Shown: positions 1 through 64,000 of the stretch, piece after piece
Position numbering within the stretch: the first letter of the stretch is position 1
How the letters are laid out: every line of letters begins with the position of its first letter
Source of the DNA: Tribonema minus
Taxonomy: Eukaryota; Sar; Xanthophyceae; Tribonematales; Tribonemataceae
DNA length: 64,000 nucleotides
Direction: 5' to 3'
NCBI GenBank assembly: GCA_017506865.1
Contig: JAFCMP010000022.1
Coordinates: 186,001 to 250,000 of the forward strand
Program-made: the position numbers and the translations under genes
The notes under the pieces: model-generated
The model's input: only the letters and a program-made list of their open reading frames with translations
Database searches by the model: none
Told to the model about the DNA's origin: nothing

Positions 1-237
1 CCGCACGACGATGGTCGTCGACCGCGACAGCGACGCCGACGCTGCGGCGCCCGTGGCGCTCATTGTAAGCACACTTTTGAGTTTGTCGACGCGGCGTTGC
101 GCTGGCCCGTGCCTGGCGCGGCGGTGCTGGACGGTGACGGTCGCCGAGCGCGGCGGCGTGTTGGCGCGCAGGTACAGCGCCGGGAACACGTGCACCACAG
201 GTATCATAAACAACGAGGAGACGACGACCATGGTCGC
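1..237 (-). CDS. Polycystin-type membrane-span exon (part of the 1-19172 gene)
   Basis: A CAG acceptor precedes position 237 and the exon stays open to the window edge. It enters in phase 0, matching the GTGCGT donor after position 954. The segment reads [20 protein letters not shown] followed by LRANTPPR. This resembles the third membrane span of PKD1/PKDREJ proteins, where an Ile-Ser-Ser-Leu...Phe-Pro pattern is followed by a short basic-proline turn. A donor may fall inside the last 100 bases, so the left limit of coding is not certain. Confidence 0.5.
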
Positions 238-3200
238 CTGCGGCGGGGCGGAAAATGAGCAGCGAGGAGGGCAGTGTGTGGATGTGCGATGAGTTCGGTG
301 GCGTGCTGCCTGTGGCCTCCATGGCATTCAACACGAAAGCGCAGTCATCAGGCTGTAAAGCTGCACCAATTGATGTGCTATGACTCTGAATGCTCGAAAA
401 ACGTGGTGCACATCGTGTGTTGTATGGTGCCGGGCAAGGCGCCAGTGCTCGCTAGTGCGATGCATGGCATTGCAGACACACAAGTGTACATTATGGTGTG
501 AGTCTTCATGTTCAAAACTAGTTTGCCCATGTGAGGCCCGCAACATGTTTGAGATGAGGGCTGATCGCTGGTCGCTGCTCATAGTGCTGCAAGGCTACCA
601 GTATAAATCAGTTCCCCCCCTCACTATCAGTGCAACAGTCAATATCTTCACAAGACCACGAGTGCACGGTCGGAAGACACGCTCCATGTTCCCCGATGCT
701 GTGCAGACTGTCAGTTGCCTTTGCAGGTCCGAAGCATGAGAAATGGAGCGATTCAGGCAAAGTGGGTGCATCTGAAAGCTATGCTTCAAAAAAACTCACT
801 TCAAGTGGTACTAGCATCAAGTGCTGGCGTTCAGTTGCCAATGTTTCAAGTGGCTTGCCATGCACAGCGCTCTGCCCATGCTGTCTATGTTTGGCTCTGG
901 CACGCTGCAAGTGCAGCAGCACAACTGCGAGATCGTCTCTCTTCAGCACGCACCTTTTGCCCCACGCTAAACTGCTTGGTGCCGTAGAAGATGGCCTGCA
1001 TGGCCATGCCCGACAGCGTGTCGCACAGCATGATGACGGCGTGCTGCGGGCGCGTCATGTGAAGATCGTGGCCATCGCCCTGGTACAGCCGCCGCCACGC
1101 GTGGTTGAAGACGATGCCCTTCGCGCCCGACAGCAGCAGCCCCCCATCTTTGAGCGCTGCTTTCTGAAGGTCGTCGCCGTTGCCGTTGCTCAGCACCGCC
1201 GCGTCGTCAGCCCCCCCATCGGCCTTAGCGCCCCCCCCGGGGCCATCTTCCACCACCGGCGGCTGCAGCCGCAGCTCTATGGCGCTGCCCGCCGCCGCAT
1301 CGAAGGTGTCGCCAGCATCGTCGCCGAACCCCAACGCGTCATCAGAGTCGTACAGCGACATGGTGCGCCGCTGCGCCGCGAGCACGGTGTGATGACGCCG
1401 GCGCCGCGCGCCGGACGCGGGGGACGCCGCCGTCGCCTGCCGAACTTCAAGTTCGTTGGCGCGCGCGTCGGCGCGCAGCGCGGCCGCGCCGCGCCGCTCG
1501 ATGGCCGTGTCGGGCGGCAGTTTCGCAGGGGCGATGCGGCCCTCGCCCACGTACGCGCACCGCAGCCGCTGCAGCGAGCGCTGCCGCGCGGCGCCGCGGC
1601 CGAGGCGCCAGTGGAGCGCCGCGGCGTGCCCCAGAAAGAAGGCGAAGATGACCGCAAAGGCGACGAGGACGGCGACGCGCGATGTGCGGTACAGCGACAG
1701 CCTCGCTGAGCTGTCGCGCAGGCTGAACGTGTTGCCCGTGGGCTTGTAGAGCTCGTGCGCGGTGGCGGAGAAGGAGGACAGGTGGCGCGTGCGGCAGTGC
1801 GCGCAGAGGGCGGCGGCGTCTGCAACGCACGGCCCCACGCTCTCTACGACGACGCCGAGCTGGCTCCAGGCCTTTCCCGTGTCGTCCCAGTAGGAGCACA
1901 TGACGCTCATGGACAGCTTGGATAGATCGTACTCGTATGCTACGGGTGGTAGAGGCACCACTATTGTGAGCGGCGCAGGGGGGATGGACACCGCCGCACC
2001 AGTGCTGTTGTACAAGTTAACCACTGCCACCTTGCCAGCCACTGTCGTGTTGGCGCTGGCACTGGTCGGGGCTTGACTGGGGCTTGCAGTAGGGACTGCA
2101 GTGGACTGTAGCGCGGTGGGGGCTTGACTTGGGAGACAGGTGGGTTGTTGAGTCGTGGGGGCATGAGTCGGCAATGCAGTAGGTGGCTGCGTTGTCGGAA
2201 GTGGAGTGGGGACCGCTGTGGGGGTTAACGTCGAAGGTGACTGCGTGGGGTTTGATGTGGCTGCTGTCTGCGAGGGAACTGCCGTGGGCAGCTGCGTGGG
2301 CACTGATGTCGGGGGCTGAGAGGGAACCGACGTAGGAGCCCCAGAGGGGACCGCTGTGGGCACTGATGTCGGCGGCTGAGAGGGAACCGATGTAGGACCC
2401 CCAGAGGGGACGGCCGTGGGGAGCTGCGTGGGCGATGGACTGGGCACGCGGGTGGGGGCAGGCATTGGGGGCTGAGTGACAGGCGACTGAGTGGGTGCGA
2501 CGCTGGGGCTCCCCTTCCCACTGCCGCTGTGCGCCTGCAACGGCTGCACTGCACCCATGTCTGTCACAACTACAGAGTAGGTGGCGCCAGCATCAACTGA
2601 GACCCCGCCAGGCGTCGCGCTGACACTTGCAGCCATTTGCACGCTCACGCCGCCCGCCGCCATGCTGGTGCCCTGAGCAAAAGTGTCCGTTTTGACGGTC
2701 ATGACCAGTCCCGCAGAGCTGTTGCTGGCGGCGACAGCAGTGTAGGTTTGTGACTCCCCTGCGGCCCAGTTGGAGGCTACAGCCCTGGCAATCAGTCGCA
2801 GATGTAGAGCATTGCAATTAATTACAAGGTGGAGACTATACTTCCATGTCGACCCTAGATGTATTAAGTATACGCACGTTGTCAATGTCTGAATGCACAT
2901 AGGTACTGCAATAGTCAATGAGATGGCAGCAGCATACTATTAGCGGCAGTTCACAGGATCTGTGCAACAGTCCTGGAAGTCTCCGTAGACAGTTCTCTGT
3001 GAAACTTCATCCTAGAAAGCCTCTAGACTTCACATTAACTACTACTACACCAGGCACTGAGGTGCCCCTCTCGCACCAAGCCCATCACTCTCTGCTGCCT
3101 GAATGTGAGTGTCATGCCATGCATCTGGGTCTCTGGATTTCCATACAGTGCTTTGCCAATCGAGCTGGTATGATATAATTGCTATGGACTGCACCACCGA

Positions 3201-6200
3201 GCCTCGGGCACATTTGCTGTATGTCTTTAGTGCCAGGTATTCGCTTTCGCTTACTCAGAAGCGAACTGAAGCACGACTGACTCACGGGGATGAAGGGCTT
3301 GCACCGCTCCAGGCTTAGGTGCAAACATTCGCGCGCTGTTCCAACCTATACACCTTTGATATGCAGTAAGACTTGCGATCTCAACATCAGCTTTCAGCAC
3401 CAAATTGCTTACTGGCACAAACGTCATGGATCATGCGCGCACTAGCCATCTGGTTGACATAGAGTTGCTTACACCTTGCGTAAAGTCAATTGACATGCTT
3501 GTTGACAGCAATGTGCAATGGTCAACACACACACATTTCCGACTCTTCTGTAGTCTTTCAGCAGATACTGCAGCTCGAAGACCTGCAAGCCACCGCCGCC
3601 CCGCACTGCGAGCGCACGGTGCTGTGAATACACAGCAGCAGACCGCAACACTACTAAGCAAAGCCAGCTGAGCATACAGAGAGGCTGGCATGCCCTGTGT
3701 AACGCATCCTAACATAAACATCAAGGTATGCATGTGAACCAGTGTGCTCACCTGCCAAGCTGGCCGATGACGATGGTGGCGCTGCTCAGTACCTCATCAG
3801 CTCCCTGGCCTGCCACAACCGTCACATTCGCAGCCGCCGTCGTGTTAGCCACCACCGCCGGAATATTGCTGACGTTCGTTGCAGCGATGACACCGTCCAG
3901 AGCGGTCAGCAGATGCCCCGCTGCCTGGTCCCCCACCGTCCCCTGCCCCGTGTCCATCACCGTCTGCACTGCAGCGACGCCCGCCGCGGCCACAGCGCAG
4001 CTGGTGGCGCCGCCATTGCCCTCACCATCCACCACCTGGGCCGACCCGACCAAGGCGCCATCGCCGCCGACCACCTGACTCACCGTGTACGCAGCGCTGG
4101 CGGTGGTGACGGGGTCCGGCACCACGGCCGCTGCGGAGGTCTGCACCGCGCTGAGCACTGCTGTGTGGGAGTTGCGCATGCGCCAGTCCCACAACCACCA
4201 CAACAGCGGCTGCTGCTGGGGGGACAGCCTCCGTCCGCCTCCGGAGGCGGCGCCGGCGCCGTCCGCGCGCTGCACAGAGAGCACCGTGGCGCGCGCGGCC
4301 GCGAGGTTGAGCGTCGCGTGCGGCCCGCTGCCCCTGAGGACGGCATCCAGGTCCCCGGCGATCGTGGCGGCGTCGGTGACGTCAACCACGGGCAGGACGG
4401 ATCTGAGCACTGCGGGCGCGCCGTCGGCGCCGAGGGAGGTGACGGCCTCGCAGCCGAGCGCGTCCTGCACGCGCAGCAGCACGGTCACGGCGCCGTCGTC
4501 GTCCGCCAGTCCCAGCGGCAGGTAGCCCTGCCAGGACTCGTAGGCGGCGAAGGGGCTCGCGGAGAGCGGCTGCATGGCCGCCGCCACCGCGGGGGTGAGC
4601 TGCCCGCTGACGGTGACGTTGCCGTGCGCAAAGCCAAAGGTGTAGCTGAGGGGCAGGTCCTCGGCGTCGTCCATCCTGCCAGCGTCACGCACGATGCGGG
4701 AAAATGGAGGTTGAGATCATGCCAGCGGTCGGTCGGCACATATGAGCGCTGTCACAGACTGTGGCAGCGAGGCTGAGCGCAACCATACAAGCCGGAAGGG
4801 GTGCGTACATCGTCGCTGTGCGCTTGCCTGGGTAGTCAAGTTGCTCCGCAATCCGAGAAAATTTCTGCACTTCAAGTTGAAGTTTAAGTTTAAATATGTG
4901 TTGAAGGTCTCCGATCACGAAAAATATCCACAGTGGCTGATTTCTATAAATTCGAATTGGGTGAGGCCACAATGGAGGCCAGCGGCAATTACACTGGGCG
5001 CAATGTCCTGATAATTCGCGGATTGCATGAAAACACTGCCTCCTTCGAATCGCTGGTGGATGATACGAGGGTGTTCCCGCCAATCACGTGACGTGCAGCT
5101 TGCTTCAATTAGGCAGCATAGCCAATATTTTACATGTGAACTGCATGCTCCTCGGCGGGGTTCCACTGTTTGTGCTCCCAGGTGTTGCTCATGGATGCTA
5201 ATGCGACGCGAAGGCCTTGTCGTCAACAAGAGCATGCACAAATTGCACTGATTCAGAAGCTCGAAACCACTCCAAACACAGCACCGCTTGCTTGATCTGT
5301 TACCGCATGCTTGTCCAATAACTTCAAGTTGATGAGGTACTTACCAGCCGGCAGCCGTCAGGGTGACCATTTCGAACCCCGCTTGGACTGCGCTGCCTGT
5401 CGCGAAGCTTGTAATGATGTGCCCTCCATGCGGCGGCTGATTCATCACCACGTCCACAGAGGCAAAACCAATTCCGTCCGTTGCAGTATCTACACAGGTG
5501 AGGGCGAACGTGTACGTATGGCCTGCCGCCAGCGCCCCCGGTACGACCACTTGTGTCATGCGGTCGGGCGCTGTGCGGAAGTAAGTCGACCACGTGTCGT
5601 TGATGGGGGTGGTCAGGTGGGCGCCAGTAATGGCCCACTGTGATGTTACCTGCAGTGCATACACACGCGACACAGGGTAGCGCTATTCAACTTATAGCGC
5701 CGGTGACTGACATTTTTATGGCTGCTCTAGCAGGCTTCTGGTATGGAAATGCGCCCCCACAGACTTGGAGAGCCCAGGCAGAGACACAGTGTGCTAGTTT
5801 CTGAGCAGGAAGCTTGAGACCGGTCGCTGTAGCTGGGCACTTCATGACTGTTTACTGCTCATACGCTCTTCGCTAACAAGGTCGTCCCTCAGAAGAACAA
5901 AACGATGTCATTCTCAACACCGGCGCCTACCATCCTGCTTGTCAATGAGCAGTCTTGGTACAATGTGCAGCCTGAGGTGTCCTGTACACTTTGTCAGTTG
6001 GTCGGCAGGCACTGTCACAGTGATCGATCCAAGAAGAACATTGTGGCCGAGGCTGGCAGCGTGAAGATGTACGACTGCGGTAGCTGTCACTACCTTGAGC
6101 AGAACTGCAACGGAAAAAGCGCACTGAGCCTGCAATTTCAGAGGGACAGAGCGGATGTGCAGGAAACTGCTGCACCTGTATCTATACCACTAGGAGCAAA

Positions 6201-9200
6201 AGGCAGGCCATACAGCTACAGTAACTGTAGATTGGTAGAACGATGCAGCTATCAGGCACATGGCTACGCATTAAGTCATCAAGCCAGGCAGTGCACTGCG
6301 GATTAGTTTTGCTGCCATATGATCCAGGAAATTAGCATGCGTCGAGTGACACGCATGTTCTGAAGCAAGGCTGTCAATTCCTTCCAATGACACCATGTCG
6401 TAGTATTGAAAGCATGGCTGACCTACACAAGATGAGTGAGCCTCACCTGGGCGCCGACAGATGACACGGCCGAGCCCGAAAGCACAAGTCTTGCGGTTGG
6501 GTTGAACTTCAACTGAAAGGGGGCCACCTGAATGGACACCAAGGGGGGGCTGCCAGCACCGAGGATGATCTGCAAACAAAGCAGCAAAGCAGTGTACCTT
6601 TCCGGTGTCAGTAGCCACGGAATTACAGGATGGTATCAGGAATGCGTGATGAGCAGCTGATGCACGGCAGAGTCCTCAAGTTGCGCTGGTGCGTGTGACT
6701 GAAGAATGAGTTTTTGCATTCTTGCGCGCTGTTGTGCTGCCTTGTTGTGGCTGCATGTTGGAAAAGAAGCACCTACTTATCCGAACGTGGACGGTTTCAC
6801 GCCAAATTCCGCCAAGCACCGAAGGCAGCAACAATCCTAATACCGGCGAATACTGTAACACTGGATCCAGCAGAAGTGGGTTGGCAGTAAAGACTCCTTC
6901 AACTTCAATTGGCTCTCTTCATCTTGATGTGCAGGATGGCTCCTTCATCTGTCACAGCTGACGTTGCCGCTGGCAACTCGTATACTTCAACGAAGTATAT
7001 GCGCCGCAGGGAAATGACACCATGCCTCCTGCCATGTGTAGTCAGCAGGCTGCGTATAGATGCATTAACGTGGAGGCTGAAACTTCACAAAGCCCCAATA
7101 TGCAGTACATACATTAGATGTAATTTAAATATCTACTTACTTGATAGACACAAACCGGATGCAAACGGTCATGCGAACCGCAATCACACCCTCATGTCTC
7201 TCTCCAGCGTGTCGTGCTGGCTGCAAGTCGGCTGATGGGTAGGCGCACACACCCACGTCAGTGCAGACGGCGCAAACGTGCGCACGCCATGTGCAGCAGC
7301 CACACCACGAAAGAAGAGCCGGCACTGGCGTGCTGCATCATTGCACGGCTCACCGTGCTGGTCGCGGTGTCCTCGCGCAGCGCCATCCACGGTGCAGCGG
7401 CCCCCGCAGCGCCCTTGCTCACGGCGACGGCAAAGGTGTACTCGACCCCCCTCTGCAGCGCCGTGCCCGCGACAGTCATGACCCCCGCATCGTGATGAGC
7501 GCCTGCTGTCAGCACGGTGGAGCAGTTTGTGCCGTCGGCTGTGGTGCAGCTCCATGCGTAGCTGAAGGTGATGTCGGCGATGTCATCCGGGTCCAGAGAT
7601 GAGGTGGCGTCGAGCGTGATTGGGACGCCAGCCGGGGCTGTGCGCCTCGACCCTCCTGCAGAACCAAAATAAATGACGCCATGAGTGACAGCTCTGTGCA
7701 TGATGGTGAAGCATAGCATGCCGCAAATGATACGCTGGATCGGGCACATTGACGTCATGCATTCAAGTAACTGCGTGTTATTATGAGTCAAGATGGAACA
7801 TCACAGGTGCAGCAACGCACAATGAGCGTGCATGCAAAGAGGGACCATCGCCCCGCGTAATGAGCTCGCATGCAAAGAGGGATCATCGCCGAGAGAGCAA
7901 GTAAATCCCAAGGTGGTTGAGGGCCCTAAAGACTTCGACTCTTTGGAATGCCTACTGCTACTGACATCCACCCTAGCAACCAGTCGTATACGACTTCAAT
8001 GGTTTCATTGATCCTGTCACCGTAACGCGGCACAAATCTAATGCTATTCGTAGTCATCTCGCTGGTAGCGCTCGTCGTAGGCTCAGATGGCTCGGTGCAT
8101 TCAGCAATGTCTGTGTATGATGCAATTTGGTTGATGTGGCATCACCAGCAAACTGTCAATTCAAGCGCTTCTGCCATAAGAAACGGAGAAACATGCAAAC
8201 TTCCTATGCACTGCTGCTGCGCGTGGACGCAAGAACTCACCGAGTATCACCGCGCGTATGCCGCTGGCCACGACGTCCACCGTAATGTCCTGGGTCTCCG
8301 TGTTGCCCTCGTCAAACACCGCCGTCACGCGAAACACGCAGGAGCTGCCGGCGTAGCCCAGCGAGTAGGCAGGAAAGAGCATCTGCCTCGCGTCGGACTG
8401 CACATGTGCCGCCAGCGTCGCATCCAGCGTCGCGACCCCGTCCACCGCCTCCGTCCTGTTGACTAGCGCCCAGGAAAATGCAGCAGTGGCGCCGAGCGGG
8501 GCGAACGTGGTGTTGTCCACAATGAGCGCACCGCACGACGTCTTGACGCCCGTAACGCGCAGCGTGAGGGCGGCGCCCCGCATTGTGGTCAGCGCGGTGT
8601 CCCCCTCAACGAGCAGGCTCGGCGGATCGTTGCCATCCGTAATGACGACCTCCACACTCGTTGTGGCGGAGCCGCCGAGGAAGCTGGTCAGCGTGAGCGA
8701 CACGGTGTACGCGACGCTGCTCTGCAGGTCCGCGCGTGGCACGGAGAGCACCAGACCGTACGCGCCAGCAGCAGCAGCGCTCAGGTCCAGCGCAGGCGCC
8801 GTGACATTCGTCGTATACGACCATGCAACCGTCGGCGCGATCCAGCCGAAGCCGCCGGAGGCCGCGGCGTCGACAACCATGTCGTTGCACGCGCCCACCC
8901 ACGCGGGCGCATCAACGCTCAGCACAGGGGGCAACACCGCAACAGGCGCCGCGATCAGCGCGCAGGCGTGCGCCGCCAGCAGTTGCGCGCCGTCAGACGC
9001 CGCAAGGATGCCGGCAGTGCTCAGCGTCACCGCGTCCGTGGCCCCGTTCACGCAAGCGCCGCCGCCGGCGTTAGGCACCAGCGTCGCGCCCTCGGACAGC
9101 GCGAGCCACAACGTCTGAGCGCCACGCCACTCACACGAGGGCGCAGCGCCGGCGACCAGCTGCGTGCCAGTGCTCAGCAGGTCGCTGCAGAGCGCGTCCG

Positions 9201-12200
9201 AGGTGACGACGGGCTCGCTGAATGCCAGGGTGACGCCGCTGCCGTCGCCGGACATCTGCGCCGTGAAGCGGACGGGCACGCGCGTGGGCGCCGCCGTCGG
9301 CACCGCCGCTGTGGCGTGGCGGCGAGCGGTGAAAGCAGTGCGGGCAGTAGGGGGTGGGCGTCGGGCGATGTTGATGGGCATAAAGATTGTCAACGCTGCA
9401 GTCACAGCAACTTGAATTGTCCTTCACACAGAGGCGCTGGAAAGCATTGAAGTGGTGAAAGAGCTACCGCACTGTCACAGGAGGCAAAGACTGGTGCAAA
9501 GAGCAGGAAGAGCGCTTTGTCACTTAGCCAAGCATCAAGCGACGGGCTTGCAATCGCTCAGTCTGCTTACATCACTGAATCAGCGCCAAATCCACGCCAG
9601 CTGCCATGGAGTCAGCAGCACCGTTATCAAGGGTACAAGCGCACTGCTGCAGCACATACGCACGCTCTGCACTCACTTGGCGTGCTGGTTGGCGTCGCTG
9701 TCGGGACGGCGGTGGGCACTGCTGTCGGGACCGCTGTAGGGGTTGCGGTGGGGGTCGCAGTGGGTTTTGCTGTGGGGACGGCTGTGGGAACGGCAGTGGG
9801 GGTGGCTGTGGGAACCGCAGTAGGGGTCGCAGTGGGCGTTGCAGTAGGTGTTGCCGTAGGGACCGCGGTGGGGGTTGCCGTCGGGGTTGAGGTGGGCGTT
9901 GCAGTAGGCTTCGCCGTAGGGACGGCGGTGGGAGTGGCTGTGGGGACAGCTGTAGGCTTTGCCGTGGGCGTCGCTGTGAATGCGAGGTGACGGCAGTGCG
10001 TGCAGCAGGGATCAGCATGGAGGATCAGTGAGCGCAGGGGCGTCGTCATTGACTGATGTGAATGGCAGTGCTCATGCGCATCAGTGCTCGCAAAGACCTG
10101 AGCCCAAGGGGGTGGACCGGGTGCCATTCCTCGTGCTGTCTGCAATCAGACACGCAGAGACTGCGAGAATGGGGCAGCAGCCACCGCACTGTGCTTGAGC
10201 TGGTCCTCAGTAGTGCTGAAGTCACTCAATGCGCTTCAGATGATGATGATTGGTATGCCGCAGATCGTGATCATCAACCATGTGAAAAGTAAACGCCAGC
10301 AGCCGCTGCGGCACTACAGTAGATGTGAAAAGTAAACGCCAGCAGCCGCTGCGGCACTACAGTAGCTGCGCCGTCAGTTTTGACTGCTGAGTTGTCTCCT
10401 CGGCAGCAGAGGACCTACAAGCATGACACTCGGCAAACGCCTGAAATTGTAGACAGTGTCGCCTACCTGTCGGCACGGCTGTAGGCGTGCTGGTGGGCGT
10501 AGCCGTGGGAGTCGCCGTCGGGACCGCGGTTGGCATGGCTGTGTGCAGCGCATGGAAAACAGCGGCAGGCACCATGAGCATTACAGTACATACGCGCTGA
10601 TGGCATCAGCGATGCTCTGATGTCCCTCCATTGCAGCGTGGTTGAGACCTGACGTATGAGATAGGGTTAGGCTAGGGTTAGGGCTAGCGGCACCACTTCC
10701 ACTTGATGAGTATGGAGCAAGTGCTGCATATGCAAGCCAAGGCTGCTCCGCCGCTGCCAGCAGCATGCACTCTGCTGTTGATCAGCGACAAACCTCAAAA
10801 AGCTTGAGCATACTTAGATGTATATGCAGCTGCCGACGGATACATACAGCAGCATTTGCTGCACGGGCAGAGAACGTCATGCCAGCAGCTGCTCAATAAG
10901 GCCTGATGCTGTGTTGATGACAGTAACCGGTGACCCTGCAGTGGTGAGCGCACCACCCCAACTCAAACCCTTGCCTTCGCCCTAGCACTTTTGTTGATTC
11001 TAATGCCAACACAGTGTACCAGAACATCGAGCTTCTGCAACGGCAAGTAAGGCAACGAGGGTAAATTGCTTTCATACCCACACCAGCACAGCCAACTTGG
11101 AGGCATGAGGGCATGCAGGCACCTACTGACCCGAAGGAACACTGTCACGGTTTCACTGCTTGTGTTAGGGTTTGCCAGACCTAGCATCCCGCCGGTGCTC
11201 ACAAGGGTGCTCACATGCAGCACCATGGCTTACAGCCCTGCTACTGCTTCGTTACAGTCGACAACACGCGGTCTGTACAGTGATAGCACGCCCTGAAAGC
11301 ACGCACCCGTCGGCGTGGCAGTCGGCGTGGCGGTTGGCGTGGCTGTGGGGACGGCAGTTGGCACGGCCGTTGGCACCGCGGTGGGGGTCGCTGCGCGTTG
11401 TGAGGGGGGGATCGCGGGTAAAAACAGGAAGGCCAGTCCGAATCAGACAAGTGCATTCAGACGACGGGCAAGCAGGCAAGATCTCCACGCGCAGTTCACA
11501 GCCCGGCACCGCTGCCGCAAGCGCTCCTCGTGCACTGCACAGGCATGGGGCAATGGATCCAGTGCCGGTGACATTGACGACATAAATGCGCATGTTACGC
11601 TGTGTGAACGGACATTACCACCCTTCAGCTTGAGAAAAGGCTCGGATGCTGTTGAGAACTGCAATGGGCCGGCAAGCAATCCCAAATCAGTGCACGAGCA
11701 GACTTATCTGCTGTACTGCTCGTGAAGTTTACACCGAAATGTAGACATGTTCTGAGCAGAACTGAGCTGCACACCGAGAAACATACATTATCCGAGCAAG
11801 TGACAACGAACCGCGGCACCCCACGGTTTCACAGCACACAAACACCCGCTTGCCTGTAGGCGTCGCCGTCGGCACGGCAGTTGGTTTGGCAGTGGGCGTG
11901 GCCGTCGGAGTTGAAGTTGGCACCGCAGTCGGCACTGCCGTCGGAGTTGAAGTTGGCACCGCAGTCGGCACTGCCGTGGGCTTGGCAGTGGGCGTCGCTG
12001 CGGTGCGTGCAAATGACGTGCACAAGAATTAGGGTAAGGGTTAGGCTCAAACTCAGGGGGTGAATGGTGCAGATCTGAATGTGCTGTGCGTGTGCGGCGA
12101 AACCCGCGCACTAACGGTGTGTAGCGTCGCTACTGAACCTGCGTGGCTGCATCGGTTGAACAAAGCAATCCACATTGCTACACATGCATAGCGGCGGCAG

Positions 12201-15200
12201 TGCAGCGTGCCATGATGATTCAAAATCATGAACAGGCATGAAAAGGAGGCCAGACACCGCGAGCGACACTAAAAGATGGTCACCGAGGCCGGCTGCATCG
12301 CGGAGGCTGCCTCAAGCCTCACTTCCCAGTGCAATGCTGACATTTGAACTCATATTGTGCATCAGCGCTCAGCACACCACGGACACATCTCACTGCTGAG
12401 CATAGGTAGGTATCACTCGCTTTTCTTCAAGTTCACAGATGCGTTGTGAGCACGCAGTTGTACTAGCACAAGATCTGCGTACCTCGCATATACTCCACAT
12501 GGTTTCCGCCGCTAGTATAGAACTGAACATAAAGTACTGGAAACTGCGCAAGCAATGCAATGCAATCACAGCGCTGAAACGCTGTGCGTCGCCGCTGCTG
12601 CTGGCCCCGGCTTGCACAGGCCGGACAGGAACGGTCCAATGCGCTGGAGCTGCTTTTCCAGCCCGAACATAAAGTACGTCTCAATGTTTGCGTTGAGTCT
12701 CTCTTCGGAGAAGGAGTGTTGCATTGAGTGCACATCCAAAGAGAGGGCTCTTCGCGCCCCTAGCGAAGCGAAATGAATCAAAGTACTCTCACCTGTCGGC
12801 ACCGCGGTCGGCGTGGCGGTGCTCAGCACAGCGCAAGTACATCTCACCGCTGAGTGTTGGTAGGTTTCTCTGGCTTTTTGTCCAGTTCACAGATGCGCTG
12901 TGAGCACACGCATTGCACGAGCATGAGAGCTGCATACCTCACATACTCCGCAGGGGTTCCGCCGTTAAGCCGGAACCCGAACATGAAGTACTGGAACTTG
13001 TGCAAGCAGTTCAATCACACCGCTGAAACGCCGTGCGTCGCCGCTGCTGCTGGGCCTGACTTGCACAAGTCGGACAGGGACGCTTTCATGCGCCGCAGCT
13101 GCTCACCCAGCCCGCCATGATGCCACATCTCACTGTTTGCGTTGAGTCTCTCCTCGGAGAAGGAGTGTTGCTTTGAGTGCACATCCAAAGAGAGGGTTTT
13201 TCGCGCCGCTAGCGAAGCGAAATGAATAAAAGCGCGTACCACCTGTCGGCACCGCGGTCGGCGTGGCGGCGCTCAGCACAGCGCAAGTACATCTCACCGC
13301 TGAGCGTAGGTAAGTTTCTCTCGCTTGTTGTCCATTATACTGATGCTCTGCGAGCACATGCATTGCACGAGCATGAGGGCTGCGTACCTCACATACTCCA
13401 CGGGGTTTCCGCCCTACAACGGAATCCCGAACACGAAGTACGTCTCACCTGTCGGCACCGCGGTCGGCGTGGCGGTGGGCACCGGCGTGGGCGCGTACGT
13501 GCTCGGGAACCACCGCACCTTGGCCTCGCCCGTCGACAGCGTCACCGCGTCCGTGTAGCCGTCGTTGTTCATGTCGGCGAGTTCAAGCAGGCGCGCGCCC
13601 GTCAGGCTCGCGGAGAGCGTCCACTTGTTCCACGTGCGCGCCGAGTTGACGACGATCGCCTCGTAGAAGTACAGCGACGCCTCCGCGGTGCTGATGATGA
13701 AGATGTCGTCCTCGCCGTTGTTGTCGAAGTCGCCCACCGCGCTGTCCTGGGGGGGGGGGGGGGGGGCAGGGGGGGGGGGGGGGGGGGGGGGGAGGGGGAG
13801 GGCGAAACAACGCGGCGCGTGATGAGGTGAATGAGCGGATGTGGAAGGCAGGAGCATATACCGGCTGCTGAGCAGTGGCAGAAGACACCAATTGCTGCAA
13901 CTGCTTCAGAGGCCGAACAGGGGGAGCTGACTGCCGATCTGGAAGCTATGAGGGGTTTTAGAGAATCAAAAGCACTTTGCAACAAGTTGGCGCTATGCAG
14001 GCAACTGTGCAGAATTGTGAGAGCGGTTGTGAGAGGTTCTGAAGCAAGACGCAGCTGCGAGCAATCCGGGAAGTGCAGAGTTGGGGCCATTCGTTTTCAG
14101 AGTCTTCTTCTCTGGTCTCAGTCACAAGTGTCAATCCCAGCGGTAGCATGATCTGAAGCATGGCAATGTCTATCAAAGGTGTAGTTCAAAACACCCCCAC
14201 CTGAAGTACTTCAAAGATACCATCGACTGCAGTGACAGAGCAAAGTCGCAATCCCAAACGACTGACATTGGCCCCAAGCAATATTGCAGCTTCATCGACC
14301 GTGTTTGTGTTGGTGCAAAAATTGAGCTGGACTTTATCGTTGACGGCATGCTTGGCTGCGCATATGTACAGGCTTTGGTTTCACAGATACTGCGCGACCG
14401 GACAGAACTCTGATGCAGTGCTTGCTGACGCAAGTTGAAATGGTGCACGCACAGAGTGCGCTGCGCTACTCGTTCAACACCGCAAACGTTCAGATGGTGC
14501 GCTGCCATATTGAATTCATGCGTCCAGTGCCAGCTAACCAACCTCTGTAAGTCAAGATAACGCTCGCATGACACTGGCACACTGCATGAACGCGCTCCAC
14601 AGCAAGGGCACACGCGCTAGCATGCGGGAGCGGGGGGGGGGAGGTGGGGGGTAGGGAATTGCTCAGCTCCACGCCCATACCACATGCCCCTGCAGCAGAT
14701 ACACATGTTTCGTTGTCATCAGCACGAGCGGTAAGGCCATGAGCATTGTGCACAAACCATTTACAGAGCCCTAACCCTAACCCTACATCTGCGCGCGGCC
14801 CTCACCTGCGCCTGCGTCAGCGCGTTGTCGTGCGTGTTGGTCGCGAACGTGTAGCCGCCGCAGCAGTTGGCGGCGTACGTGTAGTAGCGCGAGCGCGGCG
14901 CGGCGCACGCCGCGTCGCGCGTGTTGAGGATCTCGAGCTCCGGGAACAGGCCGAGGTTGCGCGCGACGATGGACGTGACGTACGGCTGCCCCGTCGCGAC
15001 GTCGCGCTGCGTGAAGCTGCCCGTGCCGCCGTTGTTCTGGTACAGGCGGATCGTGCCGCCCACCGCGCCGCCCTCGGCGACGACGAGGTCGATGCGCCCG
15101 CTGAGGAAGTAGTCCACCGCGAGGATGAGCGTGGGGTGGATGTTTGCATCAATTGTATATGCGCTGAATGAGCCTCCGCTGTTCTGGTAGCAGACCATGA

Positions 15201-18200
15201 CGCCGTGGCCGGAGTCCGCGACGGCGATGTCCGTGTAGCCGTCGCCGTTGAGGTCCGCAACCGCGAGCTGCGCGATCGTCGTGAAGCCGCCGCACGCCTG
15301 CGTGTAGGCGTCCAAGTAGTTGAAAACGTAAACGTTGGAGACGGTTCCTACCACCTTCTCGATGTAGGCGTCCGCGTTCTGCGGCGAGGGCGTTGGGCAA
15401 GCACGAGTGGACGGTACAACACAATGAGTGCGTGGTAAGAGCAGAATGTATGCATTTTATCATGTCATATGCTTGGTTGAGCAGGCTGCAGGCTCTCAGA
15501 GCAACCGGCAGCGGCGTGCAGCAGCAGCGGCGTGAGCAGCGACAGCCCAAGCAACACCGCCAGCGCATGCACTGCTGCTGCATGCGGCACTCGTCGAAGC
15601 CTCTGGGCACGCCAGATGTGGGCAGACGGAAGGCAGGGTAGGCGTACAAGCAAGCCCTCGCACGCCTGCTGCTGACAAGTCTGTGTGCTCCGTGCCAGTC
15701 GTCGCTGGAGCTGCACGAGTCGCACCCAACTTTGACCTGACGATCATCCAAGGGGGGAGGATGCATGGCTTGGTACACGTTTCGAAAACACACAGACGGT
15801 GATCTGGAGCAGGGTGCAGCGCGTGTGTATGTGCATACATCTAAATAGACGCCAGCCGGCGAACCCAAAACAAACATACATGCCTCTGAGACCGCGGCTC
15901 AAACTTTGAAAGTACCGTGGCGCTGATCCGGCGCGGCGCGCGCATTCCACCCCACTCACCATGTTGCCCGCTGTGATGGCGTTGTAGGTGGCCGAGCCGA
16001 GCGTGCTGAGCAGCGCTGTGCTGGCCACCGTCGTGCTCGTCCAGGTGGCGCCGTATTTGGTGTTCATCATCCTGTACACCCTGCTCGGCAGCGCGACGCG
16101 GCAGGTGCGCACGCGGCATGAGAGCGGTCCGCCGGTGCCAGGCAGAAGCCATTGTACTCTTTATTAGTTCTCGCTCAGGGCGCTAAAAAGCCCAGATGAA
16201 TGGCATCTGACATGAAGCTTGCTGTACGGAATCTACATGTCATGTGACAGTCTGAAAGTGTCTCAATGACAACCACTGTACTACGCGCAGGGTGACTGCA
16301 TTGGGGGGGTGACGCGTCAGCGCTCCGCAGAGGCTGTGCCTGCAGGTCTGGTAGCCGCGTGGTGCAGGGGGGGTCACGTGTTCACATTCCTGAGCCATGC
16401 GGTGATCAAAGCCACGCTTCAAGCAGGGGGCGGTCAAGGCTTTGTAGTGCCTAGACTGAAACCCTTGCGCCTCCGAGGTTGCGCCAGATAGCAGCGGTGG
16501 TTGCGCCCGCTGAATCTCAAGTGACTCGTGTGGCACAACTGGCACAACTCGCCAGTGTACTCGCAAGTTTACTCACAAGTCTTAACTAGGGTGAGAGTCC
16601 CAAGTTGGGTTAGCACTGACCTTCACCCTAGCCCTTGTGTAAGCATTGTGGGCTCAGTGTGGGCTCTACTAAGCCTTAATAGCGCTTGCGCCAGTTGCGC
16701 CTCAGCTCAGCAAGGTGCGCCACGGCCCAGACCTGAACTCAGTTGCGCCAAAAATGCTGCAGTTTAGGCGCTATGTAGCCCTGGGGTCGGCGTGCAGCGG
16801 ACTTTGCTGCGCGCATCTCAGCACAGCTGCAGCGCACCCAGGGAGTGCCTGTCAGGCAGCACTCAAGGCAGAACTTCAACTTGCTCACGTCCCTTTTTAC
16901 GTCAGAATATAGTTGAAGTATAGCACTTGAAGCATGTGGAGCGTCACAGGCGCGCCGACTCACGAGTTGCCGTCCAGCACGAGCACGTCCTTGAGGCCGT
17001 CGTTGTTGAAGTCCGCGACCGCCATGCCGTACTTGCTGCCCGTGTTGAGCAGCGTGGCGACGACGGTCGACGGCGAATCGACGAGACGTCGGCCGTAGTG
17101 CCAGTCGCCGCCCCCGCCAGAGGACGGAAAACTGCCGCGGTACGTGCCGCGCCAGGGCGGCGGCGACGCCGGGAAGTCCGCGGCTGGCGCAAACTGTGCA
17201 GAGAGCGCAGCGCGTGCGGCGCGCAAACCAGCAAGAAATGGGGCATGAGGGGTTGCGCTGAGTGGAGTGAAGAGGGGTCTACGGCGGCGGCGGTGCGGGA
17301 GCGCTGAGCGTGGTGGCGTGATGATGTGTGTCAGGAGCAAGTCACTGAGACGCTACGGCAGGCGCGACGCAATGGCTGCGTTGGCGTCGGTTTCGCTTTG
17401 TGAGTCACCTGCAAGCGTCCAGGCTGAGGGTTGCAGTGAGGGTTAGGGGGGCGGGGCGGGGGGGGGGGGGGCAAGCGACAGGGACCGAATGCGCAAGCGC
17501 GGTCCATGAGCCTGCACACCTCTTGCGCAGCGCTGCGTCAAATGCGCACAAGGGGCGCAAGCCGACGCCCGTGCGGTTGCTGCTCATGCGCACGCGCCAC
17601 TGGCACGCGCCGCGCACCTCTACCGCGACGGAAGATGGCAATCTATGGTAGGGTGCTTGTTTCCGCGCCGAACAATGCGGCGACCAGGACGCGCATACAC
17701 ACGCAATGCGTGTGATGTTGCTTGTTGACATACACAAGTAATAGTGGGTGAAGAAAAGGAACAAAGTGCGCGGGGCCTTCACACGCGGACCTGTATCACG
17801 GCCCGGTGCGATCAGGCCAGCACGTACCCCTGCTTAAATTTTGACGTACAGCTGCCAACCCCAGACAAAGGTGAGCAATCGCTTCTCAACTTGGTGCTCT
17901 GGACCACGAGGCGCCGCCCCCTGGCACCCACGACGCAGCCTCAGAGAGCACCAGCACCAGCTGAGCGTTGACTGCGCACGGCATGACTGCCATGATCGCC
18001 AACTGCCACACCCCGTCTCGCCGTTACATCACCGCACAACACGGCCGCTGAGCCGTGAGAGCGCGCGCGTTGAATGCGCGGCAGAGCGACAGGGCCAGCG
18101 AATGAGAGGCGCCGTGCCCGGTGGGGGTCTCAGCATGGTGGAAGCTAAGCCAGCATACATTCGACGTTGACCCGGCCCAACACAAAGGTCAACCCCTGAG

Positions 18201-19172
18201 TTTCAGCCCAGATGCGCCTGCTGTGCGCCTGCTGAGCCCGCCAACTACGGCCTACGTCGAGCAGCGCACTGCTACACAAGGCCTACGATATACGTCGAAG
18301 TGGCACATGCGAAAGTCGCGCGGCAGCGCCCCCCGTCGTGTTTGCCGTCGGGGTCACTGAGGTGATGTTGTGCCCTGCGCCATCTCAGGTCGTGATAAAT
18401 GCATGTCACGCGTAGTGCGACTGGCATCACGAAGCAACCGACCAGCATGCCAAAGCGCCATGCGCGAGGCGACCCGGCCAACTTCGCGGACGCTCACAGC
18501 CGAAGGATTTTATGCGCTGTGCACGCTAGAGTGCACTCACGCAGAATGGTGCAGGGAAGCAGTGGCTTACCCCCAGTGAGACTGCAGTGCTCAACCACAG
18601 ATTGACGTTTGATCGATGCAACTGTGTGCGACAACAATCGGTACGCTGCCAACTACCAGAAATGCCTGCGCTGCACCCACTGCCACCGCATTGGCGACAA
18701 CGGCACTTCTGCGCCAACGATCTCCATGCAGCAAATGAACGATCGGCTTGGTGGTGTTTCTAATCTGCCACAAGATGTGCTTCATCAGCACTGCTGATGC
18801 ACTCACCTCCGGCGCTCTGTGATTCGCCAAAGTCTCCTCAACCGGGCCCTCCACGGTTTGAGCGATCGTGATATTGCCTTCCAGAAACCAGTTTTGCTGG
18901 CTGTCTTGCCCCGACCCAGCTCCAGCAGCAGTGGCGGCAGCCGTAATTTGCGTTCCATGTGCCGCGTCGCTAGCGCGACTAACGACGAGGCCCGAGCCGC
19001 CGTCTCTAGAAATGCTCTGGACATAATCCTGCCGAGCGCTTGAGCCGCCAACAGGGCCAGCATCAATGCTAGGCAATTTTGAATCTACGGTCGCGTCCAG
19101 CTGCACACCCTTCCCGTACGTCGCGAGGAACGAGCGCAACAGAGCCAATTGCAGGCCCCGTGACAGTCTCAT
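1..19172 (-). CDS. FG-GAP/REJ/GPS polycystin-like membrane protein, 3' end outside window
   Basis: Very large minus-strand gene, open at position 1. Proposed exons in transcription order: 19172-18807, 17193-16964, 16080-15960, 15378-14806, 13746-13449, 13299-13243, 12849-12793, 11997-11854, 11390-11307, 10538-10467, 9973-9677, 9308-8241, 7655-7354, 6569-6447, 5649-5345, 4675-3752, 2784-954 and 237-1. All 17 junctions agree in codon phase (at least 2,350 codons). Domain order: FG-GAP/VCBS repeats, a Pro-Thr stalk, a REJ region, a second Pro-Thr stalk, a GPS proteolysis site, a membrane span, a long low-complexity loop, then two further polycystin-type spans. In the PKD1/REJ family such proteins are cell-surface or ciliary channel subunits or receptors that self-cleave at the GPS. 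The pore spans expected later would lie left of the window. No PLAT domain is recognisable between the first two spans. The first exon and start codon are the weakest part. Confidence 0.72.
954..2784 (-). CDS. GPS motif, membrane span and stalk exon (part of the 1-19172 gene)
   Basis: This 1831-nt exon enters in phase 2 and leaves in phase 0. It opens with a beta-rich stretch, then about 45 repeats of the P-T-x-x-P type (roughly 2070-2520). A GPS site follows: [12 protein letters not shown], a Cys cluster CAHC, and HLSSFSA, which matches the C..W...C.C.HLTSF pattern with cleavage expected between Leu and Ser. A hydrophobic span reads [20 protein letters not shown]. After an Ala/Gly/Asp-rich loop comes HAWRRLY...[12 protein letters not shown]...AIFYG, the polycystin second-span signature (compare H-x-W-x-S-x-F ... 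TRxQR ... YG). Confidence 0.75.
3752..9308 (-). CDS. REJ region exons (part of the 1-19172 gene)
   Basis: Five exons (9308-8241, 7655-7354, 6569-6447, 5649-5345, 4675-3752) join in frame to give a receptor-for-egg-jelly region of about 900 residues. Visible REJ features are [19 protein letters not shown] and SSLDPDDI at the first junction, [50 protein letters not shown] and NQPPHGG, then LPLSYTFGF after the next junction. The 123-nt exon 6569-6447 fits only as [14 protein letters not shown], which settles its frame. REJ modules normally stand between extracellular repeats and the GPS, as they do here. Confidence 0.75.
9677..13299 (-). CDS. Pro-Thr stalk mini-exons (part of the 1-19172 gene)
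   Basis: Six exons encode almost pure PTA(V/T/K)PT repeats: 13299-13243 (57 nt), 12849-12793 (57), 11997-11854 (144), 11390-11307 (84), 10538-10467 (72) and 9973-9677 (297). Each length is a multiple of three and each exon starts and ends in phase 1, so any of them can be skipped without changing frame. The 57-nt exons add a cysteine-bearing VRCTCAVLS segment before the repeat. The exon ending at 11854 uses a GC donor (GCAAGC). Repeats of this kind form rigid, often O-glycosylated stalks; that role is inferred. Confidence 0.75.
10661..10686 (+). repeat. Telomere-type TTAGGG run in intron
   Basis: Three TTAGGG-like units (one with an inserted C) lie inside the intron between stalk exons. A similar short run lies at 12029-12046 in the next intron upstream. 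Confidence 0.7.
12389..13449 (+). repeat. ~450-bp tandem repeat carrying intron plus mini-exon
   Basis: Two full copies and one partial copy start at about 12389, 12843 and 13293 (periods 454 and 450). Each full copy holds an intron body, the acceptor, the 57-nt Pro-Thr mini-exon and its donor. The third copy ends in the stalk end of the FG-GAP exon. Copies differ by scattered substitutions, so the duplication is not brand new, but both mini-exons keep splice sites and frame. Confidence 0.85.
13449..17193 (-). CDS. FG-GAP/VCBS beta-propeller exons (part of the 1-19172 gene)
   Basis: Exons 17193-16964, 16080-15960, 15378-14806 and 13746-13449 join in phases 2, 0 and 0. They carry at least five FG-GAP/VCBS-type repeats with calcium-loop motifs: [52 protein letters not shown] and [16 protein letters not shown], plus a degenerate one near [17 protein letters not shown]. 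Such repeats form integrin-alpha-like propellers on the cell exterior. The last exon runs straight into the Pro-Thr stalk ([17 protein letters not shown]), which physically links propeller and stalk in one reading frame. Confidence 0.8.
13747..13800 (-). other. Oligo-C polypyrimidine tract at a splice acceptor
   Basis: A run of about 50 nearly unbroken C on the minus strand leads into the CAG acceptor of exon 13746-13449. It occupies the place of the usual mixed pyrimidine tract. Confidence 0.7.
14768..14787 (+). repeat. Telomere-type CCCTAA run in intron
   Basis: Three CCCTAA units sit about 20 nt beyond the donor of the FG-GAP exon that ends at 14806. On the transcript they read TTAGGG. 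Confidence 0.7.
18807..19172 (-). CDS. Possible first exon of the large gene
   Basis: An open stretch ends at a good GTGAGT donor in phase 0, matching the phase-0 acceptor at 17193. The peptide after the first Met (position 19172) has a weakly hydrophobic start ([11 protein letters not shown]), then a serine/glycine/alanine-rich, soluble-looking segment. I recognise no domain. The true start could be a later acceptor within this stretch or an exon further upstream. The 1.6-kb intron that would separate it from the FG-GAP exons is longer than the neighbouring introns. Confidence 0.4.
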
Positions 19173-22100
19173 CGAGGCAGCAACAGCTGGAAGACAGCAG
19201 CCTCACGTGCCCTGGCATCAGCTTTCGTTCAAAAAAGGAAACGCAATGAAGCGCATCTCATTGTACACGGCCCAGCACATACACTAGTTTCAGTATGCCT
19301 TCTTTCACTTACACATCGGCAATTTCACACACTTCAAGTGCCAGTTGAAGTTTGACCAGTTCTTTCAGTGTGGCGAAGCGAATTACTTCTTACTCTTGCT
19401 CGTGCTTCACTGGCAGCTGCGCCAGCTGTTGACCACAGCACACTGTGGCACACATCAGCCAGGAAACTGAAAATCCTCTACTTGAAGTACAGGTTTGACG
19501 CGCAAGATAAGCAGACATGCCAAAAGCATGCAGGTCAAAGCATAATGTTAGTGCCAGAATTTCAAACCCTCGTCAGCACAGGTGAGCTCTCTGGTCCGCA
19601 TGGCGGCGGCCACGCGCTGTTCGACTGCTCAAGCAAGAAGGCTACTATATGAGTCAGTCAGGTGCCAGTAATGTCTACGTCGCGTGCCTGACAACCTTGC
19701 ATACTGCACCAATTCTGCAGCTGATGTGCACTCAAGCAAGTCAGGCTGTCTGTTGAGTTACTTGAGTATTTGTACAACTCTTGATGCTTCATCACACTCA
19801 TCACATGACTGAGATGATAGACGTTCAGCAAAGCTGACGCTTTGCATGTGTACTTCGCCACTCGCTGACATACATGGAGACATGGCTGCGCACTGCAAGA
19901 ATGGCGTTGTGAAGATTGAACACAAAATCACGAAATCATCAACTTGAAGTAACGATGAACCTCTGAACAGAGTCTAAAGTGCTACTGCGGCGTCCTGAAA
20001 CTGAGCAATGCATGCATAAGTTAGGTATGTTTAATTCCTGAACAAATGGTTGCCTGCGTTGCCTGGCTTTGACAAGTTCACGAGTAGTCAATCTCGGGAG
20101 ATCTTTCATTCAGCCGTGCGTGCAGCGAGGTTACACAGCATGTCTTGCTTCGACTGGCAGCTGCGCCAGCTGGCCAGTTGACCACAGCACACTGTGGCAC
20201 ACAGCAAGGAAACTGAAACCTCCTATTTACTTGAAGTACAGGCACTTGCATTGACGCGAGTTATAGCAATTGCAGGTCAGTGTCAGAGTTTCAAACCCGT
20301 CAGCACAGGTGAGCCCTCTGGTCAGCATGGCGGCGGTCACTTGCTGTTCGACTACTCAAGCAAACAAGGCCACTGTAGCTGTATGAGTGAGTCAGGTGCC
20401 AGTAGTGTCGGCTGAAACCTTGCATTATAATGCACTTCCTGTCTGCAGCTGACGTGCATGCATTCAAGCAAGTCAATCTGTCTTTTGTCCTTGTATGCTT
20501 CTTCCTGATGTTCATCATATGATTGAGATGACCGGCAGACATTCAGCAAAGCTCACGCTGTGTACTTCACCCCTCGCTGACACACATGGAGACTAGCTGC
20601 GCACTGCAAGAATGGCATTGTGAAGATTGAACACAAAATCATGAACTCATCAACTTTTTTTTTAAGTGTTGACTAACCTCTGAACAGACTTCTAAAGCGC
20701 TACTGCGGCGTCCTGAGACTGAGCAGTGCATGCTCAAATTAGGCATGTTCAAGTCTTGAACAGATACAAATGGTCTCCGTATGCCTGGCTTTGACAAGTT
20801 CATGAGTAATCGATCTCAAAGGCATTGCAATTACGAAGCCTTCTATAAGCTAGTCCAGGCAAATTTGCGCTGACACCAAGAGTCACTGCGTTTTTTGAAC
20901 ATTGCTGAGCAGGCATTACAGGACAATGCGATGATCGCATTCTGAAAGCGGACAGTTCTGTGCCATTACACGCTGCCCTGCAGGCTGCCAACTGCACGCT
21001 GGCATACTATGCAACTTGTATTCATTCTCGCTTGGGGTGCGCAAGAGTGCCCATAAAGCGATGCCAAGATGCACCCATGCACTGCAAAGTGGTCTGGCCC
21101 GAGTGCTAGGATGTTATCTCAATGGACAAACACCGACACTGTCAAACAGCAAGGGAGACACCGTATGTTGGCGTTGATGACAACGAGCTCAGCAACAGCA
21201 CCAATTGCACCTCGTGTCCAGGCCAACGATAATGAGCGTACATCCACTGCCATTGGCTATCACATTGCCAGAAATCAACAAGCAGTCACAAAGCAGGTCA
21301 AACACAAACAGAGTGAACAACATGCAAATGCAGCACTGCTCTGAGCACACACAACAAACAGCAGACGAAGCACACAAAAAGACCGCATGTTGAAAGTCTG
21401 GGAGATCAATTGCCGTAGCACGTGCCAGTGTCGGGAGTATGTAAAGGCGATCGATCTCTTGCACACCCGAAACGTGACAAAACAATGTCAGTTTGCAGGG
21501 ACAACTAATGACCGGCGCGCGCGCCCGGTCACAAATCGTGGGGCAAAGTGGGGGGAAGGCGGCCGAAACTGTACGGCGACTCATGACATGAAGGGGCTAC
21601 CACTGCGACACACGCATACCCTCAGGTGGGCTTGTACACAAAACCATGGGCAGCAGGAGCACTTGCGCTACTTCTGGGGGGCCCGACTGCTGCCGCCGCC
21701 GCCTGCGCGCGAGGAATATGAGGGCAATCATCTCATACGGAACACATGGGTAAACGAACTTGTTTTCTGTGGCTCTGCTGCTCGTCCTCCCTCGCTGTTG
21801 CCTGCTGTCGTCTGCTCTCGAGTTCCCGCTCGTCCAATTAAGCCTTGAGCTGCTGGCTCGTGAGCGGGTGGGGAAGGTAGGTAAGGTAACAATTGCACAC
21901 AGGGTGGGGGGTGTGGGGGGTGCTCAGGGCCGCTGCCTCAAGGTCCCCCGCTCCCCTGCCCGAGTGTGCCACTAGAGAGAGGTCGCAGTGCCCGCCGCGC
22001 GGATCATGCGGCAGCGGCGGGGGCGACTCGCGCCGCGCCTGGCGACGCTAATGAACACTGCCGGCGCAGCTGCCAACGCCACTGCTGCAGCCCTCAGCAC

Positions 22101-22278
22101 AAGTGCGTGGCCGTCAGCAGCAAAGAGCGGCAGCGCAACGTGGCGCCGCCGCAGTGGCAGCAGCAGCAGCAGCAGCGGCAGCACTTGGCCCGCCAGCATG
22201 ACACTGTTCTGGCGCGCCGCAACGCCGCCGCCCCCGCTGGCGCCGCCAAACGCAGCGCAGCCGGCTGCCGCTGCTGCC
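19173..22278. other. Intergenic region
   Basis: Between the start of the large gene and the 3' end of the glycosyltransferase gene. Apart from the 0.7-kb direct repeat I see no supported gene. The 20823-22278 part has only short, unconvincing frames. Confidence 0.5.
19404..20822 (+). repeat. Tandem direct repeat, ~0.7-kb unit, intergenic
   Basis: Positions about 19404-20103 and 20146-20822 are diverged copies of the same sequence (offset 722-744 bp). Shared landmarks are the CTGGCAGCTGCGCCAGCTG start, a TACTTGAAGTACAGG segment, and the GCCTGGCTTTGACAAGTTCA end. Neither copy has a convincing reading frame. It may be a decayed mobile element or plain satellite-like duplication. Confidence 0.8.
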
Positions 22279-25200
22279 CTACAGGCCTTCCTCGTCGTCG
22301 CTGGACGCGTCGCTGAACGCGCGCCGATTCACGACGACGCTGCTGCCGCTGCTGCTGCTGCTCGCGGCGCTGCTGGAGCTGTACGTGCGCTCCGCGCGGC
22401 GCGCGCCGCCGCCGCCGCCGGCGCTCAGCAGGCTGCTGCCGCCACTCGCGCCGCGCGCCGCCAGCGTCCCGCCGCCGCTGCTGCTGGAGCTGCTGCCGCT
22501 CTCCGTGGACGCGCTGTGCGCGACCGTCGCCGCCCCTGCCGCCGCCGCCACCGTCGCCGCCGGCGCCGCCACCGGCGCCTCGCTGGCGTCGCCGAAGAGG
22601 CCGGCCGAGGGCTTGGCCCAGAGCTCCGGCGACAGCGGCGGGAATGTGTTCATGGGCGTGGACGGCAGCTCCTGCAGCGCGGGGACGTTGGCGTTGGTGC
22701 ACTTGAGCAGCGAGCGCGCCTCGCGGCGCGAGCGCAGGTAGCCGTAGAGCACCATGCGCGGCGGCCCCGACACCATGACCCACAGGAACGCCGTCCACAG
22801 CAGCGAGAAGTAGAGGAGGTTCGTGTTGTACGCGGTCGTCCAGAAGATGTCGAAGAGGCCGTAGTGCGCGAGCATCTCGAGGACGCCCTTGGTCATGGCG
22901 CAGCCGCTGAAGAGGTAGACGCAGAGGTGCGGCGCGGCGTGGAAGAGGTTCGCGCGCAGGTCGAACGACACGTCCTTCGCCGTCACCGCGAAGCCCATCT
23001 CCATGCCGCAGAAGCCGATGAGGATCGAACGGATGAGCGTCATGAAGACGGTGAAGTTGTCCTGCAGCGCGCGCAGGTAGTCGCGCCAGCTCAGGCGCCA
23101 CGCCGCCAGGTACTGCATGACCATCATGAGACCGACCGCCGTGCCGCCAATCGCGAGGTACTGCTCGAAGGACGTCGGCCCGAACGAGATGGGCGCGCCC
23201 GCGAGGATCGTGCTGTACATGATGATGCCCATGAGCACGACGGGGATGATGTAGACGATGCCGACGGTCGAGAAGAAGTACAGCCAGCGCGCCGTGAGCG
23301 GCAGGCCGCGCGTGAAGAGCGGGTTGCTCGCGCGCACGATCTGGATCGCGCCGACCGCCCAGCGCATGCGCTGCACCTGCGCGCGCGGCGGAGGCAGCGG
23401 CGAGCAGCGTGTGAGTCACTGGACGCAGAGGCCCTGATTGAAGTACAACAACGGCGTTCAGCGTTGCACCAGCAGCAGTGCGTGCGGCAAAGGCAGCGGC
23501 GAGCGGCGAGGCAGCGCGTGTGAGTCACTGAACGCTGATGCTCTGATTAAAGTTCAACAGCGGCGCTCTGCACAGCGTTGCACAAGCAGCAGCGCATGCA
23601 GCGGAGAGTAGCGTGTGGTGCGTGTGAGTCACTGAACGCTGAGGCTCTGACTGAAGTGCAACAACGGCGCGCTCAGCTCAGCGTTGTACCGGCAGCAGCG
23701 CATGCGCTGCACCTGCGCGCACGCGCGGGGGAGGCAGCGACAGCAGCGGCGAGCGGCGTGGCAGTGCGTGTCAGGCACGCGAGCATTAGTGAAAGTTTGA
23801 CAGTGCACGCGTAGCAGCGACTGGCGAGCGGCGTGGCGGTGCGTGTGAGTCACTGAACGCTGAGGCTGTAATTGAAGCACAACAGTTGCGCGCTCAGCGC
23901 AGCGTTGCACCAGCAGCAGCGCGGGTGGTGCGGCGAGCTGATTGGCGAAGTTGGCAGTGCATGAGCGGACAACAGCGAGCAACGTGGCAGTGTGTGTGAG
24001 TCACGTGCGCATTGGGGCCCTGTTTGAAGTGTGACACCCCACGCTGTTGATCCGCAATCATCAGGGGATGGGGGTTGGAGTGAGTGTTGAGGTTGAGGGA
24101 TTGAATTCCATGCAGCAGTGCTACCTCAGCGCGTGCGGCGCTCGGCGCTACTTCACGCACGCAGCGCTTTACAGCAGAGACACACCGATGACGGAACAGC
24201 ACACAGCCATGAGCGCGATGAGCTCATCGGGCGGGACGCCGCGCGTCGTGCCACACATCGCACTTCAAGTTCAGTTTCAAGCACATCACTGGACGGTGGT
24301 GACTCACCATGAACGCGTAGAGCTCCTTGGGCGACACGCCGTGCGTCATGTCACATATCGCACTTCAAGTGCAACTTCAACCGCATTACTGGGCGGCAAT
24401 GACTCGCCATGAACGCGTTGAGCACCTTGAGCGACGCGCCGCGCGTCATGCGAGTTCAAATACTTCAACAACTTGAACTGCTTCAACTTGCGGTACAGTT
24501 CACGGCGGTGACTCACCATGAACGCATCGAGCTCCTTGAGTGACACGCCACGCGTCATGCGCTGCAAGAAGTACTTGCAGCGGACGCCGTGCGCGCACAG
24601 GTTGAGAGACGTCTTGAAGTCCTCCGTGATGGAGTACTTCAACCAAAAGTACTTCAAGTTGAATAACTTCAACTTGAAGTGCAGTTGCGGCGGCAGCGAC
24701 TCACCATGAACGCGTTGAGCTCCTTGGGCGACACGCCGCGCGTCATGCGCTGCAGGAAGTACTTGCATCGGAAGCCGTGCGCGCACAGGTTGAGCGACGT
24801 CTTGAAGTCCTCCGTGATGCTGCCCGTGGAGAAGCCGCCGACGCTCTCCAGCGCGTGGCGGTTAAAGGTGACGCCCGTGCCACAGCACGGCGTGCACCCC
24901 GCGCCGTCCCAGCCCGACATGAGGCACTCGTAGAAGAAGGCGTAGGACTGGCCGAGCAGGTCGTTGGTGTCGAGGTTGTAGAACGCCTGCGCGGCGGTTA
25001 CGGGCGGGCGAAACGGCAAAGCGTCGGTTACATGTGGCGCTTTTTCACAGGTGTACATGCGCGTGTGACACACTGACGTTACATGGCAAGCAGCAGCACT
25101 GCATGCGGACATACGGCCGTTGCGCTCGGCGCATCAAGCTGAACGCTGATGATGGCATTGCAGTTACACGGGTTACGGATGTGTGGCAAGATTGTGGGTC

Positions 25201-28200
25201 ACGCTGTTGTTGCGGCGCTGTGCGCGCGTGCGGTAGCTGCACAAGGGGTTGTAGGTGAAGGTGTTACCGTCATCATTGTTGAAGTACGTGATTGCAGTTG
25301 ACTTCAGCAGGCTGCCTGAGCGCTGCCTACGTGATTACAGGAGGCAACATGTGTTTCACACATGTTGACGTGCAGTAACCAGTGACGCAGTGAGCACCAG
25401 CAACTGGCTCTCAGAATGATCTGCTGTGTGACGTTCTGCATTGATATTGTAGCGGTACGCCAATTTTCAAAGTGTGCGGACAAGTTGCAACGGCGACCAC
25501 AAACGTGGGGTCATTAGAAGAACACAGTACGCCTTGATGTATGCTGAAGCAGCACGCATTTTGTAATTAAACTTCATGAGTCAGGCAGCAGTGACAGCGG
25601 CATCAGAAGCCGGAACTAGCCCAGACGCTCCAGAAACCACTGCATTCGATGAGCACCTGATGATTCTGACTGTGTGTGAGCACTGTCAATAGTTGATGCG
25701 CACACGACAGCCATTATCAGGAGCAGCTACTTTTAAAAGAGTGGCAGCGACCTATAAATTAATAGCAGCACCACCCTCTCGCATGAAACATGAATCAAGT
25801 TGCATGGTTTAGACCTGTATGATGCACCTGAAATTCATCAAAATGCTGAAGCGTTCATGAATTTTGGTGCAGAATTCAATGGTGACACTGCCAGGACTTG
25901 TTGAAGTTTGTGTTAGTCGCTAAGCTGCAGATAAGCTCAGAAGAGTGGCTACTGATTGCGCTTCTTGATGCAAGGCCAGCCAAAATGTCACAAGCCCAAC
26001 TTTAAAAAATAACTCTATGATATAAAAAGAACTCTATGATATTGCAGAATACATGATGGCATTTCAGAGGTGCCGGCGATGCCGTGGCCAAACCTGGACG
26101 GTGTTGTACTGAAAGCAGTGTATGCGTAGGCACCTACTGAAAAAGCTGTCAAGGAACCAAAACTGCAACTCAAAACTGGCTTCACACCGCCACTACACTG
26201 CCACCAACGCGCACACACAAGTGCGGAGCAATGGGGCACGCTCGCGCACAGAACACGCCCGCCCGCAATTGCGCTGACGTGCACGCAGCCTGTGGCACTA
26301 CACACAAAAGCACGTGCATGTCTATACATGCATATCCATTCGATTTTGTATATGTAATTGCAACACCAAACGCACCTGCGGCGTCTGCAGCAGCCCCGTC
26401 GTGTTGTCAAACTGCCCCTTGAGCTTCCCGCCCTCCACATCGCCGCCGCCGCCGCCGCCGCCCGCCCGCTCCGGCCGCGTGAAGAAGAACGGCGCGACCG
26501 TGCGCGCCATGCACGGCTCCGGCAGCATGTCGCAGTCCAGCACGATGATGAGCTGGCCGCACGAGCCCTCGCCGAGGATGCAGTTGTTGAGGTTGCCGGC
26601 CTTGGCGTGGTGGGGGACGCCGGGGAGCTTGACGCGCGCGACGTAGCGCGTCGCGACGCGCCCCGTGTACGCCGCCGCGGTGAGCTCTACCATGCGCTTC
26701 ATGTCGTCCGACTTGCCGTCGTCGCACACCCAGCACGTGAGCTTGTGCGCGGGGTAGTCCATGTCGTAGCACGCGCGCAGCGTCATCTCGACGATCTCCG
26801 TCGGCTCGCTGTAGCACGGGATCATGATGTCGACGGTCGGGAGGTCGTCGTCCGTGAGGCCGAGCTCCGCCTGCGTCACGCGCTTGCGGAACTTGAGCGA
26901 CCACATCCAGACCCAGTGCGTCATGCCGAAGAGGAAGCAGATCGCCTCGGAGACGATGAAGACCCACGCGCACGCGTCCGCCCACCAGATGCCGCTGCGC
27001 GGGTAGTTGTACATGCGCCAGTAGATGAAGTAGAAGATGAGCGCGCCGAGCGGGAACATGAGCACGCGCATGACGTACGTGTACCACGGCGTCACGAAGT
27101 CCGCGTCCTCGCGCGACCCCCACCCCGCCGCCTCCTGCGCCGCGGCGTCCTCCACCGGCAGCTGCACCGCCATCGCGGACTGCGCCTGGCGCAGCTGCAT
27201 GCTCACCATGCGCGACGGCGCGCGCACGAGGCGCCGCGGCGACTCAAAGTCGACGTCCCTGAAGCCCGCCGCGTCCGCGTCCGCGCCCGCGCCGAGCTCC
27301 AGAGAGTGCAGGCTCGAGCCGCGCGCGCGCGCCGCGCCGCCGCCGAGCGCCGCGGGGTCGTGGTCGCGCTCCCCGTCGCTGCTGCCCTGACTTGAAGTTG
27401 GGGACAGAGGGCAGTCCTCGTCGATGATCCAGTTCCTGAAGCCCTTGCCGCTGTTCTGCTCATGCATCATGTCCTGGAGGCACGAGCGCAGGCCCTCGTG
27501 GACGGAGGCGGGCCCCCCCCTCGCCTTGTTGCGCGCCTGCCGCAGGCTGAGCCACTCCGCCACCTTCTCCACGGACATGTTGGAGTTGGTGAGGAACCCC
27601 TCCAGGCTCTTGCGCAGCCCCCTGTGGTCGTCGGGCTCGAGGCCCATGGCCCACTCGTCGAAGACGCCCTGCGGGGAGGGTCCACTGTCCCCTTGCCGGA
27701 CCTTGGCGCTGTCCATATCCCGGGTGAGGCTCTCCCTGAGCTGGGCATGCTTGTCCTGAGAGAGCCTCGAGAACGGCACCCTGACGGCGATGGGGGAGTT
27801 CAGGAAGTGCTGCATGCCTCCGTGCGGCGTGTGGGAGGCCTGGTACCAGCCCTCGACTTCGTTGTGCAGTGCGGATTTTGTTTGGCCCTTGCCGGTGGAG
27901 CCGCTGCTGGGCAGCCCTCCTTCCGCCATCCAGCTGCTATATTCACCCCTGCTGCGGTCTCTGCTGCCTGCTGCTGCCTGCCCAGAGCGCTGGAGCTCCT
28001 CTATGGCCGCTGCCGCCGCCGCTGAGCGCAGGTCAGAGCTACCTTGGCGTATGTTTGACGGTGCTCTGCTTCGCCGTGAGCCATGTGCAGGGGCCACTAC
28101 TGCCTCGCCTGAGCTGCCTCGGCTGTACAGACCATTGAAGCTCTGCTGTCTCACGTCGCCGTCGCCGCTGCTAGAGCCATGCGACGCGGACACGCTAGAA

Positions 28201-28280
28201 CTCGCTGTGCGCGCCCGACGATTCTGAGCAGACGCATTACTACTGCTGCTCCCTGCCCTGTCTCTAATGGCAGCAGACAT
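22279..28280 (-). CDS. Cellulose-synthase-like family 2 glycosyltransferase
   Basis: Exons 28280-26376, 24986-24705 and 23376-22279 are all phase 0 and give 1094 aa. Residues 1-390 are a Ser/Arg-rich cytosolic leader. Two membrane spans follow (VLMFPLGALIFYFIYW and an ADACAWVFIVSEAICFLFG segment). The GT2 core carries the processive-synthase signature: CDDGKSDD (first Asp), VLDCDMLPEP (DxD), FYNLDTNDLLGQ, CCGTGVTFNRHALESVGGF, the catalytic ITEDFKT (TED), and VQRMRWAVG (QxxRW) across the last junction. Several C-terminal spans complete the channel, and an acidic, serine-rich tail ends DASSDDEEGL. It is expected at the plasma membrane using UDP-glucose to extrude a beta-1,4-glucan. A related beta-glucan or other UDP-sugar substrate cannot be excluded. 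Confidence 0.85.
23377..24020 (-). repeat. Tandem copies of the QxxRW-exon head in the same intron
   Basis: A GTGTGAGTCACTG-led unit recurs at about 23409, 23518, 23622, 23843 and 23993. At least one copy (23697-23750) repeats the start of the exon with its acceptor, CATGCGCTGCACCTGCGCGC. Partial copies lie near 23480, 23590 and 23910. Together with the tail copies this fills most of the 1.3-kb intron. Confidence 0.8.
24208..24704 (-). repeat. Four decoy copies of the TED-exon tail in the adjoining intron
   Basis: The last 40-125 nt of exon 24986-24705, with its donor, recur at about 24511-24637, 24401-24453, 24301-24352 and 24208-24252. The second and third are exactly 100 bp apart. Each repeats the antisense of RMTRGVSxKELxAFM plus GTGAG(T/C). 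Copies lie between ACTTCAAGT elements (24262, 24362, 24652). Confidence 0.85.
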
Positions 28281-28806
28281 GCCAGCAGCGGCAACGTCCC
28301 TGCTTGCCAGAGGCGAGGGGGTACTCTCAGGCCTCTCTCAGCCTGGTTTCCACTCGAAGCAGCAGGTGCCTCCCTACAGACTCTACACCCGCCGAATAAT
28401 TGGGTTCTTCGTTATCCAAAACAGATCGACTTTTCTTTATTTTGAACGGCCGAGTAGTACGGATGTGAGGGTCCTCATGTATGCACATAAAACACAGGTG
28501 CAACATCTGGGCTAACATGTGTCTGCGGCAGCACCTGTAGGAAATGCAGCGGCGCAGGCAACACCTGGTCCAGCAGCACGTAGCAGGGGCACGTTTGCTG
28601 TGACGATGTCAGGTCAATACATGCAGGTGCGTCGTGTAGTCGCTGAATTCAACCGTCAATGGTGAAGACAGAATTCGCACCAGCAACAGTTGGCGCGCGC
28701 TAAGATCAATCACCCAAGCTGTCACCCCGCACATACTCATCTACACACAAATAGCCCGTGTTGTCCGGAAGGCCTGTCAGTCCTTTGGGCAGTGATGGCA
28801 GGGGTG
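27957..28806 (-). repeat. Segmental duplication, copy 1 (5' end of the glycosyltransferase gene)
   Basis: About 840 bp covering the first ~110 codons and the upstream promoter region. It is nearly identical to 31739-32585: only a few substitutions and 1-2-nt indels are visible (for example AATAATTGGG versus AATAATGGG). This marks a recent duplication in direct orientation, 3.78 kb apart. Confidence 0.9.
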
Positions 28807-29099
28807 GGTGTGAACTCCTATGATGAGACGACGGCCTCCCCCCTCCCCCCGTACCGTTCGCATAAGCGTGAGGCGGGCGTATGATTGGAGCTCCTAGGTG
28901 TTCATCGCTATGTTTCGCTGCTGCATGTGCCGCTGGTGACGGCTTGTGACACTGTAAGAAACGGTGCTGAAATAGCCATCCCCAGCGGCATGCGGACGTT
29001 TTTGCTTGACAGTTGCATTTTGCTGCTTGTGTGCAGGACGCATGTGCCCTAAGGCAAGAACTGATTTCTGAAGAGTACCTTCCCAGATAATGGTGCAAC

Positions 29100-29900
29100 T
29101 ATTCAGGCAGCACACGGCGTAGCTGCACCTGGACCAGCGGCCACGGCGGCAGCGGCACCAGCAGCAGTGGCAGCACACAGCGCATGTTGTCCGGCGGCCC
29201 CAGCAGCTGCTCCGTTGATAGGGGCAGCAGCAGCGGCAGCACATGTCATTGATGGCGCAGCGGCTTTGGCAGCGCCAGCAGCATCAACGGCTGCCGGAGC
29301 TGTTGCGGGCGCAGGCACTGCAACTGTGTTACTCGCCTGCTCCAGGGACTGCTGCTGCTGCCGCAACAAGGACAGCGGCAGCAGGCAGCGCTGCAGCCGT
29401 CACGGTTGCGACGGTGCTAGTGGCAGCGGCGACGGCCGCGGCCGATGTGACAGGCGCCACATCTGCCCCGGCAGCAGCAGCAGCATCAGCGACACCAGCA
29501 GCAACGGCGGCAGGCGTCGCACTGCAGCCGCTGCTTCAGCGCCTGCTTCAGCGCCTGCAGCAGCAGCAGTTGCCGCACTTTCCGCCCCGGCGATGCTACA
29601 AGGCGCAGGGGTTTCGAGGTGGCGCACCTGCCCATCCTGCAGACGATTTGCCACAGCCGTCGCATCCCCTTCTTGCGGCAACACCTGACAAGCCGGAACA
29701 TCTGCTGCCAGCGACCCCATCGCCGCTGCAGCAGCAGCAGCCGCCTGTGCAGCAGCCGCCGCTGCCAGTGGTACTGTCAGTTTACACTGCACTGCTACAG
29801 CTTGGGCAGCATCCGGTGGTACCGGCGCCAGCTCCGCCGCCGGCGCAGCAGCAGCAAGCAGGTAACCGGACTGGAGCTGCAGATGCTGCATATGGTGTAC
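29100..29900 (+). repeat. GCA/CAG-rich low-complexity tract
   Basis: Imperfect GCA, CAG and GGC triplets keep all frames open and give Ala-, Gln- or Ser-rich translations in either direction. The long plus frame 29243-30610 begins here. I do not regard its length as evidence of a gene. Confidence 0.7.
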
Positions 29901-30610
29901 TTCGCAAGTACTTGATGTCATTGCTCTGCACTGGCAGTTGTAGTGCAGCCAATAACGTTTTACCCAGAGAGCGCTTGCGGACTCCGTCGCCACCGGGCTT
30001 GCAGACGAGGTGGCGGCGGACTTGCGACAGTTGCTGCAGGGCACGCAGCACGCGCAAGCACTTGCCTGATTCTGGTCGCAGCACCACATGCACTCCATCG
30101 GCTCGGCATTCCTCAACGAGCCCATGTGTCCCACATGTTGCAACGGCCGCGCGTGATGACATGCCTCGACAACTGGCTGTGATGTGTTTTGCCGGAATGG
30201 AGCAGCAGATGGCACCTTTCAGCCAGTGCAGCAAATTGCAGGGCGGCAGTTTGCACGCGCGCCTCTGTCAGGCACCACGCGTCACGGCACATGACACTCA
30301 CTGTGGCACAATAGCGTCAAGCGGGCCGTGCAGCTCATCTTGCGGCACTACATCAAGTCAGGGTCCATCGACATCGACGAGGACTGCAAGTGCACCATTC
30401 TGGTGTCTCTGGGGGCTACCTAGCAGGATGCCTCCCGACGCCATTTTAGTCACCGGCCACGACAATTTAAACGATGTGTTGCATCAGCTACTGCTCATGG
30501 TGGATGTCACCTGCTTTGAGGCACAGGCGCTCAGGCTGGTGCGGGCAGCGAAGACTGCAGCAGTCCCCAAGCTGCCGCGACCAAGAGCCGTCGTCAAACA
30601 GACTCACTGA
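29243..30610 (+). CDS. Doubtful 455-codon open frame between the duplicated segments
   Basis: The N-terminal half is triplet-repeat Ala/Gln/Pro sequence. The C-terminal third is more protein-like (for example DAILVTGHDNLNDVLHQLLL, VDVTCFEAQALRLVRAAK). Two other plus frames in the same stretch also look coding-like: ALADSVATGLADEVAADLRQ near 29970-30065 and RAVQLILRHYIKSGSIDIDE near 30320-30430. That pattern suggests either a spliced gene I could not assemble or a frame-broken relic. No family was recognised. Confidence 0.2.
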   Translation: MSLMAQRLWQRQQHQRLPELLRAQALQLCYSPAPGTAAAAATRTAAAGSAAAVTVATVLVAAATAAADVTGATSAPAAAAASATPAATAAGVALQPLLQRLLQRLQQQQLPHFPPRRCYKAQGFRGGAPAHPADDLPQPSHPLLAATPDKPEHLLPATPSPLQQQQPPVQQPPLPVVLSVYTALLQLGQHPVVPAPAPPPAQQQQAGNRTGAADAAYGVLRKYLMSLLCTGSCSAANNVLPRERLRTPSPPGLQTRWRRTCDSCCRARSTRKHLPDSGRSTTCTPSARHSSTSPCVPHVATAARDDMPRQLAVMCFAGMEQQMAPFSQCSKLQGGSLHARLCQAPRVTAHDTHCGTIASSGPCSSSCGTTSSQGPSTSTRTASAPFWCLWGLPSRMPPDAILVTGHDNLNDVLHQLLLMVDVTCFEAQALRLVRAAKTAAVPKLPRPRAVVKQTH

Positions 30611-30649
30611 TCTGGTCACTATGATCAGCACTGCTTCACACTTGCCACT

Positions 30650-31117
30650 TTGGCAATCAGGGCATTTGACAGCATCGGGGCGCAGGGGCTGAAGCTGCCA
30701 GAGGCCGTCACTCCGGAGTACGCGGTCAGGATGTCGGTGCCCGGAGTAGGCAGTCCTCTAGCTGTAAACGGCGTAGCACTGCCGCATATCTGCTCAGCTC
30801 TCTCAGCAGCAGTCCATATGGTGTTCTCTTTGCATGCTACGACACACATGGCGGATTCCAAAGGGGGTGGACAGATGGACGAGGACGCAAGTAGTAGGGA
30901 GAGGTGCCATTTGGTGCTGCGTTTGGAAATGCTTCAAGGTGATCGAATCTTTCAAGGTGATCGTCAATACGCATGGAGACAAATCGCTGATCAGGCTGCT
31001 GAGCAGCGGAGCGCCGCTTGTCATTATTATGCAGCCTACGCTATGGTTTCTGCTGCAAACTTAGTCGACGAGAAGGGCGGCGACGAGGGACGGCGACATA
31101 CTGAGCAGCTGGCATAA
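30650..31117 (+). CDS. Doubtful coding-like stretch
   Basis: The plus frame starting at 30650 reads IRAFDSIGAQGLKLPEAVTP and continues for 155 codons. A second frame near 30925-31064 gives FKVIVNTHGDKSLIRLLSSG to a stop. The minus strand over 30650-30860 is also open. It may be the 3' part of the unresolved gene suggested just upstream. Confidence 0.2.
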   Translation: MAIRAFDSIGAQGLKLPEAVTPEYAVRMSVPGVGSPLAVNGVALPHICSALSAAVHMVFSLHATTHMADSKGGGQMDEDASSRERCHLVLRLEMLQGDRIFQGDRQYAWRQIADQAAEQRSAACHYYAAYAMVSAANLVDEKGGDEGRRHTEQLA

Positions 31118-31434
31118 GGCAAAGCAAGCTCGTTAGGGAGAGCTCGAAACCAATCGAGATGAGATGCACTGGGGGGGATCAGCAGACTGGGGCTGTCAGC
31201 AAACACCATGAATGTCAATGTGCAGGCCTGGGCAACAGGAGTGATATTCCAACGGCACTGCTTTGTGAGTGTGGCAGGTCAGCATTGTGACGTGCAGTAC
31301 TCCACATCGAGTAACGCTTTCTTTACGGCTAGCCTCCGAGAATCACTTGCGCATCATGCTATCTTGTGGCTGCAGCAATGCCACTTGCGGCATAGTACCT
31401 GGCTCAGGAGCACACAAAACAGACTATTTGAACT

Positions 31435-32061
31435 TCAAGGTGTGACGTGCGCGCTTGTCTGAACCGCGGTAGATGCAGCGCGCTCTACGCCCCAGACAGC
31501 GCGCGGGGGAAGAAAGACACCACTGCAAGTCGCTTGGCCTTCAGGCTGGCTGCGTACTGGCCACGCATCAGCATGCTTCTCGTGGGATATGCGTGCGAGG
31601 TGTCGTGCAGAAACACTTGCGGCGCATGTCAAATGGCCACTAACAACGCGCCGCAGCGCCGTCGAATGTCTCCCTGCCTCCCCGCAACGAACGACGCGGA
31701 AGTCGTTGCGACGAAGGCAGGACCTCGGCGGTGCGCTGCGGTCTCTGCCTACTGCTGCCTGCCCAAAGCGCTGGAGCTCCGCTATGGCCGCTGCTGCCGC
31801 CGCTGAGCGCAGGTCAGAGCTACCTTGGCGTATGTTTGACGGTGCTCTGCTTCGCCGTGAGCCATGTGCAGGGGCCACTACTGCCTCGCCTGAGCTGCCT
31901 CGGCTGTACAGACCATTGAAGCTCTGCTGTCTCACGTCGCCGTCGCCGCTGCTAGAGCCATGCGACGCGGACACGCTAGAACTCGCTGTGCGCGCCCGAC
32001 GATTCTGAGCAGACGCATTACTACTGCTGCTCCCTGCCCTGTCTCTAATGGCAGCAGACAT
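31435..32061 (-). pseudogene. Chimeric ORF: copied glycosyltransferase N-terminus plus unrelated tail
   Basis: The duplicated 5' end keeps its start codon at 32061 and stays open for 208 codons. The first ~110 residues match the Ser/Arg-rich leader of the 22279-28280 gene; the last ~95 come from unrelated sequence (ending STAVQTSAHVTP). All catalytic parts are absent. It could be a dead truncated copy or a young gene driven by a copied promoter. Only transcript data would tell. Confidence 0.6.
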
Positions 32062-32585
32062 GCCAGCAGCGGCAACGTCCCTGCTTGCCAGAGGCGAGGG
32101 GGTACTCTCAGGCCTCTCTCAGCCTGGTTTCCACTCGAAGCAGCAGGTGCCTCCCTACAGACTCTACACCCGCCGAATAATGGGTTCTTCGTTATCCAAA
32201 ACAGATCGACTTTTCTTTATTTTGAACGGCCGAGTAGTACGGATGTGAGGGTCCTCATGTATGCACATAAAACACAGGTGCAACATCTGGGCTAACATGT
32301 GTCTGCGGCAGCACCTGTAGGAAATGCAGCGGCGCAGGCAACACCTGGTCCAGCAGCACGTAGCAGGGGCACGTTTGCTGTGACGATGTCAGGTCAATAC
32401 ATGCAGGTGCGTCGTGTAGTCGCTGAATTCAACCGTCAATTGTGAAGACAGAATCCGCACCAGCAACAGTTGGCGCGCGCTAAGATCAATCACCCAAGCT
32501 GTCACCCCGCACATACTCATCTACACACAAATAGCCCGTGTTGTCCGGAAGGCCTCAGTCCTTTGGGCAGTGATGGCAGGGGTGG
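31739..32585 (-). repeat. Segmental duplication, copy 2
   Basis: Second copy of the 27957-28806 segment. Similarity ends abruptly at the CAGGGGTGGG near 32585 on one side and inside codon ~110 of the copied gene on the other. Confidence 0.9.
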
Positions 32586-32725
32586 GCCCCCAGCGTACGG
32601 GTCTGAGTGAGAGCGAGTGTACTTTTATTAATTCCACTTGTGGCTGTGTACATGGTCACACCCAACCTCAAGTGTTGACTCCCCCACACCAGACCGCCTG
32701 CTATATAACATAGGCAGCTAGCTGC

Positions 32726-32772
32726 CTTGGGGGCTTTCATTTATCATAATTGATGAAAGCCCCAAGCAAGGC
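32726..32772. other. Perfect-armed inverted repeat
   Basis: GGGGCTTTCAT and ATGAAAGCCCC face each other across a 12-nt AT-rich loop. The outer sequence extends the pairing imperfectly (CTTGG / CCAAG, GCTGCC / AAGGC). A TATATAA box lies just left at 32701. It could be a transcript hairpin or the remnant of a small inverted-repeat element. Confidence 0.65.
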
Positions 32773-33189
32773 CGGGTGTCCTATGCATTCCCAGGGTTTG
32801 CAACCTAGCATGCGCTGCGCCGCAAGAGCTTGGACACCGGGGTTGCAACACAGCCTACTGGCACCGTTCGCGCTCTGAATGTGTACGTCATGTTCTTCGC
32901 CAGCTCTGGCAAAGCTGTACTCGTGATCTTGGCTTTTTAGCAGTTCCAAGGTGGGATTGATATGATGGACCCTGGGCAGGCACAGAGGCATTCAGTCTGA
33001 GCCACACCTGCGCATGCAATGATGCATACGATTGGTCAACCCATAGAGTCAATTAGTCAACCCCTTTCAAAGCTGTAGGCAACAACGACAATGTGTCAAC
33101 AGAGCAGTCCGACGTGCACATGTGCCTCAGGCGTCACGCAGTGCCAACACATTCAAGTTGAAGGCTGCTGCTGCAATTAGATGAAGCTG

Positions 33190-33403
33190 CTATTGACCCC
33201 AGCCGTCCTCGTGCTCAAACAGCCCCCCCCACCACGGCACCCCCGCCCCCGACGGCCGCTTCGCCACCTGGATGCTCAGCTCCTTGCCGCCCTTGCCGTC
33301 CTCGTCCAGCATCCAGAAGCAGTCGGCCGCGTCGATCGCGCCCTGAAACCGCCGCTCGAACCGCGTCAGCTCGGGGCACCCCTCCACGCTCAGCGACAGG
33401 CGC

Positions 33404-33451
<48 letters not shown>

Positions 33452-34841
33452 TCTTCGCCAAAGTCCACGCGCGTCGTCGCCGCCGTCGTGCGCGGCGGCA
33501 CGCGGAACGCGACGTCGATGACGCGCGGGCGCTGCGTCCATGCGTACAGGCGCGTCGCGCCGCGGAAGCGCACCGTCGGCGCGGGGGTTTCCCCCTCTAG
33601 CAGGCAGTACCAGAGCTCGGAAGTCCCCGGGAGCGCGAGCTTGCGCAGGACGAGCGCCAGGTAGTGGTCGCCGCTGCCGTCGGAGTGGAGGCTGTACGTG
33701 CTGGCGCGTGTGTCCACCTTGCCGGGGAACTCGCCCGCCAGCGGCGCAAAGGTGGGGTCGCTGCGTATTGATATCTGAGCGGAGAGCAAGGCAGTGCGGA
33801 AGGAGTGCGCCGCGATTTGTATGTGAGTGTTTGTCGATGTCACAGAAGGTGAGTGTGCGGGTTGACGAAGGCGGGGGGAGGCCAGGGGCCAACACATGCA
33901 ACGACACGGGCTCACAATAAACATGTGGTCGGTGGCATTAGATTGTGAATCGAGCAGAAGCTGCAGGGCGACCGGATGCATGGCAGTGAAGGTGGCTGCG
34001 ACATTGCCTGTTGTGGACAGTGCTCGAATGGCGAGCAACACCCAAGTGTTCTTCAGTGCAGGTGGTGGAGAGTAAGAGCGGTGCATGCGGTGGTACCGGT
34101 GTGCCTGTATGCTGCGCCGTTCCTCAGCGGCCCCTACACGGCCCTCGAAAGCTGAGATCCTCTGGCTCCAAAAAAAGCTACAAGTTCTCATTTCGTGATG
34201 TCCTTGCGAGTGTTTTGATGAGCTGGTGCAGGGCCATGTCCAAGCTCCAGGGGCTGCGACCGACATCACAAGCGCTTGCAGTCCTATGCTGCAAGCTATG
34301 AATTCATAGCGATGGGCCACAACCGCTTCAACGCACAATATGCGCATGATAGCAGGTGGTGATATGCTACAGTGACTATTGCATAGTCATGATTGAAGCC
34401 GGCACCTCTCACCTGCATGCCGCCCTCGCTAAGAACAAAACTGAGATCCTCTGCTTTGCAGGCCCTGTACAAGGGAACCTCGACGCTGATCAGCTCATTC
34501 GTCTGGAACCAGCGATATTGATGGCACTCCCGCTGCGTGGGCACTTCAGCAGCGCCACGATTTGGTCTGATGCGCGCCTTGCCTTCGCCTTCCTGCTGCT
34601 TGTAAAAGCTTCGTTCCCTCTCCAGAGCTTCAGCATCAGCAAGAGCGTCATTGCTGCTCTGCTGGGAGCACATGGCCGCTACTCGGTGAGGTCGGCAGAG
34701 CTTGTGGGTTGAATGGGATTTGAATTGCGGCTGCGACCTACAGGGAGAGGGCACTGCCCAGGCATGTACCGACCTCGTGGCCGCATCCAGCAGCAGTGCT
34801 GCTGTGCAGGCCGTGGCAGCGGAGACGGAGGCTGGCCGCAT
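33190..34841 (-). CDS. CS-domain (p23/NudC-like) protein
   Basis: Exons 34841-34413 and 33774-33190 join in phase 0 (337 aa from the first Met; 281 aa from the Met at 34673). The CS domain starts at YRWFQTNELISVEVPL, with VPLYRACKAEDLSFVL before the intron and ISIRSDPTFAPLAGEFPGKV after it. It ends with the family's Trp-rich close: ADCFWMLDEDGKGGKELSIQ, AKRPSG and WWGGLFEHEDGWGQ. CS proteins bind HSP90 or act as dynein or spindle cochaperones. A run of about 15 glycines from a (CCG)n tract (33408-33450) interrupts the domain loop. The N-terminal ~56 residues from 34841 contain an Ala/Leu stretch that may be a targeting peptide, or the shorter start may be real. Confidence 0.75.
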
Positions 34842-34934
34842 GCTGCAAAGTGATCTCAGATTTTTAGCTCTTCAACTTCACGTCCAGTTCGCGACTTGAA
34901 GTTCTCGTGATCCGGGACCTCCGAACTGACGATA
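34842..34934. promoter_or_regulatory. Bidirectional promoter region with AACTTCAAGT-type elements
   Basis: Only 93 bp (or 261 bp if the CS gene starts at 34673) separate two divergent start codons. It holds ACTTGAAGT at 34894-34902 and a facing TTCAACTTCACG at 34871-34882. The regulatory role is inferred from position and from similar elements in other promoters of the window. Confidence 0.4.
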
Positions 34935-36779
34935 ATGATTCCTACGGTGCTTGGCGCTGTGGAGGCGTCTTCAATCACCGGTGCAGTGCTGTGCAGAGAG
35001 CACCTGCTAAGAGACGCCAGCCAGGGCTTGCAAGATGACGGGGACTTCAGCCTGGACAGGCTCTGGCAGATCAAGTGCGATCCAACAGCATCCAGGACGA
35101 ACATGCGCTTGGTGTCTGTCTCGGAGGCGGTGCAGGAGGTGCAGGCATTCAAGGTGCGTTGCTGGTTGAGCTCCCGTACCTTCCGACGGGCAGAGCGCTG
35201 ATTGTGAAGTTGAAGCCTGTGTGAGGAAGGGTCATGTCTTAAATTAGTCTTCATGTTGGACTTAGTGATGAACCTAGTGTAGTCAGGGATGAGAGTTGCA
35301 GCATGAACATCATGTGCGCAATGTTCAGCAACGGTGGAGCCAGTGCAGCCTTGCTTTTGGTGAGCAGGAGCGCATGACCCGCGATGGCCATAGACACATG
35401 CATGCAACCTCGATCCGTCGAAGGCACCACACCGTCGAAGGCACCACACAAGGCACGAGCTTCAGTAAGACCATCAGGTCACTTCACAACCGCACTTCAT
35501 GTCTGACTGTTACGCACTCATAGCGCAGGACGCCGGCGGCACCCTCATCATCGATACCACGCTGCGTCGCCACCGCCGCGATGCCGCCGGCCTCGCTGAG
35601 ATCTCGCGGCGCACTGGCGTGGCGGTAGTGGCGGCCGCGTCGTGCGCGGATGCGTATCCGGAGGAGGCAGCGCTCGGGCAGAGCTACGAGGACGCCGCAG
35701 CAGCGGACATTCAATATCAGCTGTTGCACGGCGTAGCGGCGGCATTAAGCGGCGGCAGCAGCACCGCCGGCAGCGGCGGCGAAAAGATACAGTGCGGCGT
35801 GGCCGTGGTGGAGCTGGCGGGAGGCGGCGACATCGACGCGCAGCAGCGGTTGGAGCTGGAACGCTCACAGTGGGACGGCGCGCCGGCGGCGCCTCCGTAT
35901 GCGCTGGCGGCGGCGGAGGTCGCGCAGCTGCGGGCGGCCGCGCGCGCGCAGTGCGCGTGCGCCGCCGCGTGCGCCGGTGCGCGGCCGCCGCTGCTCGTGC
36001 TGGTGCCGCCCTTCGCGTTTGCGCCGGCGGCGCGCGCCGTTCTGGACGTGCTGCGTGCGGTTCACGCGGACGTCGTCACGGCGACGGTGCTGTGCGGCGC
36101 GACGGCGGCGGCGGCGCGCGCGGACGCGCTGCGGCCGCTGCTGAGCGCTGGCGCGACACTGTGCTTCGATGCCTTTGGCCGAGCAGCGTGCGACGGCGGC
36201 GCCGACGCCGGCCCCGTCCTGCCCGGCGACGCCGCTGACGCTGCGCTCGTTGCAGCGCTGCTGTCCGATGCTGCGCGCGGCAGCAGCGGCAATGGCGGCA
36301 CTGGCCAGGACGGCGCTGCCAGCGGACCCAGCAGTGCTCACGGCCGCAGCAACATCGTCAATGGCCATAGCGGCAGCAGCAGCAGCATCTTAGGCCATGG
36401 CAGCGGCGGCAGCGGCGGCGGCAGCGGCGGCGTGCTGCTGTCGCAAGGCGTGACGCAGCGGCTGCACCTCCTGCGCGGCGGCGGCTGCGGCTACGCGCAT
36501 GTGCAGCGCTCCGCGGCGCCGCGCCTGCGCCGCGCGGGCGCCGCCGACGCCGCCATCGCCGGCGCGACGCGCGGCCGCGCGCTGTCGCTGCTCGACTGGT
36601 TCACGCCGCCGCCGGCGGTCGCGCGGCGCCGCGAGTTTGCGTCCTGCAGCTGGTGCGCCGGCGCGTTTGAGCGCATAGAGGGCGAGTACTACAGCAAGTT
36701 TGCGTTTGTGTACTGCAAGGTCGCGTGCCTGCGCGCGCACCGCGACGCTGGGTTTCCCGTGCAAGAGCCGCCGCCGTAA
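34935..36779 (+). CDS. Phosphotriesterase-related protein, predicted catalytically dead, with Cys-rich C-terminus
   Basis: Exons 34935-35153 and 35529-36779 join in phase 0 (489 aa). PTER/phosphotriesterase signatures are clear: MIPTVLGAVEASSITGAVLC-REHLLRDA at the start, AFK|DAGGTLIIDTT across the junction, GATLCFDAFG (family LEYDLFG), VLLSQGVTQRLHLLRGGGCG then YAHV (family SQDICTKxRLxxxGGHGYxHI), and ALSLLDWF near the end of the barrel. Family metal ligands are mostly replaced: HxH is R-E-H, the barrel histidines fall at P and G, and the aspartate after SQ is G. Two long Ala/Gly/Ser inserts and a C-terminal finger-like module (SCSWCAGAF...FVYCKVACLRAH) are additions. It looks like a binding or scaffold pseudoenzyme; this is inference. 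Divergent from the CS-domain gene. Confidence 0.7.
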
Positions 36780-39247
36780 TGTCACGTGCTCCGCCGCTGT
36801 GCACTATTTGGAATCGCTGATGCCAACACTTGTTATAGTGGCGTATTTTGTGCACTGTACAGATGGCCCTGTCGCCGAACGGCTCTTTGGCTGTGGTGGT
36901 GCCAACAGTTGACGGGATGCACGTGACTTTGCTGCGCTGCAGGTGCTGCCGCCGTCGCTCGCGTACAGCCGCAGCGGTGCAGCCGCGGCAACAGCAGAGG
37001 CCTGCTGCTGGTGCAACGCATCACCAGTGAGCTGTCAACACATTGTAATGTGTATTTCATTTAAAGTAATGTGGTCTGCGCCTCCGAACTACGTTGTGCA
37101 CCGGTGTGATGACCTACACAGTCATGTTCTGGACAAAGCACGGGGCAGCGTGTGCAGCACTGCAGTAACGTGTTTCCGGCCCTGCTGTGTCAGCCAAGCC
37201 ATCTTGCCACACTTGGCGTGCCAGTACTCTTCACAGCTCCCCCTGGTGTCGCCTGTGCCCCCACTAGCACAAGCGTGTGACTGGCGTGATCCAAGAACGC
37301 ATCACAAAATTGGCACCATTGCGCAAAATGGTCATGGTATCAAAGGCATCTGATGCATGTGGACCATTGCAGATGCGTCCATCTATGCAGTCATCAGCAA
37401 ACGCCTGAGACAAGCGAGAGCCGCCACGCCACACTTGGGGGGGGGTTGCGTCCATGGACTCAATGACTTTCTAGACCCCCACGATGGATCAATTTTATAT
37501 GAGCGCACGCCAATGCTCAGCGGTGACAGTGAGTAGCCTGACACACCGACATATAAACTTGTCAAAGCACAGATACGTTAATCGCAGACGATATCATATA
37601 TAGCAATGGCGTCACGCACACACTTCAGCATCACAAGCTGAAGCAAACGAGGCACACAAAGATTAAATCAGACACACCTCACTCGTCCCAACCGCGTGTC
37701 GGGAGCAGCGGAGGGCCGCTGCTCACACCTTACTTCATTGCAAGTACCGGCACAGTCAGGGCACCGCCGGCAAGGGCACACAGCGCATTCAGCACGCTCT
37801 GCTGCCACTGCTGCCTTTGACAACCGCCATTGCCACATATGACACGTCGAACTCGCGCGCTCGTGGAGCTGGCGCAAAGCAAAAACGGGCACCTTACTGA
37901 AGCAGGAATATCTCTAGTCACCGTCTGCGGCTTGAGGCGGCAGACGCGCACCGTCACTGACTATCACATCATATTTGTACCCCCCCCAATTCCCCCCCCC
38001 CCCCCTGTACCCTTATCCCGAATTCATAAGCAAGCTGTGGATACTCCCCCACTATGCAGGAAGGGGGGCAGAGGTGTAATCTCACGCCTCCCCGAGATTG
38101 TGAGAGCCCCAGGGTAAACACGCACGGAGGTATTCCGCGACACCGGTCGCTGTATGTTCTGTGAGGTGCAGAGCATGAAGTGCCTGCAAACTACTCTTAA
38201 AAGTACACTGCGCTGGGTGGGAAACAATCCATCGCCGCCGGCTCGGACACCACACACACATCCCATAGTACCCTTGCCCAGTGATGCTTTCCGCCTACAG
38301 AGGACCCGCAAGCGCCTCGCCGCCTGCGCAGGTGGTGGACCCGGCCTGCAGCTGCGCAGTGATTATGACTCTGAACCGTAATGACTGTGACTCGCACCTC
38401 AGAAAATGACTCTGAGTCACCAGTCCTTGGCGGCATCGGCTACCGCTACCGCTTCCTGTGTCCCCTGTTCTGCTCGCTCGCATCTGCGCCATTTCCTATC
38501 ATGCGGTGCGGGCTCTCTTGAAGTTGACAAGTAGGCAGGCGCGGAGGCTTAGAGGACCCCAGTCCTTGCGAGCCAGTTCCTGATGCCGGCGATCTCGCCG
38601 CTGATGCCGCCAAACACCACGCCGCCGGAGTCGGAGGGGGGGGACTTAGCTTCCCCCTGCTGCGCCCGCATGACAACGACAGCAGCGAGGTGCAGGGAAT
38701 GCATGAGCCGACCGATAACAACCTTGGAGCGATCTGATCAGCAAGTACGCGCGCACGCTTTAAAAAGTTGTTCACTGTGATAACAGTACTCTCACCGCTG
38801 ATGGGCTCTGTGAATCATGCGAAACGCTCGTGCGGTGCGCGGTGAATTCTGCCTTGGACAGTGAACAAGAGGCATTCATCCTGTTTGCAGTGCTCAACGC
38901 TTTGCAAACCGCATTTGGACAGGATCGGTACGGCAGCGTGTACAAGCACTCCCGCTAACTAACCCTAGTTAGACCTTACGACACTCTGAGTGAAAAGAGT
39001 TGTACGTGGTAGTGACGACACATGGCCGTCGAGACAGGGTGATAAAGCGGCGCTCTACGTCTTTGCTGCAGCACAGTCTGGTGTTTGAAGCGAACATGAG
39101 CCGTCACATGAGCTGTCATGTCAACCCACAAGCTGGTTGACGTGTGGGCCCATGCTTCCTGGGCCAAGAGAGCATGTCACAGCACCGGGCGCTGGTGGCT
39201 GACACATCCAAACGGCTAAGCCTGACACAGCGCACCAAACCCGGACC
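36780..39247. other. Intergenic region between convergent genes
   Basis: Contains an oligo-C tract at 37980-38006 and one coding-like exon on the minus strand (see 38549-38733). Otherwise I see no supported gene. Confidence 0.5.
38549..38733 (-). CDS. Orphan 3'-terminal exon of an unidentified gene
   Basis: After a CAG acceptor (38734-38736, phase 1) the minus strand encodes RSKVVIGRLMHSLHLAAVVV, then MRAQQGEAK, SPPSDSGGVVFGGISGEIAG and IRNWLARTGVL with a TAA stop. Composition and the conserved-looking SGGVVFGGISGEIAGIRNW run are protein-like. A candidate upstream exon (MNASCSLSKAEFTAHRTSV..., ending at a GTGAGA donor near 38797) joins only if an AAG acceptor is used. No family was recognised. 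Confidence 0.35.
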
Positions 39248-42200
39248 CTACCGCACAATAACCGCGACGCTGGCAAACCTCAAGACCCGGCTGAGCCACT
39301 GCAAACTTCCACTTTGAAGTACCTCCTCAGCGCCGTCCTCGTCGCCCTCGGCGATGGACCCGCCGCCGACCCCCGCGCTCACCCCCCATCCACCCCCCCA
39401 ACGCGCCTTATCGGCGCCGTTCGTCGGCGCAGCGGCGCTGCCGGCAGCAGTGCCGACCGTCGCGATGGGCGCGGCAGCAGCGGCAGCGGCGGCGCCGTTG
39501 CTCAGCGGTGGCGAGGATGCGGCGCGCGGCGGCGGCGGCGACAGCGCCGGGATGGCGTAGGCGGAGCGCAGGTGCGCCGGCGGCGGCGGCGGCGACAGCG
39601 GCGACGCCGCCGCGAGCGACGAGGACGAGCCGGCGTCCATGCCGAGCATCGCTGCCATCTGCACGTCGAACAGAGGGTGCGCGTAGCGTGGGAACAGAGG
39701 GGATCAGGGAGGGGTTGAGTCACAGAGTCACAAGGTGTTACAAGGTGTATTGCATTTGACGATTGGAGCGCGCAGTACACGCGCGGCGCGCTGCGGCGGT
39801 GGCGGCAGCGGCGGAACCGCTGCTGCTGACGTGAGTGACGTGGCAGGCGCGGCGAGGGCCGCAACCCTAATCCCAACTCTACGCGACGCAGCGCCATACG
39901 TGGGTTTTGCTTGAGCATCGCTGTTGTTTGCGGCAGAAGACCGCACAGGCATCGTACATCGCCACAAAAACACCGTGCCACCACCAGCGTGTTATGCGCG
40001 CAGTGACATCATGACTGCTGACACGCCCCCTCCTTTCTTAACGCGCGCTGCAACGCATGCGCAACGTCACTTCGTCGCGCCTCTCGTCACCTTGTTCTGG
40101 GATCGGCGCCGCATCTTAGGGTTAGGGTTAGGGTTAGCATCGCTATCGCTGACTGTCCTTCCTAACGCGCGCGCTGAGCAGCATGCGCAAAGGCAGCTGA
40201 CGGCAACCCCTTCCCGACACGCATGCACACTGGAAGCGTATGCAACAGCGACAGCTGACGGCCTGTGGTCACTGCAAAGCGTACGCAACGGCGACAGCTG
40301 ACGCCCTGCGGTCACCTTGTTCTGAGAGCGGCGCCGCGCCGCCGTGAGCGGGTCCGAGCTGCCGGTGGCGAGCAGCGCCTCGCGGCACGCGCGCGACACG
40401 CCCTTGTCCGCGTCCTTGGCGCACGCCGCGAACGCTGCCGACGCGAGCTCGTGCAGCTTGGCGTCGCGCTCAATCCTGGCAGCAAGACCGGAAGAGGAAC
40501 GATCCAGGAAAATGCGGTGATGGGCACGCGCGGCGTCGACGAGAGACATGCAAGAAGCGCCTGTGACATGTATTTCCGGTCCGCATGAAAGAAGCGCATG
40601 CGAACATTGGTGCGGGCGAGGCGAGCGGCGTGCGGTGTTGTGGAATGAGCGCTCCGTGAGGGCGCTGCCGCTGCCGTCGCCGGATAAAGACATAAGACAC
40701 ATGCAGCGCAGCCTGCGCTGAGCAGCAGCAGCAGCGGCGGGCCAAGGCACTGGCGCAGTAGGCCCAGTAGCGCGCGCTCGGCACTCGCGGACTGTTTAGC
40801 AGTGACACGGCAGGCGCGCTTGGCGAGTCGCGGCATGCAAAACGCGCGCGCCGCTGTGGCCGCGCTGTCGCTCAGGAACACAACGATTTCACCATCACCG
40901 CTGGCAGCGTACGTGCCGTGCTGGCCCATGCTGATCCTCACCAGCACCGCTGAGCCGTGCGTACGCATGCGCGCACGTGTGCAGCAATCGCGACCGCCAA
41001 ATTTATTTTCAGTACTTTTCTCACCTGTGCGCCAGCACATACGTGGCGGCCAGCTGGATGAATGCCTGGCGCGCGGCGGCGTGCGTAGTGACCGGCGCCG
41101 CCCCTGCTGCGCACGCTGTGCTGGGCTCTGCCGCGGCGCTTTCTTCGCCCTCGCCCTGCAGCAGCGTGCCATGCGCAGCGCGCAGACAGCCAACAGGGGG
41201 TGTGTCAGCACGGGGGACGACATGATGCAACGATAAGTGGACGCTGCGCACGTCTTGCTGTAGGGTAAGGGGCTAGGGATAACCTACCGTAACCCTAGGG
41301 TTAGGGGCTGGGTAGCCTAACCCTAACCCTAGGGTTAGGGGCTGGGTAGCCTAACCCTAACCCTAGGGTTAGGGGCTGGGGGTAGCCTAACCCTAACCCT
41401 AGCAAAACGCCCGGCGGCAATGTGTCGGTGCAGGCTTTGCAGTCGTCAGCCCAACGAAGTGCTGGTTGCCGAACGACCTCTTGCTGCCATGCAGGCTCCA
41501 TCTTCGCTTGCGTGTGCCTTCCGCCTACTTGCATCGCAGGCCCACTCACCCAGTCCTCAAAGAGCGGGCCGCTGATCATGCGCATGCGGTCCGAGGTCGG
41601 CGTCGCCGCCGCCGTCGCGGCCGCGCGCGCCGGCCCATGCACCAGCGGCGGCAGCAGCGGCGGCGCGCCCGCATCCGCGCCGCCGCCGCGGTTGCTCAGC
41701 GCGCCGGTGCCGGCGGCGCGCGCCAGCACGGCGAGGCCGTCGCACAGCGCCGCCTCCAGCGCGCGCCGGTCCGCGGCGCGCAGCAGCACGTCGTGCGCCG
41801 CCACCACCGCCGCGAGCGCCGCCGCGCCCGCCGCCGCCGTCGCCGCGTCGACCGCGGCGCCATGGCCGCGGTTCTCCGCGACGGCGCCCGCGGCGACCGC
41901 CGCCGCCGCCGCCGCTGCCGCCGCGGCGTCCACCGCGGCGGGGCGCGGCGGCAGCGGCGGCGGCGCGCCGCCGCCGCCGCGGCGCTCCGGCGACGCCTCC
42001 GCAGAGGGCGCGTCGGGCGGGTGGAAGTGCTCGCCGACGGGAATGGTGTGGCCGGCGAGGAGCGCTGCCTCGTTGACGAGAGCGCGCGTGGCAAAGGTCG
42101 TGAGGTGCAGCGGCGCGGGTCCGGAGAAGCCGGCGTGCGCCATGGCGGCGGCGGCGGTGTACGCCGCCTCGCGCAGCCCGGCCTGCGGGCACGCAAGGGG

Positions 42201-45200
42201 GGAGGGGCGGAGGTGTGGGGGGGGGGCGGTGTCGACACGGGGCATTGATGCGCAAGGGTGTGCAACATTGGGGGACCCAGGTGGCTTGCCGTAGCTGCCT
42301 GGTGCTGGGGCTGCTGCCAGTGCCAGTCCGGCAAGCTCACTGAGGATGAGAACATATGTGCGTTTCGAAAGGAGGTCTGATTCGTGTGTGCGTGCGTAGT
42401 CTTGTAGCCCGGCACACGTACCCTAGCCCTAGCCCTAGCCCTGACCTAGCGTTGCGGTGTGGTTTGCTGAAGCGCTGGCCAGGCAGCGGGCACTGTCATC
42501 ATCAGCGGCGCAACATGCTGGCGCACATTGCGATCGGGCTTTCAAGGGCTGCGGCAGCCATTTACTGCAACAGCGGACTCGCACCAGCCATAGCCCTAAC
42601 CCTGATTGTAGCCCTACACCAACTTCTAACCCCCCCGCCCCCGCCAGCCTCACCTTCACGGGCAGCGTCATCATGTACTGCACCGCGCACTCGCACGTGC
42701 GCAGCTGCCCTTGACCTTAGCCTTGACCCTAATCTCAGCCCCAACCCCGCACCAACTCGCCCCCAACCCTACACCACCAACTCCTACTCCCCTCCCCCTA
42801 AACCCCCTATCAGCCTCACCTTCACGGGCAGCGTCATCATGTACTGCACCGCGCACTCGCACGTGCGCAGCTGCAGGTGCGCGGGCGTCGGCAGCCCCGG
42901 CGTCCCCACCAGCGACTGCAGCAGCACCACCGACGCGCGCTGCAGCCGCGGCAGCACCGTCGCCATGGCCAGCGGCGACAGCGCGCCGGGCGCGACGCGC
43001 ACCAGTGCCTGCATGGGGGGGGTGGGGGTCAGTGCTCAACACCAATGCATTGTAGCACTATTATGCTGCAAAAGTTGTGACCCGCAGCCTCCACATGTGC
43101 TGTCACGCAACGACTCATTGCTCAACACCGATGCATTGCAGCAATGAAGTGGCACCAGCTACCTGAGCACACGCTGTCACACAATGACTCATCGCGAACA
43201 CGGCCTTGTGCAGCGCGCATGGGGGGCCGAGGGGGGGAGGGGGGAGGGTGAGCACTAAAATATCTGCCAACGCTGAAGCATTGTAGCAGGCAATGCCGCT
43301 GTTTTGGCGTGAGCATGGTGTCGCACGCTGCCTCACGCTGCCTCGTCGCAATCCTCAAAGCTCAGAGACCTCGCAATGGTGTTTATGCTAATGAGGGTTG
43401 TACAGAACTGTATACTTGAAGTCCATGTGCATGCTTAGAGCTTCACGAAGTGACATAGAAGCATGCTTCAAACTACAGAGAGTGGGGTCACATGTTTCCA
43501 ATGCGTATATCATGGATATGTGTTTGACATTGACATGCGGCGGCGTACCGTTACGTGTTGCTCGCGTGTACATGCAAACGCCTCAGCTTGTGTATACTCT
43601 GACGTATGCTTTCAGGTACTGTACAATTCCGAAGAACATGTCCTTTTTCGCATAGGGTGTACAAAGCTTCAAATGATGCACATTTGTTTGAATAGCTGCC
43701 GATGCTTTCAAAGTACCACTCCGAAATGCAGATGCTTCAGATGACACATACTTCACATGATACAAACTTACTTGGGCACCTGCGACGGCAGCGACGCATA
43801 CCGTGACATGGTGATCGCGTGCACATGCAAACGTCTCAGCGTGTCTGTACTCTAACGCATGCCTTCAAGTACACTTTTGAAGCGCATGCCCTTCAAATTA
43901 TACGCATTCAACTGGCACCTGCGGCGGCGGCGACGCGTCGCCGTCGACGGGCCGGCACAGCTCCTGACACACACTTCAAATGACACAAACTTCAAAGTGA
44001 CACATACTTCAACTGATACACATGTATTGTAATGCGTACCAACGGCGGCGGCGACGCGTCAACATCGACGGGCCGGCAAAGCTCCTCCGCGCACATCCCC
44101 ACATACATGTACTTCCAATTATACATACTTCGAAGTACTTCAAGTATAGGTATTCAATTGGCACCTGCGGCGGCGGCGACGCGTCGCCATCGACGGGCCG
44201 GCACAGCTCCTGCGCGCGCATGCCGGCGCGCAGCGTGCGCTCGAGCAGCGCGAGCACCACCACGTTGTACACGCGCGCCGTGCGCACCCACTCCGCCGCC
44301 TCTGCCGACGCCGCCGCGGCCGACTCCTTGGCCTTGGCGGCAGCCTCCGCGGCGCGGCCCGTGTGCATGGCGCCTGCGCACGCGTGCATGCAATTGCAGA
44401 GGGGCAGTCGTCAGTGGCGCAGGCAGCGGCCATGAGCTCTGACCTAACCCTAACCCTAATCAGAAGTGCCAACGCCCTCACCCTAGTCTAACGCTAGACC
44501 TAGGGTTTGGCGGCGGCCTCTGCGGAGTGCCCCTTGTGGCATTGCGCCTGTTCATGCATGCGATCACAGAGGTAGTCACAGAGGTAACTTGTCAGTGGCG
44601 CAGGCAGCGGCGTTGAACGCTGCTGATCAGGAGTGCCAATGCCCTGACCGTAGGCTAACTCTAGACCTAGGAGTTGGCGGCAGCCTCCGCCGCGCGGCCG
44701 CGCCATACCCGCCCCCCCCCCCACCTACCCCCCCAACCCCCTGCGTCATCGGGCGACTAGCTGTGCCATGTACCCACCTGCGAGCTCCGCCGACGTCGCA
44801 GCGGCCTTCTTGGCCGCCTCCTCGCGCGCCTGCGCAATGCGCCCACCTGCCGCCAGCAGCTTGACCAGCACCAGCACCAGCGCCGGCAGGCGCCGCGCGA
44901 GCGCGTGCGCAAACTTGTCTGCCGTCGCCGTGTCCTCCTACGGCGTGCACGGCGCGGCGGCGTGCAACGGTGTCAGACACGTAGCAGCAGCAGAGGCAGC
45001 AGCAGCGGCGGCAGCAGCGGCAGCAGCGGCGGCAGCAGCAGCAGCGGCGGCAGCTGCTGCTGCAGCGGCAGCAGCAGCGGCAGCAGCAGCAGCAGCAGCA
45101 GCAGCACAGCTGCCGCGAATTCAACTGCGCTGCTCAGCGCTGCCTGGCCTAGCTCTGGCCCTAACCGTAACCCTAATTCTGCAGTGCGGCGCCGCAGCAC

Positions 45201-48200
45201 GCATACGCATCAGAAGCGCTCTTGGTAACCCGTATCATTGTGCTGTCAACACAAGCATGGTAGGAGTTCTGGCTCTGTAAATGAATGCAACCGTGGCAAT
45301 CTGCCATCGCCATCACCGCATCGGTTCGTGCGCGGCTCACCTTTGCAAGTGGCGGCAAAAGCGCTTCCGTCACCATGTCAAGCGCTGCGGCCGCGTTTTT
45401 ACATCATGATAATTCCAAATTTGCGGCTCTAGGAACAGTGGCTGCTGTTAACCAAAGCAATGATGTCAAGCTGCCATCGCCGCCGACACATCGTGCGTGG
45501 CTCACCTTTGCAAGGGGCGGCAGGAGCGCGTCCGTCACAGTGTCAAGCGCTGCCGCCGCAGTGCCCATGTCCACGCCGTCGTCAGGCCACGCCTGCGCAG
45601 CCGCAGACACGGGAGGCGCGTCACCGATGTCAGTTGCAGTTGAAGTTGTGGCCAGCTCTGGTGGCGGCCGCAGCAATGCATACGCTGTCGACTGCAGTGT
45701 AACCGGCAGACATGTGATGCCGTTGAAGTGCGCGACTGCAACTTGAACTGCGACGAGAAAAAGAAGGTCCCTGCGCTGGCTTAGGGTTAGGGCTAGCGAC
45801 CGCAGCTGTGCGATATGGTTGCCCCCAATGCTCAGCGGTTTGCAGCAACATGGCGCCACGCTGCCACCGCTGCACCCTCATGTGCTTGCGAGGTCGAGAA
45901 TGCTGCTGCTGCAAGTCCACAGTGCCTGCGTGCGTGGGCCGCATGGTCCCGCGGCGCGGCCTACTGCGACCATGCGACCACACCCTTATATCAGTCCGTG
46001 TGACCCCAACAAAAGCGTTCGATCGACCGTCAGAGCCACCGACAGCTGTGCGCCGCGACAGCACGGGCGCGTACGCCCAGAACCACACAGCTCAAAGCGG
46101 CGCCGCGCCGCGCTGCGCACAAAAGAGTTGCATCCCGGCGCCCAGCCGCCCGCTGCGCGCAAGCAGCTGCTGCACAAGACCGCATGCGAGGGCGCGCCAC
46201 TCGCCTGCTGCATGAGCGTGTGCGCCTCAAGCGCGACGCGCGCACCGGCGCGCAGCGCACCCGCCAGCGATGACGATGCTGCCGCCTGGAATTACCCAAC
46301 ACCACTTGAACTACTACAGAGGGTGCTTTCAGCGCAGCGCCACTTGCCTGCTGCATGAGCGCGTGCGCCTCGAGCGCGACGCGCGCCGCCGCGTGCGCCC
46401 ACGCGTCCGCGTCCTTGGTGCACTGCGGCAGCGCGGCGAGCACGGCCGCCGCCGTCGAGCGCACCGCCGCGCCGGGGCCCGCCAGCGCCGGGCTCACCGC
46501 GCGCCGCACCGGCTCCACGTGGTCCCTAAAGCGCGTCTGCAACGGGGGGGGGGGGGGGAAGGGGGGGCGGTCCAGCGTCAGTAGGAGGGTGGAGAGGGGG
46601 GGGGGTGTCATGGCTCACCGCGCGCCGCACCGGCTCCACGTGGTCCCTGAAGCGCGTCTGCGGGGGGCTCGAGGAGGGGTGTTTGGAGGGGGGTGTTTGC
46701 GTCAGAAGGAAAGGGAGGGGAGGGGGGGGGGGGGGGGGGGGGAGTCGCCAGCAACTTCAACTTCAAGAGTGCACGCGCGTGCGGCCCTTACTGCTCTGCA
46801 ACTGCAGTAGCGGCGTCCCACGCTGACCAAAAACGCACTCGTGCATTCTGTACACCATTCACTGTGCCTGAGTATGTATGCGCGGACAGCGAAAGCGATC
46901 TGCGCCGAGACTTCGAGCGCCACCGCCTGAGCACTGACGCACCAGCGGCCGTTGCACGCATGCGCACCACCGCGCCGACACACACGTTGCACTTCTGCAG
47001 CTCAGATTTAGGGTAGAAGCGGAGGGTTAGGGTTAGGGTTAGGGTTAGCCACTCCACTCCCGGACTGCTCGTGTATGCCTTCAGCGAGCACAAGCTGCCA
47101 TTTCCGCGGTAAAGCACAGGTCAGCGAAAACCCGCTGCGGCGCAACAGCCTGCGCCACGTGTCGCGGAGCCCCCCCCGCCCTCCCCCCCCACATTGCTGG
47201 CGGCAGCACTCACCAGCCCCCTATGCCTACAGCCCCCCTATACCTACATTACTGCAGGACCCCCCCCCGCCCCCCCTCTTTGTGTATAGCAGCGCTCAGC
47301 AGCCCCCCCTGTACGTGCATACATACCTGCAGGAAGCGCGCCATCTGCGCCAGCGCGTCGAGCGCGTCCACCTGCAGCACGCGCGCCTGCGCCGCCGCCG
47401 CCGCGCCCGCTGCCGGCGGCGCGACGCACGCCGTGATGGCCGGCACGAGGCGCGGCATGTAGCCGCGCAGCGCGGAGCGCCGCAACTTGAGCGACTTCTT
47501 GTCCGCTCTGTCAATCTGGGGGGCCAGGGGGGGGGGGGGGGGAAGGGCTGTGGGTGGAAAATTGGTGCGGAGCCGCGCTTCCTATGCCAAGGGTTAGGAT
47601 AAGGTTGGGGTTATGCAAAGACTGTGACTGGCGTCACATTGATGCGTGGTGCCGAAACAAGGGCAAAGCCGCAGCGCCATGGAGAACAGTACACCCGCTG
47701 CACAACTGCCCTGTCCAAGTACTGCGGTGAACTCCGATAGTGCTCTACAAAACACACTCCAGAGTGCTGACGTAATTAGACATCCTGTACCTGTGTTGGC
47801 GGGGATGGGGGCGTACATCATCTGCTGCTACTGACGCAAACCAACGAGGACGTTCTTTAAAACTTCAACTTGCATCAGATCAGTGGTTGACAACTTCAAT
47901 TTTCCCATACATGTCTGTCTGCCTCTGACTGTCCTCGTAAGGGCAAACCTGCGTTGCTGAGCAGCATTATTGTACCTGCAGCAGCCATTGAACTTCAACA
48001 GTCACCCACTGCAGTGATCCTCAGTACAGAGCTCGACTGACAGGCTTGACACACCGCAACACCCATCTTATCCATACATCAGGTATGTGCTGCTGACTCC
48101 AAATGAAGGGTGGCCAGGAATGGTTTGGAAATTGTCGTTGTCTACTGTGTGTTGCAAAGAGCACGTGCCACTTCAATCACATCACGATGATGATGAAGTT

Positions 48201-51200
48201 GACCTTGAAAAATCAAGCTGCACTGCAAGTAACCAAAGACTGTTGGGGCGCACTGAGCCCGTACTCTTCCATGCGGTGGCGTCATCAGTGCTCTGCAACT
48301 GAGGAGGTGCGCAGCAAAACCGTTCATCAATAATACATACTACACCAAGTGGAAAAGAACTATTTGAAAAGACTAGATTGCGGCCTGTCTCTTGATCTAG
48401 CCATTCCCTGGCGTGGCAGCATTGTGAGAGCTGAGCTACTGCGCAGATGGTACAGTTTGTGTGCTGCTGACGTATATTCAGCAAAGGGCAGAGCCCACAG
48501 AATTGCTTTCGAGGACGCATTACTGGTTGGCTGCTGCCAGGTGCAGCGATGCTCAACCTGACAGTGGTCTCAACAGCTCTGCCGCATAACCTCTCCAGAG
48601 TGCACTACAGTCCTCAGCTACTTGCCTATTGAAAGTAAAAGTACTTCAAGTATGCAGGATTTTCCTCTGGAAACCAGCTCCACTTAGCGCTGATAGATCG
48701 CAAGAGCGGGTGCCGAATCATGCAGAGCTGCGAGAGGCTGCAGGCACGCCAGGCACGCCGACTCAGACTTCTGCAGAGTTAACGAAACTCCTTGTTCTTG
48801 CCGTCATTGCCGGCAAACATGCCATTGTGCCTCTTCTGAGAGCAGATTGCTATTGAAAGAGTGCGCTTCCCTTCCGGAAAGTTACTGCCACCCGACTCTG
48901 ACATGTAGTGTGTGTTTTCCTGGTTTTGTTCAAGGGTCAACCGCAAACATCAACTTGCGCCTTCGCCAACAGCACACTGCGCACAGAACAGCGCGGTTCT
49001 CTCCGCTATCAAATTCAACCACGCGGTCCTCTCTGCTTGACAAATTCTAACACATTCAGCCGCGACATCGCGCCCCGCCACTCACCGCCAGCAGCTTCCA
49101 CACCCAGCCCACCGCCGCGAGCATCGCCATCGCCTTGTCCACGCCGCCGCACGGCGGCTCCAGCCACCGCAGCATCACGCCCGCCACCATCGGCGCGCAG
49201 CGGCACAGCTCCTCCGGCGCGCTGCGCTCGATCATCGCCATCACGTCCGCAGCGCTCATCTCCGCAAAGGCGATTACATCGCCGCCGCCGCCGCCCCCCG
49301 CCGCCGCCGCCGCCGCCGCCGCCCCTGCCGCGAGCTCCGCGCTGCCGCCGCTGCCGCGGCCGCTGCCGCCGCCGCCCGCCGTGGTGGCCTTGCGCGCCGC
49401 GACCAGCGCCGCCGCGCGCGCGAAGGCGCGCTTGGCGCGGTCGTTGCCCCCTGCGGCCATGCGCGCGACGGCGCCGCGCTGCGCGGCGGCCGTGGTGAGC
49501 AGCGAATTGGTGAACACGCGGCGCGCGCGCCCCGCCGTGCTGTACTGCACGGAACGATCCTCGGCGCCGTCCTCGTCGTCGCCGCCGCTGCTGCCATTGG
49601 TGCTCGCGGTCGCCGGCGCGGCGGCGGCGGCGGCGTACGCGGCGGAGTCGGCGGCGCGTGAGCGCGGGGTGCGGCTCGGCCGCCTGTGGGGGGGGGGGGC
49701 GGGGGGGAGGTGAGTGCTGGGATTGTTGAAGTGATTGGCAGGCTTGCGGACTGTCGGATTTAGGCAGTCTTGAAGATGATTGGCATGTGTGCTTGCGGGA
49801 ATCCACAATCATCTGTGCGCTGATGATGTGATGCGACGCGCATGACAATCACAGTGCCATCAAACACCCGAAGTGACTCGGATCTGTTGGCCAACGACAG
49901 CAACTAGCACTATATTTTGACTACCTCACAGATGCTGGCGCCTGAGGCAATTCTGCCTTCAGCAACAAATGACGCCATCTGATGAGATTTCAGAGAGGGT
50001 TGTATAAACTCGGAGCATTATGCAATTCAGTCCCAGGAATGTTTGCTTTCAAGTAGAATGAACGGACGTGGTGTAATGCGAGAGCCCCTTTGCAGGAGCC
50101 CCACACACACATCACAGTCGCTTGTTGCAGAACTTGACGCAATCAAGCCATTCATTTGCTCATGCCGCATGAGCACACTAAGCACCTGTCATTGCAAAAC
50201 TAGCAAGCCCATCAGGTACGTGCAACAGAACTCAATTTTATCACTGATGGCGGCCAGGAATTGACGCTTTTGCATTGCCATCCCGGCGACCATGCCGTTA
50301 ATGAGCGAATGCTGAGCATGCACAAGTGCAGGTCCATGCAGGTACTACCGACACAACAGCAAGCGCTTCATCAGCGACCAGCGCCGCGCTGAGGCGCACC
50401 AACCAGGCACATTTGCTTGTCGATTAGCACATGTTGGAGCACATGGCGGCTACATGCTCATCGCCGTCTGCACGCTTGACAGTTACGGCAGTTACACTTG
50501 CCGGCAGACAGACCACAATACATTCACTTCTAGCAGCTCTCTACGTTGCAACAGTACATACATACCTTCTGCTCGTGACGCCATCCTCGCCGCTGTCGAA
50601 GCCGTCGTCGTCGTCCTCCTCGTCCGTGTCGGAGTACACGCCGCTGTCGACCTGCGACATCATGGGCGAGCCGCGCGGCGACGCCGCAGACTTGCGCCGC
50701 GGCGAGGACAGCGGCATGGCGCTGAGTGACGGCGGTTGCGCCGCCAGCTGCGCCGCCGCCGCGCGGTACTTCTGCAGCGCGGCCCACTGCTCCGACTCGG
50801 ACTGCTTGGGCTCGGCTTCCTCCAGAGCCGCAATGGTGGTGCTGGTGCAGGCGGCGATGAAGAGAGCGATGGCCCCTGTCCATGCCTCCGAGAGAGCAGC
50901 TGTCCAGCCGTACATGCCTCCTTCGCCGAAGCAGTAGGCCAGCGAGTACTTGAGGGCCGAGGCGATGGGGGCGTAGTGCTCTGAACGGATCCCCAGCTCG
51001 GCGTTCGCCTGTGCGACTGTCTGCGCTCCTGACAAGCCTTTGTTGGCGGCGAAAGCCTCGTGCATGCCGGCGCACTCGCAGATCATCCGTACCAGGCAGC
51101 GGCTCTGGCGCACCATGTTATCGCCGAAGACAGACCGCATGCTCGGAGCCAGAGTGAAGAGTCTTGAGTAGAAGGTGTCATAGAAGAAAGTGACCGGCGA

Positions 51201-51548
51201 TTGCACCTTGTCGGTGTTGTCCTCGTCTAGCTGGGCGTGGTAGGCGCTGGAATCGCCGCTGAGAAATGTCGCCCACGACTCATACACTGTAGAAAGCTGC
51301 GAGGCCGTCATGGTCACCTTGAAGTCCATGTCTGGAGGCAGGAACTTCTCGTGAGATCGCTTGATGGCGACAGAGAAGGTGGCGCGGGAGATGCTGGCCT
51401 CGCCACTCACGCTCGGGTCTTGGCCCGTGATGTGCAGCTTCACCGATCCATCACTGCTCTTCGCCATGGTCAGCCAGGAGGGGCTCTTCTTCATGCTCTT
51501 GATCGTGCCCAGCAGCACATCCCTCTTCTCGCTAGCGAAGGACGCCAT
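39248..51548 (-). CDS. Globin-fold domain fused to long HEAT-like helical region
   Basis: Twelve exons: 51548-50566, 49683-49086, 47515-47327, 46536-46348, 45592-45506, 44937-44778, 44373-44165, 43008-42820, 42182-41550, 41155-41025, 40475-40316 and 39658-39248. All 11 junctions agree in phase and sum to 1313 codons. The start has a perfect Kozak context (GCCGCCATGG). Residues ~90-235 form a globin fold (FFYDTFYSRLFTLAPSMRSV-F with CD1 Phe141, Gln148 at E7, IRSEHYAPIASALKYSLAY), but the proximal F8 position is Asn182. An acidic Ser/Asp linker (SDTDEEDDDDGFDSGEDG) follows, then Ala-rich amphipathic helices of HEAT/ARM type to the end. One donor is GC (at 46348). The function is unknown. Joining the globin exon to the rest rests on phase and spacing, not on a known family. 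Confidence 0.65.
40085..40112 (-). repeat. Decoy copy of an exon tail (exon 40475-40316)
   Basis: GTCACCTTGTTCTG plus CGGCGCCGC repeats the donor end of exon 40475-40316 (true site at 40310-40338) about 225 bp further into the intron. Confidence 0.6.
40116..40137 (+). repeat. TTAGGG run in intron
   Basis: Three perfect TTAGGG units immediately beside the decoy exon tail, inside the last intron of the globin/HEAT gene. Confidence 0.8.
41287..41402. repeat. 36-bp tandem array of back-to-back telomere-type units in intron
   Basis: About three units of CCTAACCCTAACCCTAGGGTTAGGGGCTGGGTAG. Each unit joins CCCTAA and TTAGGG runs into a palindrome. It lies in the intron between exons 42182-41550 and 41155-41025. 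Confidence 0.85.
42645..42708 (-). repeat. Decoy copy of an exon tail (exon 43008-42820)
   Basis: About 62 nt identical to 42812-42873, including the GTGAGG donor, shifted 167 bp into the intron. Nearby are CCCTAG/CCCTAA-like runs (42421-42441). Confidence 0.85.
43536..44095 (-). repeat. Decoy copies of an exon tail (exon 44373-44165)
   Basis: The donor end of exon 44373-44165 (GCGGCGGCGACGCGTCGCC, then GACGGGCCGGCACAGCTCC) recurs at 44038-44095 and 43912-43967. Degraded traces are at about 43774 and 43536. Spacing is ~120-140 bp for the nearer copies, separated by ACTTCAA(G/A)T elements. Confidence 0.85.
44374..44777 (-). repeat. Decoy copies of an exon head (exon 44373-44165)
   Basis: A ~165-bp unit that starts with the exon-head sequence GGCGGCAGCCTCCGCGGCGC is repeated at about 44506 and 44672 (true exon at 44335). 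It fills the whole intron. A CCCTAA run lies at 44442-44460. Confidence 0.8.
45300..45396 (-). repeat. Decoy copy of an exon tail (exon 45592-45506)
   Basis: About 95 nt matches 45471-45563, including the donor and most of the small exon, shifted ~166 bp into the intron. It translates to MVTEALLPPLAK versus TVTDALLPPLAK in the true exon. Confidence 0.8.
46195..46258 (-). repeat. Decoy copy of an exon tail (exon 46536-46348)
   Basis: It repeats the exon end LEAHALMQQ-type sequence and donor ~147 bp into the intron. The decoy donor reads GCGAGT where the true one is GCAAGT. Confidence 0.75.
46614..46660 (-). repeat. Decoy copy of an exon head (exon 46536-46348)
   Basis: About 47 nt matching the acceptor side of exon 46536-46348, 121 bp upstream on the transcript. 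It is flanked by oligo-C runs (46545-46556 and 46726-46741). Confidence 0.8.
47023..47048 (+). repeat. TTAGGG run in intron
   Basis: Four perfect TTAGGG-register units in the intron between exons 47515-47327 and 46536-46348. Confidence 0.8.
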
Positions 51549-51759
51549 GGCGGCAGCGCTGCTGCGGCTGGTGCCACCGTCGCTGAGATGTGTAGGAAAG
51601 CTGGAGCTTCACATCAGATGTTTTGCCGCGGCTGATCTCGTCTCGCGCTTTGAAGTTCAAAGGTGGTGACGTGGTTAGGCTTTTTTAACCAGCGAAACTG
51701 TCTTTTTGAGGTACCAAGTGCTTACACGGGCAGAGCAAGTGTAATAATTCCTATCTCGC
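51549..51759. promoter_or_regulatory. Bidirectional promoter region with a 15-bp palindrome
   Basis: The 211 bp between divergent start codons of the globin/HEAT and metallo-beta-lactamase genes hold CTTTGAAGTTCAAAG (51648-51662), a perfect palindrome around one base. A T-rich GGCTTTTTTAACC lies just after it. Promoter function is inferred from position. Confidence 0.45.
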
Positions 51760-54700
51760 ATGGCGTACCGGGTGTCCAGATGGCTGTGGAGATTACCAGC
51801 AGGAGCAGGAGTTGCTCTGACGGCAGCAGCAGCGAAGGAGAGGCAGCAGCCGGCGCTCGCTGATGCCGCTGCTGTTGCTGCTGTGCCTGCCGCTGATGCA
51901 AGGCCCAGATCCGCATTGATATTTATTGGCAGTGGCTCATCATCAGGCAAGATGACTTGTTGTTGATGCAGCAAGAGTATCATATTGATTGTCTGCCTTC
52001 TGCACTCCGAATGCATCACAGTGTGCAGCTAGGTGCACCCATGACGTTCTAACATTTGTGTATTTCATCATGCCAGTCGTACCCTCCGTACATCATGTGT
52101 GATGTATCCATACATCATGTGTGGTACATCATGCCAGTCGTACTCCCATGTATCATGAGACGCGCACAATCTCACCTTCAAATGCCTGCCAACCTTGGGC
52201 TCTGCAACAGGTGCCCCTCTGCCATATTGCTTGCTCAGGCGCGAGCCACAATCGGAGCAGTGCAAGCTGGACTACCTGTCGGCGATGTGAGTTTCTGCAC
52301 TAGACTTGGATTTCTGATCTGTGCGAGTCACCTCTATGCCACAGGCAGTCTTCGATTGTCACCTTTCTTCCATGCCAGCGGACATCACAATTCAACTCAT
52401 AATGCCATTATCGGGAACTTACCATCAAGGAAACTACGTTGCTGTCACATCCACTGAAATATATAGTTAGCTGGTGCAATTGCTGCATGCCGCGCCAACA
52501 GTGTGCCAGACAATTCAAATGGTCTCTCGGTTAGTGAGTGCTTCTGACTGCATTGGCATTGCTGGACCAAGACTCAGAACGCGTTGGTGGGTCTTGGCCT
52601 TACCTGCAACAACACCATTAGTGGTTGCACCTGTTCTGCGCTTTGAGTCCCAAGTGGCTCCTTTGAGCGGGGACTGTGCAGCAGATTTCTTGTTGTCATA
52701 GAGCATCCCGATGTCATCAGTTTGCAGAAAATAATCTATTGGAGGCGTTCTAGGCCTGTGAACTTGCATTGGAGGGCGCTCTACTGTAGGCCTGTGAAGT
52801 TGCAGAATGTATCTGCACATCAGGGTTAGGATTACCACGGATGCCAGTGCAAGTAACCTTCTGCCCCCAGGGTCGCGCGTTCGGCCAACGTGTGTTTCTG
52901 CGTGTGATGCTGCCAGGCTGCCGCCGGAAACGAATCCAAATTACAGGAACAATCCCAGTGTGCTCATTCGCCACGTGGTGCCACGGAAGGGAGGCGAGGG
53001 GAGCAGCGGAGGCGCCCGTGACTACGATGTGCGACATATACAGGTGAGTCCCCTCCCGACACAAGGTCGCTGGCAACTGCTGCATCTGCAATAACCGTTT
53101 CACATTTATCGTCAGCGGTACATAAGGCTCCTCCTGAGCCAGCGCGAGAGACGCCGCCGTCGAAAGTTGCTGAGGGCCGTGACCCCCTGTGCATGCATAC
53201 CCTATGCTGACTCACATACCTACCCATACATACTAGCGCGGCAACGCTCAACGCGGCGCCCCCGGCCGCGGGCGTATGGACGCGGGGCACCACGCCCTGT
53301 TGACACGTTACGTACATGTACATTTTGGGCTTGTGCCACATGCCCGCTTGCGCAGTGCGTCCGCCGCTGGCTCGCTGCGGCCCCGCTGCGGGCCCCTCAA
53401 CCGGCTGTCGCGCTGAAACATTTGAACTGAGAACTGCCACGTGCCGCAGTGCGTGAACGGCCGGAGACTGCTGCACCGTTCCTTGCGCGGCGCCCGCACA
53501 TCGTGTGGTTGCTCGTGTGCAGCCCCTCAGCGGCATCACATCCGACACAGGGACGCAGTGAAGCGGGCCCCCTGTTCGATGCGCACCATGCGCGCAGACG
53601 CGTCGTCGTCGATGGACGCATCGTCGTCGACGCAGGAGGCGGCTGCGCGCATGGTGCGCATCGAAGAGGGGCCCCGCTTCACTGCGTCCTTGTGTCGAAC
53701 GTAAAGTTGCTGAGGGCCTTGTGTCGAATGTGAAGTTGCTGAGGGGCAGCAGCAGCATTGCTCAGCCTGTGTTTCGCGTTGAAGGCGCGCTGTAGCCCTG
53801 TGCAGAACGCGCCGCTCGTGCGTGAGGTCAGTGCTGAGCACTGCTGCCTGTTCCTGACTGGTGCCTTCAGGGTATCTCCATGTCGTTGCTCCACTGCGCC
53901 ATCAGAGCCTTCAGGTGTGCCATTGCGCTATGCCTGCTGGCCTGCTGCACCCCTGGCCCACAGCAGTTACACGCCTGCAGAAACAGGGCGCCGCAGTGCC
54001 AACTCAGCAAGCCGCGCATCATTGAAGGGCGCGGATGCAGTCCCGGCTGGCACTTGCAAATAGCATCACATTGTCTAAAGCGCACCGCATCCAGAGATCC
54101 ATGTTGTGATGCCTTGCACTGCAGATGGACACGAGGAAAACGGTGTTACCCGCGGCACAACGATGACATTGTTTAAAGCGCATTGCATTGAGGGATATTC
54201 ATGCTGAGACGCCTTGCACTGCAGATCGACACGGGGAAAACATTCAGGGAGGGCGTGCTGCGGTGGTACCCGCGGCACGACGTGACGTCGCTGGATGGCA
54301 TCGTTCTGAGCGTAAGTCGCAAGCTTTGCGCAGACCTGGCAAGCTGCTATTGTTGTGAGCGCAAGTGATGAACACTGTGGAGACCTGGCAAGCTGTTGCT
54401 CGTTGGTGAGGGGTAGACATCACGTGACTAAAGCAACAGAGGACGGTCGCCAGCCGTGTGCTGGAAGTGAGTGTATTGTGACTCTGGCCCCATCAGCAAG
54501 TGTAACTGCCGTAACCGTCAGCAAGTGATGATGCTTGCAGAATTTCCGACCGCGCTTGTCGTCTGTGAAATCGGCGGCGCGTTGCACTTGGCGAGCGCAT
54601 CAAGAGTCACTGCATTGCTGCCTGAAGCTATGGCTAGAGCTGTTTGCAACCATGCCCATGGTGCTCGCACGACCATGCTTACTTTTGATCACCATCGCAG

Positions 54701-57700
54701 CTCCTGATTGGTATGGTCTGCAAAGCCTTCAACTCTGAGCACATGCGTTGCCCTGAGAGTCATGTGCCAGGTACGGTGCCATGCTTGTGTTTCACTCCAT
54801 GGTGCTGCATGTCATCCATTCGGAAATTCTGTGGCTTTCGAATTTCCGCACATCAAGTCCAGATGTTGAAACGCCGCAATGCGCTGCGAGGATCTAAGAA
54901 CGTCTGTGCAACTGCATATTCCAGCACCTGTGCTGCGTCTACTTACTGATCACTGTATGGGCAACAAGCATCGTTGAAGGGCAGTGCGGCAGCAAGGGCG
55001 CATCCGTCACAAACCTGCGCACGCATGCTCAATAATGTCATCCACTCGCGTTCAGAGGAACACGTGGCATGTGCCTCCAGCGCACCAGCGGACGTGTGTG
55101 CTAGCGTGCTTGTCAGTCGCCAGCGAGCCACTGGCTTCGCAGGCAGTAAGACCACATCCGCTAAGCGCTTCGCAGCGCGCATGCGTTTGTAGCGCACATC
55201 ACCTGTGCAGCCGGCACGAGCGCTGCCGCCAGTCGCACATGCTGCGACAAGCATTTTTGAGTGTTTTTGCTGGCCCCGCAGAGCACGATGCGCAGTGCAA
55301 CCAGCGTGGCGCATCTACATGTACATGCTTCTGTACTTGGCAGTAATATCTGGTATATTAGAAAAAGTGTACTACTTGTTTGAAAATGCGGGCTCTCATT
55401 GCTTCGCGCGCTTGCGCCCTCTCCGCTCGTGTGCAGCACGACCACGCCGACGCGATACTCGGTCTGGACGACGTGCGCGGCCTGCAGAACTCGGCCGATC
55501 CACGTGAGTCCCCACGCCGCCAGCCGTGTGGTTGAGCAATGCTGCGTTGCATGCAATGAGGACTGTGCTGTCATCATGTTTCTGTGCTGCCATCTTGTTT
55601 TGTGGATGAGCACGGGCAGATGTCATGTACGCAGATGCAACCCTATACGTAGACGCGCGGTCGCACGTGCAGCACAACCATACATCCATAGCCAGTTGGT
55701 CAACTCCTTCGACACGACCAGAGTGCCCCTTGCCTGAGGCTTGGGTTAGGGCTCAATACAGAATTAGAGTTTGCTTGTGTGCTCAGTGCTCCGCTCGCCC
55801 CGTCTGCATGCTGCAGCAACGCCGGTGCTGGTGGACAGCAGGACGATGCACTCCCTGCAGCGCGTGTTCCCCTACCTGTGCGGGACCAATGGCAAGGTAG
55901 CTAACCCTGACCCCTAACCTAACCAATATCAAGGTAGGTAGGTAGGTAGGTAGGAAACCCTAATCCTGACACTGGCCCCAAGGCGCCCCCCGTGTCTTGT
56001 GCAGCAAGTGGGGCTTGGTCGAGCTCACCAGCCTTGCGTGACTGTGTGCTAATGCCAATGATATTTTCTCGTTGAGTGAGGTATTGTCTTGGATTGGTAT
56101 TGAGTTAGCAGCGTTGCTCAAAAAAATGGCAGTCTGGCGCATACATTGTGTAAGTTGTCGTGAGTTCTCTTGTGTCGGTACTCGGTGAACAGCGTTGCTC
56201 GAACGACTGGCAAGCTGGCTGGCGCATAGATTGTGTAAGCGCAAGTGCCCCTGCCGAAAGATCTTCCTCGGCTGGTCGGCTGTTCTTCTCGTTCCGCCTT
56301 GGTGCTGAGCGGGCAAGAGTGCTCATCAACAATGCTGGCGGTGGCGCTCGCGTGCGCAGTTGCCCCCGTCACGCGCACTGTAACGGTCGCTTATTCGCGA
56401 CGCCATGCACCTATGTTGTGCTCTCCCGCACCGGCATGTGCTGCTTTCTTTAGTAATGCTCACTTTCACGTCCGTGTGCCGAATATCGTTGCTTGTCACG
56501 GTGGTGCTCTCAGGCTGGCATTCGGCATGTGGCAGCGCTCGACTTCAGAACCTTCACGCCGCACGAGCCATTCACGGTGGCAGGGCTGACGATGCTTGTG
56601 AGTGCCTAGGGTTAGGGGTAGGGTTAGTGTCAGGCTGTGAGTTGCGCTGTGACTTGTGCACGTCGCCGTTGGGCAGCAAGATGACTTTTGATGGCGCCTT
56701 TGAATTACTTGAATATGCCTATTGCCCATGTGAGTGCGACATCAATAATGCCGCAGAACACGCAATATGCGTGTGTGAGCACACTTGCCATGCTGCAGCA
56801 GAAGTGGAGTCTTCAGGTCGTGAGTAAACTGTGGTGCCATTGTGTCCCTGGCACCAGGACTGTGCAACGAACCTTACATTGCAATTGAGACGTCATTTTA
56901 CAAGTTCATGTTTTGGCAACTGAGAGCGCCCGGGGCCGCCGATGCAGACAACCACAAGCACGACAATGCGCCAAGCTGGAAGTGCGTATCCAGACAGCTC
57001 AATCTCACTTGCCTGCAATTTTTCTGAGTCTCTGCGCACTAGGCGTGCTGCAATGACTATCAATGAACACTACAGTCGCCTCAACATCTTCACCTTGCTC
57101 AGTGAGTGAGAGCACCTGGCACTCACACCCATTCTCCCCCCCAACTTCACATTGCTCAACTGGGGACGCACATGAACACATCACCGTTGTCACCTTACGT
57201 ACCCGCTACCCCCCCCCCCCCTCCGACCACTACCCCCCCCTCCCCCTTCTCCCCCCCCCCCCCCCCCCCAGCCCATCCCCGTCGTCCACGGCGAGGACTA
57301 CATGAGCAACGGCTTCATCTTCGGGCCGGCGCACGCGCGCACCGTGTACATCAGTGACTGCAGCCGCGTGCCGCCGGACACCATGGCAGTGCTCAGGCGC
57401 GAGCGCATCGCGCTGCTGGTTGTGGACGCGCTCCTCAAGGACAGGGCGCACCCCACGCACTTCAGCATGGCGCAGTCCGTGGAGCTGGCGCGCGACCTGC
57501 GGGTGAGCAGGGACCCCTCTCCCCCCCCCCCCCCCCCGCGCGGTCCCCCGGGGGGGCGGGTCTTGAGCAACAGCGCTCGAAGTGTCATGAGCAGCAGCGT
57601 TCAGCATGCGGAGGGGTGGCGTCAGACGCGTGTACGCGTTTAAGCGTTTCTCGTCTGTGACGTCATGTTTCCATACAGCTGTAGGGGTGAGGGTCAGAGG

Positions 57701-58693
57701 CCGCATCAACGCCTCAGCATGGAGCTGCAGCGGCGCCGAGCGCGCGTTCCCGCAGGTCCTCTCACCCCACTGTCTAGTTACCTGCGCTTTGCTGAATGCC
57801 ATCGGTAACATGCTCGTGCAACTGTGTGCTGGGAGATGGCGTCCATGTCGAGGCGTCCCCTGGCTGCTCCGCATGGACAGGGCCCGACCACCCCGCCTGT
57901 TCCTTCAGGTCGGGGTTCGCATGTTTGCTGCGGCAAGGTGGTGTCCGCCTGCCCTTGCGCCCAGCGAGTGCGGTTGGCTCTCTCGTTCACAGCACGTCGC
58001 TGAAGCGGGCTCCGATTATCAGCATCTTCACACAACCTGGCAGCCGCCTGTCGCCGCGCTGCACCAGGCAGCATGTGCTAGGATCTTCACCGCCGCAAGC
58101 CGGTACGCTGCGGCAGCAACGGGCAGCAACCTGCTAGGATCATCACCGCCGCACACCGTACGCTGCGCCAACAACAGGCAGCAACTTGCTGGGATCTTCA
58201 CCCCCGCACGCCTTACGCCGCTGCGGCAGCGCGTTGCCTCACGCGCTGCGCGCCCTCACCTGCCTGCCCGCCCACCCTGCGCCGCGGCAGCCGCTGCGCA
58301 CGCTCATGGTGGGCACGGGCTCCGATCACCATGATCTTCACGCGCCCGTGTACGCTACAGTCGCCTGTCGTCGCGCCGCAACCGGCAGCAACCTGCCAGG
58401 ACCTGTACCGCCGCACGCCGTACGCTACACACCGCGGCGCCTCACGCACTGCGCCCTGCCTGCCCGCCTTCCCCGCGCCGCCGCAGCCGCTGCGCACGCT
58501 CATGGTCGGCATGGGCTCGCACATGGAGTACACCGCCACCAACGCGGAGCTGGCACGGCTCAGAGAGACGGACGGCCTTGATGTGCAGCTCGCGCGCGAT
58601 GGCCTGCGCGTGGAGATCGAGCTGGAAGAGGAGGACGGTGCCGCTGCTGCTGCCGCCGCCGCCGCTGCTGCCGCCGCTGTGCAGTCAAAGTAG
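51760..58693 (+). CDS. Metallo-beta-lactamase-fold hydrolase
   Basis: Nine exons: 51760-51946, 52211-52286, 52848-53043, 54225-54311, 55437-55503, 55817-55896, 56514-56597, 57272-57502 and 58487-58693 (404 aa, all phases consistent). The N-terminal RVSRWLWRLPAGAGVALTAA resembles a mitochondrial presequence. Family landmarks in order: ALIFIGSGSSSG, CVSACDAARLPPETNPNYRN-NPSVLIRH, IDTGKTFREGVLRWYP, the metal motif HDHADAILGLDDVRG (HxHxD), VLVDSRTM, PFTVAGLTM, PIPVVHGEDYMSNGFIFG, VYISDCSRVPP, DALLKDRAHPTHFSMAQSVE and PLRTLMVGMGSH. These match the eukaryotic hydrolase group whose members carry GLDDLR after the metal motif. The substrate is unknown. An Ala-rich tail ends the protein. Exon 1 uses a GC donor (GCAAGA). 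Exon 3's acceptor is the least certain. Confidence 0.8.
54069..54166 (+). repeat. Decoy copy of an exon head (exon 54225-54311)
   Basis: A ~100-bp unit ending in GCCTTGCACTGCAG plus ATGGACACGAGGAAAACG repeats the acceptor and start of exon 54225-54311 (GCCTTGCACTGCAG, ATCGACACGGGGAAAACA). The copy has an internal deletion after the first codons. Confidence 0.85.
55902..55923 (+). repeat. Degenerate telomere-type run in intron
   Basis: CTAACCCTGACCCCTAACCTAACC starts at the donor of exon 55817-55896. A (GGTA)n run follows at 55934-55952. A similar TTAGGG-type run lies at 56608-56629, directly after the donor of exon 56514-56597. Confidence 0.65.
57213..57271 (+). other. Oligo-C polypyrimidine tract at a splice acceptor
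   Basis: Long C runs lead directly into the CAG acceptor of exon 57272-57502. Another C run (57521-57538) lies just beyond that exon's donor. Confidence 0.7.
58000..58325 (+). repeat. Tandem repeats and decoy head of the terminal exon
   Basis: A 55-60-bp unit (GGCAGCAACxTGCTxGGATC then TTCACCGCCGCA) repeats about four times over 58025-58220. At 58233-58325 a copy of the acceptor and first ~35 nt of the last exon (PLRTLMVG) appears ~205 bp ahead of the true one at 58487. Confidence 0.8.
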
Positions 58694-59857
58694 GGGTAGG
58701 CATGTGCTGCCGCCCCGCCTCTGCCTCTGCCGCCGCTGCGCAGTCAAAGTAGCGGTAGGCGTGCATTAGGTGCGGGGGCACACATCACATGGAGCGGGAA
58801 AGGGGGGGGGGGGGGGCAGGGCGACAACACAGACTTGACGGCAGGGGGGGGGGGGGCTGAGTTTTGCCTGTTATGTCATACTTCAAGTACATAATTAATT
58901 CAACACATGCGCGCGGAATACACACAGCGATGGTTGGGTACAGTGCGACAACGACGTTTGAGAGGATTACGCGGGAAAGCACCTACGTGTCAGGCAGGCA
59001 GCTGCATTCGCAAAAAGTGGGCGCCGTACCACTAGTCTTGCGTTGGCAATTGCAGTTTGCTGACCTAAGGGCACGGGACCCAGCAGGCTGTGACATTATG
59101 CATGTGCCGATCGGCGACAAACCAATCTCGTCCAACACGGTCTGCAGATGTGTACTCATCGCATGTGATGTTCCCTCTGCAATGCTGCACCGTGTGTCCT
59201 GCCATTCGACGACATGCATTTCAAAGTCCGTGTGCAGTGCTGGCACTGGTGCCATGCGAGGACGTATGTGAAAAATGTAGATGCTGCTTGTCACTGAGTT
59301 GTCAGGTGTTGCCTTGCAGGCCCGGAGTGCTGTTTGGACTTGAGTGCAGGCGCTAACAGACATCCAGCCGCTGCGTCTTCTCACGACGACAAGTTCATGA
59401 GCACTAGGTTCGCGAAGTGCGTACGGCTTATAGGTCATGTGGAGACAGCAAGCTGTCAAAAGATTTCGAAAGATCCTGACCTTGAACTTGAAGTAATAGG
59501 AGCGGTCCCGAGAATCCTCCCGAGAACGTATTGGAACCTACGGAACGGCAGCCAAAACGCAGACTCGGAAGCAGCGCACCTTCATGGCGCTCTTGTCCCC
59601 GCCTTCTCAGTGTCAGCCGGCCCACCTGGTCGTATCTGGCGAACACCTGTCGTCTGCAATGTTGATATTTGTTGGACTGTCGGCCTGAACCTTTCCTTTG
59701 CAAAGTCCACTGGATGGGATTTCGCTCCCAACCAAATCCCGCGCGCAATGAAGTCTGCAGCGGCATTGCAGCCAGATCCGAGCCCCGCACAATCTCTGCT
59801 CCGGTCTACATCTCGCTGCTGCGCTCTTGTCTCTCGTTCGAACCCACACACATCACG
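58694..59857. other. Intergenic region
   Basis: Holds two oligo-G/C tracts (58803-58817, 58845-58856), ACTTCAAGT at 58880-58888, and ACTTGAAGT at 59486-59494, about 365 bp ahead of the next gene. No supported gene is seen. Confidence 0.5.
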
Positions 59858-61144
59858 ATGAGCACCTCGACAAGCCCCGACATGTACTACTCCGCGCCGC
59901 GTACCACCGTGGACATGAGCGGATCTCAGATCGACATCGAGGCTGCAAGTGGTACCAGAATGGCCGGCAAGCAGCTGGAGATGACGCCGCCTCATTCTGT
60001 CCCACGGTCATCGACGACCGCTAAGAAGGCCAACCCCGGCCCCCTGGGATTGTTCGCCTTCGGCTTGACCACCCTGGTGAGGATAACAGAAAATTTCCGT
60101 TGATGATGACAGTATCTATGGATGCCATTGAGAATTTATCTACGTTTCTTTTCTTGTTTTGAGAGCAGTATACCTACCTGATGTGCATCTTCAACAGCAG
60201 CATGAGTCAGAGTTGAGTTTGTGTGTGGGGCCGGAATCATGTAACTCATGCACACATGCCGCTAAATGACTCATAATGAGCTGCATTAGCGAAAGGGGAA
60301 GGCTAGTCTGGCATTGCGCGCGCGCACTGCATCCTTGCGCGGGTGATCCATTCGGTGCATGTAATGCTCTCATGACATGTACCTCAAATATCGGACAAGT
60401 GCCAGTTTCGCATGCCTGCATACCCTGCAACATCATGATTGCTAGGCTCAACCCGCTAAGCTGCCGCACACCTGCCCCATAGCTGAAAGACTCGCCTTCG
60501 GCCCGATAAAATCCAGTCACTCTAACCCCCACCCTTCCCCCAACAAACTCACCCCCCACACACCCCAAGACGCCCCCCAAAACGGCGCCTAATCTCCTCA
60601 CACGCACTTCCTCCTCCACCACCGCCACCACTCGCGCGCGCAGATGCTCATGTACATCGAGGCCGAGTGGGCGGCGCCCGGCTTCGCGGAGGTCGTCGCC
60701 TGCACGGCACTCTTCTTTGGCGGCGTTGTCCAGCTCCTCGCGGGCATGTGGGAGATGCACCGCGGCTCCACCTTCGCCGCGACCGCCTTCTCCTCGTACG
60801 GCGCCTTCTGGATGGGCTTCGCGGCGCTGCGCGTGCTGAAGCTCGTGGGGTTCACGTGGGGCGCCGACGCCGCCGGCTACGCGCAGGCCGAGGCGCTGTA
60901 CCTCGGCACGTGGGGCATGCTCAGCGTCCTCTTCTTCGCGCTCACGTTCGCCAAGTGCGTGGCGCTGCGCGCGACCTTCGCGCTGCTCGTCGCCACCTTC
61001 TTCCTGCTCGCGGGGGGGCAGTTCGACCACGGCGCGCGCATGGTCGGGGGGTACGTCGGCCTCGCGTGCGCGGCGTGCGCCGTGTACACGGGCTTCGGCG
61101 AGATGGTCCTGGAGACGTACGACGTGCGGCTGCCGGGGCTCTGA
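59858..61144 (+). CDS. Acetate-transporter (GPR1/FUN34/YaaH) family membrane protein
   Basis: Exons 59858-60076 and 60644-61144 join in phase 0 (239 aa, normal for the family). A hydrophilic N-terminus of about 60 residues is followed by the family motif NPGPLGLFAFGLTTL, then six expected membrane spans, including FAEVVACTALFFGGVVQLLA, MWEMHRGSTFAATAFSSYGA, FWMGF and YVGLACAACAVYTGF. The motif A-x-x-Q-L-x-A-G-M-W-E-M and the SYGAFW segment are typical. In fungi and bacteria these proteins move acetate or succinate (or ammonium, debated) across membranes. The intron falls right after the first motif. It stands alone on the plus strand with no operon-like partner. Confidence 0.88.
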
Positions 61145-63327
61145 GCGCTGCTGCGAGCGTGCGCTGCCGTTTTCTTTACGATGATAAATTGTGTTTGGGT
61201 CTGTAAGCAGGCCACGGCCGCGCGGCGCTAGGTTTGTAAGAGAAGCATGGGGCGGTGAAAGAACGGACTGCGGAATATTTGAGCCCTAGTAGCGTTAGAG
61301 ATCTGTGCTGTTGGCCATGATTACCGGTACTAGTAGTGGCGCTGCGCCCTCCGCGCGCCGTGCGTTGACCATTACTACTGTGCGTAGATATGGTGTTTCC
61401 CTCAATTTGAAGAGCAGTTTCCGCTGCTGCCAGGTAGAGCAGCAGCCTGTGCCATACATAAAGCAGCGCTTGTGCCGTAAAGTGTCGTACAGTCTGAAAT
61501 ACAGCTAAAATTCTCCCATGTTACATGGCCAATGAGGATGCCGCAGCTGCTTTTTTTTGCCGCTTGCACCGTTACACAAATCTGCGCCATCTATTGCACA
61601 AGTTGGCATGTTACATTGTTATTGTGGCGTGCCATGCTGACATCACGTATGTCTTTGCGCACATGAGGATGCTAGCCGCACGCTCGTTGATGCTGCTGTC
61701 TGCGGAGCGGACGTGCTTTTATCTATAAACTCTGATCACCCCAGTGCACAAGGTGGCATCTAGAGGGGAGGCCAAATATCAGACTTCAGAACCAGCATGA
61801 CGGGGTATTCAGCATGATCCCTGCCACCTGTATGTTCAACAATGACTCTTGTCAATGAGCATTCACACATACGTCACTGTAAGCTCACTAACCAGTCACT
61901 GTAGTATTGTTTTGAGGAAGTATGGGCATGTCACAGGACCCTCGGGCCTATTATTCAATGAGAGTTGAACACAACATAGTACTGCGGCACTAATTGAGCA
62001 CGTCTTGAGCAGGTCTAGGGCTACTCAGGACTGACGTCAAGTACTGACACGCATGCAGGCATGCCATACTGCCAGCAACTCTGGCGGAAGAAATGATGGC
62101 GCACGGTGAAACGGACCCCCCATGGTATTGCTAGAAGCCTGCAACACTGGGGCGCAAGGGCCTGCCTGCTTTCACTTTTTTGCACATGGTCCCACAGACC
62201 AAGCCTTTCTTAGGGTTGCTGATGCTTTATCATGAACTTCAGATCATGTGTGCTGGAGTTCAACCCTGACCACCATCATGCAGCACTCCTCCGCTGAAGT
62301 CGTTGTCAGTGGATGCGAGCATGCGCGTGAATGCGCCTGTTGGCGCAAGCCAGCACTCAACCTCACAACAAGCACGAATGCATGTCAGGCGTGACCCCTC
62401 CGTGCGCCACCAGCAGCACAGCCGGTGTGCTGCACCAGCAGCAGCACAGCCGGAGCGCCCCGGGCTGAGCAGCAGAAAGCAGCTATAGGGGTCGTCAGGC
62501 GTGACCCGGTTTCGATCGGTCTCTTGTCGTGCGTGCATGCAGCTGCCCGCAAGGACAGGGCATCCGTGCAGGGTTGGGAAAGCACAATGCATATCATCGC
62601 CAGAACGCTGCAATGTTCTCCGTACATCTGTGAACCCAGGATCCTTCTCAACCGTGAACACATTGGTGGTCGGCACCATGGCCCTGCCAAGCTGCGGGCG
62701 TGCTTCAGAGACTGCTTGTGTACTAAACCTAATTCTAAGCGTCTTGCATGCAGCACTCAACCAAAGCTTCGACGTGTGAGGTGAAGTGCTCCTGACAATG
62801 CTGCCTGCTTTTAGCCCTACCAGCGTTGAAACTTGCATGCCGCTTGTGCCGATTGTACATGTTACAAGCTGCGCGAGCATTCAACAAGGCTCAGGGGGCA
62901 TACACCGCAACGCGTTGTAGCTGCATAGCAACTGGTGTGTGCAAGCAATGGCAAGCAGCGGCACTTGTCGTGTACACGATTGTGTCAGCGTGCATAGACG
63001 GCAGCAACACGCAAAATGGACAGTGCATGACGTTTAGCGAAGCAGACAACTAATTTATTGATGTAGCTGGCGCGATGCACCGGTGCACTCTGCCGGCTGA
63101 CATTGCCATGCTGAGCGGCAGCATGGATATTGCCAGCAACGAGTTCCTCACTACAACAAGACAGGAACAGATAAAACCATCACCAACCGCAACGCAAGCG
63201 ACGCTCGTCTAGCCACTTACACAACAGAAATGAGACACACTGAGGCGTGTGCCTGATGATGCTGGTAGCATCAGCGACGGCAGCACAGGCTCCCGGCTTG
63301 AACTACCATGAACTGCGCAAGCGGCGT
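61145..63327. other. Intergenic region
   Basis: Convergent 3' ends flank this 2.2-kb stretch. Short frames occur on both strands, but none shows domain-like sequence. A small CAGCAGCACAGCCGG direct repeat lies near 62410-62455, and GTCAGGCGTGACCC occurs twice (62385, 62495). Confidence 0.45.
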
Positions 63328-63738
63328 CTACGGCTGACAAGTCCGCGGCACCTCAATCCTGGAGTACTTCATGCCCATCTGTGCGCCGCTCCTGAGCCCG
63401 AATACCACCCCCACCACCGCCGCCAGAGCGCAGGCGGCCCCCACGACAAAGGGGCTCCACAGCGATATGCTGGCGCCGTTGGTCCCGTCCGCGCTCTCGC
63501 CTGGCAGCACCTGGAAGTTGGATAGTATGCCCTTCGTTCTGCCCATGCAGACCGGCTGAAGCTCCATCCACAGCTGCAGCGAGTCCTTGGTGTCCGGGCA
63601 GAGGGCCGCGGCGCAGGTACGCGCGATCTTGCCCAAGTTGTTGTCTGCAATGGGGTCGTTGGCCCCCATGCCAGAGGCGACGGGCACCGCTGTCAGCAGC
63701 GCCAGCGCTGACACACTGACCGCAGTCAAGTTCCGCAT
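63328..63738 (-). CDS. Small secreted or single-span membrane protein
   Basis: 136 aa from the Met at 63738. The start is hydrophobic (RNLTAVSVSALALLTAVPVA) and looks like a signal peptide. A soluble segment with four cysteines follows (RTCAAALCPDTKDSLQLWM, PVCMGR), then one C-terminal span (LWSPFVVGAACALAAVVGVV) and a short basic cytosolic tail. An upstream in-frame Met at 63903 would add 55 residues with a second hydrophobic start, so the start is uncertain. No family was recognised. TTGAAGTT at 63921-63928 lies just upstream. Confidence 0.6.
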   Translation of the reverse strand: MRNLTAVSVSALALLTAVPVASGMGANDPIADNNLGKIARTCAAALCPDTKDSLQLWMELQPVCMGRTKGILSNFQVLPGESADGTNGASISLWSPFVVGAACALAAVVGVVFGLRSGAQMGMKYSRIEVPRTCQP

Positions 63739-64000
63739 CCTCCTCCGGCTGCAACGTCTTTTCTGATGTAGAGCTTGCTGTGAACCTCCAGGGTAATGTG
63801 GCTGTGGCTCAGCTGCTGCAGCCGAGGCCAGCAGGCTTAGCACAGCCCAGCTGACCACAGCGGTCTGGCGCCGTACACAAGCGAGAAGAAGGTAGACTGG
63901 CAAAGAGGTTCAACTATTGGTTGAAGTTGGGGAATTTGAGTTTTTGGTGGTGAAAGCTGCCTGTACCGCGGCGGCAGCATCTGGCGACATGCGCGCAACT

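Follow-up and report, generated by a model that had tools for sequence, protein, structure and literature searches.

The window analysed here, a 64,000-nucleotide stretch of the Tribonema minus genome (contig C22:186001-250000; the genome comprises 158 Mb in 554 contigs), carries on its minus strand a gene for a GT2/cellulose-synthase-like glycosyltransferase (PF13632, E 3.5e-20; PF03552, E 2.1e-17; PF13641 also matches). The first exon of the gene model (26376..28280) was called by a gene finder, with homology also supporting its glycosyltransferase domain part. The upstream (TED) exon (24705..24986) is defined by Pfam, paralog homology and the gene model, and the downstream (QxxRW) exon (22279..23376) by homology to three paralogs and by PF13632, PF13641 and PF03552. 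Between these two exons lies the focal intron of 1328 bp (23377..24704), which runs from the donor ATG/GTGAGT at 24704 to the acceptor GCGCAG/GTGCAG at 23377. Its position is common to this gene, paralog A, and to paralogs B and C on contig C14 and D on contig C18, a comparison made within one genome. Since the focal exon boundaries were set from the three paralogs, they are independent of the repeats described below. Two further observations concern this gene. A direct duplication of 858 bp (27951-28808 and 31735-32586; 98.6% identity, 3.8 kb apart) includes the 5' terminus of the GT2 model, and the 8-mer TTGAAGTT/AACTTCAA, which is about 22-fold above Markov expectation in the 264-kb sample introduced below, is found close to the beginning of the intron at the focal position in three of the four paralogs.

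The original prediction held that the focal intron contains at least four copies of the upstream exon tail with its donor, arranged outward from the true splice site in steps of about 100 bp. We found four such copies, at depths of 188, 297, 397 and 497 bp within the intron, so that an initial offset of 188 bp is followed by steps of 109, 100 and 100 bp. The copy nearest the true donor (24469..24631, on the minus strand like all copies in this intron; 86.7% identical to 24655-24819) contains 115 nt of exon tail, the donor and 50 nt of intron, and reads GTGAGT at 24516. The second (24392..24452; 90.2% to 24689-24749) contains 45 nt of exon tail and a donor that is now GCGAGT at 24407, while the third (24301..24350; 96.0% to 24698-24747) has 43 nt and GTGAGT at 24307, and the fourth (24207..24251; 84.4% to 24704-24748) has 44 nt and GCTGTG at the donor position, 24207. 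GT is therefore kept by two of the four decoy donors, and the other two read GC. On the acceptor side, several copies of the exon head with acceptor had been proposed. Repeat analysis revealed a degenerate tandem array with a period of about 104-110 bp (23373..24013, minus strand), but the exon head is clear in one copy only (23696..23748; 17 nt of exon head, the AG and 33 nt of intron end, 87% identical to 23360-23409), and the remaining units mostly repeat the 3' end of the intron. The description of this intron was thus partly confirmed; the statement that it consists largely of decoy splice sites was too strong, as repeats occupy 1,113 of 1,328 bp and copies of its own edges 372 bp. With TRF periods of 104 and 100 and head-to-tail units of similar length, the focal intron also has the structure of an intronic minisatellite or tandem array. 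The first decoy aligns to its own exon with a score of 118 and to the exons of paralogs B and D with a score of 116, and a decoy in paralog D scores 85 against paralog C and 75 against D itself. Because decoys score about as high or higher against paralog exons, the edge copies may be older than the split of the GT2 paralogs.

Recurrence was evaluated in a 264-kb sample, in which the window was combined with the 170 kb that follow it on the contig and with three 10-kb segments containing the paralogs. Genes were modelled with a purpose-written small HMM gene finder trained on the same 264 kb; it recovers the hand-set paralog exons except for longer first exons and extra small exons, which serves as a consistency check only, as those exons are also in the training set. 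Removal of exons shorter than 60 nt and of introns outside 120-3000 bp reduced 136 predicted introns to 69. At an alignment score of at least 30, the donor edge matched its own intron in 25 of 69 cases versus 2 of 414 comparisons with length-matched introns of other genes. For acceptor edges the corresponding counts were 16 of 69 versus 14 of 414, and at a score of at least 50 they were 8 of 69 versus 1 of 414. The excess of own-edge similarity over shuffled pairs, suggested as a check on the original prediction, is therefore present in these 69 introns. Using blastn, donor-straddling copies were found in 21 introns, acceptor-straddling copies in 10, either kind in 26 and a duplicate pair of any kind in 38; of the total intron length, 9% lies in edge copies and 25% in duplicates of whatever kind. 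Similar structures do recur in other genes, as had been claimed. In the window, with ab initio models, we observed donor-edge copies at 42645..42708 (100% over 64 nt to 42811-42874), 40048..40112 (77.6% to 40272-40337) and 45270..45394 (77.8% to 45439-45559), an acceptor-edge copy at 46612..46731 (79.7% to 46491-46605) and a donor-edge copy predicted as an exon by the gene finder at 46194..46269 (84.2% to 46337-46411), all on the minus strand, as well as an acceptor-edge copy on the plus strand at 58006..58109 (73.2% to 58316-58426). Since the copies are known from a single assembly, collapsed or expanded reads could in principle have produced them. We consider such an artefact very improbable, as 42 of the 46 straddling pairs are 70-92% identical (the other four are fresher, at 93.5-100%) and occur in many genes on three contigs, and as a genome-wide search with two loci, which can miss repeats, returned no second near-identical copy.

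Other repeats were also noted. A tandem repeat with a 449-bp period occupies 12365-13441 of the window (about 2.3 copies, 82%), and predicted proteins from 884-9381, at the left end of the window, have near-identical counterparts some 150 kb distant (joined coordinates 151428-162366), which suggests a segmental duplication. The genome contains at least 92 chlorophyll-binding (PF00504) matches, as befits an alga.

As the gene models are ab initio, edge copies were recounted for seven genes supported by paralogs or PDB matches (GT2 A-D, SOD, Twinkle and TTC8/BBS8); 21 of their introns were drawn up and 20 passed the filters. Nine had a donor copy, six an acceptor copy and ten either kind. In the same count none of the six introns of paralogs B and C had an edge copy; by blastn, paralog C does have one copy limited to exon tail. 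One of the ten positives, the Twinkle intron at joined coordinates 70440-71150, starts at a predicted exon that copies the tail of the preceding exon; the true intron is therefore longer, and the donor copy is still present. A Pfam scan of eight predicted proteins gave matches for SOD, Twinkle and TTC8/BBS8 and none for the other five, among them the two scanned proteins of window genes showing recurrence. The best PDB alignments omit decoy peptides called as exons in SOD, in TTC8/BBS8 and once in Twinkle, while a second Twinkle decoy peptide is aligned to a chain segment that is already covered. Copying of a whole exon with both splice sites, as in mutually exclusive or tandem-duplicated exons, was not seen here: the focal donor copies carry one edge, and the best alignments of these three genes omit or double the decoy peptides.

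The shape of the copies points to tandem duplication. The nearest copy lies 88-241 bp from the edge in 27 of 31 cases. When the nearest donor copy was taken from each of 21 introns, five proved to be contiguous units, and in eight of the 16 that are not contiguous the spacer is more similar to the stretch behind the copy than in all 23-25 null comparisons. Tandem geometry is thus seen in 13 of 21, and the spacer-homology test detected no tandem remnant in eight. Among clean cases, the freshest comes from paralog D, where a 105-bp unit gives an alignment of 108 bp with 93.5% identity. Donor copies are 87-89% identical in the exon part and 77-79% identical in the intron part beyond +6, a contrast that is expected if selection holds the exon: drift would then affect the decoy alone in the exon part but both copies in the intron part. 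Acceptor copies show less of a contrast, with 88-91% in the exon and 73-89% in the intron apart from the invariant AG.

The copies might instead have been retained as decoy splice sites or alternative edges with a regulatory function. GT is present in 25 of 31 decoy donors and AG in all 12 scorable decoy acceptors (of 14), counts that include several decoys from one intron and are hence not independent; 20 of 31 decoy donors exceed the tenth percentile of true donors, and at 42183-42819 the 55 exon nucleotides of an edge copy are unchanged while the adjoining intron copy has drifted. However, GT retention is close to that predicted from flank identity (0.88 squared, approximately 0.77), the decoy donors are weaker on average than true donors (6.2 versus 9.1 bits), and the distances between donors show no clear reading-frame bias (12, 13 and 6 with remainders of 0, 1 and 2 modulo 3). 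Regulatory retention is therefore quite improbable in our judgement.

The original interpretation invoked a mechanism centred on exon boundaries, and a process started at splice sites by R-loops, paused polymerase or nicks would fit several of our counts. By aligned length, 46 of 104 duplicate pairs straddle an edge versus 18 expected under random placement, a comparison made before correction for unit length; aligned length underestimates the duplicated unit, because the intron parts decay. Donor-straddling copies occur in 21 of 69 introns versus stop-straddling copies in 2 of 22 genes (one-sided Fisher p = 0.036), and donor pairs outnumber acceptor pairs (23 versus 10, p = 0.035). The exon parts are also short, with only 1 of 31 edges above 75 nt versus 14 expected under random placement. 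This shortness is partly an artefact, since the gene finder called longer decoys exons: five further decoys, judged to have been missed in this way, have exon parts of 64, 74, 100, 87 and 77 nt, and their inclusion gives 4 of 36 above 75 nt by hand count. A ceiling on the exon sequence in copies, which we had considered, is weakened accordingly. Among pairs separated by at most 300 bp, 23 straddle a donor, 10 an acceptor and 44 lie inside introns. A model based on unit lengths with uniform placement predicts 11.8, 11.8 and 53.3, and the same model with twofold persistence of exon-anchored copies predicts 18, 18 and 41; the twofold weight is an assumption suggested by the donor-copy identities. 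If this weight is right, random short tandem duplication combined with tolerance at the edges is enough to account for the straddling totals. The exon parts of the nearest donor copies also vary from 14 to 115 nt, and 44 of the 77 pairs lie within introns to within 9 nt, both of which speak against targeting. A boundary-targeted process is thus unlikely in our view. One reading of the acceptor deficit is that decoy acceptors, which lie upstream of the true site and are made first, would disturb splicing more. Insertion of dispersed copies is disfavoured, since exon-only copies are few (7 pairs versus 46 straddling).

The original interpretation was therefore supported in part. Tandem duplication across exon edges, repeated in other genes, does add decoy splice sites, whereas the observed totals do not favour centring on boundaries over weighted random placement. 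As for the idea that duplication lengthens introns, each copy adds bases, but the median lengths of introns with and without edge copies (684 bp and 550 bp) do not differ significantly (p = 0.093). The mechanism may still be active, although 42 of the 46 straddling pairs are diverged (70-92% identity) and four are fresher.

Taken together, these data are best explained by recurrent short tandem duplication that is permitted wherever the true splice site is left intact and is followed by neutral decay, a reading to which we assign a probability of roughly 0.68. Short tandem duplications, with units mostly of 88-241 bp, would be frequent in this genome, with slippage and the fill-in of staggered breaks as candidate DNA events. 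If such a unit includes an exon-intron boundary, splicing would continue at the copy adjacent to the exon and the inner one would become intron, leaving the protein unchanged and the intron longer by one unit. The exon-proximal site would presumably be the one used in RNA, and harmful duplications would probably be purged by selection. The inner copies, each a decoy exon tail with donor or an acceptor with decoy exon head, would then decay neutrally, and repeated or array-type duplication could build ladders such as that at 23377-24704. This model is favoured by the own-edge excess, the tandem geometry, the donor decay pattern, the fit of weighted placement, the lack of a clear frame bias, the PDB alignments, the edge-straddling copies in 26 of 69 introns and the ten positives among 20 supported introns. 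Against it stand the short exon portions, the eight of 21 donor copies without a tandem remnant, the weaker acceptor contrast, the unchanged 55 exon nucleotides and the absence of a significant length difference.

The distribution of duplicates among sequence classes also bears on recurrent, tolerated duplication. The density of duplicate pairs is 1.13 per kb in introns and 0.45 per kb in sequence lying clear of predicted genes, which may itself contain unpredicted genes. Copies across stop codons are, as given above, rarer than copies across donors, and none was found across a start codon in 12 genes. The intron enrichment and the scarcity at stop codons count against the model, as no preference for introns is expected of a uniform process. 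For predicted exons with a minimum length of 200 nt the figure is 20 pairs in 41,272 bp, or 0.48 per kb, which is not below the intergenic density, although repetitive protein segments may be the source of these pairs. The removal from exons that the model assumes is thus not visible, and our confidence was reduced to the value given above. The telomere hexamer TTAGGG/CCCTAA has a density of 2.31 per kb in introns, where it is found in 31 of 69, compared with 0.39 in intergenic DNA and 0.04 in exons; its longest run is 30 bp. It is present in 18 of 26 introns with edge copies versus 13 of 43 without (p = 0.0025, uncorrected for length), and shows no enrichment around copy ends, with 0.188 inside a distance of 20 bp versus 0.176 at random. 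Both tandem duplications and interstitial telomere repeats can arise through break repair. Together, the intron enrichment and the hexamers hint at a possible intron-linked repair process. In a more speculative extension, introns would be hot spots of transcription- or splicing-linked break repair that leaves tandem duplications and captured telomere repeats. The rule that the edge must survive would then act as a one-way ratchet, introns growing outward from their own splice sites, and decoys would be ignored by position, the site nearest the exon being used, rather than by sequence. We regard this as doubtful, with perhaps one chance in five or slightly better.

Duplication has been described as a source of introns, and the relevant reports (PMC4974935, PMC2891723, PMC2809761 and the review PMC3488318), as represented by the excerpts available, concern new introns or new positions. 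Rogers-type intron gain resembles our observations in that exon sequence with a splice signal is tandemly duplicated and the extra copy becomes intron. However, that process makes a new intron, whereas here an existing intron shared at the same position by paralogs A, B, C and D (one genome) gains copies and decoys. In the potato RdRp case (PMC4974935) the duplicated unit likewise includes intron-exon structure, but a single event created a new intron and exon, while here there are many events, each involving one edge. The Drosophila study of new intron positions arising by sliding or tandem duplication (PMC2891723) also involves small tandem duplications near splice sites, and it cites 1901 mostly tandem duplications with a median of 367 nt in wild flies; its available part is about new positions and does not describe edge-copy arrays inside introns. 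Direct repeats overlapping the splice sites of new introns (PMC2809761) are similarly splice-site repeats attributed to break repair, but they are at least 8 bp long and flank new introns, whereas ours form interior ladders. Intron gain through introner elements or AGGT-type duplication would link duplication and introns, which do occur together here. Introners, however, form near-identical families at unrelated loci, and in the 264-kb sample only 35 of 2,346 intron pairs had any similarity; 23 of 25 among the matches listed (of 35) were shorter than 75 bp. The position of the focal intron is also shared with three paralogs. This explanation is accordingly as remote as an assembly artefact. 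Among the matches listed in literature on duplication, repeats, introners, intron length and telomere repeats in algal introns, a search of incomplete coverage, no title described edge-copy ladders inside existing introns, which is weak evidence that such ladders are new.

These results suggest a simple way for introns to acquire sequence, with edge copies present in 26 of 69 sampled and 10 of 20 homology-supported introns. They also carry a warning, as a gene finder can call decoys exons. The decoys are look-alike sites that face the splicing machinery, and true and decoy splice sites form natural pairs whose local sequences are similar. Combined with RNA data, such pairs could serve as a direct test of how the spliceosome chooses among near-identical sites, whether by which is transcribed first, by exon length or by distance.
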